64,000 nt of DNA, from positions 186,001-250,000 of the forward strand of contig JACRLZ010000004.1 of assembly GCA_016235125.1 (NCBI GenBank), in the 5' to 3' direction. Shown one piece after another: positions 1 to 64,000 of the stretch. Position 1 is the first letter of the stretch; each line of letters opens with the position of its first letter. The DNA is from Sphingobacteriales bacterium (lineage in GTDB: Bacteria; Bacteroidota; Bacteroidia; Chitinophagales; Chitinophagaceae). The notes beneath the pieces are model-generated. The model was not told the origin of the DNA and did no database searches. It saw only the letters and a program-made list of their open reading frames with translations. Position numbers and translations under genes: made by a program.

Positions 1-1
1 T

Positions 2-829
2 CCATCAAGGGCTCAGGTTATCCGAGTGCTGATGGATGAGCTGACCAGAATTGCATCTCATGAACTCTGGTGGGGAGCCATGGCGATGGATCTGGGCGCT
101 TTCACTCCTTTCTTTCATGCATTCAGAGAAAGAGAAACCATCAATGACATCATGGAGGAAACATGTGGGGCAAGACTGACCATGAACTATATGGTACCCG
201 GTGGAGTGATGCATGATCTTCATCCCGATTTTCAAAAGAGGGTGAAGGGTTTTATACAGCTCTATAAAAAGAAAATTCATGAATATGATGAGCTGGTCAC
301 TGGTAACATCATTTTCCAGAACCGGATGAAAAACGTTGGCGTGTTAACTGCAGAAGATGCGGTTTCTTATGGATGCACCGGCCCCACTGCAAGAGGCAGC
401 GGCGTTAGTTGCGACATACGTAAAGTATATCCTTACGAAATTTATAATAAACTGGAATTTGATGAGGTGCTGGAGACAGGATGTGATTCATTTGCCCGCT
501 ACCTTATCCGTATCCGGGAAATGCATCAATCCATCCGAATCATTGAACAATTAATAGATAATATTCCTGAAGGTGATTTTCAGGCAAAAACAAAAGCTGT
601 GCTGAAATTGCCCAAGGGAGAGTTTTATACAAGAGTGGAAACAGCAAGAGGTGAACTGGGAGTGTACATTGTGAGTGAAGGTGGAACAACACCTTATCGT
701 ATTAAATTCCGTTCACCGGGATTTTCAAATTTGTCAGTGCTGGATCACATTGCCAAAGGGAGTAAGATAGGTGATTTGGTGGCGATGATGGGAACATTGG
801 ATTTAGTAATACCTGATATTGACAGGTAA
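2..829 (+). CDS. nuoD: NADH-quinone oxidoreductase subunit D (NuoD), 5' partial
   Basis: This is the C-terminal part of the 49-kDa quinone-binding subunit of complex I, which sits in the peripheral arm on the cytoplasmic face of the membrane. The frame is already open at base 2 and reads Q-V-I-R-V-L-M-D-E-L, an internal NuoD segment, so the GTG at 26 is not the start and the gene begins before the window. Family hallmarks visible are RIASHELWW, the GARLTMNYMVPGG stretch, GPTARGSG and the C-terminal GDLVAMMGTLDLVIPDIDR, which ends the protein normally. It is followed by a 370-base gap and then nuoH, so nuoE, nuoF and nuoG are not at their usual place. Identity is very secure. Confidence 0.95.
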   Translation, partial: PSRAQVIRVLMDELTRIASHELWWGAMAMDLGAFTPFFHAFRERETINDIMEETCGARLTMNYMVPGGVMHDLHPDFQKRVKGFIQLYKKKIHEYDELVTGNIIFQNRMKNVGVLTAEDAVSYGCTGPTARGSGVSCDIRKVYPYEIYNKLEFDEVLETGCDSFARYLIRIREMHQSIRIIEQLIDNIPEGDFQAKTKAVLKLPKGEFYTRVETARGELGVYIVSEGGTTPYRIKFRSPGFSNLSVLDHIAKGSKIGDLVAMMGTLDLVIPDIDR

Positions 830-927
830 TAAGCCGGGCCTCCCTGCCCTCCGAAGGAGGGTTCTGGGACTCCGATTATTTGGCAAGTTCTTATTGTTAT
901 TGAAAAGTATTATCGTGAAAATACTAC

Positions 928-1014
928 AGCCCGGTAGGGGCTGAATGTCGGTAGCCCCGGATGAAATCCGGGGACAAGAAATGAAATGAATCAATCAGAA
1001 CCCCGCAGGGGTTC
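928..1014. repeat. cluster of three REP-like hairpins
   Basis: Three GC-rich palindromes follow each other: 928-942, 955-973 (8-base arms) and 998-1014 (7-base arms, followed by AATAAT). The combination of a CCCCGG...CCGGGG hairpin with a GAACCCC...GGGGTTC hairpin is a recurring intergenic repeat type in Bacteroidota. No mobilising transposase gene is in the window. A role in mRNA 3'-end protection or partial termination between nuoD and nuoH is possible but not shown. Confidence 0.65.
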
Positions 1015-1100
1015 AATAATAAGATGAGTAGAATTACCGAACGATGAAGTGAGTGACACAACAGACGATGATAGTAGTAATGCAGATGGCTAAGTAAAAT

Positions 1101-1135
1101 AATGAACATTGAACAAGAAACATCGAATAATGAAG
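1101..1135. repeat. 35-base dispersed repeat, copy 1
   Basis: This AT-rich segment (start AATGAACATTGAACAAG) matches the segment at 8446-8480 at 27 of 35 positions by eye. Both copies lie in gaps bounding the nuoH-N block, one before nuoH and one after nuoN. It looks like a member of a short intergenic repeat family with a GAACA...GAAGT core. Confidence 0.6.
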
Positions 1136-1199
1136 TATAAAACACTTTAAATAATAAACGACCTTAAGTTCCGCCTTCGGCGGGATTTAGGGAGGCCCT

Positions 1200-2276
1200 A
1201 TGTGGAGTTTTTCTGAAATAGCAAACAGTATTCATGAATGGTTGAGCAAGACATTCAACCCTACATGGACGTTGATCTTTGAAATGGTCATTGCCGGTGT
1301 GGCGGTGATTGGTTTGTTTGCTTTATTGGGATTGGTACTGGTGATCATGGAAAGAAAAGTATCGGCCTGGATGCAGATAAGGTTGGGCCCTAATAGAGTT
1401 GGTCCGAAAGGAATGTTACAGTCATTAGCTGATACGGTCAAGCTGATTGTAAAAGAAGGCCTTACCCCGAATGGCGCTGATAAGATCATGTTTAACCTTG
1501 CGCCTTTCATTGCCATGATCGTTGCCATGCTATTGTTGGCTCCGATTGCTTTTGCCAAAAATTTCCAGTTATGGGATTTGAACATCGGTGTGCTGTATGT
1601 GTCGGCTGTTTCGTCTATCATGGTCATCAGTATATTAATAGCGGGATGGTCGAGCAATAATAAATACTCATTGCTTGGGGCCATGCGCAGCGGTGCACAG
1701 ATCGTCAGTTATGAATTATCAGCCGGACTTTCCATTTTAGCGATTGTAGTACTGAGTGGCAGTTTACAGGTTTCTGATATTATTAATTCACAGGCCGATG
1801 GCTGGTGGATATTCAAAGGACATATCCCTGCTATCATTGCATTCATCACATTCATTATTGCTGTGACGGCAGAAACTAACCGAGCACCATTTGATCTTGC
1901 AGAAGCAGAATCTGAATTGACCGCAGGTTTTCATACTGAATATTCAGGGATGAAATTTGCCCTGTTCTTCCTTGCTGAATATGTGAATGTGTTTATTGTC
2001 TGTGCTATCGGCGCTACACTATTCCTTGGTGGATGGATGCCTTTCCATATTGGAAACTGGACAGGATTCAATCATGCAATGGATTATATACCGTCCAGTA
2101 TTTGGTTCTTTGGAAAAACATTCTTCCTGATATTTGTCATTATGTGGTTCAGGTGGACATTCCCGAGATTACGCATTGACCAGTTATTGAATTTAGAATG
2201 GAAATATTTATTGCCAATCAGTATGATTAATTTATTACTTGTAACAGTGATGGCAATATTAAAATGGCATTTTTAA
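1200..2276 (+). CDS. nuoH: NADH-quinone oxidoreductase subunit H (NuoH)
   Basis: NuoH is the membrane subunit of complex I that forms much of the quinone cavity and links the peripheral and membrane arms. The 358-residue protein has the expected length and about eight membrane spans. Signatures are ERKVSAWMQIRLGPNRVGP near residue 55, and the acidic loop AETNRAPFDLAEAESELTAG followed by HTEYSGMKF near residue 215, which shapes the quinone site. The ATG at 1200 follows a GGGAGG-type ribosome binding stretch donated by the preceding hairpin repeat. nuoI follows after 3 bases, so the H-N genes form one operon. Confidence 0.97.
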   Translation: MWSFSEIANSIHEWLSKTFNPTWTLIFEMVIAGVAVIGLFALLGLVLVIMERKVSAWMQIRLGPNRVGPKGMLQSLADTVKLIVKEGLTPNGADKIMFNLAPFIAMIVAMLLLAPIAFAKNFQLWDLNIGVLYVSAVSSIMVISILIAGWSSNNKYSLLGAMRSGAQIVSYELSAGLSILAIVVLSGSLQVSDIINSQADGWWIFKGHIPAIIAFITFIIAVTAETNRAPFDLAEAESELTAGFHTEYSGMKFALFFLAEYVNVFIVCAIGATLFLGGWMPFHIGNWTGFNHAMDYIPSSIWFFGKTFFLIFVIMWFRWTFPRLRIDQLLNLEWKYLLPISMINLLLVTVMAILKWHF

Positions 2277-2279
2277 AAC

Positions 2280-2753
2280 ATGGCTGTTGGTAAATACATA
2301 AAAGATGTTTTTGGTGTGGTAAAGTCGCTGGCTACGGGTATGAAACGTACCCTGTATTATTTCTTTCATCATAAAGAGATCATCACACAGGAATACCCGG
2401 ACAACCGTGACACTTTGGTTTTACCTGAACGGTTCAAAGGTGAAGTGGTAATGCCGCATGATGAAAAGAATGAACATCGCTGCACCGGTTGCCAGGCCTG
2501 TGAGCTTGCCTGTCCTAACGGAACAATTAAAGTGATTACTAAGTTTGATATGATAGACGGAAAGAAAAAGAAAGCTATAGATAAGCTGGTTTATCACCTC
2601 GAACTTTGCACCATGTGTAATTTGTGCATCGAGGCTTGCCCTTCTGATGCAATTAAAATGGCTCAGACTTTTGAACACAGCGTATTTGACAGGAATAAAC
2701 TGATAAAAGTTTTAAACAACCCCGGATCAAAAATCATGGAGGGTGTGGAATAA
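2280..2753 (+). CDS. nuoI: NADH-quinone oxidoreductase subunit I (NuoI)
   Basis: NuoI is the 8Fe ferredoxin-like subunit that carries clusters N6a and N6b and passes electrons towards N2 and quinone. The 157-residue protein has two complete [4Fe-4S] motifs, CTGCQACELACP near residue 67 and CTMCNLCIEACP near residue 107. The N terminus has the amphipathic stretch typical of the family. Its stop codon TAA overlaps the ATG of nuoJ by one base, so the two are probably translationally coupled. In complexes lacking NuoEFG this subunit has been proposed as an electron entry region; whether that applies here depends on whether nuoEFG exist elsewhere. Confidence 0.97.
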   Translation: MAVGKYIKDVFGVVKSLATGMKRTLYYFFHHKEIITQEYPDNRDTLVLPERFKGEVVMPHDEKNEHRCTGCQACELACPNGTIKVITKFDMIDGKKKKAIDKLVYHLELCTMCNLCIEACPSDAIKMAQTFEHSVFDRNKLIKVLNNPGSKIMEGVE

Positions 2754-3271
2754 TGAACGGCTCTGATATCATATTTTATTTACTGGCAGCATTGACACTG
2801 GTTTGTGCTGTATTATCTGTTTCTACACGGCAAATCTTCCGTGCTGCCATTTATTTATTGTTCACTTTGATTGGTATTGCAGGCATTTATTTCTGGTTGG
2901 ATTATCAGTTCATTGCCGCTGTACAGATTGTGGTGTATGTCGGCGGTATTGTGGTTCTGATCATCTTCTCCATTTTCCTTACACAACAGGCCGGAGAAAA
3001 ATTACCCAAGCAAAAAATTGGCAGGAAAATATTTTCCGCTTTAGCTGTGTTTTGTGGTTTTGGCTTAACCATGCTGCAGGTTTACCAACATGATTTTATT
3101 GAAACGGAAAACGAAGCAATAACCACCAATGTTGCTGACATCGGGAGAAAGATGCTTAGTACCAATGCCGAAGGTTATGCATTGCCTTTTGAAGTAGTGA
3201 GCATGTTGTTATTGGCTGCGATGATCGGCTGTATTGTGATCGCTTTAAAAAGTAAACCGGAAACGAAATGA
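2753..3271 (+). CDS. nuoJ: NADH-quinone oxidoreductase subunit J (NuoJ)
   Basis: NuoJ is a small membrane subunit of complex I next to the proton-pumping modules. The 172-residue product has about five hydrophobic spans and the characteristic segment QIVVYVGGIVVLIIF near residue 57. It starts inside the nuoI stop codon and its own TGA overlaps the nuoK ATG, which gives a chain of coupled genes. Length is normal for Bacteroidota. Confidence 0.95.
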   Translation: MNGSDIIFYLLAALTLVCAVLSVSTRQIFRAAIYLLFTLIGIAGIYFWLDYQFIAAVQIVVYVGGIVVLIIFSIFLTQQAGEKLPKQKIGRKIFSALAVFCGFGLTMLQVYQHDFIETENEAITTNVADIGRKMLSTNAEGYALPFEVVSMLLLAAMIGCIVIALKSKPETK

Positions 3272-3582
3272 TGCAACCGGGACTATATCATTTACTATTT
3301 ATCAGCGCTGCACTGTTCTTTATCGGCATATATGGCTTCTTTACACGCAGAAACCTTATCACTATGCTCATGAGCATTGAACTGATACTGAACAGTGTGA
3401 ACCTGAATTTTATCGCATTTAATAAATACCTGTGGCCGCATAAAATGGATGGACTGTTTTTTACTGTATTCATCATTGCCATTGCTGCGGCGGAAGCAGC
3501 CGTAGCCATCGCTATTATCATTAATCTGTACCGCAGCCATAATTCAATTGACGTTGAAAATGCTGAAGAATTAAAATATTAA
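3268..3582 (+). CDS. nuoK: NADH-quinone oxidoreductase subunit K (NuoK)
   Basis: NuoK is a three-helix membrane subunit related to MrpC that takes part in proton translocation. The 104-residue protein carries the two conserved buried glutamates, in MLMSIELILNSVNLNF (near residue 36) and in IAAAEAAVAIAI (near residue 70). It overlaps the end of nuoJ by four bases (ATGA). A 40-base gap with a CCCCTAAAGGGG hairpin separates it from nuoL. Confidence 0.96.
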   Translation: MMQPGLYHLLFISAALFFIGIYGFFTRRNLITMLMSIELILNSVNLNFIAFNKYLWPHKMDGLFFTVFIIAIAAAEAAVAIAIIINLYRSHNSIDVENAEELKY

Positions 3583-3589
3583 CCCCCAT

Positions 3590-3601
3590 CCCCTAAAGGG
3601 G
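3590..3601. repeat. short intergenic palindrome between nuoK and nuoL
   Basis: The sequence CCCCTAAAGGGG is a perfect palindrome in a cccca...gtttggg context. It is the compact Bacteroidota-type intergenic hairpin and resembles the elements around 847 and 1171. It lies within the nuo operon, so full termination is unlikely. Confidence 0.5.
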
Positions 3602-3622
3602 AGTTTGGGAAACAAGAAATAA

Positions 3623-5554
3623 ATGAACCTTGGTTTACAGATAGCACTTATTCCTTTGTTACCTCTGGCAGGTTTCGTTCTGCTGGGGTTGTTTGGCAGA
3701 AAATATCTCAAGAAAAGTTCTGGTATCATCGGAACTATCCTTTTACTGGCATCAACGGTTCTTGCCCTGTACACTGCTTATGAATATTTCTTTGTGTATG
3801 GAAAAGTAGCAGGAGCTTACCAAAAATTTGTTCCGCTTAGTTATACCTGGCTGGAGTTTTCCAAAGGTGTTTCGATTGATATGGGCATCCTGCTCGATCC
3901 GATTTCAGTAATGATGTTGGTAGTAGTAACATTTGTTTCGTTAATGGTGCATATCTACAGCCTTGGTTACATGAAAGGCGAAGAAAGATTCCCTACTTAT
4001 TATTCTTTCCTTGGCCTGTTCACTTTCTCCATGCTTGGGCTGGTTATTTCTTCCAATCTTTTCCAGATCTATATTTTTTGGGAACTGGTTGGTGTCTCTT
4101 CATTTTTACTAATTGGTTATTATTATAATAAGCCATCAGCAGTTGCTGCCTGCAAGAAAGCATTTATTGTTACCCGTTTCGCCGACCTTGGTTTCTTAAT
4201 TGGCATATTGATATTATCATACAGTTCAGGCACTCTTGATTTCAATACGCTGATTTCAACCCTGACTTCATCCGGAACGGGCCAGGCGAAAGCAGTGGCT
4301 TCAACTTTTCTTGGTGCATCTGCAGTAACATGGGGAGCTGCATTGGTCTTTATAGGCGGCGCAGGAAAGAGTGCCATGTTCCCGCTGCATATTTGGTTGC
4401 CCGATGCGATGGAAGGCCCTACTCCTGTTTCGGCATTGATACATGCTGCAACGATGGTAGTGGCCGGTGTTTTTCTTGTAGCAAGATTATTCCCTGTTTT
4501 CTCCATTACTACTCCGGGAGTATTGGAAATAGTCGGATGGGTGGGAGCTATCTCGGCTATCATCGCTGCTATCATTGCCTGCACACAGACAGATATAAAA
4601 AGAGTGCTGGCTTATTCCACCATGTCGCAGATCGGGTTCATGATGTTTGCATTGGGCGTTTCGAAATATGGCGGCGAAGCAGGCCTTGGTTATACGGCTT
4701 CCATGTTCCATCTTTTCACCCATGCTATGTTCAAAGCGTTGTTGTTCCTCGGTGCCGGGGCTGTTATACATTATATCCACAGCAATGAAATGAAAGACAT
4801 GGGTGGACTCAGAAAATATTTACCAATAACCCATATAACATTTCTGATCGCCTGTCTTGCTATTGCCGGCGTGCCTCCATTTGCTGGATTCTTCAGCAAG
4901 GAAGAAATTTTACTGGCTGCTTATCATAACAACCCTGCTATTTATTGGATCGCATTATTTACATCCGGACTGACTGCATTTTATATGTTCCGTTTATATT
5001 TCTCCATTTTCTGGAACAAAGAACATCATCCTCATGGAGAAAAACAGAGCGAGGGAGGATTTTCCATGATGATCCCTCTTATCCTATTAGCCATTGGCGC
5101 AGCTGCAGCAGGCTTTATCCCATTTGGAAAATATGTAAGCACTGATGGTACAGTATTGGAAAGTCATTTTGATCTGCAGTTCTCAGCACTTCCGGTGGCG
5201 GTTGGCCTGGCAGGTATATTCATCGCTATGTGGCTTTACAGAAAAGAAAGCGAAAGACCCGGCAAGCTTACCGCTTCGATTTACAGTATATATAAAACTG
5301 CTTACAACAAATTTTATATTGATGAAATATATACGTTCATCACTAAGAAAATTATTTTCAATCTGATTGGCAAACCCGCAGCATGGTTTGATAAAAATGT
5401 GGTGGATGGACTGGTGAACCTGACAGGGAAAGCCACGGCAGAGGTTTCAGAAGACATTAAGAAAGTACAGTCCGGCAAAGTGCAGCAATATGCCATTTAT
5501 TTCCTCGTGGGAGTAATTGGGCTGGCTGTATTGTTTATCTATATATGGAAATAA
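3623..5554 (+). CDS. nuoL: NADH-quinone oxidoreductase subunit L (NuoL)
   Basis: NuoL is the distal antiporter-like proton-pumping subunit of complex I. The 643-residue protein has the expected size, including the C-terminal lateral helix region and last membrane span. Family segments include IYIFWELVGVSSFLLIGYYY near residue 155 (the conserved membrane Glu), MFPLHIWLPDAMEGPTPVSA near residue 252, and LAYSTMSQIGFMM near residue 329. The ATG at 3623 is the first in frame and gives a hydrophobic first span. nuoM starts 7 bases downstream. Confidence 0.97.
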   Translation: MNLGLQIALIPLLPLAGFVLLGLFGRKYLKKSSGIIGTILLLASTVLALYTAYEYFFVYGKVAGAYQKFVPLSYTWLEFSKGVSIDMGILLDPISVMMLVVVTFVSLMVHIYSLGYMKGEERFPTYYSFLGLFTFSMLGLVISSNLFQIYIFWELVGVSSFLLIGYYYNKPSAVAACKKAFIVTRFADLGFLIGILILSYSSGTLDFNTLISTLTSSGTGQAKAVASTFLGASAVTWGAALVFIGGAGKSAMFPLHIWLPDAMEGPTPVSALIHAATMVVAGVFLVARLFPVFSITTPGVLEIVGWVGAISAIIAAIIACTQTDIKRVLAYSTMSQIGFMMFALGVSKYGGEAGLGYTASMFHLFTHAMFKALLFLGAGAVIHYIHSNEMKDMGGLRKYLPITHITFLIACLAIAGVPPFAGFFSKEEILLAAYHNNPAIYWIALFTSGLTAFYMFRLYFSIFWNKEHHPHGEKQSEGGFSMMIPLILLAIGAAAAGFIPFGKYVSTDGTVLESHFDLQFSALPVAVGLAGIFIAMWLYRKESERPGKLTASIYSIYKTAYNKFYIDEIYTFITKKIIFNLIGKPAAWFDKNVVDGLVNLTGKATAEVSEDIKKVQSGKVQQYAIYFLVGVIGLAVLFIYIWK

Positions 5555-5561
5555 AAACTGA

Positions 5562-7037
5562 ATGAACCTTTTATTACTCATATTGGCTCCGTTGGTTACC
5601 GCAGTGGCAGCATTGCTGGCCCGCAGTAAATGGCAGGTGAGATGGATCTCTTTTGCAGGTTCTGTAGTTCAACTGATCCTGGCCTTTGTATTGTTGTTTG
5701 CATTCCAAAATGAAAGGGGGACAGGAAATGCAACACAAATGTTGTTTGAGCAGAACTACAACATCTTCCCGGCATGGAATATCAATTTTCATCTGGGAGT
5801 AGATGGTATCTCAGTAGCAATGATACTGCTGACCTCTTTTGTAGTGGTAGCCGGTGTGCTGGTATCATGGAATATAGAAAAAATGACCAAAGAGTTTTAT
5901 TTCCTGCTCACCCTGCTTGCACTCGGCGCTTATGGATTTTTTATTTCTCTAGATTTATTTGTTCTTTTCTTCTTCCTTGAAATTGCAGTGATCCCAAAAT
6001 ATTTGTTGATCGGCATCTGGGGTAGCGGCAAGAAAGAATACAGCGCCAATAAACTGGCATTGATGCTGATGGGTGGCTCTGCATTGGTACTGGTTGGCAT
6101 ACTAGGACTATATTTTTCATCTGGACACAGTTTTGATTTACTCAGTCTATCAAAGATGAATATTGCAAAAGGAACACAGAGCATCATCTTTCCTTTATTA
6201 TTTGTTGGTTTTGGAGTATTCACTGCCTTGTTCCCATTTCATACATGGGTACCCGATGGTCATTCTTCAGCACCAACAGCGGGGTCTATGTTCCTCGCAG
6301 GTATCTCTATGAAATTAGGAGGCTATGGTTGTTTGCGGGTGGCTACCTATTTATTGCCGGAAGGAGCAAAAGAATATGCCAATATCATTATCATACTTGC
6401 TTCCATTGCGATTTTATATGGCGCCTTCGCTACGATGATGCAGAAGGACCTGAAATATATCAATGCTTACTCATCCATCAGCCATTGTGGTTTTGTATTG
6501 CTTGGAATTGGCATGTTGACAAAAACCGCCATTACCGGCGCTGTGATGCAGATGGTAAGTCATGGTTTGATGACAGCTCTTTTCTTCGCAGTGATCGGAA
6601 TGATATACGACCGAACACATACAAGACAGGTAAGTGAAATGAGCGGACTGATGAGAATGATGCCATTCATCAGCACAGTATTTTTCATAGTAGGCCTTTG
6701 TTCATTGGGTTTGCCGGGACTAAGTGGTTTTGTGGCAGAAATGACCATCTTCATGGGTTCATGGGAAAATGCTGATATGTTTCATCGCATCGCCACCATC
6801 ATTGCCTGTATGTCCATTGTAGTCACGGCGGTTTATATATTAAGAGCCATTGGACAGGTAGCCATGGGACCGGCAAAAGAAAGTTTTTTACAGCTGACCG
6901 ACGCAAAGTGGAATGAAAGAATGGCCGCAGCGATATTGGTAATTGGCATTCTTGCAATAGGTATCATTCCCGGATGGTTGAATGAGCTGCTGAAACCGGC
7001 ATCAGAAGTTATTATGAATAAAATCGGAGCAAAATAA
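5562..7037 (+). CDS. nuoM: NADH-quinone oxidoreductase subunit M (NuoM)
   Basis: NuoM is the second antiporter-like proton-pumping subunit of complex I. The 491-residue protein contains the conserved FFFLEIAVIPKYLLIGIWG (key Glu near residue 140), FPFHTWVPDGHSSAPTAGSM near residue 226 followed by the conserved Lys of SMKLGG, and YSSISHCGFVLLG near residue 306. It sits 7 bases after nuoL and 6 bases before nuoN, as expected for one operon. Confidence 0.97.
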   Translation: MNLLLLILAPLVTAVAALLARSKWQVRWISFAGSVVQLILAFVLLFAFQNERGTGNATQMLFEQNYNIFPAWNINFHLGVDGISVAMILLTSFVVVAGVLVSWNIEKMTKEFYFLLTLLALGAYGFFISLDLFVLFFFLEIAVIPKYLLIGIWGSGKKEYSANKLALMLMGGSALVLVGILGLYFSSGHSFDLLSLSKMNIAKGTQSIIFPLLFVGFGVFTALFPFHTWVPDGHSSAPTAGSMFLAGISMKLGGYGCLRVATYLLPEGAKEYANIIIILASIAILYGAFATMMQKDLKYINAYSSISHCGFVLLGIGMLTKTAITGAVMQMVSHGLMTALFFAVIGMIYDRTHTRQVSEMSGLMRMMPFISTVFFIVGLCSLGLPGLSGFVAEMTIFMGSWENADMFHRIATIIACMSIVVTAVYILRAIGQVAMGPAKESFLQLTDAKWNERMAAAILVIGILAIGIIPGWLNELLKPASEVIMNKIGAK

Positions 7038-7043
7038 AATTGA

Positions 7044-8447
7044 ATGATGAATGATCTCTGGATATTGATGAAATCTGAACTGGTGATTACCCTCATCATT
7101 TTCATCCTGCTGTTCATAAAACTCAGCAGAGGGATGAAGAATGAATCATTGCTGGCGCTGACCCAAATTTTATTGCTTGCCAATTTTATCATTGGATTCT
7201 TCTTTAATAAACAGGGAAGTTTATTCGGTGATATGTTCTATACAACACCACTGATTGTGTTGCAGAAAAATATTCTGAATCTCGGCGTTTATCTTATTTC
7301 ATTACTCTGTTCCGGCTGGTTGAAGAAAACACCTCATCTTCCTGAGTTCTTCATGCTGATGTTATCTGCTTTGCTTGGAATGTTCTTTATGATTTCCAGC
7401 GGAAATCTTCTGATGTTTTATTTATCCCTTGAGCTGGCTTCCATCCCTGTTGCCGCCATGGCCAATTTCGACCTTGAAAAGAAACGTTCTTCCGAAGGAG
7501 CGATGAAGATGATACTTTCTTCAGCCTTCTCTTCCGGTATTTTGTTATTCGGTATTTCATTGATCTACGGCGCCACAGGAACCATAAGCTTTGCTCAACT
7601 GTCTTCGCAACTGGATGGAAGTCCGCTGCAGATACTGGCATTTGTATTTTTATTTGCCGCCTTTGCTTTTAAGCTTTCAGTTGTACCGTTCCATTTATGG
7701 ACCGCTGATGTGTATGAAGGCTCCCCTATTGCGGCTACTTCTTTTCTTTCTGTTATTTCAAAAGGAGCTATTGCATTTGTTTTCATCAGCGCTTTGTACA
7801 GGGTCTTTCAACCACTGCAGGAAACATGGTATATAATGTTGGTTATTCTTGCCATTGCAACAATGGTTATCGGTAATCTGTTTGCGTTGCGCCAGCAAAA
7901 CATCAAACGTTTCCTTGCCTTTTCATCTATTGCACAGGTTGGGTTTATACTTGTTGCCATCAGCAGTAATGATAGTGCAGGCATTTCATCAGTAGTTTAT
8001 TTTATCCTGATATATGTCTTTTCCAACCTCGCTGCTTTTGGTGTGGCATCAGTTATCACAGATCAAACGGGAAAAGAAAATATTGACGACTATAAAGGGC
8101 TGTACAAAACCAATCCATTTCTTACATGGATACTGACACTGGCTTTATTTTCTCTTGCCGGAATTCCACCAACCGCAGGTTTCTTTGGTAAATTATTTTT
8201 AATCAGCGCCGGTGCAGCCAAAGCCAACTATGGATTCATAATTGTTGTAGTGTTGAACCTGGTCATTTCGCTTTATTACTACTTAAGAATTGTAAGGGCC
8301 ATGTTCATGGATAAAAATGAACAGCCAGTTGAAAAGATAAAAGTAACTGCTGCCGGAAAATTTGCTTTGATACTTTGCGCAGCAGGTATAGTGCTGGTGG
8401 GGTTATTGAGTTGGATTTATGACTACATTGTAATGATAAATAAATAA
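7044..8447 (+). CDS. nuoN: NADH-quinone oxidoreductase subunit N (NuoN)
   Basis: NuoN is the third antiporter-like subunit of complex I, proximal in the membrane arm. The 467-residue protein has MFYLSLELASIPVAAMANF near residue 128, VVPFHLWTADVYEGSPIAAT near residue 214 and FLAFSSIAQVGFILVA near residue 289. The closing stretch FSLAGIPPTAGFFGK is also typical. It is the last nuo gene, and its stop overlaps a dispersed repeat that fills the following gap. Confidence 0.96.
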   Translation: MMNDLWILMKSELVITLIIFILLFIKLSRGMKNESLLALTQILLLANFIIGFFFNKQGSLFGDMFYTTPLIVLQKNILNLGVYLISLLCSGWLKKTPHLPEFFMLMLSALLGMFFMISSGNLLMFYLSLELASIPVAAMANFDLEKKRSSEGAMKMILSSAFSSGILLFGISLIYGATGTISFAQLSSQLDGSPLQILAFVFLFAAFAFKLSVVPFHLWTADVYEGSPIAATSFLSVISKGAIAFVFISALYRVFQPLQETWYIMLVILAIATMVIGNLFALRQQNIKRFLAFSSIAQVGFILVAISSNDSAGISSVVYFILIYVFSNLAAFGVASVITDQTGKENIDDYKGLYKTNPFLTWILTLALFSLAGIPPTAGFFGKLFLISAGAAKANYGFIIVVVLNLVISLYYYLRIVRAMFMDKNEQPVEKIKVTAAGKFALILCAAGIVLVGLLSWIYDYIVMINK

Positions 8448-8537
8448 TGAACCCCGAACAAGGAATATCGAACACCGAAGTCTTCAAACTACTTACTTCA
8501 ACATTCATTATTCCCTGTTCAATATTCGATATTCTTT
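8446..8537. repeat. dispersed repeat (copy 2) forming a long imperfect inverted repeat
   Basis: The first 35 bases match the copy at 1101-1135. The left arm (GAACAAGGAATATCGAACAC) and the reverse complement of the right arm near 8494-8520 agree at most positions, so the transcript could fold into a long imperfect hairpin with its tip around 8482-8492. The element spans the whole gap between nuoN and the next gene and could act as a leaky terminator at the end of nuo. Confidence 0.55.
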
Positions 8538-8918
8538 ATGGCACTAAATAAAAATCATGAATTCGAAGAGCTGAACGGTGTGAAATGTGGCATCGTGGAA
8601 AAGAATGTATCGCCAGAAAGACTTGCTTTCTTAAAAAGCTTGCTTGCGTTTAACGGATTTGAAGTAATAGCTGTGCCCTCACCTCCTCCAAAAGTTGCGC
8701 CTGCTCCTGCGCCTAAGGAAGGCGAAATTCAACCACCTCCCCCTCCACCTGCACCCGAAACCTTCACTGTTGGTGTTACCGATTACACTTTCAATTGGGT
8801 AAATGCCATTTTTGGCCGCCAATTAAAAACACAGGACGGTCATTTTGTTACATTGGCTTACTGGCAACAAAAGGAATCTGTAAGTGATGATGAGATTCCC
8901 TACTATGAACATCCATAG
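8538..8918 (+). CDS. small proline-rich protein of unknown function
   Basis: This 126-residue soluble protein has no signal peptide. A short folded N-terminal part (to about residue 52) is joined by a proline-rich linker (residues 54-80, several runs of P and PAP) to a C-terminal part beginning TFTVGVTDYTFNWVNAIFGR and ending in acidic and aromatic residues. I do not recognise a named domain. It follows nuoN on the same strand, and similar small proteins occur next to respiratory genes in related bacteria as far as I recall, but I cannot assign a function. The reading frame is convincing from its amino acid pattern and ATG start. Confidence 0.7.
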   Translation: MALNKNHEFEELNGVKCGIVEKNVSPERLAFLKSLLAFNGFEVIAVPSPPPKVAPAPAPKEGEIQPPPPPPAPETFTVGVTDYTFNWVNAIFGRQLKTQDGHFVTLAYWQQKESVSDDEIPYYEHP

Positions 8919-9002
8919 AAGCATTTTACCTTCTCTTAATGACAAAAATCAAGTCCATTAGTGACCTGAGTATCTGAAAAGAAATGCTTTCAGTCATAAC
9001 TA

Positions 9003-9019
9003 TGCTATTTAAAATAGCA
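9003..9019. promoter_or_regulatory. perfect palindrome just upstream of ppdK
   Basis: TGCTATTT-A-AAATAGCA is a perfect 8+1+8 inverted repeat ending five bases before the ppdK ATG. This position suits an operator or an mRNA hairpin that covers the ribosome binding region. A second, looser inverted pair (AAGCATTTT near 8919 and AAATGCTT near 8983) lies in the same 106-base gap. No regulator is identified. Confidence 0.5.
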
Positions 9020-9024
9020 CAGAT

Positions 9025-11778
9025 ATGGCAGCAAAAATCATCAATCGCAAATACGTTTATTTCTTCGGCGATGGCAAAGCCGATGGCAATGAATCCATGA
9101 AAAATTTATTGGGGGGCAAAGGCGCTAATCTGGCCGAAATGGCAGGCCATCCCAAACTTCGTTTGCCTGTTCCTCCGGGTTTTACGGTAACTACTGAGGT
9201 CTGTACTTACTACTATGCAAATAAAAAAACATATCCAAAAATCCTAAAGACACAGGTGGAAGAAGCCCTTGGTAAAATGGAAAACCTTACGGGGAAAAAA
9301 TTTGGAGACCCGGTTAATCCTTTACTGGTTTCTGTTCGTTCCGGCGCCAGACGTTCCATGCCCGGCATGATGGAGACAGTTTTGAATATCGGCTTAAATG
9401 AAAAAACTATCAAAGGAATTATCGCACAAAGCGGTAATGAACGATTTGCCTACGATGCCTATCGCCGCCTCATTATGATGTATGCCGATGTGGTAATGGA
9501 GAAAGGAAGCGGAATAGAAATTAAGAATGGTAAAGGTATCCGCAAAACACTGGATGAAAAACTTGAGCATATCAAACACAAACAGGGTTATAAAACTGAT
9601 ACGGACTTAAAAGTTCATGAATTAAAAGCATTGGTGAAAGATTACAAGAAAACAGTAAAGAAAGTATTAGGCGTTGACTTTCCAGATGACCCATGGGAAC
9701 AACTCTGGGGCGGCATCAGTGCCGTGTTTGCAAGCTGGAATGGTAAAAGAGCCATTGAATATCGCCGCATCGAAAAAATTCCGGATGAATGGGGAACAGC
9801 TGTAAATGTACAAGCTATGGTATTTGGCAATATGGGCAATGACAGCTGTACCGGTGTGGCCTTCACAAGAAATCCTGGTAATGGAGAAAATAAATTCTAT
9901 GGCGAGTATTTAGTAAATGCGCAAGGTGAAGATGTGGTGGCGGGTATCAGAACCCCGGCGCCGGTAAATCAATACTCCATGAATGACCAGAGCAGACATT
10001 TTACTTCATTGGAAAAATTAATGCCGAAACTTTATAAAGAACTATTCGGTTATCAGAAAAGACTGGAGCAACATTATAAAGACATGCAGGACATTGAATT
10101 TACTATTGAAAAAGGAAAGCTGTATATGCTGCAATGCCGTGTGGGAAAAAGAAATGGAATAGCTGCGGTCCGCATGGCAGCGGATATGTACAAAGAAAAA
10201 CTCATTGATATAAAAACTGCAATCATGCGGGTAGGGCCAAATCAGCTGGTTGAACTATTACTCCCAATGCTTGATCCCAAAGTAGAGTTGCTGACTAAAC
10301 CAATCGCTAAAGGATTACCTGCCGGGCCAGGTGGTGCCAAAGGCCGTGTTGTTTTTTCATCTGATGATGCAGTGGAATGGGCTCATAAAGGAGAGCAAGT
10401 AGTGCTGGTGCGGGAAGAAACTTCTCCCGAAGATGTAGATGGTATGCATAAATCACAGGCAATACTTACAACCAAAGGTGGTATGACTTCTCATGCCGCT
10501 TTGGTAGCAAGGGGTTGGGGTAAATGCTGCATTGTAGGCTGCGGTGATATTGAAATACATGAAGACACAAAAACATTTCATGGAAAAAATGGTGTGATAA
10601 TAAAAGAAGGTGACTGGATCAGCCTGAATGGAACCAAAGGCCTTGTGTATGAAGGCAGCCTTCCGCTGGTTGATATTGATATCGAAAAAAATAAATCCTA
10701 CAAAGAACTGATGCAGTTGGTGGACAAAGTGAAAGTGATGGGAGTACGTACCAATGCAGAAACGCCTGAAGATGCCAAACATGGAATCAAATTTGGTGCA
10801 CAGGGAATTGGCTTGTTCCGTACTGAACATATGTTTTATGGTGAGGGCAGTGAACAACCTCTTTTCTTGCTGCGCAAAATGATCGTCAGCAAAACAGAAG
10901 AGGAAAGAAGGGTTGCGCTGGATGAACTATATAAATATGTCAAGAAAGATGTGAAAGACACTTTGCTTGTCATGAAGGGTTATCCTGTTACAGTCAGGTT
11001 GCTTGATCCACCGCTGCATGAGTTTGTACCACATGATAAAGAAAAACTGAAACAACTCAGTCAGGAGCTTGGCATAAGCATGGGCATGCTGAACAGAAGA
11101 GTGCTGGCATTGCATGAGAATAATCCGATGCTGGGCCACCGGGGTGTGAGGCTGGGCATCAGTTATCCTGAAATAACAGAAATGCAGGTAAGAGCCATTC
11201 TTGAAGCCGCAGCAGAATTAATTAAATCCGGAAAGAAGGCTTTACCTGAAATCATGGTACCGGTAACCTGTACCGTGAATGAATTATCGCATCAGAAATT
11301 AATTGTTGACAAGGTATACAAAGAAGTGTGTGAAAAGATGAAAATGAAAAGTATCCCCTATCTCTATGGAACGATGATTGAAACACCAAGAGCAGCCATC
11401 AGGGCCGGATTAATGGCGAACGTTGCAGATTTCTTTAGTTATGGAACTAATGATCTTACACAAATGAGCTTCGGTTTCAGCCGGGATGATATCGGCGGTT
11501 TTCTTCCAAAATACCTTGACCTGAAAATTCTTCCTTATGATCCTTTCCAGACCATTGACCAGGACGGTGTAGGGGAACTGGTAATGGATGGTGTGCAACG
11601 GGGAAGAAAAATAAAACCGCATCTGAAAGTAGGCATCTGCGGTGAGCATGGCGGCGACCCTGACAGCGTAAAATTCTTTCACCGGCTGGGATTGAACTAT
11701 GTAAGCTGCTCGCCATTCCGTGTACCTATTGCAAGGCTGGCGGCGGCGCAGGCACAGATAGAAAACCCAAGAAAATAA
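9025..11778 (+). CDS. ppdK: pyruvate, phosphate dikinase
   Basis: This enzyme interconverts pyruvate, ATP and phosphate with phosphoenolpyruvate, AMP and pyrophosphate in the cytoplasm. The 917-residue protein has the full three-domain layout: an N-terminal nucleotide-binding domain (LLGGKGANLAEMA near residue 27), the central phosphohistidine domain with GGMTSHAALVARGWGKCC near residue 485 (catalytic His), and a C-terminal pyruvate-binding barrel with GLFRTEHMF and the catalytic Cys in VGICGEHGGDP. In an organism living on acetyl-CoA from aromatics it could serve gluconeogenesis; that link is inference. It appears to be a single-gene unit with a palindrome before it and a hairpin after it. 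Confidence 0.97.
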   Translation: MAAKIINRKYVYFFGDGKADGNESMKNLLGGKGANLAEMAGHPKLRLPVPPGFTVTTEVCTYYYANKKTYPKILKTQVEEALGKMENLTGKKFGDPVNPLLVSVRSGARRSMPGMMETVLNIGLNEKTIKGIIAQSGNERFAYDAYRRLIMMYADVVMEKGSGIEIKNGKGIRKTLDEKLEHIKHKQGYKTDTDLKVHELKALVKDYKKTVKKVLGVDFPDDPWEQLWGGISAVFASWNGKRAIEYRRIEKIPDEWGTAVNVQAMVFGNMGNDSCTGVAFTRNPGNGENKFYGEYLVNAQGEDVVAGIRTPAPVNQYSMNDQSRHFTSLEKLMPKLYKELFGYQKRLEQHYKDMQDIEFTIEKGKLYMLQCRVGKRNGIAAVRMAADMYKEKLIDIKTAIMRVGPNQLVELLLPMLDPKVELLTKPIAKGLPAGPGGAKGRVVFSSDDAVEWAHKGEQVVLVREETSPEDVDGMHKSQAILTTKGGMTSHAALVARGWGKCCIVGCGDIEIHEDTKTFHGKNGVIIKEGDWISLNGTKGLVYEGSLPLVDIDIEKNKSYKELMQLVDKVKVMGVRTNAETPEDAKHGIKFGAQGIGLFRTEHMFYGEGSEQPLFLLRKMIVSKTEEERRVALDELYKYVKKDVKDTLLVMKGYPVTVRLLDPPLHEFVPHDKEKLKQLSQELGISMGMLNRRVLALHENNPMLGHRGVRLGISYPEITEMQVRAILEAAAELIKSGKKALPEIMVPVTCTVNELSHQKLIVDKVYKEVCEKMKMKSIPYLYGTMIETPRAAIRAGLMANVADFFSYGTNDLTQMSFGFSRDDIGGFLPKYLDLKILPYDPFQTIDQDGVGELVMDGVQRGRKIKPHLKVGICGEHGGDPDSVKFFHRLGLNYVSCSPFRVPIARLAAAQAQIENPRK

Positions 11779-11810
11779 TCTGTCTTATTGAAATACTAAT
11801 GTCCTGCGAT

Positions 11811-11830
11811 AAATGCCAGGGCATTTTTAT
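11811..11830 (+). terminator. possible terminator after ppdK
   Basis: The short stem AAATGC-CAGG-GCATTT is followed by TTTAT-rich sequence (GCATTTTTATTTAAAA), 33 bases after the ppdK stop. The stem is only six base pairs, so the call is tentative. Confidence 0.4.
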
Positions 11831-11870
11831 TTAAAACAAAAAACCGATCTTCCGTCTTTAATTCATAAAT

Positions 11871-12320
11871 ATGGAAGTAAAGAATTTATTTGACCCTGTT
11901 GTAAAACAGGAAATCGTTGACAGGATAAACAAACTTACACCCCAATCAAAACAGCAATGGGGGAAAATGGATGTGGCGCAAATGCTGGCACATTGCCAGG
12001 AGCCAATAGCAGTAGCACTGGATGGAAAAGTCCTAAAAGCCAATTGGCTGATGAAATTGATTCTTCCTTTATTCAAAAAAAAATTATGGAATGAAAAACC
12101 ATACAAGCAAAGCTTGCCCACCGCTCCCTCCTTTGTGATGACTGGAAAGGAAAAGGATTTTGAAAAAGAGAAAGCCGGGTTATTGGATATGGTGAACCGG
12201 TTTACAGAAGCCAATATTGTTTCCGATAAACACCCGGTGTTTGGTAAACTGACCAAAGAAAACTGGAGCAAGGCCAGTTGGAAACACCTCGACCACCATC
12301 TCCGGCAGTTCGGGGTCTGA
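11871..12320 (+). CDS. DUF1569 (DinB-like) protein
   Basis: This 149-residue cytoplasmic protein has the pattern of DUF1569 in the DinB-like four-helix superfamily. The early helix has WGKMDVAQMLAHCQEP near residue 33, and the C terminus has the conserved SWKHLDHHLRQFGV. Histidines in these helices could bind a metal, as in other DinB-like proteins, but the function of the family is not established. It lies between ppdK and the tryptophanase gene, each separated by a gap of about 100-150 bases, so an operon link is not evident. Confidence 0.8.
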   Translation: MEVKNLFDPVVKQEIVDRINKLTPQSKQQWGKMDVAQMLAHCQEPIAVALDGKVLKANWLMKLILPLFKKKLWNEKPYKQSLPTAPSFVMTGKEKDFEKEKAGLLDMVNRFTEANIVSDKHPVFGKLTKENWSKASWKHLDHHLRQFGV

Positions 12321-12444
12321 TTAAAGTCATAAGCCTGTAAACCTGCTCAGCCTACTTTTGAACAGGTTTTATGAACATCTTCAAAAATATCATCCGCAAA
12401 CCTACCTGAAGTTTCTTTCTGATTCTTTGTTTATTTTTTTTATC

Positions 12445-12460
12445 ACGGTAGCAGTACCGT
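12445..12460. promoter_or_regulatory. perfect palindrome upstream of tnaA
   Basis: ACGGTA-GCAG-TACCGT is a perfect inverted repeat 13 bases before the tryptophanase ATG, preceded by a run of eight T. It could be an operator or a leader hairpin. No recognisable TnaC-like leader peptide is evident in the 152-base gap (12321-12472), which also holds an AAACCTG...CAGGTTT inverted pair around 12336-12368. Confidence 0.4.
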
Positions 12461-12472
12461 AAAACTTCATGT

Positions 12473-13843
12473 ATGAAAACAATCATAGAGCCTTTCAAAA
12501 TAAAATCGGTTGAGCCGATTTATTTCAATACAAAAGAGGAACGAAAAGAAATTCTTGAAAAGGCACATTACAATCCGTTCCGTATTCATGCAGACGATGT
12601 GCTGATTGACCTGCTGACGGACAGTGGTACATCCGCCATGAGCAGTAACCAGTGGGCCGGCATCATGCAGGGTGATGAGTCGTATGCAGGCAGCCCGAGT
12701 TTTTTCCATTTTGAGCAATCCGTGAAAGAAGTAACTGGATTTCCCATTGTTATTCCCACACACCAGGGAAGAGCAGCGGAAAAAATCCTGTTCAGTATTC
12801 TGGGCGGTAAGGGAAAATATTTCGTCAGCAATACTTTATTTGATACCACAAGAGCCAATATAGAATTCTCCGGCGCTGAAGGCATTGACTGCCTGTGTGA
12901 AGAAGGAAAACATCCCACTGTTCCTGCAGCTTTTAAAGGTAATATGGATATTGAAGCACTGAGAAGAGTGATTAAAGAAAAAGGCGCCGCAAATATTCCC
13001 ATGGTCATCATGACTGTTACGAATAATTCAGGAGGCGGACAGCCGGTGAGTATGCAGAATATAAAAGAAGCCAGCGCTATTTGTAAAGAAAACAATATTC
13101 CTTTCTTCATTGATGCCTGCCGTTTTGCCGAGAACAGTTATTTCATCAAACTGCGTGAAGAGGGCTATGCAAATAAATCAGTTACTGAAATTGCTGCCGA
13201 ACTTTTCTCCTACGCTGATGGATGTACCATGAGCGCCAAGAAAGATTCATTTGCCAATATTGGCGGTTTTCTGGCTATGCATGACCTGGATTTAGCCATT
13301 CGCTGCAGAAATCTTCTGATCATCACGGAAGGTTTTACAACTTATGGTGGTTTGGCAGGAAGAGATCTTGAAGCCATCGCTATCGGTTTAAAAGAAGTAA
13401 TGGATGAACATTACCTGCAATATCGCATCCGCAGTATTGAATACCTGACCAACAAACTGATTGCAGCTGGTGTTCCGGTAATGCAGCCAGCAGGTGGACA
13501 TGCAGTTTATATTGATGCCAAAGAGTTCTTGTTGCATATTCCTGTTGAACAATATCCAGGGCAGGCATTGGTTTGTGCTTTGTATGAGGAAGGAGGAATA
13601 AGAAGTGTGGAAATCGGTTCACTGATGTTTGGTAAATACGATGAAGCAGGGAAACTAATCCCGGCACAAATGGAACTGGTGCGACTGGCAATTCCAAGGA
13701 GAGTGTACACACAAAGCCATATTGATTATGTAGCAGAAGTAATCATTGAAGTATTTGCAAAAAGAAGTACTTTAAAAGGATTGGAGATTATTGAAGAAAC
13801 TCCTTTACTGCGTCATTTCACAGCGAAATTAAAACCGCTGTAA
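12473..13843 (+). CDS. tnaA: tryptophanase (beta-eliminating aromatic amino acid lyase)
   Basis: This PLP enzyme splits L-tryptophan into indole, pyruvate and ammonia. The 456-residue protein is full length with IDLLTDSGTSAMS near residue 46, IPTHQGRAAEKI near residue 95 and the PLP lysine in TMSAKKDSFANIGG near residue 256. Tyrosine phenol-lyase is the close alternative. Three specificity positions favour tryptophanase: FDTT instead of FTTT near residue 123, GIRSVEIGS instead of the GVRSMERG of tyrosine phenol-lyase, and LRHFTAKL instead of LRFFTARF at the C terminus. It converges with the aromatic array; a functional link is not shown. Confidence 0.88.
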   Translation: MKTIIEPFKIKSVEPIYFNTKEERKEILEKAHYNPFRIHADDVLIDLLTDSGTSAMSSNQWAGIMQGDESYAGSPSFFHFEQSVKEVTGFPIVIPTHQGRAAEKILFSILGGKGKYFVSNTLFDTTRANIEFSGAEGIDCLCEEGKHPTVPAAFKGNMDIEALRRVIKEKGAANIPMVIMTVTNNSGGGQPVSMQNIKEASAICKENNIPFFIDACRFAENSYFIKLREEGYANKSVTEIAAELFSYADGCTMSAKKDSFANIGGFLAMHDLDLAIRCRNLLIITEGFTTYGGLAGRDLEAIAIGLKEVMDEHYLQYRIRSIEYLTNKLIAAGVPVMQPAGGHAVYIDAKEFLLHIPVEQYPGQALVCALYEEGGIRSVEIGSLMFGKYDEAGKLIPAQMELVRLAIPRRVYTQSHIDYVAEVIIEVFAKRSTLKGLEIIEETPLLRHFTAKLKPL

Positions 13844-13863
13844 TACCGGCTATTGTTATCAGG

Positions 13864-14796
13864 TCAATCAAGTAATCGCTGAAAACTCCGGGTCAGAAAA
13901 ACACCTATCATTTCCCTTCGGTAATTCCGTGAAAACATTTCATTGTCTATAGCCCTGGATTTTTTTAACGCCAGCCTGATTAATTCTTTCCTGTCGCTTC
14001 TATTCGTTCCTTCCACTACAACAGGTTTGGGATCCACTCCACCCAAAACAATTTTTAATTTCCCGTTTCTATCAACTGATACAGCTGTAGTAAGCGAAGT
14101 AAAATCGAGACTTTGTCTCTGCCGCAGTTTGTTGAAAACAGAACGAAATTCCTGGTGCAATGGCAACAGTACCGATCTGATTACAGCGGTTTTGTCGAGG
14201 TTGCGGGGACGAACACCATCACCGGTAAAAATTTCTTCTAACTTTATTCTTCGTTGGCCTTCTTTATCCACTACTTCAAGTAAAGCATCCATACATATTA
14301 ATGCAGGGGCTGTATCAGAAACAAATTCAGAATAACAATTCTTTTTACTGCCTGTTGCAATACAGATATTGCCCTCACACTTCAGGCAAAAACCAACCGC
14401 CTGGCGCCACCATTCCGACTGATTGTAATAGATGCACCTGTTCTCGCATAAAATATTTCCTCCCAGGGTGGCCGATTTTCTGATCAGGGGAGAACCAACC
14501 GCATCAGCCGCTTCAATCAATGCCGGAAATTCAGAAACGATGGATGAATGATATTTTAATTCATCCAGTTTAACCAATGAACCGATGGAAAGATAGTTAT
14601 CCTGTTTTGTTACCTGCTTTAATTCATCAATACCACTCAAATCAATCAGGCAGGATGATGTTTCATTTCCCTGCCAGCGGTTTACCATCACATCTGTTCC
14701 GCCTGCCAGAAAACGAAAATCATTTTCGGATCTATCTGCCATTAACAATGCTTCCTGAATGGAAGCCGGCTGCAAATATTTTTTTTCTGCAATCAT
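13864..14796 (-). CDS. hcrB: 4-hydroxybenzoyl-CoA reductase beta (FAD, [4Fe-4S]) subunit
   Basis: This is the flavin subunit of the molybdenum enzyme that reductively removes the para-hydroxyl of 4-hydroxybenzoyl-CoA to give benzoyl-CoA. The 310-residue protein has the xanthine-oxidase-family FAD fold (FLAGGTDVMVNR near residue 30; SATLGGNILC near residue 108). The diagnostic feature is an insertion with cysteines at residues 121, 137, 145 and 154 around CIYYNQSEWWR. To my knowledge this matches the extra [4Fe-4S] cluster, absent from ordinary family members, that marks Thauera HcrB. It is the last gene of the minus-strand array, 10 bases after the fused gamma-alpha subunit. Confidence 0.9.
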   Translation of the reverse strand: MIAEKKYLQPASIQEALLMADRSENDFRFLAGGTDVMVNRWQGNETSSCLIDLSGIDELKQVTKQDNYLSIGSLVKLDELKYHSSIVSEFPALIEAADAVGSPLIRKSATLGGNILCENRCIYYNQSEWWRQAVGFCLKCEGNICIATGSKKNCYSEFVSDTAPALICMDALLEVVDKEGQRRIKLEEIFTGDGVRPRNLDKTAVIRSVLLPLHQEFRSVFNKLRQRQSLDFTSLTTAVSVDRNGKLKIVLGGVDPKPVVVEGTNRSDRKELIRLALKKSRAIDNEMFSRNYRREMIGVFLTRSFQRLLD

Positions 14797-14806
14797 AAAT
14801 TCTCTT

Positions 14807-17602
14807 TTACAGAGTTTCCTGTGCAGTGTATGCTATTTCGCTGCTTTTTATTTTTTCTAAAACATCTTCTGCACTGATCGGTAATTTTGTTATCCTTACT
14901 CCCACAGCATTAAAAATTGCATTGGCAATGGCAGGAATTACCGGGTGTAAAGCTCCTTCGCCACATTCCTTGGCGCCAAATGGCCCTTCCGGATCTGCTG
15001 TTTCAATAATATTGGTATGAATGGGCGGAGTGTCTAATGAAGTCGGAATCTTATAATCCAGGAAATTGCTGTTCAGTAGTAAACCATTAAAATATTTAAC
15101 CTGTTCACTCATTGCCTGCCCCATACCCATATGCCATGAACCTTCCAATTGCCCTTCCACCGCCAATGGATTGATAGCTTTGCCGCAATCATGTGCGCCC
15201 CAGATGTTCAGCACTTTTACTGCACCAGTTTCTGTGTCCACTTTTACTTCAGCAACGACAGCACCAAAACTGTAGGAGGGACTTAACCCGGCACCTGCTC
15301 CCTTAAAATCACCACCCAGTTTTGGAGAAATATATTTTCCGCTGACGCTGATAGCCCCACGGTTGGCTGTTACTATATCAATAGCTTCATTCCAGGTTAT
15401 ATCAGTTGTTTTGTCATTGGTAAAAATTCTGTCATCCGAAAAATTCAATTCATCTGCCGAAACTTTTTTTCCGACAGCCACCGCACTGATGATCTCTTTT
15501 TTCAAGTTTTCTGCGGCCATCTTTGCAGCATTGCCGGCCATAAATGTAACACGGCTTGAATAACTGCCCAGGTCAACTGGTGTAAGCAGTGTATCAGCAG
15601 CAAGTACAAAAATCTTATCCATAGATATGCCCAATACTTCCGCTACAATCATTGCCAGCATGGTATCGCTTCCCTGCCCTATGTCGCTTGCCCCTGAGGT
15701 AATCAATACCCTTCCATCAAAATCAACTTTCAGGTGCACTACAGATTGCGGCAACTCATTACGGATAATGGGTAAGGCGCTTCCGCTGATAAAGAATCCG
15801 CAACCCACACCAAGCCCATGGCCAAAAGGAAGTTTTCCGTGACGGTTCTCCCATTGCGATTGTTCCATCACTTTCATCAATGATTCACGGCTGCCGTTGG
15901 AAGTGATGCGGTACTGGCCAACAGTAAGTGTATTGAATGGCATGAAATTTTTCAGGCGCAATTCACAGGGGTCTGTTTTCATCTGATGCGCCAGATCATC
16001 AATCAATGTCTCCATAGCAAAACGGGAATTCACAGCGCCATGGCCCCGCATGGCGCCACATTGTGGTTTATTGGTGTAAACCCTGTATGTTTTGAAACCA
16101 AAGTTTTCAATTTTATAAGGAGCCTGCAGCAATACACCATTATAATAGGATGTAACCACGCCAAAACTTCCGTAAGCGCCGCCATCAATAGAAATATCTG
16201 CATCCAAAACCTGGAAATTACCTTTTGTATCGGTTCCAAGTTCCATCGTCATTTTTGTGGGATGCCTTCCATGATTACTGATAAAAACTTCTTCGCGGCT
16301 GAAACGGATTTTTACCGGCCTTCCTGTTTTCATGGCGAGGTATGACACAATTATTTCATGAGGAAACGGATCACTTTTTCCTCCAAAGCCTCCGCCTACA
16401 TATGATTTAATAACACGAACCCTGCTCAACGGCAACTTCAGCACCTTTGCTAATGCCCGGTGCAGATAATGCGGAACCTGTGTGGCTGTGATAATCGTCA
16501 AACCATTTTCATCCCAATTTGCAGTGGCAGCATGTGGTTCTGTAAAAGCATGTGTTACTCCATCAAATTCAAAATTCATTTTACTTCTATACGAAGAATG
16601 ATGAAATCCCTCTGCCTGGTTGCCAAACCGCAATTCAGCTTTCTTATGAACATTGTTATTGAATTTTACATGTTCATGAATCTTCTCATCAAAACCAATA
16701 TCATTTAGCGATTCATCGATTTCAAAAAAAGGGCGCAATGGTTTGTATTTAACTTTTATGAGTTTACAGGCGGCTTTTGCTATTTCTTCTGTTTCTGCAG
16801 CTACTGCCGCCACTACTTCACCGATATACCTGACTTTATCAATGGCTAAGGCCGTTTCATCCTGCGATATGGGAAGGACTCCGAATTTTTCAGGTAGTTC
16901 ATGCCCGGTAAGTATATATTTTACTCCTTCCAGTTCACTGGCTGCAGTTGTGTCAATATGCTCAATGACAGCATGCGGATAAGAGCTTCGTAAAAAGCTG
17001 CAGTGCAAAACATTTTTTAACCGGATATCATCCGCATATTCCGCTTTGCCCTGCACTTTCTTTTCCGCTTCAATATATGGCTGATTTGTTCCGATGACTT
17101 TTCCATCAGAAGATTTATTTTCCTGTCCGTTACCGGAAATATTTTCCCCATAAATAGTTTCAGCAACCGCTTCAATAATTTTCTTATACCCTGTGCAGCG
17201 GCAAAGATTACCGGAGAGAGCATCTTTGATTTCATCAATAGAAGCATTCGGATTTTTCTTTACAAAATCCAGCGAGGTCATAACCATACCCGGAGTACAG
17301 AAGCCACATTGAATGGCTCCTTTCTCCACAAATTTCTTTTGCAGTAAATGCAGTTCCCCATTTTCAGCAACACCTTCAATGGTGGTTATCTCAGATTTAT
17401 TACAACGCATAGCCGGTGTAATACAACTAAGCACCGGTTCACTATTCAACAATACAGTGCAGGCGCCGCAGTTTCCCTGCTCACAACCTATTTTGGTGCC
17501 GGTCAACCCGATTCTTTCCCGCAAAACATGGGCAAGGGTTTCATGCTCTTCAATCAGCAGTTCATGTTCCCTGTTGCTGACCTTTATCTTAATGGACTTC
17601 AT
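14807..17602 (-). CDS. 4-hydroxybenzoyl-CoA reductase, fused gamma-alpha subunit
   Basis: This 931-residue protein joins two normally separate subunits. Residues 1-155 are the 2x[2Fe-2S] gamma subunit (GCEQGNCGACT near 39, CGFCTPGM near 98, LCRCTGY near 133). The rest is the molybdopterin-binding alpha subunit with VGGGFGGK near 405, GAMRGHG near 515 and GAKECGEG near 878, which contains the catalytic-type Glu. With HcrB it should make a complete Hcr enzyme acting on 4-hydroxybenzoyl-CoA in the cytoplasm; the assignment rests mainly on the partner's extra cluster and on the benzoyl-CoA genes in the same array. Maturation factors (XdhC-like and MocA-like) lie upstream in the same array. Another xanthine-dehydrogenase-family substrate remains possible. 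Confidence 0.85.
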   Translation of the reverse strand: MKSIKIKVSNREHELLIEEHETLAHVLRERIGLTGTKIGCEQGNCGACTVLLNSEPVLSCITPAMRCNKSEITTIEGVAENGELHLLQKKFVEKGAIQCGFCTPGMVMTSLDFVKKNPNASIDEIKDALSGNLCRCTGYKKIIEAVAETIYGENISGNGQENKSSDGKVIGTNQPYIEAEKKVQGKAEYADDIRLKNVLHCSFLRSSYPHAVIEHIDTTAASELEGVKYILTGHELPEKFGVLPISQDETALAIDKVRYIGEVVAAVAAETEEIAKAACKLIKVKYKPLRPFFEIDESLNDIGFDEKIHEHVKFNNNVHKKAELRFGNQAEGFHHSSYRSKMNFEFDGVTHAFTEPHAATANWDENGLTIITATQVPHYLHRALAKVLKLPLSRVRVIKSYVGGGFGGKSDPFPHEIIVSYLAMKTGRPVKIRFSREEVFISNHGRHPTKMTMELGTDTKGNFQVLDADISIDGGAYGSFGVVTSYYNGVLLQAPYKIENFGFKTYRVYTNKPQCGAMRGHGAVNSRFAMETLIDDLAHQMKTDPCELRLKNFMPFNTLTVGQYRITSNGSRESLMKVMEQSQWENRHGKLPFGHGLGVGCGFFISGSALPIIRNELPQSVVHLKVDFDGRVLITSGASDIGQGSDTMLAMIVAEVLGISMDKIFVLAADTLLTPVDLGSYSSRVTFMAGNAAKMAAENLKKEIISAVAVGKKVSADELNFSDDRIFTNDKTTDITWNEAIDIVTANRGAISVSGKYISPKLGGDFKGAGAGLSPSYSFGAVVAEVKVDTETGAVKVLNIWGAHDCGKAINPLAVEGQLEGSWHMGMGQAMSEQVKYFNGLLLNSNFLDYKIPTSLDTPPIHTNIIETADPEGPFGAKECGEGALHPVIPAIANAIFNAVGVRITKLPISAEDVLEKIKSSEIAYTAQETL

Positions 17603-17635
17603 TATTCAATAATATTTTTCGTATCACTATTGTTT

Positions 17636-18373
17636 TCATATCCCGGCTCCTATACTTTTACCTCCATCCACATAAATGGTTTGACCTGTTATAAAATTTG
17701 TTTTTACTGAAGCTAAAAATGAAACGGTGTTAGCTACATCTTCTGGTTTGCCCATGGATCTGGAAGGCTGCGCCTGAATCAGCTTCTCCAGAATATTTTT
17801 TTTCAGTTTTTGTGTAAGAGCTGTGTCTATCAACCCCGGCGCAACAGCATTCACAGAAACATTGTATTTACCTAACTCCAATGCCAATGACCTTGTCAAC
17901 CCGATGATTCCGGCTTTGGAAGCTGAATAATTCGTTTGCCCCGCATTGCCAAGCCATGCACGGGAAGATATGTTAATAATACTCCCTGAATTCTGCTGTT
18001 TCATTCTTTTCGCTGCTTCCCTGCACATCATCCAGGTTCCTTTGAGATTAATATTTATTACGGCATCAAAATCGGCAGCTTCCATATTCCAGATCATATT
18101 GTCCCGGATGATGCCGGCATTGTTCACAAGCACTTCAATTCTTCCATATTTTTTTTCAACGGTTTCAAATAAGGATTTTACCCGGGCCTCATCAGTAATG
18201 TCCGCCAGGTAAAAAGCTGCCTTCTCAGCTCCAATGGCAGCAGTTGCAGCCTCGCCGCTTACTTTGTCAATATCAACCAGCAATACAAAGAACCCATCTT
18301 TTGAAAGACGTTCTGCAATTGCTTTACCGATTCCTTTACCTGCTCCTGTTATTATCGCTGTCCGGTTCTGCAT
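17636..18373 (-). CDS. SDR-family 3-hydroxyacyl-CoA / 3-oxoacyl reductase-like dehydrogenase
   Basis: This 245-residue classical short-chain dehydrogenase (FabG-like) has the cofactor motif TGAGKGIGKAIA at residue 10, VLVNNAG near residue 84, and catalytic Ser-Tyr-Lys with YSASKAGIIGLTRSLALELG. The C terminus ends VDGGKS. In this array a likely job is oxidation of 3-hydroxypimelyl-CoA or another 3-hydroxyacyl-CoA, in parallel with the HAD domain at 19762-21762; this is inferred from context. Its start overlaps the end of the XdhC-like gene by 38 bases. The start is supported because the cofactor motif follows directly. Confidence 0.85.
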   Translation of the reverse strand: MQNRTAIITGAGKGIGKAIAERLSKDGFFVLLVDIDKVSGEAATAAIGAEKAAFYLADITDEARVKSLFETVEKKYGRIEVLVNNAGIIRDNMIWNMEAADFDAVININLKGTWMMCREAAKRMKQQNSGSIINISSRAWLGNAGQTNYSASKAGIIGLTRSLALELGKYNVSVNAVAPGLIDTALTQKLKKNILEKLIQAQPSRSMGKPEDVANTVSFLASVKTNFITGQTIYVDGGKSIGAGI

Positions 18374-19175
18374 AAGTAAATTTTATTTTTCCTGCATCAT
18401 CTTTATTCTGCGATTGACGACCATTCATAACGGCCACCAGTTTCGCCACGATGCTGATTCCAATTTCCGCCGGTGTATTGCCACCGATATCAAATCCCAT
18501 TGGCATATCCACTGATGAAAGTTCCTGCTCAGTTGCCAGTCCCTGGCTGAGAAAAGCTTTTTTTGTAATGGCAATTTTCCTTTTACTGCCAATCATTCCA
18601 AGATAGGCCAGCGGTCTTTTAATACAACGGGCCAGAATTTCCCTGTCGTACTGATGCAAGTGAGTACAAATGACCACATAAGTATTTTCATCTATTTCAG
18701 CCTGTGATAAGAATTGCCGGTGGTGCATATGAAAAACTTTTACATCTTCCAATTGCAATCCGCTGAACATTTCGACCCGTTCATCCACCAGGCTTATTTG
18801 AAAATTAAGAGACCGGGCAAACTTCACTACTTCTTTGCCAACATGCCCTGCACCAAATACAATCAGCTTATTTCTTTTTTTAATGGTTTCTATAAAAATA
18901 AAAACAGTACCGCCGCAGCACATCTGGTGATCCCGGACAAGCTGATGCTCAAATAGCTGAGCGGTGTTATTCTGCATTACAGTCAAAGCATCATTGATAA
19001 CCTTGTGCTCCAGGTTACCGCCGCCAATGGTTCCGAAAATCTTTTTATCCTGCCACACAATCATTTTAGCGCCTGCTTTCAAAGGTGTGGAGCCCCGGGT
19101 CTCTGTAATGATACAAAGCGCCGCCATTTCCCCTCGTTGTTCAATCCCTGCAATTATTTCATAAACACTTCGCAT
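18336..19175 (-). CDS. XdhC/CoxI-family molybdenum enzyme maturation factor
   Basis: XdhC-family proteins bind molybdenum cofactor, help with its sulfuration and insert it into xanthine-dehydrogenase-type enzymes. The 279-residue protein has the N-terminal XdhC_CoxI domain (TETRGSTPLKAGAKM near 25, GTIGGGNLEH near 48) and the C-terminal Rossmann-type domain (VFGAGHVGKEV near 105, YLGMIGSKRK near 190, DIGGNTPAEIGISI near 230). The obvious client is the fused Hcr protein at 14807-17602. It overlaps the MocA-like gene upstream by 22 bases. Confidence 0.9.
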   Translation of the reverse strand: MRSVYEIIAGIEQRGEMAALCIITETRGSTPLKAGAKMIVWQDKKIFGTIGGGNLEHKVINDALTVMQNNTAQLFEHQLVRDHQMCCGGTVFIFIETIKKRNKLIVFGAGHVGKEVVKFARSLNFQISLVDERVEMFSGLQLEDVKVFHMHHRQFLSQAEIDENTYVVICTHLHQYDREILARCIKRPLAYLGMIGSKRKIAITKKAFLSQGLATEQELSSVDMPMGFDIGGNTPAEIGISIVAKLVAVMNGRQSQNKDDAGKIKFTYAEPDSDNNRSR

Positions 19176-19765
19176 GACTGAAAATATTGTTGATATAATT
19201 CTGTTGTGTTGATATTCGTCAAAATCTTTTCATCCGGCCAATCCATCTTTATTTCCTCAAAATTCATTAACTCCTCCCGGATATTATAATCATATCCATC
19301 AAGCCACCGGCAATGATTCATCACTTCAGCGCTGACCAGGACCGGGTGTCCTTTTTGATTATTATTAACAGGGACTACATAAGTTCCCGGCCGTTTCAAC
19401 TTTATCATTTCAGCCAATAGTTCTTCAGCAACAAAAGGGTTATCAATGTTCTGTATAAAACAAAAAGAAGAACTGGTTTTTTGCAGCCCCAGCTGCAATG
19501 AATAAAATCTGTTTCTCTCCGGAAATGAATTTACAACAATCTCAACGGGCTGTCCGGGATATTTTTTTCCCATAGTCTGCCTTATCTCATCTTCAATTGC
19601 CGGGCTGACTACTAAAATTAAATCCTTTATTCCAGCTGAGATATAAGTGCCGGTTATTTTGTCAACAAAATTTTCTTTCTCATCAAATGGCAGAAAAGGT
19701 TTCGGCCTGTTCATCCGTGCTGAATTGCCCGCAGCCAGTAATATAACTGAAACAGACTCGTTCAT
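19154..19765 (-). CDS. MocA-like molybdenum cofactor nucleotidyltransferase
   Basis: This 203-residue NTP-transferase has the family start VILLAAGNSARMNRPKPFL, with the nucleotide-binding loop and Lys, and a central region ending in IQNIDNPFVAEELL with the metal-binding Asp. MocA-type enzymes attach CMP to molybdopterin to make the MCD cofactor used by xanthine-oxidase-family enzymes such as Hcr. The Asn-Ile-Asp-Asn version of the usual GDxP motif is slightly divergent. The gene overlaps both neighbours by a few bases (XdhC-like downstream, HAD-ECH fusion upstream), which supports a shared role in the array. Confidence 0.82.
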   Translation of the reverse strand: MNESVSVILLAAGNSARMNRPKPFLPFDEKENFVDKITGTYISAGIKDLILVVSPAIEDEIRQTMGKKYPGQPVEIVVNSFPERNRFYSLQLGLQKTSSSFCFIQNIDNPFVAEELLAEMIKLKRPGTYVVPVNNNQKGHPVLVSAEVMNHCRWLDGYDYNIREELMNFEEIKMDWPDEKILTNINTTELYQQYFQSCEVFMK

Positions 19766-21762
19766 TTTCCTTCATATTGAACTTTCTTTCCTATTGAAGT
19801 CAATCCCAGCAAAGCATCCGAAGTTGAAAATATTTCTGACAAATATGCCAGCTCCGAATCACTGCCCCTCTCCTCTTCAATTAATTTATCGGCCAGCCTG
19901 ATAGCCACCGGAGCTTTATACCCGATAGTTTTTACAATTTTTTCAGCCTCTTCAGCCGCCATTGAGCGATTGGAATATCTATTCTCCAGTATTTCAACAA
20001 GAGAATTTTTTTCAAAAAGATCTTTAACCTTTTGCCATTTTTCAGGCAGAGCCTTTTCAGCAACAACAGGTATATTTTGCCTGCCTTCAATCATTTCTAT
20101 AACCTCTTCCGCAGAAATTATTTTATCAACCAACCCGATTTCCTCAGATTCTTTTGCAGAAAGCATTTTGCCGGTATGTATTAAATATTTGCTCAACCCT
20201 TTTCCAATCTTCCGGACACTTCGTTGTGTGCCGCCGAGGCCGGGGTAAATACCGATACCGGTTTCCGGAAAAGCAAATTGTGCTTTGGGCAACGCCAGGA
20301 TCATATCAGCACACAAAGCAAGTTCCAATCCACCTCCAAGCGTAAGACCATTATTAATGGCAACCACTTTTTTCTTTGACTGATCAATGCGGTTGAAAAC
20401 ATCCTGACCAAATGCAGTGAATGTTTCAATGTCATTTATTTTACCTGCTTTTATATTTTTTACAAAGAATTTTATATCTGCTCCCGCCACAAAAGCTTTT
20501 CCTGATCCTGTAATAAATATTGTCTCAATACCAGGATCACTATCGGCTTCATTGAATTTTTCTGAAAGTTCCTGAACCGTTTTTTCACTCAATGCATTCA
20601 TGTTCTCAGGCTGATCCATAGTGAGGATTGCCACTGAATTATTTTTTTCCAGCTTCACCGATTCAATCTGCCAGTATTTACCTCCTATGGTTGATGGAAC
20701 TTTCATGTTGTATAAACCCGCAATCATAGCAACAAGACGGTTTACTTTTTCCTCCCCGGCATTTTTCATCAGATCTACCGGTCCGTTTTTCCATCGCAAC
20801 CCGATTTTGGCCCCCCGGTTGAGATGAGTGGCGGAAGAAACTTTTTCTTCCAGTATCTGTGAACACACAAAGAACACAACACCCTGCATCCGGTCGCTGA
20901 TAATTTTTTCTTTTGCAGGATCAATTGCTTCAACCTGTAGTTCAATTTCCCATGGCCTGCCCGATTCAGCCTGCGATTTCAAGGCCTCTGCCACTTCATA
21001 TAGTTTTCCAAAAACCTCCAGTGTTTTTTCAGAATGATACGCAATGGGAACACCTGTGGCATTCATCAAAGCAAATGGCCCCATACCAATCCCAAATACT
21101 TTCATACACACAAAATCTATTTCAGATTTTGTGGCCACTCCTTCCTGCAACAGTTTAACTGACTCATTGAGCCAGGGAACAAAAAAACGGTTCACCGTAA
21201 ATCCATAAGTATCCGTGCAATCAATTGCATCTTTTCCCGCCAGTACTGAAAACAACCGGGCGGTTTTTAATGTTTCGGAAGATGTTTTTTTACCGGGAAT
21301 AATTTCCACCAGGCGGTTTTTGGCTGCATGATAAAAAAAGTGAAGACCGATAACCCGTTCCGGGTGAACAATACTTGCTGCCAACTCTGTAACCGAGAAT
21401 GAAGAAGTGTTGGTGGCAACGATGCAGTCATTTGATACAATTTCACCCAGCAACCGGAACAAATCTTTCTTTGCCTGCAGGTTTTCAAAAATTGCTTCCG
21501 CCACCAGGTCGCAATCTTTCAGATCGGCGAGAGAATCAGTTCCTTTCAGATTTGATAAATATTCGTCCGCCTGGGTTTTTGTAAAAACTTTTTTTTCAAC
21601 CCCATCTTCAAGTGTTTTATGAATACTGGTCAATCCTTTCTCAACAAAATTTATTGCCTGGTCAGCAAGAATCACTTTGAATCCTTCCTGTGCAAATTTC
21701 TGCGCCAGTGCAGAACCCATAGTTCCCGCCCCAACAACTCCCACTGTTTTGATTTGCTTCAT
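19762..21762 (-). CDS. 3-hydroxyacyl-CoA dehydrogenase / enoyl-CoA hydratase fusion
   Basis: This 666-residue protein carries out two beta-oxidation steps. The order is dehydrogenase then hydratase, the reverse of FadB. The NAD-binding domain starts VGVVGAGTMGSALAQKFA at residue 8, with HAD helical domains to about residue 370. The crotonase domain follows (VAILTMDQPENMNALSEKT near 385, GKAFVAGADIKFF near 427, NNGLTLGGGLELALCADM near 465, PETGIGIYPGLGGTQ near 495). The catalytic His segment reads GLHFFYHAAKNRLVEI, where many HADs have HFFNP, a divergence worth noting. The likely role is processing of 3-hydroxypimelyl-CoA and downstream C4 acyl-CoAs. Confidence 0.9.
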   Translation of the reverse strand: MKQIKTVGVVGAGTMGSALAQKFAQEGFKVILADQAINFVEKGLTSIHKTLEDGVEKKVFTKTQADEYLSNLKGTDSLADLKDCDLVAEAIFENLQAKKDLFRLLGEIVSNDCIVATNTSSFSVTELAASIVHPERVIGLHFFYHAAKNRLVEIIPGKKTSSETLKTARLFSVLAGKDAIDCTDTYGFTVNRFFVPWLNESVKLLQEGVATKSEIDFVCMKVFGIGMGPFALMNATGVPIAYHSEKTLEVFGKLYEVAEALKSQAESGRPWEIELQVEAIDPAKEKIISDRMQGVVFFVCSQILEEKVSSATHLNRGAKIGLRWKNGPVDLMKNAGEEKVNRLVAMIAGLYNMKVPSTIGGKYWQIESVKLEKNNSVAILTMDQPENMNALSEKTVQELSEKFNEADSDPGIETIFITGSGKAFVAGADIKFFVKNIKAGKINDIETFTAFGQDVFNRIDQSKKKVVAINNGLTLGGGLELALCADMILALPKAQFAFPETGIGIYPGLGGTQRSVRKIGKGLSKYLIHTGKMLSAKESEEIGLVDKIISAEEVIEMIEGRQNIPVVAEKALPEKWQKVKDLFEKNSLVEILENRYSNRSMAAEEAEKIVKTIGYKAPVAIRLADKLIEEERGSDSELAYLSEIFSTSDALLGLTSIGKKVQYEGK

Positions 21763-21768
21763 ATCTAC

Positions 21769-22542
21769 TTAATTATTTGTCCATACCGGCTTTCTTTTTT
21801 CTAGGAACGACCCAATCCCTTCATTGGCATCATGAGTTTCCATCAATTCTTTTAAATAAATTGATTCAAGCTGGGGAAGGAAATTACTTAACACATGATT
21901 CAATTTTGCCCTTGCGGCTCTTACAGAATACCGGAGCGATGAAGCGCTTTTGGGCAAAATATTTTTTCCCACCCACTCTTTTACTCCTGCATCCAGCGCA
22001 TCTTTATTTTCAAATACTTCATTTACTAATCCCATAGATTTTGCTTCATCTGCACTTATTGTCTTACCGGTAATGAGTAATTCTTCAGCTCTTGCATATC
22101 CAATTTTTTCAGGGAGAAGTATGGAAGCTGGCGGTGGAAAAACGCCCAGTATTATTTCCGGCTGGCCAAATTTGACGCTCTTATCTGCAAAAATAAAATT
22201 GCACATCAATGCAAGTTCAAATCCCCCACCCAGGCATTGTCCCGATACTTTTGCCAAAGCAGGTACAGATATGTCCCTGAGGGAATAGAACAACTGGTGA
22301 AAGATCCTCAGCATGACAGCGGCATGTTCTTTTTTATGTTCTTCCACACTTGCGCCATAGGAAAAATTCGTTCCGTTACCTTCAAAAACAATCAATTTCA
22401 ACTCTTCCTTCTTGGTAAATGCATCAAACACATATTGCAGCTCGTCCATCATGATGCGGTCAAGTACATTCCCTTTTCCATCATCAAGTATTATGGTTAC
22501 AACTGAATTATCGTATGAATAATTTACTTTAATCTTTTTCAT
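21769..22542 (-). CDS. dch: cyclohexa-1,5-diene-1-carbonyl-CoA hydratase (Dch)
   Basis: Dch adds water to the dienoyl-CoA made by benzoyl-CoA reductase, giving 6-hydroxycyclohex-1-ene-1-carbonyl-CoA. The 257-residue crotonase-fold protein carries features I recall from Thauera-type Dch: FSYGASVEEH near residue 60, VSGQCLGGGFELAL near 98, FGQPEIILGVFPPPAS near 124, a SASSLRYSVRAAR segment near 199 and the C-terminal LMETHDANEGIGSFLEKR. It lies between oah and the HAD-ECH gene, and its stop is 6 bases before the latter. Its start overlaps the end of oah by 14 bases. Confidence 0.92.
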   Translation of the reverse strand: MKKIKVNYSYDNSVVTIILDDGKGNVLDRIMMDELQYVFDAFTKKEELKLIVFEGNGTNFSYGASVEEHKKEHAAVMLRIFHQLFYSLRDISVPALAKVSGQCLGGGFELALMCNFIFADKSVKFGQPEIILGVFPPPASILLPEKIGYARAEELLITGKTISADEAKSMGLVNEVFENKDALDAGVKEWVGKNILPKSASSLRYSVRAARAKLNHVLSNFLPQLESIYLKELMETHDANEGIGSFLEKRKPVWTNN

Positions 22543-23638
22543 AATTTATAATTTGAAATTGTGGTGATATAATTCTGTGCATTTCACCGTCCCATTCATG
22601 TCCTTCTGCCAGCAGTTGACGGAGTTTTACAAAGTCAACCTCCCTGTTTTCTTTTGGCCCGTCATTGAAAGCTTTGAAGCCGGCCTTTGCTTCGGTCATC
22701 ATATTCAGGGCAAGCCATTCCCGGCTTCCTTCCTTGTTTTTATCCCAATGCTCTAATTTAAATTTGCGAACCTCGCTGATTGTTTTATTCATGCAGTTTG
22801 GAAAAGTGTGCAGCATTTTATTGATTAGATTGTTTACAGCAGCATCCAGCATTGTAAAATCAGTTTCTGCAGCTGCAACCATCTCTTTGGCTTTTTTCAA
22901 CTCTTCCCCCTTTTTTGTTGTACCAAAAACAAACCGGCCATATTCATCAACTATTTTATCTGTAACCACCATTGGATTCGAGATAAATCTTCCGTTCAAT
23001 TTTAATACCGTGACAATATCCGTGAGCATTCCAAAGTAATAGGCCTGATGTGCTGTCCATGGTTCGCAAAGCGTTAATGACATCATAGCCCTTTCAATAC
23101 CGACGAAAAGCGGTAAGAAATCTGTAGCGCCGCCAATCGGGGCACTTCCATGTTTGGGACCGGCCTGGCCAAATCTTGCCATATCGCTGGCAATTGTAAA
23201 ATCGCAGGCCATACCGATTTCCTGTCCCCCGCCGATGCGCATACCATTTACCCTGCAGATAACAGGTTTCTCACATTTGAGAATGGCGCTGACCATATCA
23301 TTGAACAAACGCATATACTGTGAATATTCCTGCGGGTTGCCTGCATAATATTCAGCATACTCTTTTGTATTACCCCCGGTGCAAAAAGCTTTATCACCTA
23401 CAGCGGTAAATACAACAGCAACAACGCTTCTGTCATTGGATGCTTCACCAAAAGCAAGAATTATTTCTTTAACAGCCCCTGTGGTGTAAGAATTGTATTG
23501 CTTTGGATTATTGAGAATAATCCATGCATTGTATAAATTCTTTATAACTGCACCTTCCTTATTTAAACAAGGACGTTTTTCAAAAATGATTTCTTTGTAT
23601 GCTGCATTTACAATGTTGTGATCTTTTAACTCTTGCAT
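22529..23638 (-). CDS. oah: 6-oxocyclohex-1-ene-1-carbonyl-CoA hydrolase (Oah / BamA)
   Basis: This enzyme opens the alicyclic ring, converting 6-oxocyclohex-1-ene-1-carbonyl-CoA into 3-hydroxypimelyl-CoA by adding two waters. The 369-residue crotonase-like protein has the BamA signature: AFCTGGNTKEYAEYY near residue 86, VICRVNGMRIGGGQEIGMAC near 126 and ARFGQAGPKHGSAPIGGATD near 154. The gene (bamA) is the usual marker for anaerobic monoaromatic degradation, so its presence is diagnostic. It sits between had and dch. Length and motifs are complete. Confidence 0.95.
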   Translation of the reverse strand: MQELKDHNIVNAAYKEIIFEKRPCLNKEGAVIKNLYNAWIILNNPKQYNSYTTGAVKEIILAFGEASNDRSVVAVVFTAVGDKAFCTGGNTKEYAEYYAGNPQEYSQYMRLFNDMVSAILKCEKPVICRVNGMRIGGGQEIGMACDFTIASDMARFGQAGPKHGSAPIGGATDFLPLFVGIERAMMSLTLCEPWTAHQAYYFGMLTDIVTVLKLNGRFISNPMVVTDKIVDEYGRFVFGTTKKGEELKKAKEMVAAAETDFTMLDAAVNNLINKMLHTFPNCMNKTISEVRKFKLEHWDKNKEGSREWLALNMMTEAKAGFKAFNDGPKENREVDFVKLRQLLAEGHEWDGEMHRIISPQFQIINYEKD

Positions 23639-23650
23639 AATATTTTTAGT

Positions 23651-24715
23651 TTAATTAAAATCAGGTACCAGTACTGATCGTTTAGTGTACTTATGTTCCA
23701 ATGTATTTTTAAAGACCTCGTTGATCTGCGACATGGGAAAAGTCTGCACAAACTGTGCAATCATCAGTTTTCCGCCTGCCACCAGGTCCAAAACTTCAGG
23801 ATATAATTCAGCACGGCAACCCCAGGTACCAATCAATTTTGCATCAAATGCCATCAGGTTGCTTAGCCGCACTTCAACCTTATCCATTGTAAAACCAACA
23901 ATAGAAAGCGTTGATGTAAAAGTGATCAGGTTGAAAGCAAGATCCTGCCCGGCCTTTGTACCGCTTATCTCAAATATCTTCCAGCCTGTTTTCGGGGCTT
24001 TAAGTTCTTTAGCCAGTTCTTTTACTTTTTCTTTTACGGCTTTTGCATCAAGGCCTTTGATATTGATTGTGCCCTCTATGCCATTTGCTTTTGCTAAAGC
24101 AAGTTTTTCATCATTTATATCCAATGCAATCACTTTTGCACCAAATATTTTTGCAATCAATGCCCCATAAATTCCTACTCCACCTACGCCAATCACAATT
24201 GCCAGGTCGCCGGATTCCAGTTCGGATTTTTTTATGACCTGGTAAGGAGTAGAAATAGCATCAGCAATCACTGACAGTTGTTCAAGCGGATATTTTTTTA
24301 AACCATCATCCGGAACCAGGCATAGGAATTTTGCAGGCACCTTTATATGCGAAGCAAACCCTCCATGAAAATCATTACCGGGCATCAGTTGATTCCGGCA
24401 GATATTACTTCTTCCTTTTTTACACAACTCACATTCCCCGCAGGGAAGAACTGCCGGTATAATAACTTTTTTTCCAAGCCATGCTGCATCACCATCCACT
24501 ACAACTCCGCTTATTTCATGACCAAGTGTGAGAGGAAGAGGATGTTTAGTTTGAACGCCATGATGCCAGAAACTAATATCAGTATGGCAAACTCCACAAC
24601 CGGCAACTTTTACCAACACTTCTCCATCTGCTAATTCAGGAAAAGAATTTTCAGTGAGTTTAAATTCTTGATTCAACTCCGTCATATGCCATTGAAAAAA
24701 TTTTTCAGTACTCAT
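23651..24715 (-). CDS. had: 6-hydroxycyclohex-1-ene-1-carbonyl-CoA dehydrogenase (Had)
   Basis: This NAD-dependent, zinc-containing alcohol dehydrogenase oxidises 6-hydroxycyclohex-1-ene-1-carbonyl-CoA to the 6-oxo compound. The 354-residue MDR protein has the catalytic zinc site (GCGVCHTDISFWHHG near 39, TLGHEISGVV near 63), the structural zinc cysteines (CGECELCKKGRSNIC near 91) and the nucleotide motif VIGVGGVGIYGA near 173. The stretch LIGTWGCRAELYPEVLDLVA near residue 290 resembles Thauera Had. It is followed by oah and dch, the next and previous steps of the same pathway. Its start overlaps the end of the thiolase gene by four bases. Confidence 0.92.
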   Translation of the reverse strand: MSTEKFFQWHMTELNQEFKLTENSFPELADGEVLVKVAGCGVCHTDISFWHHGVQTKHPLPLTLGHEISGVVVDGDAAWLGKKVIIPAVLPCGECELCKKGRSNICRNQLMPGNDFHGGFASHIKVPAKFLCLVPDDGLKKYPLEQLSVIADAISTPYQVIKKSELESGDLAIVIGVGGVGIYGALIAKIFGAKVIALDINDEKLALAKANGIEGTINIKGLDAKAVKEKVKELAKELKAPKTGWKIFEISGTKAGQDLAFNLITFTSTLSIVGFTMDKVEVRLSNLMAFDAKLIGTWGCRAELYPEVLDLVAGGKLMIAQFVQTFPMSQINEVFKNTLEHKYTKRSVLVPDFN

Positions 24716-25974
24716 ATATCCGTATTTTCAAAAAGTATTGCTGTTCCCTGCCCGCCGCCAATGCAGGCAGATGCAATTCCGTATTTTATATTTCTTCTTT
24801 TCATTTCCAGTGAAATTGTTAATGATAACCGAAGACCTGTTGCTGCCAATGGATGACCGATGGCAATAGCGCCGCCGTTCACATTTAATTTTTCCCTATC
24901 CAGTTTTAATTCCCTTTCACACCCTACCACCTGTGCCGAAAAAGCTTCATTTATTTCTACCAATCCGATTTCTTCTATTTGTAATCCTGTCAATTCTAAA
25001 AGCAATCTGATAGCCGGAACCGGCCCTAAGCCCATTACTTTAGGATCAATACCGCAACTGGCGCCTGCCACAATCTTTGAAAGAGATTTCATCTTCCTGC
25101 TTTCAATAAATTCTTTGTTGGTAATAACTGATGATGCGGCGCCATCCACAATCCCGCTGCAATTACCGGCTGTTAATACACCCACTTCAGAAAAAACAGG
25201 ATTTAATTTTGAAAGGGCTTCAATAGTTGTTTCCCTCACCTGTTCATCTTTTGCAAAATCTTTTACTCCGCCAGGCAGTTTGAATTTTCTTGTTTTCAAT
25301 CCTTCCGCTTCAAATACGGAAGAGTTGACTGGTGTAATTTCTTCATCAAAATATTTTTTCCCGTTAGCTGCAATAGCCCGGTTAAAAGACAACAATGCAT
25401 ACTGGTCGCAATCCTGGCGGGTGATATTGTAACGCTGTGCAACATTTTCAGCAGTAAATCCCATCGGGTAACCGGCAGCAGTATCATCCAACGCTTCCCA
25501 TAGCATGTCTTTGAATACAGGCCTTCCCAGCGGATGACCCATCCGGCTTCCAAAACTTACAACCGGAGAAAGCGACATATTCTCAGTACCTGTACATAAA
25601 ACTGAATTGGCTTTCCCCAAAATAATTTGTTCGGCCCCGGTTATCAGTGTTTCAAAACCTGATCCGCAGATGCGCTGCACCATCAATGCAGGCACTTCAA
25701 CAGGAAGACCGGTAAACAACCCGATATGACGGGGAAGAAAATAAGCATCATAAGAACTCTGTCCAATGTTGGCTACAACCAACTGATCAATTTCAACCGG
25801 ATTGAGATTAGATTTTTGCAATGCTGCACGGGAAGAAACGATTCCAAGATCTGTTGGTGATATTTGAGCTAACGTACCGCAATATTTTCCAAACGGTGTT
25901 CGCATCCCGTTAACCAGGAAAATATCGTCAAATAAAATTCCAATTCCCTTTTTTGTATTATGATATCCTTTCAT
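24712..25974 (-). CDS. acetyl-CoA C-acyltransferase (thiolase)
   Basis: Thiolase cleaves 3-oxoacyl-CoA with CoA; here a fitting substrate is 3-oxopimelyl-CoA, giving glutaryl-CoA and acetyl-CoA. The protein is full length, with the nucleophilic Cys in MVQRICGSGFETLI near residue 97, NEAFSAQVVG near 350, GHPLAATGLR and the C-terminal CIGGGQG. The start was set at the ATG at 25974, one base after the preceding stop codon, instead of the upstream in-frame codon at 26007 inside the previous gene. That leaves about 20 extra residues before the usual thiolase start at DDIFLVNGMRTPFG. Confidence 0.9.
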   Translation of the reverse strand: MKGYHNTKKGIGILFDDIFLVNGMRTPFGKYCGTLAQISPTDLGIVSSRAALQKSNLNPVEIDQLVVANIGQSSYDAYFLPRHIGLFTGLPVEVPALMVQRICGSGFETLITGAEQIILGKANSVLCTGTENMSLSPVVSFGSRMGHPLGRPVFKDMLWEALDDTAAGYPMGFTAENVAQRYNITRQDCDQYALLSFNRAIAANGKKYFDEEITPVNSSVFEAEGLKTRKFKLPGGVKDFAKDEQVRETTIEALSKLNPVFSEVGVLTAGNCSGIVDGAASSVITNKEFIESRKMKSLSKIVAGASCGIDPKVMGLGPVPAIRLLLELTGLQIEEIGLVEINEAFSAQVVGCERELKLDREKLNVNGGAIAIGHPLAATGLRLSLTISLEMKRRNIKYGIASACIGGGQGTAILFENTDI

Positions 25975-25975
25975 A

Positions 25976-27814
25976 TTAAGATTTATGCATTGGAATATGA
26001 ATGTCATTTTCCTTTGTTATTCCTTTCTGAAATGCTTCTTTTGCAAATAAGGCAGCGCCATATGAAACGGCAAACTGAGGTTTGTCAATTATCTGTACTT
26101 CTTTCTGCAGTTTTTCCTGCAACAGGTTTTTCAGGTAAGGGTGCCAGGCAATAACCCCGCCAATTAAAAATACCGGAGAGGCCGGATCAATCCTCAGTTT
26201 TATAACACGGTTCAGGATGGAGAGGTAAATACCTTTTGCAATATCCTCTACCGGCAAACCTTCAAATAACCAGGACATGATTTCAGTTTTGGCAAAAACG
26301 GTACAGAAACTATTGAGTTCTTTTTTATAAGAAGATTTAGCAGCCAGATCACTCATCTCAGCAATATTTATACCGCCCCTTTCTGCCACTTCGGTAATGA
26401 AAGAACCGGTACCGGCAGCACATTTATCATTGAGATAAAAATTTTCAATATTGTTTTCTGCATTGCATTTTATCACTTTAATATCCTCACCGCCGATATC
26501 AATAATATTTTTGGCGCCGGAAAAATATTTTGAAGCAGCCAGCGCTGCGCAGCTCAGTTCTGTTTTTACCAGGTCGGCATACGCAAAATGTTTTCTGCCA
26601 TAGCCGGTGGCGCAAATGGTCTTCACCGGGTATTCATTTTTCAGCGCTTCTATAACATGATGAACGGAAATACGGTCACGGTTCAAAGTTTTCAGAGCTG
26701 TTTGAAACAAAATATTTCCCTGCTCTCCGATTACTGTAAATTTTATATATGCCGACCCAAGGTCTATACCAAGAAAAAAATCTTTTGATGCTGTCGCCTG
26801 GCCGGGCTTTCCGTTTTCCGGTACCAAGTTTCGTTGATCAAGGGCGGTTCTTGCCGTGTTAACAAGAGAAGTATAGTTTTTATTTGAAATGGCTTTTACC
26901 ATATTAGAAAAAGTAAGATTGAGTGAAGTACGGATATAGTGTTTTCTCCCGTATTCCACAATCTTACCGTTCATGAAGTCTATTTCTGTTGGCCTGTTAT
27001 TGAGCAGGTCAACTGCCAGCGAGGGGAAGTGATTGCCTGCTTTATGCAGATAGCGGAGACACTTACGGCTGAAATCATCTTCAAATTTTATTTTTTCAGC
27101 CGCAGCTACTTCCACAGCTTCTTCGATGATTTGTTCAATCAGTTCAACAGTATCTGCATTGCTCATCGCTTCTTTGATAGTCATGCGGCCTACGGCACAT
27201 AAAGCGCTGAGTGATGAATTAAGAATCGTTTTTTCCCATACCCGGCGAAGAATTTCAAAAGAAGTAAGCGCTTTTGTTTCTATACCCACCCGGGACAAAA
27301 CCCCGGAGATTTCATTGACCACCTCAATGCCGCTGTCATCCATGGATGCGATATAGTTGGGCGGATTAAAAAAAGTAACCCTGGTAACATTCGGGGCATT
27401 CAGGTTGCCTGCAAAATTGATGACCATGCGGTAGGTACGGCTATCGCCTATTACTCCGGATATCATTTTTTCCACATCAATCCCATTCATGGCGCACACA
27501 ATTCCGGATTTATCATACTGCATCGCCGCAATCTCCCTTACAAGGGCTGGCAACTGCGTTGTTTTTACACAAACAAATATCAAATCGGGTTTGAATGTTT
27601 CAAACTCATTCAGCGAGGTGAATACGTTTTTAAAAAAAGTTTTTTTATTCATCACCCCTTCCAGGATTATTCCTTCAGTCTTCACCAGGTTCATCTTCAG
27701 TTTATCCAGGTCACAGATAGCTACATCCAGCCCTGCTTCTTTGAGATGGGTGGCCAGAATGGAACCTACCGGCCCCATACCTACAATGCCTATCCTGTTT
27801 GTTTTTTGAGGCAT
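25976..27814 (-). CDS. ketopantoate-reductase-like / BcrA-BcrD-type ATPase activase fusion
   Basis: This 612-residue protein joins two unrelated modules. Residues 1 to about 325 are a PanE/ApbA-type 2-oxoacid reductase: the NAD(P) motif GIVGMGPVGS at residue 9, the conserved Lys in RRVWEKTILNSSLSALCAVG near 195, and a conserved Glu in RPTEIDFMNGKIVEYG near 275, so the active site looks intact. From about residue 350 a BadF/BcrA/HgdC-type ASKHA ATPase begins (LGIDLGSAYIKF), with IDIGGEDIKVI, the cluster cysteines in NDKCAAGTGSF and FCTVFAKTE, and FLIGGVIAWHPYL. Such activases inject electrons into dehydratases or reductases at the cost of ATP. The next gene upstream encodes a dehydratase-type partner. 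I know of no described protein with this fusion. Confidence 0.88.
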   Translation of the reverse strand: MPQKTNRIGIVGMGPVGSILATHLKEAGLDVAICDLDKLKMNLVKTEGIILEGVMNKKTFFKNVFTSLNEFETFKPDLIFVCVKTTQLPALVREIAAMQYDKSGIVCAMNGIDVEKMISGVIGDSRTYRMVINFAGNLNAPNVTRVTFFNPPNYIASMDDSGIEVVNEISGVLSRVGIETKALTSFEILRRVWEKTILNSSLSALCAVGRMTIKEAMSNADTVELIEQIIEEAVEVAAAEKIKFEDDFSRKCLRYLHKAGNHFPSLAVDLLNNRPTEIDFMNGKIVEYGRKHYIRTSLNLTFSNMVKAISNKNYTSLVNTARTALDQRNLVPENGKPGQATASKDFFLGIDLGSAYIKFTVIGEQGNILFQTALKTLNRDRISVHHVIEALKNEYPVKTICATGYGRKHFAYADLVKTELSCAALAASKYFSGAKNIIDIGGEDIKVIKCNAENNIENFYLNDKCAAGTGSFITEVAERGGINIAEMSDLAAKSSYKKELNSFCTVFAKTEIMSWLFEGLPVEDIAKGIYLSILNRVIKLRIDPASPVFLIGGVIAWHPYLKNLLQEKLQKEVQIIDKPQFAVSYGAALFAKEAFQKGITKENDIHIPMHKS

Positions 27815-27815
27815 A

Positions 27816-29033
27816 TTATGTTTGTATCATTTTTTGACTTACCAGTTGTTCAATAAAAGTTTCTATTTTGGTCGTTGTTTGTCCTTCTGAATAGAAACGC
27901 AGATCGCACAGGTCGCCCTCAATTACAAGCACCGGTATCCCGTATTCCTTATAAAACCGGAGCGGTAATCCAAATCGGGCATTGGAATTATTAAAACAGG
28001 TTTTGGCGTCATGAAAAATAATTCCATCCACCCGGAAATCATCAGCCATTTGTTTCAGCATTTTCATTTTCGCATTTTCGCTGCGGTTAATAAAAATTTC
28101 GGTGTAGGCTTTTGCCGATGAATCAAATGGATCGTTTTCATCAAATGCATCAAATACCCAGCTGTTGCAATAAGTAGATGCTACCACTGTTGAATTATTC
28201 TGAATAAAAAGATCTGACAGGGCCCGCAGTTTTCCCCAAATGGGCATTCCATCCCAGTAAAGACGGCTTTGTTCATTACTTACCATGCCTTTATTATCAG
28301 CTGTATTTTTCAATAGCTCATCCAGCAATTCCTGGTAATAATCTTTTGCAATCTGTGTGCCCCTGAGCACAACGATGGGTCCCATGTGAATAGTTCCGTC
28401 AAAAAAACTGATCGGCGCCGGACTGTGTTTAGCGGTAGCCAGCACCCTCTTCCACAATTCCGTTGCTTCTTTACTTAAGCGAAGGGTATGGCGGAACCGG
28501 TCAATATCAAATGACTGCCCGCTGGCTTTTTCGCAGACAGGTATCATTGCTTTAAACTGGTTGCTTACATCCGCTATTTCTGCTTCCGTAATATCATCTA
28601 TATGCCTGGGAGGATAAACACCAATGGCAGGACAATTAAATTCTTTTGCAAAAAAAGTAAACCAGTCCTGCACTTCGCGGCATTGATTGGTATTGTAAAC
28701 TATTAAATCAGGTTTGGGGATCCCTTTCATTCCGTAATGATCCTGCAATGGCGTTCTTTTATTAAGATAAGCGCCGATATCGCTGGTAAGATAAGAGCAG
28801 ATATCACCGGAATATCCGAGATTGACAGTAGATGAAATAAAATCTCCTGCCACCCTTGTGGCTCCCATCAACGCCCCGTGATTTTCGGGGAAGTAAACCT
28901 CAAAACCGAAAGAACGGAGCAACTCGGCCGGACCAACGCTGGTACACCATGCTATTTTACCGGCATTCTCCATGCCGATGAAATAATCTTTCATTAATTG
29001 CCGCAGCCGCCTTGTGGTTTTAATTTCATACAT
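27816..29033 (-). CDS. 2-hydroxyacyl-CoA dehydratase D-component family protein
   Basis: This 405-residue protein belongs to the HgdB/BcrB/BcrC family of Fe-S proteins that are reduced by ATP-dependent activases. Cysteines at the expected cluster positions occur in YSGDICSYLTSD near residue 78, NTNQCREVQDW near 117 and HDAKTCFNNSNAR near 345, with extra cysteines in ASTYCNSWVF and EGDLCDLRFY. It differs clearly from BcrB and BcrC encoded in the same array. It stands alone, without a second dehydratase subunit, and is separated by one base from the reductase-activase fusion. The pair may be a dehydratase or a small reductase of the double-cubane-protein type; the substrate is unknown. Confidence 0.82.
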   Translation of the reverse strand: MYEIKTTRRLRQLMKDYFIGMENAGKIAWCTSVGPAELLRSFGFEVYFPENHGALMGATRVAGDFISSTVNLGYSGDICSYLTSDIGAYLNKRTPLQDHYGMKGIPKPDLIVYNTNQCREVQDWFTFFAKEFNCPAIGVYPPRHIDDITEAEIADVSNQFKAMIPVCEKASGQSFDIDRFRHTLRLSKEATELWKRVLATAKHSPAPISFFDGTIHMGPIVVLRGTQIAKDYYQELLDELLKNTADNKGMVSNEQSRLYWDGMPIWGKLRALSDLFIQNNSTVVASTYCNSWVFDAFDENDPFDSSAKAYTEIFINRSENAKMKMLKQMADDFRVDGIIFHDAKTCFNNSNARFGLPLRFYKEYGIPVLVIEGDLCDLRFYSEGQTTTKIETFIEQLVSQKMIQT

Positions 29034-29035
29034 AA

Positions 29036-30784
29036 TTAAACAGTAATTATTTTTCCAAGCGAATCTTCTGTTTCTGATAATCGTATTACATATACTTCAT
29101 TGTCTACAAGATTTTTTGCTCCGTATAAGTTTTCGAGGTGGGCTTTGTATGCTTTCACGACATTCTTGGGAGCCACTTTCATAGAAGGTGTGAGAGTGCC
29201 TTTCTCCAGTGTCAGTTCATCATTAATAATCATGGCTGATTTTATTTTTGCAAATTTCTGGCCTATCCCACAGTTGGCATCGTGTAAACATCCTCTCAGG
29301 CATCTCGATAATTCATTCAGGTTACGGGGACAAAAACAGCCTTCATTGGGAGACAGTGCATAGTCGGGTATTTCCAATAATTTTTTATTGGGAAATAATA
29401 AAGCAACGGGATATTCTTCCCCGTTTCCTACCACCATGGCGAAAGAAATATAATGACACTTGAGTTCAATTAATTTCTCTAAATCTGATGGAACTACTTT
29501 TTCCCCATTGGATAATTTAAAAATCCTGTCTTTTCTTGTAATCAGCTTCAGCCCTTTTTCTGTCATTTCTCCAACATCGCCGGTACAAAACCAGTCATCC
29601 TCTGTGAATATTCCTTTGTTTGCTTCATCGTTTTTGTAATACCCTTTCATAACATTGGGGCCTTTTACCAGTATTTCGCCATCATCGGCGAGGCGAAGAC
29701 TTACACCCGGAAGGGGAAAACCAACCACACCCGGTTCTCTTTTTTGCAAAGGATCCGTCAGGGTACAACAGGGTGATGTTTCGGTAAGCCCCCATCCTTC
29801 AACAACGGGAATATGGCGTTTTTCAAATTCATCAGAAAGCTTTTGCGGAAGCGCAGCCGCCGCTGTAAATATGAATTTCAACTGCGAGTGAAAAAACAAA
29901 TCCTCCGCTTCCTTATCATGCCGGGTAAGATCAACCAGCATCTGGTACACTTTAGGTACACTGAAGAAAACAGTCGGTTGTATCAGTTTCCAGTTTTCAA
30001 GAATAACTGATGGATCTTTCCCCAAACCTGAATCAAGTGAATAAGTTGCCCCGTTATACAAGGCTGCAAACAATTCAAAAATGCCTCCGAAACTGTGGTG
30101 CCACGGAAGGTATGAAAGAAAGCGGTCGGATAAATCCAGGTTCCATACCAAAGAAAGGCCCGCCTGCTGCGACAGAATATTTTTATGTGAAAGCTGCACA
30201 CATTTGGGAATACCCATTGTTCCGGATGTGTACATGTTTAAACAAATCTCTTCAGGAGCTTCATTTAAATACAGTGAAAAATTTTTATCTGACCGTTCAG
30301 TCAGTAACTCATCAAAAGAATGCTGGTTCGGAAAATATTTTTTTTCCGCTTTATCAAAAACAAAAACATCTTTTACTTCAATATCACTCACACGGCTCAG
30401 TTGAAGTTCGCCTGCTACTGCCAGGAATTTTGCATCTGAATGATTGATGAGCAACTCTGCAGTTTCCTGGTGAAAGAATGCAAAAATGGGAACAGCAACA
30501 CCACCTGAAGCCATCACTGCCAGTTCCAGTTCCAGCATCTCCAGCCGGTTGGGTGAAAAGATGACCAATTTATCGCCCCGGCTAAAACCAAATTTTTTTA
30601 GATTAAAAGCAATGTTGAGAATATTATTATAAAACCCATTCCAGTTTATCCCGGTATATTTTCCATCCTGCTTCCATTGGAAAACGATTTTATCACTCCA
30701 CCTGCCTGCATTGGTTGCCAGCATGGTGGCGATGTTTGGAACAACATCACCCAAAACTTTACCTGACTGAATTATGGACTCCAT
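29036..30784 (-). CDS. AMP-forming acyl-CoA / aryl-CoA ligase
   Basis: This ANL-family ligase of about 582 residues activates a carboxylic acid to its CoA thioester through an acyl-AMP. Motifs are YTSGTMGIPK near residue 188, VVEGWGLTETSPC near 328, and WFCTGDVGEMTEKGLKLITR near 410. The closing region resembles long-chain (FAA1-type) synthetases more than classical benzoate-CoA ligase, and it carries an unusual Cys-rich segment (GCFCPRNLNELSRCLRGCLH near 480). Within this array it is the only candidate to activate benzoate, 4-hydroxybenzoate or the substrate of the neighbouring dehydratase. The ATG at 30784 was preferred over the TTG two codons earlier. Confidence 0.85.
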   Translation of the reverse strand: MESIIQSGKVLGDVVPNIATMLATNAGRWSDKIVFQWKQDGKYTGINWNGFYNNILNIAFNLKKFGFSRGDKLVIFSPNRLEMLELELAVMASGGVAVPIFAFFHQETAELLINHSDAKFLAVAGELQLSRVSDIEVKDVFVFDKAEKKYFPNQHSFDELLTERSDKNFSLYLNEAPEEICLNMYTSGTMGIPKCVQLSHKNILSQQAGLSLVWNLDLSDRFLSYLPWHHSFGGIFELFAALYNGATYSLDSGLGKDPSVILENWKLIQPTVFFSVPKVYQMLVDLTRHDKEAEDLFFHSQLKFIFTAAAALPQKLSDEFEKRHIPVVEGWGLTETSPCCTLTDPLQKREPGVVGFPLPGVSLRLADDGEILVKGPNVMKGYYKNDEANKGIFTEDDWFCTGDVGEMTEKGLKLITRKDRIFKLSNGEKVVPSDLEKLIELKCHYISFAMVVGNGEEYPVALLFPNKKLLEIPDYALSPNEGCFCPRNLNELSRCLRGCLHDANCGIGQKFAKIKSAMIINDELTLEKGTLTPSMKVAPKNVVKAYKAHLENLYGAKNLVDNEVYVIRLSETEDSLGKIITV

Positions 30785-30802
30785 AATCAAATAACATTGA
30801 TG

Positions 30803-31642
30803 TTAAACCATTTCTTTTTCCTTTGCTGCAAGTTTTACATGACGAAAGCCGCCCCACAAGGCGGCGCCAATAGCGCCTGCATAGCCTGCATCCGGATGTG
30901 TTTTTATTTCAAATTTTTTTCCTGTTTCCTTCAATTGCTCTTCTAATGCCTGCAGCATCCCTTTATTCAAAGCCATTCCTCCGGTTAGGACAATAGGTGA
31001 CTCAGCTTTCAGCGAACTCATTAGTTTAATAATGCGGCTGGCGATGGAAAGATGAATACCCTTGATGATGTTGGGTGTGGAAATTCCCCGTGATACCATG
31101 TTGATTACATCTGTTTCGGCCAGTACAGCACAGATACCGGATGATACTTCAGGATTATCTGCTTTTAATGAAACATCACCCACTTCCTCTATTGATAAAC
31201 CGAGGTAACGGGAAATATTTTCAACAAACTGTCCGGAGCCGGATGCACACTGACCAGTCATTTTATAATCCAATACCCTTGCATCCGGAGATATTTTTAT
31301 AGCCCGTACAAACAAGGCTCCCATATCCACCACCGTTTTTGCATCCGGGAAAAAATAATGGGCTCCTTTGGCATGTGTGGTCATTCCATAAAAATGTCCC
31401 CGTTTGCGTTTCACCAGGTCACCTTCACCGGTGGAAGCGAGGTATGCCAGGTCTTCATATTTAAGATTGAATTTTCGCAGCATACTCTGAATCATTTCAT
31501 CGGCCACCTGTGTAGGATTTCTTTTCCTGATTTTTTCTGTTTGTTTGTCAAGCAACTGGTGTTCGGAAGCATAATCCATCAGTACCAGCTTGATAAAATT
31601 GCTGCCGATATCAATACCCATTGTGTAAACCGATGATTCCAT
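30803..31642 (-). CDS. bcrD: benzoyl-CoA reductase subunit D (BcrD)
   Basis: BcrD is one of the two ASKHA ATPase subunits that form the ATP-driven electron activation module of class I benzoyl-CoA reductase. The 279-residue protein starts with the phosphate loop MGIDIGSNFIKLVLMD, has VVDMGALFVRAIKI near residue 108 and the cluster-ligand segment TGQCASGSGQFVENISRYLG near residue 129, the characteristic BcrD version. The second cysteine is in SSGICAVLAETDVINMVSRG and the third ATPase motif is VLTGGMALNKGM. It follows bcrA with a 13-base gap, matching the Thauera order bcrC-B-A-D. Confidence 0.93.
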   Translation of the reverse strand: MESSVYTMGIDIGSNFIKLVLMDYASEHQLLDKQTEKIRKRNPTQVADEMIQSMLRKFNLKYEDLAYLASTGEGDLVKRKRGHFYGMTTHAKGAHYFFPDAKTVVDMGALFVRAIKISPDARVLDYKMTGQCASGSGQFVENISRYLGLSIEEVGDVSLKADNPEVSSGICAVLAETDVINMVSRGISTPNIIKGIHLSIASRIIKLMSSLKAESPIVLTGGMALNKGMLQALEEQLKETGKKFEIKTHPDAGYAGAIGAALWGGFRHVKLAAKEKEMV

Positions 31643-31655
31643 TGAACAGTTTTTT

Positions 31656-33080
31656 TTATTTCATTGCTACCGTTTCTATTTTGCCTGCCGGAAGGTTAAT
31701 ATTCAAATTCCTTCTGGCGAACATGGCGCCGCCAAGGGCGCCCATAAATATTGAGTCTGTATGAATATTTATTTTTATTTTATCTCCATAATTTTCCTTT
31801 ACCAGCTGCGATAAATATTTTAATACGGCCGGATTCCTGGCTACACCGCCGGTGAAAGTGAATTCATTAAACACTCCGCCCGAACGGGCCAGTAATGACA
31901 TAGCCCGCATGATGATGGCTTTATGCAGCCCCCCCAATATATCTTCTCTTTTTTCTCCGAGATTGGTAAGCTCTCTTAATTCCGCACCTGCAAATACGGT
32001 GCAGGTAGAACAGATATTTACTTCCTTTTCTGCTTTCAATGCCATGGGGCCAAGTTCGTTCAGAGAAATGCTCATTTCATCTGCGATATAACCGAGATAA
32101 CGTCCGCAACCTGCAGCACAACGGTCATTCATCTGAAAACTGGTAACGAGTCCGTATTTATCAACCTGTATGGCCTTTGTATCCTGTCCGCCTATATCCA
32201 ATACTGTACGGGTTTCCGGAAAAACAGCATGAGCGCCGAATGCATGACATAAAATTTCTGAACGGATACAATCCTGCGGGAAAGGAAGCAGGGCACGGCC
32301 ATAGCCTGTTCCTGTCATATTGGTAATATTGAAATCAATTTTTGCTATTTCATCAATATGCACCCGGAGTGAATCGGAAACATGATCAAAATTTCCTTTC
32401 AGGAGGTTGAGTTCTGCATCGAAATTGATACTGGTATCATCTAAAACTTCATCAGGAAGATTTTTATATTTTTCCCTAAGCTCATCCATAGCTTTATCAA
32501 TAAGCTCCCTGAAATCGAAACTGATCAATTGATTTTCCGCCGGGCTGATACTTTTATCCCAAACGGTCATCAGCGGTTCAAACAGAGCCATATCCAGTTT
32601 ATTGACTTCTTCGTTATACTTTTCAGAAACAATATCACGGAAGAACTGGTTTTTTGCTCCCAGGTTATTATACAAATAATCATGCTTGATAACTGGTTTA
32701 AATGCACGGCGGATATTTCGCAGTTGCTGAAGCATTTTTTCCCGGGTCTCTTCCTCCTTAAAAAATGTATGGCATGTCTTCAAAAGTTCTTCTCCCAGTT
32801 TATCCAGCCTCACTTTAAATTGTTCATATTGAAAAACACTTTCCAGGTCATTGATATATTTCTTAAATGCCGGATTTGCTTTTATTTCTTCCTCCAGTTT
32901 TTTCTTCAGCACGGAAAAACGGGCATTATAAACAGCTTCATCCTTTGCAATATCTGCTGCCACTGAATAATTGGCTCTTGTATTCGTAATGCCACGACCG
33001 ATTATCTCATCCTGTTCATTGATGATAACCGCTTTGGAGGTGGTAGAACCCAGATCAACGCCGAGATAATATTTATTCAT
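31656..33080 (-). CDS. bcrA: benzoyl-CoA reductase subunit A (BcrA)
   Basis: BcrA is the larger ATPase subunit of class I benzoyl-CoA reductase. The 474-residue protein begins with YLGVDLGSTTSKAVIINE, contains a long, largely helical, charged insertion (about residues 55-235) typical of BcrA, then VLDIGGQDTKAIQVDKYG, the cluster-ligand segment QMNDRCAAGCGRYLGYIADE near residue 320, CSTCTVFAGAELREL near 358 and FTGGVARNPAVLKYL. Together with BcrD it shares one [4Fe-4S] cluster at the subunit interface and couples ATP hydrolysis to reduction of the aromatic ring by BcrBC. Confidence 0.94.
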   Translation of the reverse strand: MNKYYLGVDLGSTTSKAVIINEQDEIIGRGITNTRANYSVAADIAKDEAVYNARFSVLKKKLEEEIKANPAFKKYINDLESVFQYEQFKVRLDKLGEELLKTCHTFFKEEETREKMLQQLRNIRRAFKPVIKHDYLYNNLGAKNQFFRDIVSEKYNEEVNKLDMALFEPLMTVWDKSISPAENQLISFDFRELIDKAMDELREKYKNLPDEVLDDTSINFDAELNLLKGNFDHVSDSLRVHIDEIAKIDFNITNMTGTGYGRALLPFPQDCIRSEILCHAFGAHAVFPETRTVLDIGGQDTKAIQVDKYGLVTSFQMNDRCAAGCGRYLGYIADEMSISLNELGPMALKAEKEVNICSTCTVFAGAELRELTNLGEKREDILGGLHKAIIMRAMSLLARSGGVFNEFTFTGGVARNPAVLKYLSQLVKENYGDKIKINIHTDSIFMGALGGAMFARRNLNINLPAGKIETVAMK

Positions 33081-33112
33081 TAAAATGTTTTAAAATTTTA
33101 TTTTTCCTGAAT

Positions 33113-34420
33113 TCAAATAATTTTTTCAGCTTCCTGTGCCATAATAATTTTTCGCTGGTCCAGCATCTGGAAGTATGATTCAAGCCGGTTCTTAATATTT
33201 GCATAAGAAAAATAACGTGGGTCCACCAGGTCGCTTTCAATAAAACCAACAGGTACTTCCATACGCTGTTCTATTTCCCGCATGATCATGAGCTGGCCTG
33301 CAGAAAATGAATTGCAGCTTTTGATAGAATTGATAAGAAATCCATCTGCCTGGTATTCCTTCACATAATCAGCAAGAAGATTTACCCGTTGCGGCAGATT
33401 CATATTGGTGTAACAACCCATGCAATATTTTGCCAAACTCTCAAGCGGTTCATTTGCATCATGACGAAAACCCAGATCATACACACCCCCCACTTTTGTA
33501 TAAGAAGAAGCAACGATCACAGCGCCTGCATCATAAAATATTTTCCAGAACTCACGGAAGTTTGTCCAGTTAGGAGGACCTTCCACAACCAGTCTGAATT
33601 TTTCTTCTTTCAGTTCCCCTTCGGGAGTTACCGGACCCAAACCCAGTTTCATCCTTTCCATAACTTCGTCATACAGTTCCGTATAGTATTCAACAGCTTC
33701 TTCTGTTCCCCTGAAGGCAGTAAAAATGGGACCGATATAATAAACACCGGCAAAATAGGCATCAATGGGTGATGGCCTGTGTTTTGCAGTTTCTAAAATC
33801 TTTACCAGTAAGTCTTCAGCTTTTGCAGAGTTCAACATCATTTTAGATAACCGCTCCATGTCAAATTTTTTTCCCGAAACCATTTCCATTTTGGGTATCA
33901 CATCTTCTTTCATTTGCTTCACCATATATTCAACCTGGTCCGGGGTAATATGACCATCTTCCTGGTAAGGAGTATGTAGCATAGCAACAGGAACACCGGG
34001 ATACAGACGTTCCAGGTTTTCAAACCATTTCATAAAAGTGAAACAACCGGTATAACTGAGCAGGAGCAAATCAGGTGGCGGAAGTTTTTCTCCCGTGGGG
34101 CCGATATTGCCATTCAACATCATCCCAATATCACATTTCACATATGTACAAACATCTTCACTGAATCCGATTTTTTCAGCTTCTTTGATATATGACCCCG
34201 ATTTTTTCCGCATTCCGGATTGCAAGGCATTTATTTCCGGGTACACTGGCAGCATATCAAAAGATAAAATCAATTCGGTAAGATTTCCGGGAACAAATGT
34301 GTATACCACTTTCTTACCTGTTTCTTTTGTTACACTTAACTCATGAAAAAGCTTTGCAAGCATGTCTTTTTGTATGACCATGCTTTTTTCCTTTATAGCT
34401 TCTTTTGTTTCCATACTCAT
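33113..34420 (-). CDS. bcrB: benzoyl-CoA reductase subunit B (BcrB)
   Basis: BcrB is a substrate-binding [4Fe-4S] subunit of ATP-dependent benzoyl-CoA reductase. The 435-residue protein closely follows Thauera BcrB as I recall it: VVYTFVPGNLTELILSFDML near residue 38, SEDVCTYVKCDIGMM near 85, LLLLSYTGCFTFMKWFE near 118, VVEGPPNWTNFREFWKIFYD near 268, ASSYTKVGGVYDLGFRHD near 293 and INSIKSCNSFSAGQLMIMRE near 360. Cluster cysteines and length are complete. It follows bcrC with a 7-base gap. Confidence 0.95.
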   Translation of the reverse strand: MSMETKEAIKEKSMVIQKDMLAKLFHELSVTKETGKKVVYTFVPGNLTELILSFDMLPVYPEINALQSGMRKKSGSYIKEAEKIGFSEDVCTYVKCDIGMMLNGNIGPTGEKLPPPDLLLLSYTGCFTFMKWFENLERLYPGVPVAMLHTPYQEDGHITPDQVEYMVKQMKEDVIPKMEMVSGKKFDMERLSKMMLNSAKAEDLLVKILETAKHRPSPIDAYFAGVYYIGPIFTAFRGTEEAVEYYTELYDEVMERMKLGLGPVTPEGELKEEKFRLVVEGPPNWTNFREFWKIFYDAGAVIVASSYTKVGGVYDLGFRHDANEPLESLAKYCMGCYTNMNLPQRVNLLADYVKEYQADGFLINSIKSCNSFSAGQLMIMREIEQRMEVPVGFIESDLVDPRYFSYANIKNRLESYFQMLDQRKIIMAQEAEKII

Positions 34421-34427
34421 TTTGTTT

Positions 34428-35591
34428 TTAAGCCCAGAGTTTAATGGAGTCAGAAAATGTTCCTGCCTGTTCTTTTATCACTTTAAACTGCCCGGTGTTT
34501 TCGTGGTATTGAAAATTGATATGCGGGATACCGGCAGCATCGCAATGCTTTTGCAGTTCAGGCCTGTCGAGCAGGGCAGGATCACAAAAACTTGCGGCGC
34601 TGAAAATCACACCATCAGCATTCCTTAGTTTAACTAAATCAACAAGACGTTTCCCTTTTGGGTTGCCTACATCATACACAGCGGAGGCAAATGTGCTTTG
34701 CGTGAGGTAAGCATTTGTCAAAGCAGCAAGAGGGTCAGTAGTTGTATCGTCAATATCGCCCTGTATCCATCTTGATCCCTGCATGAAATCATCATCAACG
34801 ATATAACAGCCGGCCATTTCAATAGATTTAATTAATCCAAGAGGCGGTTGTTCGCAAAATGAACCGGTAATTACTACACGGATATTATCCATGGGTTCTC
34901 CTCTTTCTTCGCAGACGATATCAACAACTTCTTCGAGAATCCGGTTATGTTCTTCTACGGGCATTGCCAAGCCTGCCCTTACGATCAGGTAGGTGTCCAC
35001 TGCAGACAGCCTCCAGGGATATTGCTGGCGTATATCATATATTTCTTCAATTAATCTCCTGTTCTTATTATACAGCCTGATGGAATGATTCAGGTTCTCT
35101 GCAGTAAGCATTACTCCGTTTACTTTATAAACATCATCAATTATTTTTTCCAGCTCCTGCCGGTAAAAAACACCGCCGATCAATGAATCAAAGTTTTGAG
35201 GATAATCAAAATAACGCTGAAACTTTCCTTTTTGAGCCAGTTTAAACATACCGGAAAGATTTCTTACACAATCGCAGATTGCAGGAAAAACGAAACCATC
35301 AAAATGCTCAAGACTGTCGTCAAGCGCCATTTCAATTATACCTCTTGGCAGATGACAGATATAAGACTGGTAATAAGCATCGCCTTTGATAATTTGTTTA
35401 TGATCTCCTGCCCCCATGATCCCGATTGCAAGGCCGTTTACCGCATGTACAATCTCCCTGGGAAAATAGATGGGAAGAAAACCCAGCAGCACCCTGTCTT
35501 CTTGCTCCAGTTTCCAGTTTTTTGCCTTTGTAAACCGGAGATCGAAAGCCGTTTTATTGCAAGAAGCCAATAATTCACTGAACTGTTTCAT
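34428..35591 (-). CDS. bcrC: benzoyl-CoA reductase subunit C (BcrC)
   Basis: BcrC is the second substrate-binding subunit of class I benzoyl-CoA reductase and pairs with BcrB. The 387-residue protein shows YFPREIVHAVNGLAIGIMGA near residue 42, FPAICDCVRNLSGMFKL near 101, VVITGSFCEQPPLGLIKSIE near 242, DDDFMQGSRWIQGDI near 268 and VIFSAASFCDPALLDRPELQ near 330. It is the first of the bcrC-B-A-D set. Its start overlaps the end of the hemerythrin gene by 17 bases, which places the hemerythrin in the same transcript. Confidence 0.95.
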   Translation of the reverse strand: MKQFSELLASCNKTAFDLRFTKAKNWKLEQEDRVLLGFLPIYFPREIVHAVNGLAIGIMGAGDHKQIIKGDAYYQSYICHLPRGIIEMALDDSLEHFDGFVFPAICDCVRNLSGMFKLAQKGKFQRYFDYPQNFDSLIGGVFYRQELEKIIDDVYKVNGVMLTAENLNHSIRLYNKNRRLIEEIYDIRQQYPWRLSAVDTYLIVRAGLAMPVEEHNRILEEVVDIVCEERGEPMDNIRVVITGSFCEQPPLGLIKSIEMAGCYIVDDDFMQGSRWIQGDIDDTTTDPLAALTNAYLTQSTFASAVYDVGNPKGKRLVDLVKLRNADGVIFSAASFCDPALLDRPELQKHCDAAGIPHINFQYHENTGQFKVIKEQAGTFSDSIKLWA

Positions 35592-36117
35592 TCCTGTTTA
35601 GCTTTTTAATTTTTTCTTCATACTCTTTTTTCCTTTCTATTCCAAGTTCTTCATCCTTATCAATACATTTATAATAAAGCCGGTTAATCTCATCTGCAGA
35701 AAGTATATCATCAGCCATCGGAAAAAGCTCATCATTTTCGGCTGCTATATGGTCTTTTAATTTTTCCATATACATTTCAAGATATCGCTGGGTTGAAACA
35801 TAATCCTGCTGGTCAAAGACTTTATGTATTTCCTGTACAAGCTGACGGAAATCTTCATGATGCTCCGTTAATTCCTGTACAATTGACATGCCTGCCAGTT
35901 CATTTACTTTACTGATTGCCGGGAACAAAATCTCTTCTTCTTTCTGATGATGAAACTCATCGGCATAAACTGAAAAAAAATCAAAAAGGGAATTCACAAA
36001 TTCTTTGTATGCAGAGGGATCTGTTTCCCAAAGCTTATTATTTGATTCAATAAGCTTTCCTGCATCCAGAATGACATTATGTTCTGCCACCAATAACTCG
36101 GAAAGAGAAGTTTGCAT
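35575..36117 (-). CDS. hemerythrin-domain (HHE) protein heading the bcr array
   Basis: This protein of about 180 residues binds a di-iron centre in a four-helix bundle. Helix-borne ligands are visible in LVAEHNVILD, EFHHQKEEEILFPAI, LTEHHEDFRQ and DHIAAENDELFPMAD. Hemerythrin-type proteins bind O2 or NO or act in iron and redox sensing. The gene is the first of the minus-strand array and overlaps bcrC, so protection of the oxygen-sensitive reductase against O2 or NO is a reasonable inference. The ATG at 36117 was chosen over the TTG at 36132 because it fits the promoter spacing and the domain begins just after it. Confidence 0.87.
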   Translation of the reverse strand: MQTSLSELLVAEHNVILDAGKLIESNNKLWETDPSAYKEFVNSLFDFFSVYADEFHHQKEEEILFPAISKVNELAGMSIVQELTEHHEDFRQLVQEIHKVFDQQDYVSTQRYLEMYMEKLKDHIAAENDELFPMADDILSADEINRLYYKCIDKDEELGIERKKEYEEKIKKLNRNETVQ

Positions 36118-36150
36118 ATCTTTTACCGGCAATACTTAGGTTTTGCATAT

Positions 36151-36194
36151 CAAAGTAGATGATTTTGCCAGCCAAAAAACATGACATTAATCAT
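36151..36194 (-). promoter_or_regulatory. predicted Crp/Fnr-type promoter of the aromatic array
   Basis: On the minus strand the sequence ATGATTAATGTCAT (36194-36181) has the TGA-N6-TCA core of Crp/Fnr-family sites and is close to the TTGAT-N4-ATCAA consensus. A Bacteroidota-like -7 element TACTTTG lies at 36157-36151. If transcription starts near 36145 the site is centred about 42 bases upstream, the class II activator distance. The same spacing is seen at 40827-40840. No mapped start supports this, so it is a prediction. Confidence 0.5.
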
Positions 36195-36303
36195 TCAGGA
36201 ATAAGATATAAATCGGCCAATATTCAGGAAAAAATACGCTGGATTGTATTTGTATAAAAAGCGATAAAACAGGTCTGAAGTTGATGTGAAAATAAAAACT
36301 TTG

Positions 36304-36743
36304 TTAACCGAATAAATAAGCCAATCCATTTTTAACGGGTTCACAAAGGTCATTGACTGTTTTTTCTCTGCACATCTTTTCAAAACTGTCCCGTACAATT
36401 TTATATTCATCGTGTATGGGGCAGGGATGCAAGGATGAGCATTTGCTGAATCCAAGTCCGCATTGAGTAAAAATTTCTTTCCCATCAATGGCCTAAACAA
36501 TGTTGATAATTGCCTGATTTTGTTGTTTTGCTGTGATATAAAAGCCGCCATTTGGACCCTTAGCGCTATTAATCACTTCTTCCCTTACAAGCATCTGCAA
36601 CATTTTACCGACTGTATGTTCACTGGCATCAATAAACTCTGCTATTTCTTTAATACCAGATTTTTCACCCAGCTCCATATTCCTTTCTATACTAACCTGC
36701 AAAAAGGTGAATATTAAGCGCCTGGTTTCTTTTTACAAAACAA
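36304..36743 (-). pseudogene. broken NsrR-like Rrf2 family regulator
   Basis: Two adjacent reading-frame pieces in the same frame make one Rrf2 protein. The first (36702-36496) reads SGIKEIAEFIDASEHTVGKM, then LVREEVINSAKGPNGGFYIT, the winged-helix DNA-binding domain. It ends at an in-frame TAG (36495-36493). The second (36492-36304) continues at once with AIDGKEIFTQCGLGFSKC, SSLHPCPIHDEYK and a normal stop. The three cysteines are spaced C-x6-C-x5-C, the spacing of proteobacterial NsrR, a [4Fe-4S] NO sensor. The 5' end also lacks an ATG in frame; a one-base slip in an A5 run near 36730 would connect a TTG at 36743. Either the gene is dead or the sequence has errors. Confidence 0.8.
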
Positions 36744-36762
36744 AGAAATTTTCCAGCTGGGT

Positions 36763-38613
36763 TTAATGAGCAGTAATAGCCGGTTCAGGCTTACAGGAAA
36801 TTGCGGGCTCTGCAAAAATTGAGTATTGATAATTAAGAAAATCAAGTTCCGTTCCGGCATCGTGCAGGTTTTTTAAAAAAATCTTTGCCTCCGTCTTGGA
36901 CATGCCTGAAATATTTTGATAATAAGTGATCCCGTTTCTCAAATTCTGGTAAACAGAAGTATAATATTTTTTCCTGTGCTGAAATTGTCCTGCAATGCTG
37001 TCATCTTTCAGTTGTTCTTTCAGGTAATCAATATACAAATTCAGTTCCGCAATAAACATATGGGGCCTGTTGACATTGGTAAGAATATTTTTTCTGCCAT
37101 AAATATGGTCCGTCATTGTTTGCAATGAAACTATACTGGAGAAATTAGCAATATTTGGCCCGGGGCAAATATTCACTGCATTCAATTTCTTTATGAAAGT
37201 TTGATTGTAACTAATAGCCGCAGCATTGCTTAGTCCCACACATAAACATTCTTTGTCCTGTACATCATTCAGTTGCCTTTTATATGCAGGCTCCGGTAAG
37301 CCAAGCGATTGTAATTGTGCAATTTTCAGTTTTTGATATTTGTGTGAGGCTGTGCAAATGGGTTCAGTGGTAAATTCTGTATTAAAAGCAAGGTGCTTTT
37401 CGGTACAGGGGCTACCAGGTTTTCCTTTGTTGATGCGTACCAATTTTTCATTTTCGGCACTGGTTCCTTTCAGGTAATAAAATCTGACTCCTAAGGGAGA
37501 ATTATGGCTCAACACTACATCTTCTTCTTTTGCGGCACTCAATAGCTTCAAAGTGGGCTCATCAACAGTCGTAGCTTCCGGTACCAGTAAAAAAGGGGTT
37601 CCCCAACCGGTGCTTTCTATATTATAATAGCTGCGCAAAAAAGAATTCTCCTCATGCGTACCAATGCCACCCTGTGCAGAAAATATCATTTTTGGTGGGG
37701 AATCCGGTTGCCTGCCATTTTTTTTCTGAATAGCTGGTTTATAAATTTCAAAAAGCGTATCAATAAGTTCCTGCCTGTTTGATTTGAACTCTTCCAGTAT
37801 AGGGCCCATTAAATATCCGTCTGATGCAAAGGCATGGCCACCACAATTCAAACCCGATTCTATACGAAACTCACTTACCCAAATACCTTTTTTAGCCAGG
37901 TATTTTCCCTGAATCAATGCAGACCTGTAATCGCTAACTTTGATGATTACTTTTTTGGTAAAATTCCCGTCCTCATTAATATCAAATTCCCTGCATTTTT
38001 CAAGATAATTATACAACCGGGGATTCATTCCGGCAGAAAATACAACTGAAGAGTTAACGAGACTACTTTTTGCATATCCCCGTAGTGCAGCTACTGCATC
38101 CGAACCATCTTCCATAAGCTCACCTGATTTGTCATAGTTATTCCTGTCAACTTTAGTCATGATATTAACATCAATACTGCCGGGTTGAATCTGATCCCTT
38201 AATTGCGATTGTATTTTTTCCCTTTCCTGTACTGTATCGGTCTTCATCATTTTCCGGTACAATTGTTTCAGTGTACTGTCTTCCGGTAACATTTCAAAAT
38301 ATCTAACTATTTCAGAACCTGTTTCAAAAGCAGCATTTCTTAGTTTTTCAATCTGATCAGTAACAATTTTCTTCACCAAATTCAGGTAATCAGTAATCCT
38401 TTTGGCCCGGTAATCAGTTTCCTGTTCGGAAATGGGATGATATTCCTGACAAATAACCGGGTAGTACGTTCTTCTCATCATTTCAACCAACCTGTCTTCG
38501 ACAATTGAAATGACTGATGAAATACCAAAACGGGCAACTTTAATCGGACTATCAATTGTATACGCCAGTCCCATTACAGGAATATGAAATGTATGAGGCG
38601 AGTTGTAATTCAT
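36763..38613 (-). CDS. 616-residue conserved-looking protein of unknown function
   Basis: This large cytoplasmic protein lacks a signal peptide or membrane spans. Early residues read FHIPVMGLAYTIDSPIKVAR, and glycine-rich segments include FRIESGLNCGGHAFASDGYL near residue 243 and IFSAQGGIGTHEENSFLRSY near 307. The GGHAF and AQGGIGTHEE segments recall phosphate-binding turns of FMN TIM-barrel enzymes such as nitronate monooxygenases, so a flavoprotein is possible but unproven. Ten or more cysteines occur, including CLCVG and NICPGPN. It lies upstream of the broken Rrf2 gene on the same strand. I recall similar unnamed proteins in Bacteroidota, but no function. Confidence 0.75.
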   Translation of the reverse strand: MNYNSPHTFHIPVMGLAYTIDSPIKVARFGISSVISIVEDRLVEMMRRTYYPVICQEYHPISEQETDYRAKRITDYLNLVKKIVTDQIEKLRNAAFETGSEIVRYFEMLPEDSTLKQLYRKMMKTDTVQEREKIQSQLRDQIQPGSIDVNIMTKVDRNNYDKSGELMEDGSDAVAALRGYAKSSLVNSSVVFSAGMNPRLYNYLEKCREFDINEDGNFTKKVIIKVSDYRSALIQGKYLAKKGIWVSEFRIESGLNCGGHAFASDGYLMGPILEEFKSNRQELIDTLFEIYKPAIQKKNGRQPDSPPKMIFSAQGGIGTHEENSFLRSYYNIESTGWGTPFLLVPEATTVDEPTLKLLSAAKEEDVVLSHNSPLGVRFYYLKGTSAENEKLVRINKGKPGSPCTEKHLAFNTEFTTEPICTASHKYQKLKIAQLQSLGLPEPAYKRQLNDVQDKECLCVGLSNAAAISYNQTFIKKLNAVNICPGPNIANFSSIVSLQTMTDHIYGRKNILTNVNRPHMFIAELNLYIDYLKEQLKDDSIAGQFQHRKKYYTSVYQNLRNGITYYQNISGMSKTEAKIFLKNLHDAGTELDFLNYQYSIFAEPAISCKPEPAITAH

Positions 38614-38717
38614 GTGATGGATAATTATAGCTGAAATGGGCAGGTAAAAATGAGATGTTAAGCAGAGAGTCTACCTTTCGGTAACAGGTATATTAATCGT
38701 TCGGGGTAAAGGTAATT

Positions 38718-38747
38718 ATAATTAAGGACTTTTTTATCTTTAATTAT
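38718..38747. terminator. 30-base AT-rich dyad at the end of the UPF0306 gene
   Basis: ATAATTAA...TTAATTAT arms of eight bases enclose GGAC-TTTTTT-ATCT. The dyad covers the stop codon of the UPF0306 gene and could end transcripts of the trhP-like/ferredoxin/UPF0306 operon. It lies about 105 bases upstream of the 616-residue gene, so it could equally be an operator. A related GAC-TTTTTT-GTC element occurs at 40782-40799, upstream of the same operon. Confidence 0.4.
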
Positions 38748-39178
38748 TGTAAAGCAGCGGTCCTATTCCAGGTAAGTTTTTTGCCAAAGCCAAGACTGTT
38801 ATCTGTAAACTTGATACTGTTGATTTGAATGACCCAGATTTCCCCTTTTATTGCCAAAGCAACCGGATGTTTTTTATAATAATCAGCAGATGCGTTTTCC
38901 GCCAGGGGATGATTAACAGGTAAAACAATACCTGTAAACTGCACACCCTTCATCTGCAATAAGTTTAACCTGTCGGGCAAAATTGTTCCTGCCACGGAAG
39001 GATTTTTTGAAAGCCATAGCTGATGCTGCGTATCGGGTGAAGATTTATAAACCAGTACTGTTCTGGCAATGTCGTAGGAATAGAAACAATTGAAACAATA
39101 AGGATTTCCGAATTCATCCAAACAACAAACAGCAGCACAAGTCTGTTTCCCGATGTATTTGTCAATTTTGTCTTTCAT
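38744..39178 (-). CDS. UPF0306 / YhbP-like FMN split-barrel protein
   Basis: This 144-residue protein matches the YhbP (UPF0306) family of pyridoxamine-phosphate-oxidase-like split barrels. Shared segments include SVAGTI near residue 61, LLQMKGVQFTGIVLP near 73 and the C-terminal INSIKFTDNSLGFGKKLTW. The N terminus is cysteine-rich (TCAAVCC and YCFNCFY). Flavin binding is expected from the fold; the substrate is unknown. It overlaps the ferredoxin gene by four bases. In E. coli yhbP also lies close to genes for U32 proteins (yhbU, yhbV), so the pairing with a U32 gene here may be meaningful. Confidence 0.85.
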   Translation of the reverse strand: MKDKIDKYIGKQTCAAVCCLDEFGNPYCFNCFYSYDIARTVLVYKSSPDTQHQLWLSKNPSVAGTILPDRLNLLQMKGVQFTGIVLPVNHPLAENASADYYKKHPVALAIKGEIWVIQINSIKFTDNSLGFGKKLTWNRTAALQ

Positions 39179-39396
39179 AGCACTTTTATAATTCTTACCG
39201 GGCAGGTCTCAGCAATTTTTCTGGCTTTGATCACTGATTTGTCAGGTATTGTAAGAATAAAAACATTTTTTTTACCAACTCCTTTTATCAAAGTAGCTTT
39301 CCCGTCTTTCTTTGACATCCGCCAAAATTCCGGCTGCTGCTCAAAGCAAACTGCACAGCCAATACATTTGTTCCTGTATTGTACAATTTTATGCAT
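39175..39396 (-). CDS. small single-cluster ferredoxin
   Basis: This 73-residue ferredoxin has one [4Fe-4S] motif, NKCIGCAVCFEQQPEF near residue 10, completed by the cysteine in IAETCPVRIIKVL at the C terminus. It overlaps both neighbours, the U32 gene by 8 bases and the UPF0306 gene by 4, so it is co-translated with them and probably supplies electrons to one of them. It could also serve benzoyl-CoA reductase, but the well-studied donor there is a 2x[4Fe-4S] ferredoxin, so that role is less likely. Confidence 0.9.
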   Translation of the reverse strand: MHKIVQYRNKCIGCAVCFEQQPEFWRMSKKDGKATLIKGVGKKNVFILTIPDKSVIKARKIAETCPVRIIKVL

Positions 39397-40639
39397 GCCT
39401 CACAGTTTCCAGCATTTTATAGAGTTTATCGTTGCTGGTTACTTTTGTAGTAAACGGGAAGGTTATTTTATCTCCTTTCACAGCTTCGTTACCCGGCATG
39501 CCATTTACATACAGCGCTTCAATTTTTTCTTTTACCATTCCGCATTGGGATCCGGTTACCATTAAAGTATCCCCCACTTTTAAATTACCCGATTCGATAA
39601 TAAATTCAGCCACTCCAATTTTGGGATAATACCTGGTTCCTTTTCCGATGTATATTTTTTGTTCGGTTGCAGCCGAACCAGGATGCGGCGTCCACTCACC
39701 TGATTTCCTGCCGAGATAATAACCTTCCCAAAAACCCCGGTTATAAACCTTAGTCAATGCTGTTTTCCATAAGTCGGCTTTTTCTTTCGTAAATGTTCCT
39801 TCATAAACTGACTGTATGGCTTCACGATAGCATTGTGTAACCACCTGTACATAATCAGCTCCCTTAGTTCTTCCTTCAATTTTTAATATCGCTGCCCCAC
39901 TATCAATTACCTGATCCAGAATATCAATGGTACATAAATCTTTGGGCGACATTATATATTCGTTGTCAATCACCAGTTCCTCACCCGATTCCGCATCTTT
40001 TACCAGGTAAGGCCTTCGGCAGTTCTGCACACAAGCCCCCCGGTTGGCTGAAGCGTTTTGTGTGTGGAGGCTCATGTAACATTTTCCCGATATGGCCATA
40101 CATAAAGCCCCATGAACAAAAACTTCTATTTTTACCAGATCGCCGGATGGGCCTTTTATTTTCTTTCTTTTTATTTCGCTGGTAATATTCTTTACTTGCT
40201 TCAGCGTCAGTTCCCTCGACAGAACAATGGCATCGGCAAACCGGGAATAAAATTTTACAGATTCAATATTGCTTACATTGGCCTGTGTAGAAATATGCAG
40301 GGGAATGTTCAGCTGACTGCAATAATCAAATACTGCAAAATCAGAGGCGATCACCGCATCAATCTTATTTTTTTTTACTTCTTTAAAAATCATTTTCAGC
40401 AACTGCATGTCATGCTCATACATCACTGTATTAAGGGTTATATAAGATTTGATATGGTGTTTCCGACAAGTATTGCTTATGGTTTTAATATCTGAAAGCT
40501 GAAATGACCGGGAGGAACGGGTACGCATATTTAGCTGCTCCACCCCAAAATAAATCGAATCAGCGCCGGCATTAATGGCCGCCTGCAGGCTGTCAAATGA
40601 ACCAGCCGGCGACAATAATTCATTCTTTTTCTCCTTCAT
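39389..40639 (-). CDS. U32 family protein, TrhP/RlhA-like
   Basis: U32 proteins are annotated as peptidases, but characterised members hydroxylate tRNA or 23S rRNA or work in oxygen-independent ubiquinone hydroxylation. The 416-residue protein begins ELLSPAGSFDSLQAAINAGA and has SRELTLKQVKNI near residue 150. The Fe-S cysteines lie in FVHGALCMAISGKCYMS near residue 182 and NRGACVQNCRRPY near 203. IMSPKDLCTIDILDQV and ILKIEGRTKGADYV follow. A C-terminal extra domain, as in TrhP (YegQ), favours tRNA modification over the shorter UbiU type. Co-encoded ferredoxin suggests a redox role. Confidence 0.88.
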   Translation of the reverse strand: MKEKKNELLSPAGSFDSLQAAINAGADSIYFGVEQLNMRTRSSRSFQLSDIKTISNTCRKHHIKSYITLNTVMYEHDMQLLKMIFKEVKKNKIDAVIASDFAVFDYCSQLNIPLHISTQANVSNIESVKFYSRFADAIVLSRELTLKQVKNITSEIKRKKIKGPSGDLVKIEVFVHGALCMAISGKCYMSLHTQNASANRGACVQNCRRPYLVKDAESGEELVIDNEYIMSPKDLCTIDILDQVIDSGAAILKIEGRTKGADYVQVVTQCYREAIQSVYEGTFTKEKADLWKTALTKVYNRGFWEGYYLGRKSGEWTPHPGSAATEQKIYIGKGTRYYPKIGVAEFIIESGNLKVGDTLMVTGSQCGMVKEKIEALYVNGMPGNEAVKGDKITFPFTTKVTSNDKLYKMLETVRHA

Positions 40640-40781
40640 AATTACAGCTTTGTCAGTTTCGTTTCTTATTATCTCAATCCCTCAATAAGCCTGGACTGTT
40701 GCTTACCAGCAAATAAGAAATGATACAATAATTTGGGCGGACAATTTAATTAAAAAAAAGCCGGATCAATTTTTAATAATA

Positions 40782-40799
40782 AAAGACTTTTTTGTCCTT
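40782..40799. promoter_or_regulatory. AAAGAC-TTTTTT-GTCCTT palindrome
   Basis: This near-perfect dyad has arms AAAGAC and GTCCTT around six T. It lies between the divergent U32 operon and the Fnr-like box. A sister element with the same GGAC/TTTTTT core sits at 38718-38747. The two could be operators for one regulator, but the AT-rich setting makes chance similarity possible. Confidence 0.35.
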
Positions 40800-40826
40800 A
40801 ATATATGACGATTCTCAGCCCGTTCA

Positions 40827-40840
40827 TTGATAAAAATCAT
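40827..40840 (+). promoter_or_regulatory. Fnr-like box upstream of the nitrate block
   Basis: TTGAT-AAAA-ATCAT matches the Fnr consensus TTGAT-N4-ATCAA except for the last base. A Bacteroidota-like -7 hexamer region (ATTTTG at 40864-40869) lies 30 bases on, so a start near 40876 would put the box at about -42, the class II position. This predicts induction of the gene at 40897 without oxygen or with NO, depending on the regulator. No Crp/Fnr gene is in the window. Confidence 0.6.
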
Positions 40841-40896
40841 ATTTCCCCTATCCATGTCACAGCATTTTGCAACAGTAGATTTTAATACAAAACCTG

Positions 40897-41289
40897 ATGC
40901 AAAGGGTACTTAAACCAATATTGCTGAACATTTTAATTTGTATTTATTGTTGCTGTACCCTTAAAGCCCAATCCACAAATAACAACCCTCAGGCTAAATC
41001 CAAAATAGAAATCTCCGGAAATTTTATAGTGGCAACTGACTTTCACAGTGTATATACAATGTATGGGGGGCCTGCAATTAAATTCTCATTTTCAAAGAAT
41101 CTGTATGCCAGTATCAGCATGTATCCGAGCCTGAGATGGAAAAATGATCCTGTAAAATCAACAGCTCTTCCCATGCTGGGCGCCGGTATACAGATTGGTT
41201 ATAAATCATTTATACTGGCATTGCCATTTTATTATATAAGTAGTGAAAACAAATGGAAGGCGGCGCCGGGGATTGGTGTCAGATTTTAG
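40897..41289 (+). CDS. small exported protein, probably outer-membrane barrel-like
   Basis: This 130-residue protein starts with a positively charged and hydrophobic export signal ending near CCCTLKAQS, consistent with cleavage at about residue 25. The mature part alternates short beta-like stretches (KIEISGNFIVATDF, LYASISMYPSLRW, SFILALPFYYI) and ends GIGVRF, a terminal Phe typical of outer membrane proteins. No family was recognised. The Fnr-like box and its place before the cytochrome and nar genes suggest an anaerobic role. A terminator hairpin follows. Confidence 0.7.
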   Translation: MQRVLKPILLNILICIYCCCTLKAQSTNNNPQAKSKIEISGNFIVATDFHSVYTMYGGPAIKFSFSKNLYASISMYPSLRWKNDPVKSTALPMLGAGIQIGYKSFILALPFYYISSENKWKAAPGIGVRF

Positions 41290-41329
41290 GAAATCCTGTA
41301 TTTTTTAAAAAAAATAATTAAAGATATTT

Positions 41330-41346
41330 TATCCTGATAAAGGATA
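41330..41346. promoter_or_regulatory. TATCCT-GATAA-AGGATA palindrome
   Basis: A perfect 6+5+6 inverted repeat lies about 40 bases after the stop of the small exported protein and about 105 bases before the first cytochrome gene. It is preceded by an AT-rich TTAAAGATATTT stretch. It may be an operator, but the terminator hairpin at 41373-41396 lies between it and the cytochrome gene. Confidence 0.35.
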
Positions 41347-41372
41347 TGGGGTACAAAAGCTGATATAAATAA

Positions 41373-41396
41373 AAACATCCCGGAGACCGGGAGTTT
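41373..41396. terminator. bidirectional-looking terminator hairpin
   Basis: The stem TCCCGG-AGA-CCGGGA (41378-41392) is extended by AAAC on the left and GTTT on the right, with a bulged A, and is flanked by A-rich and T-rich sequence. It fits an intrinsic terminator for the small exported protein gene at 40897-41289. Confidence 0.6.
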
Positions 41397-41451
41397 ATTT
41401 GCAGGCGGGAATTACCGGTTGACATTCTTAAAACAAAATATAAAATGCCGT

Positions 41452-42021
41452 ATGAAGAAATATTTATTTTTATCTGCAGCAGCCTTAGTAATATTCGCTT
41501 TTAGCAGTGGCAGAGTTTCAGCCCAGGATCTTGCAGCCGGAGAAGGAACCTTTAAACAACTTTGTGCTGCCTGCCATAGAATCGGCGGGGGGCCGCTTGT
41601 GGGACCCGACCTTGCCAACATTACTCAAAGAAGACCCCATGATTGGATTTTGAAATTTGTCAAATCATCCCAATCAGTAGTAAAAAGCGGCGATAAATAT
41701 GCTGATTCGCTATTTCAGGCTTTCAATAAAGTAGTTATGCCGGATCAACCCACCCTTACTGATGAACAGGTTAATAATATTATATCTTATATTGACAATA
41801 AGAGTTCCGCATCCGCTACTACCAGTCCTGCGACCACATCCGAACAAACGGGGCAACCGGCGGTAAATAAAGGCGGAAGATTATTTACCAGAATAAATAT
41901 CCTTCTTCTTGGAGTTATATTATTCATGCTATTTGTGATTTTCTCACTGGCAAAGGTTAATAGGAATCTACTGGATCAGATCAGAGATTTTTACAGCAGT
42001 GATAATGCATTTTTTAAATAA
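41452..42021 (+). CDS. membrane-anchored monohaem cytochrome c (first)
   Basis: This protein of about 189 residues has a signal peptide (KKYLFLSAAALVIFAF, cleavage near VSAQD), one covalent haem motif LCAACHRIGGG near residue 38 with a probable axial Met in KVVMPDQPTLTDEQ, a Ser/Thr/Ala-rich linker, and a C-terminal membrane span (INILLLGVILFMLFVIF). The ATG at 41452 was taken because the upstream TTG would put a charged tail before the signal peptide. The haem domain faces the periplasm. It starts the nar block and may carry electrons between the quinol or cytochrome pool and N-oxide enzymes; its partner is not known. Confidence 0.88.
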   Translation: MKKYLFLSAAALVIFAFSSGRVSAQDLAAGEGTFKQLCAACHRIGGGPLVGPDLANITQRRPHDWILKFVKSSQSVVKSGDKYADSLFQAFNKVVMPDQPTLTDEQVNNIISYIDNKSSASATTSPATTSEQTGQPAVNKGGRLFTRINILLLGVILFMLFVIFSLAKVNRNLLDQIRDFYSSDNAFFK

Positions 42022-42168
42022 TAATATTTAGAAAACCCAATAATTACAATCGGGTCATCTTTCAAAAAAATCCAGGAGTTTAAAATAAAACAATCGCATT
42101 ATGAAATGAGCCATAAAATTTTCGAACTATTATACCAACCAGCGTTGAAAATTATATGGCGAATAACA

Positions 42169-42188
42169 TCCCGTTTTTAAGAACGGGA
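42169..42188. promoter_or_regulatory. TCCCGTT-N6-AACGGGA palindrome between the cytochrome genes
   Basis: A perfect inverted repeat with seven-base arms lies 37 bases before the second cytochrome gene, in a 203-base gap without other obvious signals. It lacks a T run, so an operator or an mRNA hairpin is as likely as a terminator. Confidence 0.4.
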
Positions 42189-42224
42189 CAAGTTGTGACA
42201 AATTTATAAAACTAAAATATACAC

Positions 42225-42752
42225 ATGAAAATGCATTTTTTCCCGGGCATACTTGCCACAATCTTACTCATGGCATCCGGCATTCCGGCTTCGGCACAGA
42301 ACCCGGGTAATGCACAAAAAGGAAAAGATTTGTTTATCGGCAACATTCGCTTTCTGAATAACGGGCCAACATGCAACTCATGCCACAATGTTAATATGAA
42401 AGGACTTATAAGTGGAGGAGTATTAGCCAAAGACCTGACACAATCTGTATCAAGATTAACTGCTGAAGGTGTAAAAGGAATTATCAGCGGTCTGCCGTTC
42501 CCTCAAATGAAACAATCCTATGAATCAAAAAATTTAACGGATCAGGAAATTGCTGACGTTACCGCTTTTTTACAACAAGCCAATGATCTTGCTGTAACAA
42601 CCCAGCCAAAAAATGATATCGGCAAAAAGATGCTGCTCGGCGGTATTGGCGGTGTAGTTGTATTGTTATTTCTGTTTTCATTCTTCTGGATAAGAAGAAA
42701 ACAGCGAACCGTGAATTATTCGATTTACGAAAGACAAATCAAATCAACCTGA
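42225..42752 (+). CDS. membrane-anchored monohaem cytochrome c (second)
   Basis: This 175-residue protein has a signal peptide (cleavage near ASAQN), one haem motif TCNSCHNVNMKG near residue 48, a probable Met ligand in GLPFPQMKQSY, and a C-terminal membrane span (GGIGGVVVLLFLFSFFWI) followed by basic RRKQR. Its design repeats that of the previous gene, though the sequences differ. It lies 62 bases before narG, reminiscent of operons such as Thermus nar that start with a cytochrome c gene. A role in passing electrons to or from the Nar enzyme is inferred. Confidence 0.88.
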   Translation: MKMHFFPGILATILLMASGIPASAQNPGNAQKGKDLFIGNIRFLNNGPTCNSCHNVNMKGLISGGVLAKDLTQSVSRLTAEGVKGIISGLPFPQMKQSYESKNLTDQEIADVTAFLQQANDLAVTTQPKNDIGKKMLLGGIGGVVVLLFLFSFFWIRRKQRTVNYSIYERQIKST

Positions 42753-42814
42753 ATTTTTTTTATAAAATCCGGAATACTTAAATAATCAATTAACTAATCA
42801 CAAATAACTACTTT

Positions 42815-45800
42815 ATGAGCTGGATTGAAGACATCATCTCGCCCAAAACCAGACAATGGGAAGAGTTTTACCGCAACCGTTTCCAGCATGACCGTATTGT
42901 ACGCAGTACGCATGGGGTAAACTGTACCGGCGGATGCTCCTGGCAGATACATGTAAAAGATGGAATAGTAGTGTGGGAAACCCAGCAACTGGATTACCCA
43001 TTACTGGAAGATTCTCTTCCACCCTATGAGCCCCGGGGATGCCAGCGGGGAATATCTTATTCCTGGTACCTGTATAGTCCGTTAAGAATAAAATACCCTC
43101 TTATTCGTGGTACGCTGCTTGATTTTTTCAGGGAAGAAAAAGAAAAAGCCGGAGGTAATCCATTGGTAGCATGGGAAAATCTTCAAAAGAACAAGGAAAA
43201 ACGCAGCCGTTACCAACGCTCCAGAGGAAAGGGCGGATTTCGCAGGGCCACCTGGGATGAAGTGCTGGAAATAATGGCTGTTGCTAATATTTATACGGCT
43301 AAAAGACATGGGCCTGATCGTGTTGCAGGTTTCTCACCAATTCCTGCCATGTCTATGATGAGTTATGCAGCCGGTGCAAGGTTTCTTCAACTCTTCGGTG
43401 GTTTCAATTTAAGTTTTTACGATTGGTATTGTGACCTTCCGACCCATTTTCCTGAAATGTGGGGTGAGCAAACTGATGTTTGCGAAAGCGCCGACTGGTA
43501 TAATTCGAAACTGATTGCCGATATGGGTGCCTGTTTGAATATGACCCGCACTCCTGACTGTCACTTCTTTGCTGAGTCACGTCACAACGGAACAAAAGCT
43601 GTTGTGTTCTCACCTGACTTCAGCCAGGTTTGTAAATATGCTGATCAATGGGTTCCGCTTCACCCAGGAACAGATAATGCTTTCTGGATGGCCGTAACTC
43701 ATATTATACTTAAAGAATACCATCATCAGAAACAAACTCCCTACTTTATTGAATACACCAAGAAGTATACTGATAGCCCGTTTTTAGTTCACCTTGAAAA
43801 AGAAGGAAACCATTATAAACCCGGAAGATTGGTTCGTGCCAATGAAATCGCTAAATGGAAAGACATTGAAAACGGTGACTGGAAATTTTTAAACATTGAT
43901 GAAAAATCAGGCGAGCTGATCGTACCAAAAGGAACGATGGGTTACCGCTGGGATAAAGCAGGCGGTAAATGGAATATGAAATACGAGTGTGGTGAAACAG
44001 AAAAAAATTATGACCCTGTACTCACCCAACTCAATAAAAATGACGGGGTGCTGCAAACCGAGTTCATTGAATATGGATTAGACAATAAATTTTTAAGAGG
44101 AGTTCCGGTAAAATATCTTGACACTGTTAATGGAAAAGTTCCGGTTGTTACCATTTATGATTTGCTAATGGGACAATACGGTGTTGACCGCGGATTAGAA
44201 GGACAGTATCCGAAAGACTATACCGATAAAGATGCCTCCTACACACCTGCCTGGCAGGAAATATTTACTGGCATTGATTCAAAAACGGTTATTCAATTTG
44301 CTCATGAATGGGGAAACACTGCTGAAACCACGCAGGGAAAATGCATGGTGATCGTTGGAGCGGGTATTAACCACTGGTATCATGCTAATTTAATATACCG
44401 TTCTGCAGCTATGACCCTTGCTTTAACCGGTTGCTTTGGCAAAAACGGCGGAGGACTTAATCACTATGTAGGCCAGGAAAAACTTGCCCCCGTAGATGCA
44501 TGGGGTGGAGTCACATTCGCCAAAGACTGGGTTCCTGTTGCAAGATTGCAGCAAGCGCCGCTCTGGCATTACATCAATACCTGTCAATATCGTTATGATG
44601 GCCGTCATTCACATTATAATGCGGTGCCGGAAAATGATCTGACTAAAAAACATACCGCCGACTCTATTTTTACAGCCGTAAGAAACGGATGGATGCCTTA
44701 CTATCCACAATTCAAGGAAAACCCGCTGAACGTAGTAAAAGATGCGGAAGCGAATGGAGCAAAAACAGATGCAGAGATCATCAAACATACAGTGGAGCAA
44801 TTAAAATCCCGGAAACTTGAATTTTCGATCAATGATCCAGATGCAGAAGAAAATTTCCCCAGGGTTTGGTATATCTGGAGAGGCAATGCCATCCATGGAA
44901 GTATGAAAGGCACCGAGTATGCTTTAAAACATTATCTCGGCACACATAACAATGTTATCGCAAAAGATTCTGAAGAAAAAACAGATGAAATTATCTGGCA
45001 TGAAATCGCCCCGCAAGGTAAATTGGATTTGGTGGTGGACCTGAATTTCCGCATGGATTCATCGGCCCTTTATTCTGATATCGTTCTTCCAGCTGCATCC
45101 TGGTACGAGAAAAATGATATGAACAGTACAGATATGCACTCGTTCATTCATCCGCTTGGACAGGCCATAGCCCCGGTTTGGGAATCAAAAACCGATTGGG
45201 ATATTTTTAAACAGCTTGCTAAAGCTACCAGTGAAATAGCCAAAAAATATTTTGCTGAGCCGCAGAAAGATATTGTAATGACTCCCCTTTCTCATGATAC
45301 GGCAGATGAAATAGCACAGCCAACCATCAAAGACTGGTTCAAAGGAGAGTGTGAACCCGTTCCGGGAAAATCAATGCCAAAACTGACCATCGTAACAAGG
45401 GACTATACTCAATTATATGAAAAGTACATTACCCTTGGCGAAGGCATCCGTGAAAAAGGATTGGGAGCCCATGGCAATCATTATTTCTGCAAAGAAGAAT
45501 ATGATGAAATGTGTACATCCAATCACTTTCATCACAGAAATTATAATGGCAAAGTAATGCCCTCCATTCAGGAAGATGAATGGGCAGCCAATGCGGTGCT
45601 CAATCTTTCAACGCTGACCAATGGAAAACTCAATGTAGAGGCTTATAAAAACATGGAGAAGAAAACAGGGCTTTCATTGGCAGACCTGGGTGAGGGCAGC
45701 AAAGATGTGAAGCTGCGCTTTCAGGATATTGTTGCGCAACCAAGAAGATATAATACTTCTCCTCTCTGGTCAGGATTGATGAATGATGGAAGAGCCTACT

Positions 45801-46432
45801 CCGCCTATACTTATAATGTAGAAAGGTTGGTTCCGTGGAGAACACTTACCGGACGGCAGCATTTTTATCTAGACCATGAATTATATATTGCTCATGGTGA
45901 GCACCTGCCCACCTATAAACCTGCCCCAAGGCCGGAAGTGTATGGCGATCTGCGTGAAACCTGGAAAAACGGAAAAGCATTAGCACTGAATTATCTCACG
46001 CCTCATGGTAAGTGGCACATTCACTCCACTTATATGGAAAATATCCGGATGCTTACACTTTCCCGTGGATGCGAGCCTTGCTGGCTGAGTGAAAAAGATG
46101 CCGAAACATTGGGTATAAAAGATAATGACTGGGTAGAAGTTCATAACGATCATGGTGTGTATGTAACCCGTGCCTGCGTTAGTTCAAGGATTGCACCCGG
46201 AAGTTGTATTGTATATCATGTGCCGGAAAGAACGGTAGGAATTCCTAAATCACAATTGAGAGGTAACAGGCGCGGAGGAGGACATAACAGTGTAACCCGC
46301 ACTCACCTGAAGCCAAATTACCTGAGTGGCGGATACGGGCAGTTCTCTTATCACTTTAATTATTGGGGGCCAATCGCACCGCAAAGGGATACACATGTAA
46401 TCGTAAAGAAAATGGAGAAACTTGTTTGGTAG
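42815..46432 (+). CDS. narG: respiratory nitrate reductase alpha subunit (NarG)
   Basis: NarG reduces nitrate to nitrite at a molybdenum bis-MGD centre on the cytoplasmic side. The 1205-residue protein has the FS0 cluster ligands ([13 protein letters not shown] near residue 32 with His and two Cys, and [16 protein letters not shown] near 73) and the Mo-ligand Asp in [16 protein letters not shown] near 250. The C-terminal part keeps [10 protein letters not shown] and the final Arg-rich [10 protein letters not shown]. There is no Tat signal, as expected for the membrane-bound cytoplasm-facing type. It is followed by narH after 28 bases. Confidence 0.97.
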
Positions 46433-46460
46433 ATAAACTTTAATCTTAAATATTTTAAAT

Positions 46461-48011
46461 ATGGATGTCCGCTCACAAATATCAATGGTCTTTCACCTGG
46501 ACAAATGTATCGGGTGCCACACCTGCTCTATTGCCTGTAAAAACATATGGACTGACCGTAAGGGAGCAGAATATATGTGGTGGAATAATGTAGAAACCAA
46601 ACCGGGTACAGGTTATCCTACCAAATGGGAAGATCAGAATATTTACAGGGGTGGCTGGCAAAAAACCAATGGAAAAGTTACCCTTAAAGGTGCAGGAAAA
46701 AGAAGAGGATTGACTAATATCTTTTATAACCCCAACCTTCCGGTTATTGATGACTATTATGAACCCTTTACGTATAAATATTTAGATCTTATAGAATCTC
46801 CGGAAGGGGATGATCAGCCAACTGCAAGGCCTGTTTCTTTAATAACCGGCAAACCTATTGATATTAAAATGGGACCTAACTGGGATGATGATCTCAGCGG
46901 TACTCCTGATTACGGCAGAAACGACCCGAATCTGAAAAACTTAAGTGCTGCTGAACAGGAAGTGATGTTTCAACTGGAAAGAATGGCATTCTTTTATCTA
47001 CCACGGATTTGTAACCATTGTTTGAATCCTGCCTGTGTAGGAGCATGTCCTTCCGGTGCTATTTACAAACGGGGCGAAGATGGTGTTGTGTTAATTAACC
47101 AGGAAGTTTGCCGTGCCTGGCGGATGTGTGTAACCGCCTGTCCTTACAAAAAATCATACTACAACTGGCATACCGGTAAATCTGAAAAGTGTATTCTCTG
47201 TTTTCCCCGTCTTGAAGCGGGTCTTGCACCTGCCTGTATGCACTCATGCGTAGGAAGAATCCGTTATCTCGGAGTATTGCTGTATGATGCAGATAAAATA
47301 GAAGCAGCCGTACATGATGACGAGAAAAATCTGATAGACCGTCATCTTGATATTATCCTGGATCCATTTGATGAAAAAGTAATAAGGGCTGCAAAAATGA
47401 ACGGTGTTGCTGATTCAACAATTCATGCTGCACAGTTTTCTCCTGTTTACAAATATGTGAAAGAATGGAAACTGGCATTACCACTTCATGCTGAGTTCCG
47501 CACATTGCCGATGTTATTTTATGTGCCACCATTGCTGCCGGTCATGGCAACAGTGAAACAGGTAGATAACAGCGACCAGGCAGAAAAAATGAATCCCATC
47601 GCAAAATACTGGGATGACAACTGGCTGTATGATACCAGCACCAAAGAATTATGGGGCACACTGGATCAGGTTCGCTTCCCGCTGAAATACCTTGCCAGCC
47701 TGCTCAGCGCCGGCAATGAAGACATGATAAAAGATAAATGGAAAAAATTAATGGCAGTCCGTATTCATCGCAGAAGAGTTACCGTAGGTGATGTAAGCAA
47801 TGAAAAAGCGGATGAAACTTTACGGGAAGCAGGAATAACTGCTGAGATGGCTGATGGAATTTTCTATCTCACTGCGCTGGCAAAATTTGAAGACCGTTTT
47901 GTCATTCCTCCGGCTCACCGTGAGCAGGCAATTGAAATGCTTGACTTCACCGGAGATACGAAAGGAGAAGTTGGATTCGGAATTAAAAGTAAAATAAGAA
48001 GAGGACTTTAA
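46461..48011 (+). CDS. narH: respiratory nitrate reductase beta subunit (NarH)
   Basis: NarH carries four Fe-S clusters that wire NarI to NarG. The 516-residue protein shows HLDKCIGCHTCSIACKN near residue 13, RICNHCLNPACVGACPSG near 181, EVCRAWRMCVTACPYKKS near 215 and KCILCFPRLEAGLAPACMHS near 240. The Trp in CRAWRMC marks the [3Fe-4S] cluster of NarH. The first segments are intact and the length is normal. narJ starts 20 bases later. Confidence 0.97.
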   Translation: MDVRSQISMVFHLDKCIGCHTCSIACKNIWTDRKGAEYMWWNNVETKPGTGYPTKWEDQNIYRGGWQKTNGKVTLKGAGKRRGLTNIFYNPNLPVIDDYYEPFTYKYLDLIESPEGDDQPTARPVSLITGKPIDIKMGPNWDDDLSGTPDYGRNDPNLKNLSAAEQEVMFQLERMAFFYLPRICNHCLNPACVGACPSGAIYKRGEDGVVLINQEVCRAWRMCVTACPYKKSYYNWHTGKSEKCILCFPRLEAGLAPACMHSCVGRIRYLGVLLYDADKIEAAVHDDEKNLIDRHLDIILDPFDEKVIRAAKMNGVADSTIHAAQFSPVYKYVKEWKLALPLHAEFRTLPMLFYVPPLLPVMATVKQVDNSDQAEKMNPIAKYWDDNWLYDTSTKELWGTLDQVRFPLKYLASLLSAGNEDMIKDKWKKLMAVRIHRRRVTVGDVSNEKADETLREAGITAEMADGIFYLTALAKFEDRFVIPPAHREQAIEMLDFTGDTKGEVGFGIKSKIRRGL

Positions 48012-48030
48012 TAAGTAAAGAAAATACAAT

Positions 48031-48816
48031 ATGGATACCATTTCAGATATAAAACCAGGCATACAATCCTCAACGACACAGGAACTGAGCGATTATGAAT
48101 TGATATCCGGGCTTTTTATTTATCCGCAAAGCAATTCATATGTAACCGAAGGAGAAGAGGTATATAAGCATTTCTCTGCCACCCTTCCGGAAGCGGCAGA
48201 ACTGATGAAACCTTTCACTGAGTTTATCGCTAACTCTACTGTGCAGGAAATACAGGAATTATTCCTTCGTTCATTTGATGTGCAGGCCATTACCACACTT
48301 GATATTGGCTTTACCTTATTTGGAGAAGATTACAAACGGGGACAATTGCTGGTGAACCTGAACAGAGAGCATCGGGAAGCCGGAAATGATTGCCATACCG
48401 AACTCTCCGACCATTTACCGAATGTATTGCGTTTGTTGCCAAAAATGAAAGATGAAACAATGCGTAATGAAATTGCGCTACGATTGCTTATTCCGGCAGT
48501 AGAAAAAATGATCAGCGAATTTGATGGCAGGAAAATTGAAAAGAAAGATGAAATCTATAAAAAGAACCTGAAAACGGTTATTGACTATTCACCGGTTTAC
48601 AGAACGGTGTACCAGAGTTTGCTACAGGCGTTGTTTATCGCACTAAAAAATGATTTTGGCTATGAACCCGGCAGTTTAAATGTTCCATCGGGTGTTGAAG
48701 AACAGGATATCAGTAATCTGTCTTGCAGTGATAAGACAGCCTGCAGCTCCTGTAATCCTGTTGCTAAGGATTACAGTGGAAATATTGAAATAGAAATGAA
48801 CATTGAAAAATATTAA
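48031..48816 (+). CDS. narJ: nitrate reductase assembly chaperone (NarJ)
   Basis: NarJ is a TorD-family chaperone that holds NarGH until molybdenum cofactor is loaded and the complex docks on NarI. The 261-residue protein has the typical helix around YELISGLFIYPQ, LDIGFTLFGEDYKRGQLLVN near residue 90, and a cluster of leucines and acidic residues before SDHLPNVLRLLPKM near 130. It is somewhat long, with a C-terminal extension rich in Cys (LSCSDKTACSSCNP) that could bind metal. Its position between narH and narI is standard. Confidence 0.92.
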   Translation: MDTISDIKPGIQSSTTQELSDYELISGLFIYPQSNSYVTEGEEVYKHFSATLPEAAELMKPFTEFIANSTVQEIQELFLRSFDVQAITTLDIGFTLFGEDYKRGQLLVNLNREHREAGNDCHTELSDHLPNVLRLLPKMKDETMRNEIALRLLIPAVEKMISEFDGRKIEKKDEIYKKNLKTVIDYSPVYRTVYQSLLQALFIALKNDFGYEPGSLNVPSGVEEQDISNLSCSDKTACSSCNPVAKDYSGNIEIEMNIEKY

Positions 48817-48834
48817 TGACAAAAACAGCATACT

Positions 48835-49563
48835 ATGAATGCTCTTAATAATTTCTTCTTTATTGCGCTTCCTTATATGGCGCTGGTAATTTTCCTGGTG
48901 GGTTCTATTTACCGGTTCACCTATAAGGGGTTTCAGTTTTCATCACTTTCCTCCCAGTTCCTGGAAGGAAGAAAATTATTTTATGGCTCTGTGCCGTTTC
49001 ACTGGGGCGTCATTTTTCTTTTTCTGGGTCACCTTATTGCATTTCTTTTTCCACGGGAAGTTTTGGCATGGAACAGCCAGCCGGTTCGCCTGATGATACT
49101 TGAGATTACCGCTTTCATTTTCGGTATCAGTATGCTGGTGGGTCTTGTTAATCTTTTGGTGAGACGATACACCACCCCCCGTTTGAAGTTTGTTACCAAT
49201 AAAATGGACCTGGTGATTTATCTGTTGCTGATATTTCAAACCGTAATGGGCTTGTGGATTGCTTACAATTTCCGTTGGGGTTCTTCCTGGTTTTCCACTT
49301 TACTTACCCCTTATCTGAATTCTATTTTCACCCTTCAGCCTGACATAACAGTTGTATCACTGCTTCCTTTGACGGTTAAGCTTCATATCATCGGCGCTTT
49401 TGTAATTATCGGGCTTATCCCCTTTTCAAGGCTCATTCACTTCCTGGTTCCTCCTATTGATTATATATGGCGCCCTTATCAGCAGGTAAGGTGGTATTGG
49501 GGCAGAAGAAAGGTACGAAGCCCCCGCACACCCTGGTCGGTACAACGTCCTAAAAATAATTAA
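48835..49563 (+). CDS. narI: nitrate reductase gamma subunit (NarI)
   Basis: NarI is the dihaem cytochrome b that oxidises quinol and anchors NarGH in the membrane. The 242-residue protein has five membrane spans. Haem ligands are visible in PFHWGVIFLFLGHLIAFLFP near residue 56 and in KLHIIGAFVIIGLIPFSRLI near residue 180 followed by HFLV. It is 18 bases after narJ and 3 bases before the next gene. Confidence 0.95.
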   Translation: MNALNNFFFIALPYMALVIFLVGSIYRFTYKGFQFSSLSSQFLEGRKLFYGSVPFHWGVIFLFLGHLIAFLFPREVLAWNSQPVRLMILEITAFIFGISMLVGLVNLLVRRYTTPRLKFVTNKMDLVIYLLLIFQTVMGLWIAYNFRWGSSWFSTLLTPYLNSIFTLQPDITVVSLLPLTVKLHIIGAFVIIGLIPFSRLIHFLVPPIDYIWRPYQQVRWYWGRRKVRSPRTPWSVQRPKNN

Positions 49564-49566
49564 CCC

Positions 49567-50016
49567 ATGCTGCTGAACATCGTAACCGATGAAGAACTGC
49601 TCACCAGCCAGATAGTAAAGACAATTCTGTTGATCCTCACCGGTGCAGGAATCATATATAACCTGTTTCGGATTGTTCGCAAAAAATCAAAAAGCAAGAG
49701 AATAATAAACTCCGTCATTTTCATTATCCTGTCTGTCGCCATCATTTTCATATTTAAAGAATACCGTGTTGAATCAGCTCTTCTTAAAAACCCGGAATAT
49801 GTTCAGGGTACCACCATTGGTTATTGCAATGTTTTTGCCCGGGGACAGGGTATTGAATTTGAGTATGAAGTAAACGGTCAGAAATTCCGTAACTGTAATA
49901 CCTATCATCCTGTTTCAAAAGACAGCATTATTGTTCCGGGTGGAAAATATGAGGTCAGGTATTCGCAGAAATTTTCCGGAAAAGGCAGAATGAATTTCAG
50001 AAAGAAAACAGAATAA
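49567..50016 (+). CDS. small membrane protein of unknown function in the nar operon
   Basis: This 149-residue protein has two N-terminal membrane spans (ILLILTGAGIIYNLFRI and VIFIILSVAIIFIF) separated by a basic loop, then a C-terminal domain of about 85 residues with a beta-rich look (TTIGYCNVFARGQGIEFEYE, GGKYEVRYSQ). The soluble part resembles DUF3592-like membrane-attached beta domains. It sits directly between narI and narK, so a role in nitrate respiration is suggested only by position. Confidence 0.7.
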   Translation: MLLNIVTDEELLTSQIVKTILLILTGAGIIYNLFRIVRKKSKSKRIINSVIFIILSVAIIFIFKEYRVESALLKNPEYVQGTTIGYCNVFARGQGIEFEYEVNGQKFRNCNTYHPVSKDSIIVPGGKYEVRYSQKFSGKGRMNFRKKTE

Positions 50017-50029
50017 GAAAATTTTTTGT

Positions 50030-51529
50030 ATGGAACAAAGAGTAACTGCAACATCTCACCGTATTCTTTTTTTAAACACTCTGGCATTTACTGTTTGTTT
50101 TGCCGTGTGGATGTTTAATGGAGTACTCGTTGCTTTTCTTGTGGATAACCAGATTTTCAAATGGAACCCGGTTGAAATTGGTTGGTTGCTTGCCATTCCT
50201 GTTCTAAGCGGCTCTATATTCAGGCTTCATGGCGGAATATGGACAGATAAATATGGTGGCAAATGGATGATGGGCGGATTACTGTTATTATGTTCCATTC
50301 CCATGTTTTTGGTTAGCTATGCAAACAGCTTTGCAGCCTTTGCATTATGCAGCCTGGGGTTTGGCCTGTCTGGAGTTGGTTTTTCAATTGGTATTGCTTC
50401 CACTTCACTGTGGTATCCAAAAGAATGGCAGGGACGGGCACTTGGCATTTTCGGAATGGGCAATTTTGGGGCAGGTATCACAACCCTGGTAGCTCCTACA
50501 TTGTTGAAAAAGCTCACAGGTAATGGAACAAACCTTGAAGGTTGGCGCCAGCTTCCTCAAATTTATGCGGCAGCATTAGTTATTATGGCAGTTATCTTTC
50601 TGGTCTTTACAAAAAATAAAAAATCAGAAAAAGCCAAAGGAAAAAGCTTTATCAAAATGCTTGCTCCTTTAAAACAGACAAGGGTATGGCGCTTTGGTTT
50701 GTATTATTACCTGGTGTTCGGATGTTTTGTTGCCTTGTCACAATGGCTGGTTCCATATTATGTAAATATGTATTCTGTTTCTTTAGTTACTGCAGGATTA
50801 CTGGCATCGCTGTTCAGCATGCCTTCAGGTCTTATCCGGGCATTGGGCGGCTGGTTATCTGATAAGCTGGGCGCCAGAAAAGTGATGTACTGGATTTTTG
50901 TTGCATCCTGCATTATTTGTTTTTTACTCATCATACCGCAAATGGAAATCCAATCACCCGGTCAGGGTGTGCTTGCAAAAAGAAGTGGCACGGTTAGTTT
51001 CGTTTCTGATAGCCTGATACAGGTTGATGGATTGTCTTATCCGCTTGTTATCAAAAAGGAAATGGCGGTTTCAAATACTAAATTTTCTGTTTTTCCCAAA
51101 AAAAATACCTGGCAGGTACCCGTAGTCAAAACAGGAGACCAGATAAAAAAGAAGCAACTGCTTGCAAAAGGAACCACCCTGATTAATTTCCAGGCTAATA
51201 TCTGGATTGCCACTTTTTTAATTTTTCTTGTTGGAATAGTATGGGGAATCGGTAAGGCAGCTGTGTATAAGCATATTCCAAATTATTTCCCAAATGATGT
51301 GGGCGCCGTAGGTGGAATGGTAGGTGTACTGGGTGGATTAGGAGGATTTTTTTCCCCTATCATCTTCGGCTATTTGCTCAAAGGAACAGGATTATGGACC
51401 AGTATGTGGATCTTTCTTTGGGCAGTATCCATTACCTGTCTATGGTGGATGCATCATGTAATTACACATATGAGAGATAAAGCGGCTCCCCATACAAAAG
51501 GAAAATTTGAATCATCTAACGAACATTAA
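50030..51529 (+). CDS. narK: NarK-family nitrate/nitrite transporter with periplasmic insert
   Basis: This 499-residue MFS protein has twelve predicted spans and NarK-type glycine-rich signatures (LSGSIFRLHGGIWTDKYGGK near 62, GIFGMGNFGAGITTL near 142, GGMVGVLGGLGGFFSP near 432). NarK proteins take up nitrate and/or export nitrite. The unusual feature is a hydrophilic insert of about 75-80 residues between spans 9 and 10, in a periplasmic loop, with a beta-sandwich look (AKRSGTVSFVSDSLIQVDG, VKTGDQIKKKQLLAKGTTLI) that recalls barrel-sandwich hybrid domains. Ordinary NarK has only a short loop there. Confidence 0.9.
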   Translation: MEQRVTATSHRILFLNTLAFTVCFAVWMFNGVLVAFLVDNQIFKWNPVEIGWLLAIPVLSGSIFRLHGGIWTDKYGGKWMMGGLLLLCSIPMFLVSYANSFAAFALCSLGFGLSGVGFSIGIASTSLWYPKEWQGRALGIFGMGNFGAGITTLVAPTLLKKLTGNGTNLEGWRQLPQIYAAALVIMAVIFLVFTKNKKSEKAKGKSFIKMLAPLKQTRVWRFGLYYYLVFGCFVALSQWLVPYYVNMYSVSLVTAGLLASLFSMPSGLIRALGGWLSDKLGARKVMYWIFVASCIICFLLIIPQMEIQSPGQGVLAKRSGTVSFVSDSLIQVDGLSYPLVIKKEMAVSNTKFSVFPKKNTWQVPVVKTGDQIKKKQLLAKGTTLINFQANIWIATFLIFLVGIVWGIGKAAVYKHIPNYFPNDVGAVGGMVGVLGGLGGFFSPIIFGYLLKGTGLWTSMWIFLWAVSITCLWWMHHVITHMRDKAAPHTKGKFESSNEH

Positions 51530-51540
51530 ACTTAAAAAAT

Positions 51541-52884
51541 ATGTCAACCTGGTTAGCAAAATGGGATCCTGAAGATAATTTACAATGGGAAAGTGAGGGT
51601 AAACGGATAGCCTGGCGAACCCTTACTATTACAACACTTGCCCTTACTCTTTCGTTTGCCACCTGGTTTATGATGAGTGTAATCGTAGTAAAACTGCCCG
51701 GTATTGGTTTTAAATTTACCACCAATCAATTGTTCTGGATTGCTGCTATGCCGGGCCTTGCGGGAGGCACATTTCGCATCATACACACTTTCCTGTTGCC
51801 AATTTATGGTACCAGGCATGTAATAACTTTTGCTACCCTGCTGAAATTAATCCCCTGTGTAGGTATTGGATTAGCAGTAATGGATCCTGCTACTCCTTTC
51901 TGGGTTTTTCTAATTCTGGCTTTTAGTTGTGGATTTGGTGGCGGCGATTTTTCTTCCTTCATGCCAAGTACGAATTTATTTTTTCCAAAAAGATTAAAAG
52001 GCACTGCCCTGGGAATTCAGGCAGGGATTGGAAATTTCGGAGTGAGCCTGGCACAGTTCATGACACCGGCACTGCTGGGAGTCGCTATTTATGGAGCATC
52101 CGAAACTTTCACAAAAGTGAATCCCAAAACCAAAGAGGTTCTTGGCAGCGATCAAATTTATTTACAGAATGCAGCTCTCTGGTACATACCACTGCTTTTT
52201 CTTGTTGCTATAATTTGCTGGTGGAAATTGCGCAGCATTCCCGTAAAGGCATCCTTTAAAGAACAACTGGATATTTTCAGAAATAAACACACCTGGTTCT
52301 GCACAATCACCTACATGATGACATTTGGTTCTTTTGCCGGGCTATCTGCAGCATTTCCATTGTTAATGAAAACACTCTACGGAAATTTTGAAGGAGCCCC
52401 GGATCCATTAAAATTCGCATTCTACGGTCCATTAATCGGTTCAGCAAGCCGTGTAATTTTCGGTTTTGTTTCTGATAAAACAGGGGGAGCTATTCTTACT
52501 ACCATTACAGGTATTGGACTGATGACAGGCTGTACCTTACTCATCACAATGGGGTTGGTGGCACCTACCAGCATGGAACAGTTTCCAATTTTTGTGGCCG
52601 TTATGCTTGGCTTATTTTTCTTTACCGGAATTGGTAACGCCGCTACTTTCCGGCAGTTCCCGATTATTTTCGGGCATAATCCAAGACAGGCGGCAGGTGT
52701 TATCGGCTGGACAGCAGCCATTGCAGCCTACGGCCCATTTATTTTTTCTATTATTATTGGATCCGTGATAAAATTAACCGGAAATGCAACCGGGTTTTTT
52801 TATGGTTTAATTTGTTTTACATTAATTGCTACCTGGATAAACTGGTATTATTACAACCGAAAAGGCTGCGAAAAACCAAGTTAA
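51541..52884 (+). CDS. narK: NarK-family nitrate/nitrite transporter (second)
   Basis: This 447-residue MFS transporter follows the first NarK by 11 bases. It carries NarK-like motifs: GFGGGDFSSFMPSTNLFFPK near residue 140, LGIQAGIGNFGVSLAQF near 158, SASRVIFGFVSDKTGGA near 300 and FTGIGNAATFRQFPIIF near 360. Paired NarK genes (proton-symport and nitrate/nitrite antiport types) occur in many denitrifiers. The cytoplasmic N terminus is longer than in the first copy, and the periplasmic insert is absent. Confidence 0.92.
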   Translation: MSTWLAKWDPEDNLQWESEGKRIAWRTLTITTLALTLSFATWFMMSVIVVKLPGIGFKFTTNQLFWIAAMPGLAGGTFRIIHTFLLPIYGTRHVITFATLLKLIPCVGIGLAVMDPATPFWVFLILAFSCGFGGGDFSSFMPSTNLFFPKRLKGTALGIQAGIGNFGVSLAQFMTPALLGVAIYGASETFTKVNPKTKEVLGSDQIYLQNAALWYIPLLFLVAIICWWKLRSIPVKASFKEQLDIFRNKHTWFCTITYMMTFGSFAGLSAAFPLLMKTLYGNFEGAPDPLKFAFYGPLIGSASRVIFGFVSDKTGGAILTTITGIGLMTGCTLLITMGLVAPTSMEQFPIFVAVMLGLFFFTGIGNAATFRQFPIIFGHNPRQAAGVIGWTAAIAAYGPFIFSIIIGSVIKLTGNATGFFYGLICFTLIATWINWYYYNRKGCEKPS

Positions 52885-52964
52885 CACATATCATACGTAG
52901 CTTTGATAATTGTCAGATAATTAAAAACCCTAACCCCTAATCTTTAGGAAGTTAATTTACATAC

Positions 52965-53639
52965 ATGACTAATATTTTTTCAGAATCAGATTATCTGAAA
53001 CGTAATGTTGAAAAAGATGCCAACGGGCAACCCGGGTATTCTCCTATGGATCCACCTGATGCTTATAAGCCGCCCGGCATTGAACCCGTAGCGTATGAGC
53101 TTTTGGACCCGGTTCTCCGTCATCTTTATGATGAGCATAAATTCATACTGGCCGGGCTGGATGATTTAGAAAAAGCATTGCTGGAAATAAGAAAAGAAGG
53201 CATCAACAAAAGTCTTAATAAAAAACTGGCTGATTTTTTCAAATTTCTTGATGAGTTTATTGTTCTGCATCATCTGAAGGAAGAAAGGATTCTATTTCCT
53301 TTACTCCACGATCGTCTTCTGGATGCAGGAGAACATGCCCCGGGTTCTATTCCTGAAACAGCTGTAGATATGCTGGAGAATGATCATATAAAAACTATGC
53401 AGCTGGTTACCCTTATGTTTAGTTTGATGGGATTATCATCAAGACTTACAGATCTTTCTTCCCGGGCAATTTTAATTGACACTGCAATAGAACAGGGCAA
53501 TTCATTAATTGAATTACTCCGGTTACACATATTCAGGGAGAATAATGTTGTTTTTGCTCTTGCACATAAATATTTTACAAATGAGGACTTTCAGGAGCAG
53601 AAAGATCAACTTAAAAAATATTTTTCAATAGCGCTGTAA
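52965..53639 (+). CDS. hemerythrin-domain protein
   Basis: This 224-residue protein has an N-terminal Pro-rich lead (residues 1-45) and then a hemerythrin-type helical bundle with metal-ligand-like residues in LYDEHKFILAGL near residue 52, EFIVLHHLKEERILFPLLH near 97, LENDHIKTMQL near 140 and LLRLHIFRENNVVFALAH near 185. It resembles hemerythrin proteins of the DnrN/ScdA-like type linked to NO stress, without their N-terminal domain. It differs from the hemerythrin at 35575-36117. Placed between narK and moaA, it likely responds to NO or O2 chemistry. Confidence 0.82.
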   Translation: MTNIFSESDYLKRNVEKDANGQPGYSPMDPPDAYKPPGIEPVAYELLDPVLRHLYDEHKFILAGLDDLEKALLEIRKEGINKSLNKKLADFFKFLDEFIVLHHLKEERILFPLLHDRLLDAGEHAPGSIPETAVDMLENDHIKTMQLVTLMFSLMGLSSRLTDLSSRAILIDTAIEQGNSLIELLRLHIFRENNVVFALAHKYFTNEDFQEQKDQLKKYFSIAL

Positions 53640-53694
53640 TAATTTTGAAAAAGTTGAAAACGGGAGAGCATGATGCTGGCGATAAAATATATTT

Positions 53695-54678
53695 ATGTTA
53701 AGAGATAATTTTAACCGCATACACGATTATCTCAGGATTTCACTTACGGATAAGTGTAATCTCAGGTGTACCTATTGCAATCCGGTGGATTTGCCCAAAG
53801 GATTTTTTGCCGGAGCTCCCCGGATGACAGCTGATGAAATAGAAAAAATTGCCTCTGTCTTCATAAAAGAAGGGGTAAAAAAAATCCGGCTTACAGGCGG
53901 TGAGCCCCTGGTAAGAAAAGATGCCGGAGAAATTATACAACGCCTGGCAAAATATCCGGTGGAACTGGCCATCACCACCAACGGCGTTTTTGTACATGAA
54001 TTTATTGAAACATTCAAACAGGCAGAAATCCGCTCCATTAATGTAAGCCTCGATTCATTGAAAAAAGAAAAAAATCTTTTGATTACCGGAAGAAATGAAT
54101 TTGACAGGGTACTGGACAATATTAATCTTTTACTGAAAAATGAGTTTCATGTAAAAGTTAATATGGTAGTCATGAAAAATGTTAACGACGATGAAATAAT
54201 CGATTTTATTGCGTGGACTCAGCAGCAACCGGTACATGTCAGGTTTATTGAATTTATGCCCTTTACCGGCAACCGCTGGACCAATGAGAAAGTAGTTTCA
54301 CACCAGGAAATATTGGAAATAATTTCCAGGAAATTTTCTTTCAGCAAACTGCCTGATAAAATAAACGATACTGCTAAAAAATATTTTGTAAAGGAACACA
54401 AAGGAACCTTTGCCATTATCAGCACTATGACCCAACCATTTTGCAGCGGGTGCAACAGAATGCGGCTGACAACAGACGGAAAAATGAAAAACTGTCTTTT
54501 TTCAAAAAATGAAACAGATATCCTGGGAGCTCTGAGAAAGGGAATGGATATAGTTCCTATCATTAAACAATGCCTTTTTGAAAAAGAAGAGTCATTAGGC
54601 GGCCAGTTCACAACTATAAATAACAACCCGCTTGTATCAAAAATCAATAACAGGAGCATGATTAATATTGGCGGATAA
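53695..54678 (+). CDS. moaA: GTP 3',8-cyclase (MoaA)
   Basis: MoaA is the radical-SAM enzyme that starts molybdenum cofactor synthesis from GTP. The 327-residue protein has the SAM-cluster motif DKCNLRCTYC near residue 18, KKIRLTGGEPLVRKD near 62 and the C-terminal cluster cysteines in PFCSGCNRMRLTTDGKMKNC near 255. It ends with the expected double glycine tail (INIGG) that is needed for activity. It opens a run of Moco genes that serve NarG and the Hcr enzyme. Confidence 0.96.
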   Translation: MLRDNFNRIHDYLRISLTDKCNLRCTYCNPVDLPKGFFAGAPRMTADEIEKIASVFIKEGVKKIRLTGGEPLVRKDAGEIIQRLAKYPVELAITTNGVFVHEFIETFKQAEIRSINVSLDSLKKEKNLLITGRNEFDRVLDNINLLLKNEFHVKVNMVVMKNVNDDEIIDFIAWTQQQPVHVRFIEFMPFTGNRWTNEKVVSHQEILEIISRKFSFSKLPDKINDTAKKYFVKEHKGTFAIISTMTQPFCSGCNRMRLTTDGKMKNCLFSKNETDILGALRKGMDIVPIIKQCLFEKEESLGGQFTTINNNPLVSKINNRSMINIGG

Positions 54679-54693
54679 TCTCAATGAGTAAAA

Positions 54694-56142
54694 ATGCGCA
54701 TATTACTTACCGGAGCGAATGGTTATATTGGCATGAGGTTGCTGCCGGTGCTGGTAGAAGCCGGGCATGAAGTAACCTGCGTTGTCAGAGACCGGCTGCG
54801 TTTCAAACCTTCTTCCGACCTTCTTTCCAAAATCAATATTATAGAATACGATTTCCTTCAACCGGAAAATGCCGTACAGCATTTTAATAAAAAACAGTTT
54901 GATGTCGCCTATTATCTGATTCATTCCCTGGGCGACACTTCCACTACGTTGAAAGAGTACGAAGTAAGGTCGGCCGGTTGTTTTGTATTGGTTGCATCCC
55001 TTACGCAGGTAAAGCAAATAATTTATCTGAGTGGTATAAGCAACGAAAAAAACCTCTCGAAACATTTAATGGCCAGAAAAGTGGTTAAAGATGTGTTTAT
55101 CCGGTCTGGAATTGCCTATACTATTTTCGAAGCAGGCATTATTGTGGGTTCGGGTAGTATATCATTTGAAATTATCCGTGACATTACTGAAAAGCTGCCC
55201 ATTATGATTGTTCCCCGCTGGCTCAACTCAAAATGTCAGCCAATCGCAATCAGAAATGTCATAAACTATTTATTTAAAAGCCTGCTGGTCGAAAAAACTT
55301 TTTTTAAACCTTTTGAAATAGGCGGGCCCGATGTTTTAACTTACAAACAGATGCTGCTGGGCTTTGCTGCCGTACGTGGCTATAAGCGATATATTATTTC
55401 ATTACCGGTTCTTTTTCCAAAGCTTTCAATTTACTGGTTATATCTTACCACTTCTGCCAACTTTACAATTGCAAGGCAGTTGGTACAAAGCATGAAGAAT
55501 GATGTGGTCTGTAAAGAATTTTCTATCCGTGATATTATTCCCCAGGAATTAATTTCTTACCGGGATGCCATAAAAATGGCTTTCGAAAGAATAGAGCAAA
55601 ATATGGTTATTTCAAGCTGGACTGATTCTGCATCCAGCAGCCTCAGCAGACTGGATGTTCATCAGCACATAGAAGTACCGGTGAATGGATGTTATCTGGA
55701 TCGTAGATGGATTGAAATTGATAAGGAAAAAGTGGAAGAGGTAGCCAGCCGTTTTTTTGGAATTGGCGGGAAAAATGGCTGGTATTATGCTGATAAATTA
55801 TGGCGATTACGGGGTCTGATGGATAAACTGGCCGGGGGCGTAGGTATGAGCAGGGGGAGAAGAAGTGATGTGGATATTCAGGCAGGTGAGACTATAGATT
55901 TCTGGAGAGTGCTTTTAGCAGACCGTAAAAATCACCGGTTGCTGTTATATGCCGAAATGAAACTTCCCGGTGAAGCCTGGCTTGAATTTTCCATTGTTCA
56001 AAACGACAATCGTTGTATCCTGAAACAAACAGCCACATTCCGTCCAAAAGGAATTATGGGACGTAATTACTGGTACTTTATGCTTCCATTCCATTATTTT
56101 ATATTCAGAAATATGCTCAAAAGAATAGCAGGAAAAAATTAG
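54694..56142 (+). CDS. NAD(P)-binding epimerase-like protein with DUF2867 domain
   Basis: This 482-residue protein has an N-terminal atypical SDR domain (RILLTGANGYIGMRLLPVLV at residue 2, AYYLIHSLGD near 72, IIYLSGIS near 108) and a C-terminal DUF2867 domain (residues about 330-480, with GWYYADKLWRLRGLMDKLAG and FRPKGIMGRNYWYFMLPFHY). Its substrate is unknown. It lies in the Moco operon, 15 bases after moaA, but there is no known cofactor step for it; it may act on quinones or on envelope compounds. Confidence 0.85.
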   Translation: MRILLTGANGYIGMRLLPVLVEAGHEVTCVVRDRLRFKPSSDLLSKINIIEYDFLQPENAVQHFNKKQFDVAYYLIHSLGDTSTTLKEYEVRSAGCFVLVASLTQVKQIIYLSGISNEKNLSKHLMARKVVKDVFIRSGIAYTIFEAGIIVGSGSISFEIIRDITEKLPIMIVPRWLNSKCQPIAIRNVINYLFKSLLVEKTFFKPFEIGGPDVLTYKQMLLGFAAVRGYKRYIISLPVLFPKLSIYWLYLTTSANFTIARQLVQSMKNDVVCKEFSIRDIIPQELISYRDAIKMAFERIEQNMVISSWTDSASSSLSRLDVHQHIEVPVNGCYLDRRWIEIDKEKVEEVASRFFGIGGKNGWYYADKLWRLRGLMDKLAGGVGMSRGRRSDVDIQAGETIDFWRVLLADRKNHRLLLYAEMKLPGEAWLEFSIVQNDNRCILKQTATFRPKGIMGRNYWYFMLPFHYFIFRNMLKRIAGKN

Positions 56143-56170
56143 TGACAGATATTAAATATAATAAGCCCGC

Positions 56171-57346
56171 ATGAAAAAGGTAACGGAAGCAAAAAAACTT
56201 ATTCTGGAAAATTGCAGCCCACCTGGAAAAGAATTGATATCATTAAGCAACGCCATGGGTTTTGTTTTGGCAGAACCTGTTCTTTCTCCGGTTGACACTC
56301 CCCCTTTTAACCAATCTGCAATGGATGGTTTCGCTTTTTCCTTTGATACATGGGATGGCCATAGCAATCTGACTATAAGGGGAGAAATTCAGACAGGAAA
56401 TTATGATGACAGGTATCTGAAACCACTTGAAGCGGTTCGTATTTTTACAGGCGCAGCATTACCTCCCAATGCTGATACTGTTGTGATGCTGGAAAAGATT
56501 CTTCTGAAGGATAATTTTATTTGTATAAAAGATGATAGCCTGACAAAAGGCACAAATGTCCGGCTCCGGGGATCTCAAACAAAAAGAGGGGAACTGGCAA
56601 TGAACTCCGGACAATTGTTGACAGCCCCGGCCATTTCATTTCTGGCGGGTATGGGTATTGAAAAAGTAAATGTATTTTCAAAACCGGTCATCAGCATTAT
56701 TGTAACAGGTAAGGAATTAATTGCCCCCGGTAATGCAATTACCCCGGGAAAAATATTTGAATCCAATTCATTCGGCCTCGCTGCAGCACTGGAACAATTA
56801 CATATTTCACCATTCTCAGTACAGGTAGTTGATGATAATGAGGAAGAAATCATCAAAACCATTACTAAGCATTTGCAATCAGACATACTTATTCTTACCG
56901 GGGGAATATCTGTTGGTGATTACGATTTGGTTGCTCCGGCGCTTGAAAAATGCGGAGTCAAACAAATTTTTCATAAAGTAAAACAAAAGCCGGGAAAACC
57001 CTTTTATTTCGGGATCTATAATCATACCCTGGTATTTGCGCTGCCTGGCAATCCGGGAGCAGTAATGACATGCTTTTATGAATATATTGTTCCGGCAATC
57101 AGTTGCTATACCCGAAAAGAATATTTCAGAAAATTAACTTTACCCCTGGAAAATAGCTTTACAAAAAAACCGGGGCTCACCTACTTTCTCAAGGGAAAAA
57201 CAAAAGGTAATTCCGTTGTGATTTTAGATAACCAGGAAAGCTACCTGATGAATTCTTTTGCGATAGCTGACTGCATTATTGAACTGGATGAAGAAAAAGA
57301 ACATTTTAACCCTGGAGACCGGGTATTTGTTCAGATGATTTATTAA
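56171..57346 (+). CDS. moeA: molybdopterin molybdenumtransferase (MoeA)
   Basis: MoeA inserts molybdate into adenylylated molybdopterin. The 391-residue protein has the expected domains: FNQSAMDGFAFSFDTW near residue 43, RIFTGAALPPNADTVVMLEK near 88, VRLRGSQTKRGE near 125 and the MoCF-type core ILTGGISVGDYDLVAPAL near 240 with KPGKPFYFGIYNHTLVFALP near 278. It lies 28 bases after the DUF2867 gene and is followed by a TSUP permease gene. Confidence 0.95.
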   Translation: MKKVTEAKKLILENCSPPGKELISLSNAMGFVLAEPVLSPVDTPPFNQSAMDGFAFSFDTWDGHSNLTIRGEIQTGNYDDRYLKPLEAVRIFTGAALPPNADTVVMLEKILLKDNFICIKDDSLTKGTNVRLRGSQTKRGELAMNSGQLLTAPAISFLAGMGIEKVNVFSKPVISIIVTGKELIAPGNAITPGKIFESNSFGLAAALEQLHISPFSVQVVDDNEEEIIKTITKHLQSDILILTGGISVGDYDLVAPALEKCGVKQIFHKVKQKPGKPFYFGIYNHTLVFALPGNPGAVMTCFYEYIVPAISCYTRKEYFRKLTLPLENSFTKKPGLTYFLKGKTKGNSVVILDNQESYLMNSFAIADCIIELDEEKEHFNPGDRVFVQMIY

Positions 57347-57394
57347 GCTTCTAAAATGCAAAGAAACTTTAAGTGAAATTATTTTTGAATATAT

Positions 57395-58126
57395 ATGCCG
57401 GTTGATCTTTCCTTTTATCCGCTCCTTTTACTGGTGGCCTTTTTATATGCCTCTGTGGGGCATGGAGGCGCCAGCGGCTACCTGGCATTAATGGCATTCT
57501 TTTCATTTCCTTCAGAAGCGATGCGGCCCGCCGCATTACTGTTGAATATTTTTGTTTCCCTGATTGCTTTTATTCAATACTACCGGATTGGATATTTTCA
57601 ATGGAAGTTATTCTGGCCTTTTGCAATTGCATCCATTCCGGCTTCTTTTGCCGGAGGATTATTTACACTGGATGATACTTTATACAAAAAAGTATTAGGA
57701 GTCTTGCTGATATTCCCTATAGTAAAACTCGCAGGATTGAAATTTAAACCGGAAGGGTTACAGAGAGAAGTGCCGTTTTATGCTGCATTGTTAACCGGTA
57801 CCCTTATTGGATTTCTATCCGGCATGATTGGAATCGGCGGGGGGATTATTCTAAGCCCGGTTATTCTTTTGTTACACTGGGCAGATATGAAACAAACTGC
57901 TGCCGTTTCAGCATTATTCATTTTTGTAAATTCGCTTGCCGGCCTCGCAGGCCTTTTTACTACTGGTTTTGAATACAAGCCTGAAATGGGATGGATGATA
58001 GCAGTGGCTTTTGCAGGCGGTTTGGCCGGTTCTTATTTAGGAGCTCTGAAATTCAACAGTTTGCTGTTAAAAAGAATATTGGCTGCTGTATTGCTGATTG
58101 CTTCAGTAAAATTGTTATTCACCTGA
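57395..58126 (+). CDS. TSUP (TauE/SafE) family permease
   Basis: This 243-residue integral membrane protein has about eight spans and the two-fold repeated glycine-rich motifs of the family: FLYASVGHGGASGYLALMAF near residue 15 and LSGMIGIGGGIILSPVIL near 140. Related proteins move sulfite, sulfur-containing organic acids or other small anions. Its place between moeA and moaD might point to a cofactor-related anion such as a sulfur species, but this is only context. Confidence 0.88.
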   Translation: MPVDLSFYPLLLLVAFLYASVGHGGASGYLALMAFFSFPSEAMRPAALLLNIFVSLIAFIQYYRIGYFQWKLFWPFAIASIPASFAGGLFTLDDTLYKKVLGVLLIFPIVKLAGLKFKPEGLQREVPFYAALLTGTLIGFLSGMIGIGGGIILSPVILLLHWADMKQTAAVSALFIFVNSLAGLAGLFTTGFEYKPEMGWMIAVAFAGGLAGSYLGALKFNSLLLKRILAAVLLIASVKLLFT

Positions 58127-58145
58127 GTTATGACAAACGTCAAGT

Positions 58146-58385
58146 ATGATAATAAAAATTAACCTGTTATTTTTCGGACAAGCTGCTGATATTACCGGAA
58201 AGGCTTCCTGGAATTTTTCAGGAATAACCAATACACTGGAACTCAATGAAAAACTTATTGAAAATTTTCCTGGACTTCAAACGATCAAATATTCCATTGC
58301 AGTAAACAGGAAGATTGTCCGGGAAAACACAATATTAAATAATGAAGATACCGTTGCCATACTTCCTCCGTTTTCAGGAGGATAA
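58146..58385 (+). CDS. moaD: molybdopterin synthase small subunit (MoaD)
   Basis: MoaD is a ubiquitin-like sulfur carrier whose C-terminal Gly-Gly is turned into a thiocarboxylate. The 79-residue protein opens with INLLFFGQAADITG and ends DTVAILPPFSGG, the required terminal motif. It is followed after 5 bases by its activating enzyme and then by MoaE. Confidence 0.93.
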   Translation: MIIKINLLFFGQAADITGKASWNFSGITNTLELNEKLIENFPGLQTIKYSIAVNRKIVRENTILNNEDTVAILPPFSGG

Positions 58386-58390
58386 ATAAA

Positions 58391-59521
58391 ATGAAGCGTA
58401 CCGATAAATATCAAAGATACCAGCGGCAGATACTGCTGAAAGAATTTGGAACAGCAGGCCAGGAAAAATTATCTGTGGCCAGGATATTGGTTGTTGGCGC
58501 CGGCGGTTTGGGTTGTCCGGCACTTCAATATCTGGCAGCAGCGGGAGTAGGAACGATTGGTATTGTTGATTTTGATGTAATAGATGTTTCAAACCTTCCG
58601 AGGCAAATTCTGTACACAGAAGAAGACATCGGTAAACCCAAGGCGGAAACGGCTGCAAAAAAACTAAAATCACTGAATCCTGGAATTGAAATAAAGACAT
58701 ACAACATCAAATTAGATAATCAGAATGCTATTGAAATAATACCCGGCTATGATATTGTGATTGACGGGTCTGATAATTTTTCAACCCGGTACCTCATTAA
58801 TGATGCCTGTGTACTGTGCAATAAACCCCTGGTATATGGCGCCGTACTGCGCTTTGAAGGACAGGTGGGTGTGTTTAATCTTACCACTGAGCAAACAAAA
58901 ACCAAAACCAATTACCGGGATTTATTTCCGGAGCCTCCCGATCCTTCTTCAACCTTATCCTGTTCCGAGGCCGGCGTATTAGGTGTTTTACCCGGTATCA
59001 TCGGCATATTACAAGCTACGGAAACAATAAAAATTATTACGGGTATCGGCAAACCTCTTGCTGATTCAATAATATCTTTTAATGCACTGAATAACCAGTT
59101 TTATGAATGCAGCATACCGGCTTCCGTTGATTCACATCGGCAGATGCCTAAAAACATCAAAGAATTTCTGAAGTTCAATTACGAATGGTTTTGCGGGGCT
59201 TCTTCTGTAAACAATGAAATTTCTGTACAGGAATTTGATGCGTTGAGAAGCGCCGGAAAAATTACCATCATTGATGTCCGGGAACAGGGTGAACTTCCCG
59301 AAGTGAATGAGTTTTTATTTATTCATATCCCGCTTAGCAGGTTTAAAGAATCTGTTGCTGAAATTTCAACAAAGAATAAAATTGTGGTTTTTTGTCAGTC
59401 TGGAATAAGGAGTCGTCAGGCAGTTAAGATTTTAAATGAGGTATCCGGAGAATATGATGCTTACAGTCTGAAAGGGGGTATTATAGAATGGAAAGAATTA
59501 CAGGAAAATATTTCTGTTTAA
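58391..59521 (+). CDS. moeB: MoeB-type adenylyltransferase with rhodanese domain
   Basis: This 376-residue enzyme adenylates the MoaD C terminus. The N-terminal ThiF/MoeB domain has YQRQILLKEFGTAGQEKL near residue 8, VVGAGGLGCPALQYLAAAGV near 35 and DVSNLPRQILY near 65. A C-terminal rhodanese domain (residues about 275-375) with the active-site loop VVFCQSGIRSRQAV could supply the sulfur, as in MOCS3-like enzymes. The gene lies between moaD and moaE, which supports a Moco role over a thiamine role. Confidence 0.9.
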   Translation: MKRTDKYQRYQRQILLKEFGTAGQEKLSVARILVVGAGGLGCPALQYLAAAGVGTIGIVDFDVIDVSNLPRQILYTEEDIGKPKAETAAKKLKSLNPGIEIKTYNIKLDNQNAIEIIPGYDIVIDGSDNFSTRYLINDACVLCNKPLVYGAVLRFEGQVGVFNLTTEQTKTKTNYRDLFPEPPDPSSTLSCSEAGVLGVLPGIIGILQATETIKIITGIGKPLADSIISFNALNNQFYECSIPASVDSHRQMPKNIKEFLKFNYEWFCGASSVNNEISVQEFDALRSAGKITIIDVREQGELPEVNEFLFIHIPLSRFKESVAEISTKNKIVVFCQSGIRSRQAVKILNEVSGEYDAYSLKGGIIEWKELQENISV

Positions 59522-59522
59522 C

Positions 59523-59966
59523 ATGATAGATAAGAAAAAACATAAAGTATTTGTTGACGGGGCCATTGGGCCGGCTTTTATTGCTGATTCAATTGCAAAA
59601 CACAGTACAAAGAAAAACATCGGTGCACACAGCATTTTTCTCGGGCAGGTACGGAATGACATTATTAATGAAAAAGAAGTGGAGGCAATAGAGTACACGG
59701 CATATTCTGAAATGGCAGAGGAAATATTTCATGAAATCCGTGAAGCCGCTTTTACAAAATATTCATTAACCTGTATGCACATTTATCATAGTATAGGCCG
59801 TGTGAATGCCGGAGAAATAAGTTTATTTGTTTTTACCTCTTCTGTTCATCGCAAAGATGCCATACAGGCCTGCAATGAAATTGTTGAAAGGATAAAAAAC
59901 GAAGTGCCGGTTTGGGGAAAAGAAATATTTTCCGGGGAAACCTATCAATGGAAAACAAACAGTTAA
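59523..59966 (+). CDS. moaE: molybdopterin synthase large subunit (MoaE)
   Basis: MoaE adds two sulfurs from MoaD to cyclic pyranopterin monophosphate to make molybdopterin. The 147-residue protein contains [11 protein letters not shown] near residue 41, [16 protein letters not shown] near 60, [20 protein letters not shown] near 90 and the active-site lysine in [11 protein letters not shown] near 128. It begins one base after the moeB stop. Confidence 0.93.
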
Positions 59967-59979
59967 AACGTATCGCATT

Positions 59980-60891
59980 ATGATTGACATAACGAATAAG
60001 ATAAAAACCCACCGCACAGCTAAAGCGCAGGCGATAGTTAAAGTGAGTAATCAGGAAACTATTGATGCCATCAATAATAAAACTGTTCCAAAGGGAGATG
60101 TATTGGAAGCAAGCCGGGTGGCTGGTTTATTTGCTGTTAAAAAAACCAGCGAACTGATACCCGATTGTCATCCCCTCCCAATTGAATTTGCTACTATTAC
60201 TCATTCCATTGAAGGATTACAGATTATTATCGAAACTGAAGTACATACCATTTACCGGACCGGCGTAGAAGTAGAGGCAATGCATGGTGCCTCAGTCGTT
60301 GCATTAACCATTTACGATATGCTGAAGCCTATTGATAAGGAAATTGAAATTACCAGTATTAAACTTATAAGCAAAAAAGGCGGCAAGTCGCAATACATTG
60401 ATAAACTGAACCGGAAAATAAAAGCAGCGGTAATTGTTTGCTCAGACAGTATTTCTTCCGGGAAAAAACAGGATATGGCCGGTAAAGCCATTATCAGCAA
60501 GCTTGAAAAATACAATATCACTATTGATGATTACAGTATCATTCCGGATGAAATAAAAGATATACAGGATAAAACACTTACCCTATACGATAATAAATTT
60601 GATCTGATTATTTTAACCGGCGGAACAGGATTGTCTGCAAGAGATGTTACCCCTGAAGCTATCCGTCCCCTGATTGACCGTGAAATTCCGGGCATTGCGG
60701 AAGCCGCAAGAAATTATGGTCAGGAACAAATGCCTTATTCAATGCTTTCACGAAGTGTTGCCGGGTTAAAAGGGAATACACTCATCCTGGCTTTACCGGG
60801 ATCCACAAGAGGGGCGAAGGAAAGTATGGATGCTCTTTTCCCGTATATTCTTCACATCTTTAAGATCATGGAACATTCGCAACATGACTGA
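59980..60891 (+). CDS. moaCB: bifunctional MoaC-MogA/MoaB fusion
   Basis: This 303-residue protein combines two Moco steps. Residues 1-145 are MoaC (cyclic pyranopterin monophosphate synthase), with [11 protein letters not shown] near residue 60, [20 protein letters not shown] near 90 and SKKGGKSQ. From about residue 150 a MogA/MoaB domain follows ([20 protein letters not shown] near 150, [19 protein letters not shown] near 207, [20 protein letters not shown] near 263) that adenylates molybdopterin. Fusions of this kind are known in Bacteroidota. It is the last gene of the plus-strand block. Confidence 0.93.
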
Positions 60892-60914
60892 TCTGTTAAT
60901 TCAAAAATTGAAAA

Positions 60915-60942
60915 TATAAGTCTGTATATGAGCTGACTTATA
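60915..60942. terminator. terminator-like hairpin between convergent genes
   Basis: Perfect eight-base arms TATAAGTC and GACTTATA enclose a 12-base loop, 23 bases after the moaCB stop and before the end of the convergent DGC gene. The A-rich left side and the gap's position suit a bidirectional terminator. Confidence 0.55.
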
Positions 60943-60979
60943 ATACAGTGGAATAATCTATACAAACAACTGATTTCAA

Positions 60980-62521
60980 TTATACATATTTGATAAAACA
61001 ACTACGTCGTTTGTGTTGCACTGTTTCATAATAATCCCATTGCGACTGTACCCGGGTATTTTCTTCCAGTTCGGGATTTGATTCCGCATACTCAATACCA
61101 TGCCGGATAAATGCAGCATTAATTTCCCTGATAAGAATGGCATTGACACCCTTGCCCTGCAAATCTTTACGCACTGCTATCAGACTAAGATCGGCTAATT
61201 TATTTCTTTTGAATGCCCTGAGGAGGTGCAGAAAACCAAAAGGATAAAGTTTGCCTTTTGCCTTTTGCAAAGCCCTTGATAAGGATGGCATTGTGATAGC
61301 GAATCCGGCGAGTTCACCATATCTATCGAGTACCAATGAAATAAACTCCGGTTTAATAAACCTTAAATACTTGCGGATATAATACTGAATCTGTTTATCC
61401 GTCATCGGTACCATGCCGAATAAACCTGTATAAGCAGAATTGATGAGCTCAAAAATCTTAACGGCATACGGAAGAACTTCTTTCAGCTTTGTTGGTTTAA
61501 TTACCCTAAGCTGAAGCCTTTTCTCAACGACCGATGCGGCTTTTTCAATTTTTTCGGGTATAGTCTCTGTAATTTTTATTTTATATTCCACCCATCCGGT
61601 TTCTTTTTTATAGCCTGCTCTTTCCATGAACTCCGGGTAATAAGGATAGTTGTAAATGGTAGCAAGGGTTCCTGTTTCATTAAATCCATGGGTAAGCATG
61701 CCTGCATAATCAAAATTGGTAAAGCCCAACGGGCCATGCACAGCTATCATTTCATTATCCCTGGCCCACTGTTCCACTTTTTGCAATAAAGCCCGGGCTA
61801 CGGTTTCATCTTCAATAAAATCAAACCAGCCAAAACGTACAAAGGGCTGTTTCCATGTTTTTATGAAAGAATAATTGATGATCCCGGCTATTCGGCCAGC
61901 AGGTTTTCCATCTTTATACGCCAGCCAGTATCTTGCTTCGCAAAAGTCGAAGGCAGGATTTTTGGTCTTGTTAAATGTATCCTGCATATCTTTTTTCAAC
62001 TGCGGTATGTAAAAGAGGTTGCCCTTGTACAACCGGAGCGGAAAATTGATAAACTCAGCCATCTGCTTATTTGTTTTTACCTCTTCTATTGAAATGCCGG
62101 CGGATGATGTATTGATTTGCTTAGCTGTGCTTAAGATGCTGCCAAGTTTTTCTTTCCCTTTTGCAATACTCAGCTCCAATATCTTCAGTATTTCTTCGGC
62201 TTCCTTCAAATCAAAATCCTTATGATATTCTTTTTTTACACCAAATGAAGTAAGTTCAAAATGCATCGAAGGCTGAATGGAATGATTGATCAAACAGGCT
62301 TTGGAGCAGGCCAGCGGGCACCCGTCTATTACAATAATCTTTCTTCCCGACTGTGCTGTGTGCAGCAGATTTTTAACGTTCCCTCCCACCCCTGCTATAC
62401 AACTCATTTCAGCAATAGCTCTTCTGTCGAGCTGCACAGCAAGATAGTTTGTCATTTGCGCCACACTACTGCAACCCGAACAAGAGTAAACAAGGGGCCT
62501 GGTTTCAGAAACTACTTTCAT
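60980..62521 (-). CDS. DGC zinc-binding domain / acetyltransferase-like fusion
   Basis: This 513-residue protein has an N-terminal DGC-type putative zinc-binding domain (residues 1-115) with YSCSGCSSVAQMTN near 13, EMSCIAGVGGNV near 38, IDGCPLACSKACL near 65 and the closing VKKEYHKDFDL. The remaining part (about 155-513) resembles YghO-like N-acyltransferases (PLRLYKGNLFYIPQLKKDM near 176, MIAVHGPLGFTNFDYAG near 256, LIAVRKDLQGKGVNAILIRE near 451, which has a GNAT-like acetyl-CoA loop). DGC proteins often neighbour denitrification genes in Bacteroidota as far as I recall. It is 71 bases downstream of the Nod-like gene on the same strand. Confidence 0.82.
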   Translation of the reverse strand: MKVVSETRPLVYSCSGCSSVAQMTNYLAVQLDRRAIAEMSCIAGVGGNVKNLLHTAQSGRKIIVIDGCPLACSKACLINHSIQPSMHFELTSFGVKKEYHKDFDLKEAEEILKILELSIAKGKEKLGSILSTAKQINTSSAGISIEEVKTNKQMAEFINFPLRLYKGNLFYIPQLKKDMQDTFNKTKNPAFDFCEARYWLAYKDGKPAGRIAGIINYSFIKTWKQPFVRFGWFDFIEDETVARALLQKVEQWARDNEMIAVHGPLGFTNFDYAGMLTHGFNETGTLATIYNYPYYPEFMERAGYKKETGWVEYKIKITETIPEKIEKAASVVEKRLQLRVIKPTKLKEVLPYAVKIFELINSAYTGLFGMVPMTDKQIQYYIRKYLRFIKPEFISLVLDRYGELAGFAITMPSLSRALQKAKGKLYPFGFLHLLRAFKRNKLADLSLIAVRKDLQGKGVNAILIREINAAFIRHGIEYAESNPELEENTRVQSQWDYYETVQHKRRSCFIKYV

Positions 62522-62592
62522 CCTCAGAAAAATTTTTTTTAACTCTCTTTGTCAACAGCAGGAAAAACTGCAACCGCCACCATATATTTACC

Positions 62593-64000
62593 TTAATCCT
62601 GAGCCAGAGGGGCTGAAACTTTTTCATCTTCACTTACTTGTTGTTCTTTAATAGTAACAGTTTTTTCTTTTAATCTTCTCCGGCGGGTAGTAATAAACCA
62701 TACCAGCGGAATAACACCGCCAAGTGTAAATAAGGCGCCACCCACCATACGCAGCCAGGTGAGTGTTTGAAATCCGGCGCTTTCAATAAACCGGTGACTG
62801 CGGGCATACCAAAGCCCATTATCGGTTACAGATTTAAACTGCCAGATACCGGCAGGGAATAAATCAAGAAACACCATCAGCAATAAACCCACATTGACAG
62901 ACCAGAAAGCAGTTTTGATAACACGGGGTTTCCACCATTCTGATTTTATCAACAACTGACTACAGAATAATATCGCCGCCAGTGCAAGATTTCCATATAC
63001 ACCCATCAGCGCTGCATGACCATGATTGACGGTCAGGTAGGTTCCATGTTCATAATAATTGGCAATGGGAAGATTGATAATAAAGCCCAGTACACCGGCT
63101 CCAAAGAAATTCCAGAAGTTTACCGCCACCAAAAACATGAACACTTCTGAAAAACCAAAACGACGCCCTTCACTGACAGAACTGCCATTTCCATTTTCAA
63201 GTACACGGGGCAGTTTGCTGAACCGCCATGCCTCCAGTGTAAGCAATACAAGAGGCACTACCTGCAAAGTGGAAAATACGGAGCCCAGCGCCATCGTGAA
63301 AACAGGTTTGGCATTCCAGTAAAAATTATGCGAGATGCCTAATAACCCTGAGCCGAGAAACAGCAATGCAGCAAGATAGATAACCCTGGTAGCAGCCTTT
63401 CTGCTTACAAGCCCCATCTGTACCATGAAATATCCTATCAGCACAGTAGTGAATACTTCAAAAAAGGCTTCGGCCCACATATGCACTACCATCCATCGCC
63501 AGAAATCAGCAATAACAAAATTTGTTTTTGGTGTTGCAATGAATCCGGACAGCAATAAAATAATAATGCTGAATGTTGCATATACCAGCCAGTTAGGCAA
63601 ATCCCATGGTTGTTTCAGTTTCATTACCGGCCTGATGCCACGGTACAATGTTATTGCCCACAGAATAAAAACAACACCGAGCATGATCTGCCATATCTTT
63701 CCCGGTTCAACAAATTCCCATCCCTGGTGTCCGAGCCAATACCAGTTTTTGCCAATAAGGCCTTTCGGCCCTAACAAAATTCCTGCAAAGGAACCGGCCG
63801 TAAGTAACACTGTAATCCAGAAAATGCTGTTGATGAGTTTTACCTGCCCTTTCTTTTGTCGTGGAGAAACCAGCGACATCATAAAAAAGGAAGCGCCTAT
63901 CCAGCAGGCTGAGATCCAGAGAATAGATAATTGCACATGCCAGCTTCTTGTTACTGTTATTGGCAAGGGTTCAGAAATATTAAAACCAAAAAAATTAACC
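62593..64000 (-). CDS. nod: probable nitric oxide dismutase (Nod), qNOR-like, 5' partial
   Basis: This is a haem-copper-superfamily protein of the quinol NO reductase type, cut by the window end; the frame is open to 64000. Numbering from the TTG at 63966, the haem b His is in VTRSWHVQL (His10), HMWAEAFFE gives the first FeB His (162) and a Glu (166), and VNHGHAAL gives the haem histidines (315, 317). Where qNOR has His-His, this protein has GISHNFYW: His213 is kept but the next residue is Asn214 (63325-63327). Where qNOR has S-x-LEVVP, it has STLQVVP, Gln235 (63262-63264). These are the changes reported for Nod of Methylomirabilis-type organisms, proposed to turn 2 NO into N2 and O2. The quinol-site residues lie outside the window. 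A divergent NO reductase is the alternative. Confidence 0.85.
   Translation of the reverse strand, partial: VNFFGFNISEPLPITVTRSWHVQLSILWISACWIGASFFMMSLVSPRQKKGQVKLINSIFWITVLLTAGSFAGILLGPKGLIGKNWYWLGHQGWEFVEPGKIWQIMLGVVFILWAITLYRGIRPVMKLKQPWDLPNWLVYATFSIIILLLSGFIATPKTNFVIADFWRWMVVHMWAEAFFEVFTTVLIGYFMVQMGLVSRKAATRVIYLAALLFLGSGLLGISHNFYWNAKPVFTMALGSVFSTLQVVPLVLLTLEAWRFSKLPRVLENGNGSSVSEGRRFGFSEVFMFLVAVNFWNFFGAGVLGFIINLPIANYYEHGTYLTVNHGHAALMGVYGNLALAAILFCSQLLIKSEWWKPRVIKTAFWSVNVGLLLMVFLDLFPAGIWQFKSVTDNGLWYARSHRFIESAGFQTLTWLRMVGGALFTLGGVIPLVWFITTRRRRLKEKTVTIKEQQVSEDEKVSAPLAQD

Follow-up and report, generated by a model that had tools for sequence, protein, structure and literature searches.

A nitric oxide dismutase-signature gene in a Bacteroidota genome with nitrate reductase and benzoyl-CoA reductase genes

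Introduction

The locus described here raises the question of whether a gene at the end of a 64,000-nucleotide stretch of a Sphingobacteriales genome (the window, the whole stretch of DNA that we analysed, contig positions 186001-250000) encodes a quinol nitric oxide reductase (qNOR) or a nitric oxide dismutase (Nod). The initial annotation of this DNA had read a His-to-Asn and a Glu-to-Gln change as the putative Nod signature. That reading agrees with the published description, in which one FeB histidine is replaced by asparagine, a glutamate near the catalytic centre is replaced by glutamine and a proper quinol site is absent (PMC3413370). On the basis of the absent quinol site and the altered catalytic metal site, it was proposed, in what the authors themselves call speculation, that Nod binds two NO molecules and releases N2 and O2 (PMC3413370). 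Putative Nods were described there for 'Ca. Methylomirabilis oxyfera' (DAMO_2434/2437), strain HdN1 and Muricauda ruestringensis, the last of which belongs, like the source organism of our window, to the Bacteroidota.

Environmental nod clones carry changes at positions 328, 332 and 336, with His328 replaced by Thr and Glu332 by Arg in 55 of 88 (PMC10286720). Nod has been invoked as a source of oxygen in benzene-degrading nitrate-reducing cultures (PMC8099898, PMC5852087); the second of these papers found no Nod motif among its authors' own data. According to a 2026 paper, Nod has not yet been isolated and characterised biochemically (PMC13386854). Bacteroidota Nods are already published, from Muricauda, from Sediminibacterium and Algoriphagus MAGs (PMC10264387) and from lake MAGs (PMC13386854), and the gene described here adds one member.

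Results

An intact qNOR-like gene with two changes at the metal site

The nod reading frame lies at 62593-64000 on the minus strand, where it holds the C-terminal part of the protein (468 of 783 codons), and extends past the window edge. Completing the gene from upstream DNA had been put forward as a check by the initial annotation, and the adjoining DNA of the same contig yielded an intact frame of 783 amino acids (L002:3594-5945, or 62593-64944 in window numbering, minus strand) with an ATG start and no internal stops. The source genome is 3.58 Mb in size and is rated 100% complete. The full protein matches the Pfam families COX1 (PF00115, E 1.3e-53) and NorB_cytochrome_c-like (PF22085, E 2.9e-44), a qNOR-like architecture with an N-terminal cytochrome c-like domain, and has no match to an NCBIfam model at E <= 0.001. 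The solved qNOR 3ayf matches it near full length (residues 17-752, E 2.9e-154) with 37% identity, and the solved qNOR 6qq5 is 34% identical. Viral and mobile cargo were considered and rejected: a viral_contigs scan returned no stretch matching the protein's patterns, and the 315 plasmid records with a relative all lie below 60% identity (31-37% among the 40 matches listed).

Both substitutions are found at exactly the codons named in the initial annotation. On the minus strand, bases 63330-63325 read CAT AAT and encode His-Asn at residues 539-540; by alignment, the AAT codon (63325..63327, Asn540) occupies the position of the qNOR FeB ligand His560, and the preceding codon (63328..63330, His539) that of the retained His559. 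Bases 63264-63262 read CAG on the same strand, placing Gln561 (63262..63264) at qNOR Glu581. The claim that the other haem and FeB histidines persist is likewise borne out: along with His559, the equivalents of qNOR His508 and Glu512 are retained (His488 and Glu492, 63469..63483, minus strand, by alignment), as are three further histidines, which we take to be haem ligands. Residues are given below in qNOR numbering.

The two changes are fixed across a large set of relatives. In a 113-sequence alignment, all 84 sequences that are at least 52% identical to the nod protein carry Asn560 and Gln581 together, and none of the 29 at 39% identity or less does, the solved qNORs 3ayf and 6qq5 included, which rules out chance substitutions. 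His508, Glu512 and His559 are retained in all 84 Nod-signature sequences. Although the nod protein resembles 3ayf and 6qq5 in fold and in the haem ligands examined, it has changed all four of His560, Glu581, Glu332 and Asp746, each of which is present in 29 of 29 qNOR-side sequences. The alignment was made after setting aside identical duplicates (L002, L003, L026, L039, L113 and L114), loci carrying the same gene (L001 and L105-L108) and matches below 300 bits, cNOR-like sequences among them. The signature Asn is part of one of the six peptide patterns with which 80 of the loci were gathered, a caution as to selection; whole-genome searches, which are free of this bias, give the same divide between Nod and qNOR in the loci fetched.

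A quinol site lost in part

The quinol site of the nod protein is altered at two of the four positions compared. Glu332 is replaced by Gly, as is Asp746 (Gly736, 62737..62739, minus strand, by alignment), and His328 and Phe336 are retained. The initial annotation had expected both the quinol-site histidine and the glutamate to be replaced, which is true of the glutamate and not of the histidine. His328 binds the quinol head group in qNOR (PMC3413370), so its retention makes some quinol use possible in the nod protein. Among the Nod-signature sequences, Glu332 is absent from 84 of 84 and Asp746 from all 82 readable rows, while 66 of 84 (the nod protein included) keep His328 and 63 of 84 keep Phe336. 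In the 18 sequences without His328, Asn takes its place and Asp746 is mostly Ala; these form a second Nod type (e.g. L078 and L099; several are titled Saprospiraceae).

Compared by published description, the protein is like the Nods of Methylomirabilis, HdN1 and Muricauda in being qNOR-like, in the exchange of the FeB histidine for Asn and of the catalytic glutamate for Gln, and perhaps in an impaired quinol site, of which it has lost two acids. Unlike the environmental clones of PMC10286720, it keeps both His328 and Phe336. A Nod clade with a His328-keeping quinol site was not met in the published descriptions searched, the two likeliest sources lying outside our reach.

Phylogeny, predicted structure and distribution

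The Nod-signature sequences separate from the qNORs in one split, with an SH-aLRT of 100 in an 81-row tree (from which 32 of the 113 aligned rows were dropped) and with support of 100/100, in 200 of 200 bootstrap trees, in a 43-row tree of a chosen subset. These residues and the trees together rule out a plain qNOR. The claim of a Nod signature in a member of the Bacteroidota is thereby upheld; in the phylogeny that had been suggested as a check, the protein falls outside the qNORs with full support, in trees that contain no Methylomirabilis or HdN1 Nod, the Muricauda Nod sequence also being outside the comparison, and the quinol site proves to be part-kept. The Algoriphagus loci L067, L070 and L075 lie inside the Nod-signature clade of the 81-row tree. 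Three long branches (3ayf, 6qq5 and L117) are flagged as meeting others, and the order among the qNORs and the placement of L117 are therefore unsure. Two Nods on very short adjoining branches, L063 and L065, come from MAGs titled Armatimonadetes and Chlorobiota; the shortness of these branches suggests a mislabelled bin or a recent transfer.

The predicted model of a relative 82% identical to the nod protein (pLDDT 77.5, pTM 0.81) superimposes on qNOR 3ayf with a Z of 39.7 and an rmsd of 2.8 over 728 residues, in a comparison restricted to Foldseek's own matches, where the absence of a family carries no meaning. Confidence falls below a pLDDT of 50 at residues 536-539, which include the His-Asn pair, and at 542-545, so the model is uninformative on the geometry of the active site.

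Within the Bacteroidota, 38 of 395 genomes in an even draw match the nod protein at E <= 1e-60. Five of these, the source genome included, do so at 55% identity or more; the next match is at 41% and the remainder are at 37% or less. The residues could be counted in the 30 of the 38 matches that were fetched, and there the same five carry the Nod signature and the other 25 the qNOR signature, the residue counts thus leaving out eight of the phylum matches. Of the 42 genomes of the genus, four have nod. A scan of genome contigs gave 262 relatives, of which the best 80 are 53-84% identical and mostly bear Bacteroidota titles, including Chitinophagaceae, Cyclobacteriaceae and Saprospiraceae; the same 80 also include three Planctomycetota and single MAGs titled Armatimonadetes, Chlorobiota, Kapaibacterium and Thermoanaerobaculia. 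By record title, nod is present in the named isolates Hydrotalea flava, Flavihumibacter solisilvae, Algoriphagus aquaeductus and Cecembia lonarensis. The nod gene is of the same phylum and family as the published Sediminibacterium, Algoriphagus and lake MAG genes; it differs from them in coming from another species and in having nar, benzoyl-CoA reductase and molybdenum-cofactor genes within the same 64 kb.

An Rrf2 regulator upstream of nod

Upstream of nod, on the opposite strand and with a radical SAM gene in between, lies a gene for an Rrf2 regulator with three spaced cysteines (66645-67079 in window numbering). Its product matches the NCBIfam Rrf2 superfamily and scores below the NsrR cut-off. 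Across 81 nod loci (this one and the best 80 of the 262 relatives), Rrf2 genes are densest in the first 2 kb upstream of nod, at 30.5 per 100 kb; the density is 7.0 at 2-4 kb upstream, 0-2.6 in the first 4 kb downstream and 0.8-3.7 at more than 4 kb on either side. An Rrf2 gene is present in 56 of the 81 loci, 43 of which have one within 2 kb upstream; none was found in the other 25 within the DNA examined. Its direction within those 2 kb is variable (23 along nod, 22 against), and 70 of 70 copies have the three spaced cysteines. The regulator near nod is a candidate for the NO-sensing, NsrR-like Rrf2 type. NsrR has been noted near some nod genes, together with a suggestion of NO detoxification (PMC13386854), and this was the one paper found to join nitric oxide dismutase with NsrR. 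A measured link between Rrf2 and nod was not met in the published accounts searched, among which the two likeliest sources could not be included.

Between nod and the radical SAM gene lies an inverted repeat whose two 12-base arms match perfectly and are separated by 4 bases (L002:5972-5999, or 64971-64998 in window numbering). It resembles an operator, but a loose form of it is present in only 1 of 82 upstream regions (the 81 nod loci and the qNOR locus L117), which is this one.

Nitrogen metabolism of nod genomes

At lower positions of the window than nod, on the plus strand, are narG and narH, both over their NCBIfam cut-offs, followed by genes read as narJ and narI by position and sequence only (42815..49563). 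Next come genes for two transporters that resemble the NarK family but score below its cut-off (50030..52884), and then a set of molybdenum-cofactor genes with two other genes between them (53695..60891), in which moaA is over its cut-off, a moeA-like gene is below it, and moeB-, moaE- and moaC/moaB-like genes are read from the sequence. Elsewhere in the genome, NosZ is over the TIGR04246 cut-off, in a nos cluster that also has a hemerythrin/ScdA protein. Genome-wide model searches found no match to NirK, NirS or NrfA in the source genome, so its nitric oxide probably comes from outside, that is, from neighbours, or from side reactions of nitrate respiration. For the same reason, denitrification by the organism itself is a doubtful source of O2, even supposing that nod encodes a dismutase.

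A similar pattern is seen in 50 other nod genomes, chosen from the 80 loci (the best of 262) mainly for longer contigs. The NirK model is matched at E <= 0.001 in 33 of these, with only 11 over the cut-off; four further matches are divergent (E about 1e-51 to 1e-53) and the remainder are weak. The NirS Pfam cut-off is exceeded in 14 of the 50, and only three of these matches, all from Planctomycetota, are strong (E under 1e-100); the other 11, at about 25-32 bits and some counted with frame neighbours, resemble other propellers. This leaves 32 of the 50 with no convincing NO-forming nitrite reductase, MAG incompleteness being a caveat. Among the 42 genomes of the genus, three have NirK over the cut-off and no nod, and the four with nod have no NirK over the cut-off.

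The organism's own nos cluster also encodes a cytochrome c and a NorB-like haem-copper protein (L152:15135-16873), a pair that elsewhere occurs near nod (e.g. L025:5952-7731). This NorB-like protein retains His258, His259 and Glu280, is without the first FeB histidine and Glu211, and has Met at His349; it may, we presume, belong to a recently named NOR family. Its relatives are present in 16 of the 81 nod loci, and five loci (L050, L068, L082, L083 and L086) have an ordinary cNOR-type NorB instead.

Benzoyl-CoA reductase and nod-linked genes

A class I benzoyl-CoA reductase cluster occupies 13864-34420 on the minus strand. Genes for bcrB, bcrD, 6-oxocyclohex-1-ene-1-carbonyl-CoA hydratase and 6-hydroxycyclohex-1-ene-1-carbonyl-CoA dehydrogenase are over their NCBIfam cut-offs, and bcrA-like, second bcrB-like and 4-hydroxybenzoyl-CoA reductase-like genes are below theirs. 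With bcrB over its cut-off in only 3 of the 395 Bacteroidota genomes and 2 of the 42 genus genomes, the source genome is among both.

Several other genes of the window recur around nod, as counted in the best 80 of the 262 relatives. Directly downstream of nod, a gene for a protein with DGC and GNAT-like parts (60980..62521, minus strand, from domain search and locus comparison) has matches in 24 of the 80 other loci, and in 23 of these the match lies less than 6 kb from nod. Comparison with nod loci also picked out a minus-strand group (36763..40639) comprising a 616-amino-acid FabX-like protein, a YhbP-like protein and a U32 peptidase, relatives of which are present in 26, 13 and 7 of the 80 loci, with 22, 13 and 6 of these, respectively, within 6 kb. 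The uncharacterised FabX-like gene (36763-38613, minus strand) represents a family of about 605 amino acids with six invariant cysteines in 23 sequences; NCBIfam gave no match to it at E <= 0.01, and Pfam none over cut-off. Its predicted fold is nearest to that of H. pylori FabX (Z 22.4, rmsd 3.2, 331 residues), an O2-using FMN/Fe-S enzyme, and is also near those of two further flavoproteins, FabK and nitronate monooxygenase.

Discussion

We consider it probable, at roughly 60%, that the gene encodes a Bacteroidota Nod in which the quinol-site acids are lost and the non-haem metal site is altered, and whose main role would be the removal of NO with a small gain of O2. We are led to this reading by the intact gene, the signature that divides Nod-side from qNOR-side sequences completely, the single split in the trees, the qNOR fold of a close relative and the Rrf2 neighbour. 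The protein would be a qNOR-like haem b/b3-FeB membrane protein without two of its quinol-site acids and with His560Asn and Glu581Gln at the metal site. NO, likely from neighbouring cells or from side reactions during nitrate respiration, would prompt the NO-sensing Rrf2 protein to switch nod on; two NO molecules may then bind at haem b3 and FeB and react with each other, taking up no electrons or protons from outside, to be released as N2 and O2. Removal of NO most likely comes first and O2 supply second, the small amount of O2 formed being available to the cell's own O2-using enzymes. The NO-sensing type of regulator and the 32 nod genomes with neither NirK nor strong NirS suggest that nod is kept for the removal of NO and not for denitrification.

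The protein could instead be an altered NO reductase that continues to produce N2O, drawing electrons from quinol through His328 and Phe336 or from another donor. The frequent retention of these two residues on the Nod side, the invariance of His508, Glu512 and His559, the shared qNOR fold and a NosZ able to consume the N2O are all compatible with this explanation; we nonetheless think it unlikely, given that Glu332, Asp746, Glu581 and His560, which every qNOR in the alignment keeps, are changed in every Nod-side sequence in which they can be read. The NorB-like protein elsewhere in the genome could also handle NO instead, which would count against a Nod.

A membrane protein that binds or buffers NO, or performs other NO chemistry, in response to NO stress rather than for O2 would fit the close coupling to an Rrf2 regulator, the failure to find NirK and NirS in the source genome, their scarcity in the other nod genomes (11 NirK over cut-off and 4 divergent, and 3 strong NirS) and the NO detoxification also raised elsewhere (PMC13386854). 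However, apart from the two coordinated substitutions, all 84 sequences have unchanged residues at the positions examined in the haem and FeB pocket, which argues for catalysis and makes such a role rather improbable. As for a decaying qNOR gene with chance substitutions, nothing beyond the two changed residues speaks for it, and the intact frame, the fixation of both changes in 84 sequences, which include some of MAGs from other phyla, and a mean column identity of 66% in a diverse set of 26 sequences refute it almost entirely. The argument against random decay made in the initial annotation therefore stands.

If the gene is a Nod, a more specific picture may be drawn, which we offer as quite speculative. 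A Nod that keeps part of its quinol site, in an aromatic degrader with no known nitrite reductase, might live on the NO of its neighbours, and a trickle of O2 might be spent within the cell on O2-using steps (e.g. the nod-linked FabX-like oxidoreductase) beside the O2-sensitive reduction of benzoyl-CoA. Were this true, many Bacteroidota would form O2 in the dark as a way of detoxifying NO, with no coupling to denitrification. Some carriers of nod are named isolates, which places the question of O2 formation by Nod within reach of pure-culture testing. If these proteins do make O2, then dark O2 formation would not be a curiosity of methane oxidisers, and would instead be spread over many Bacteroidota.
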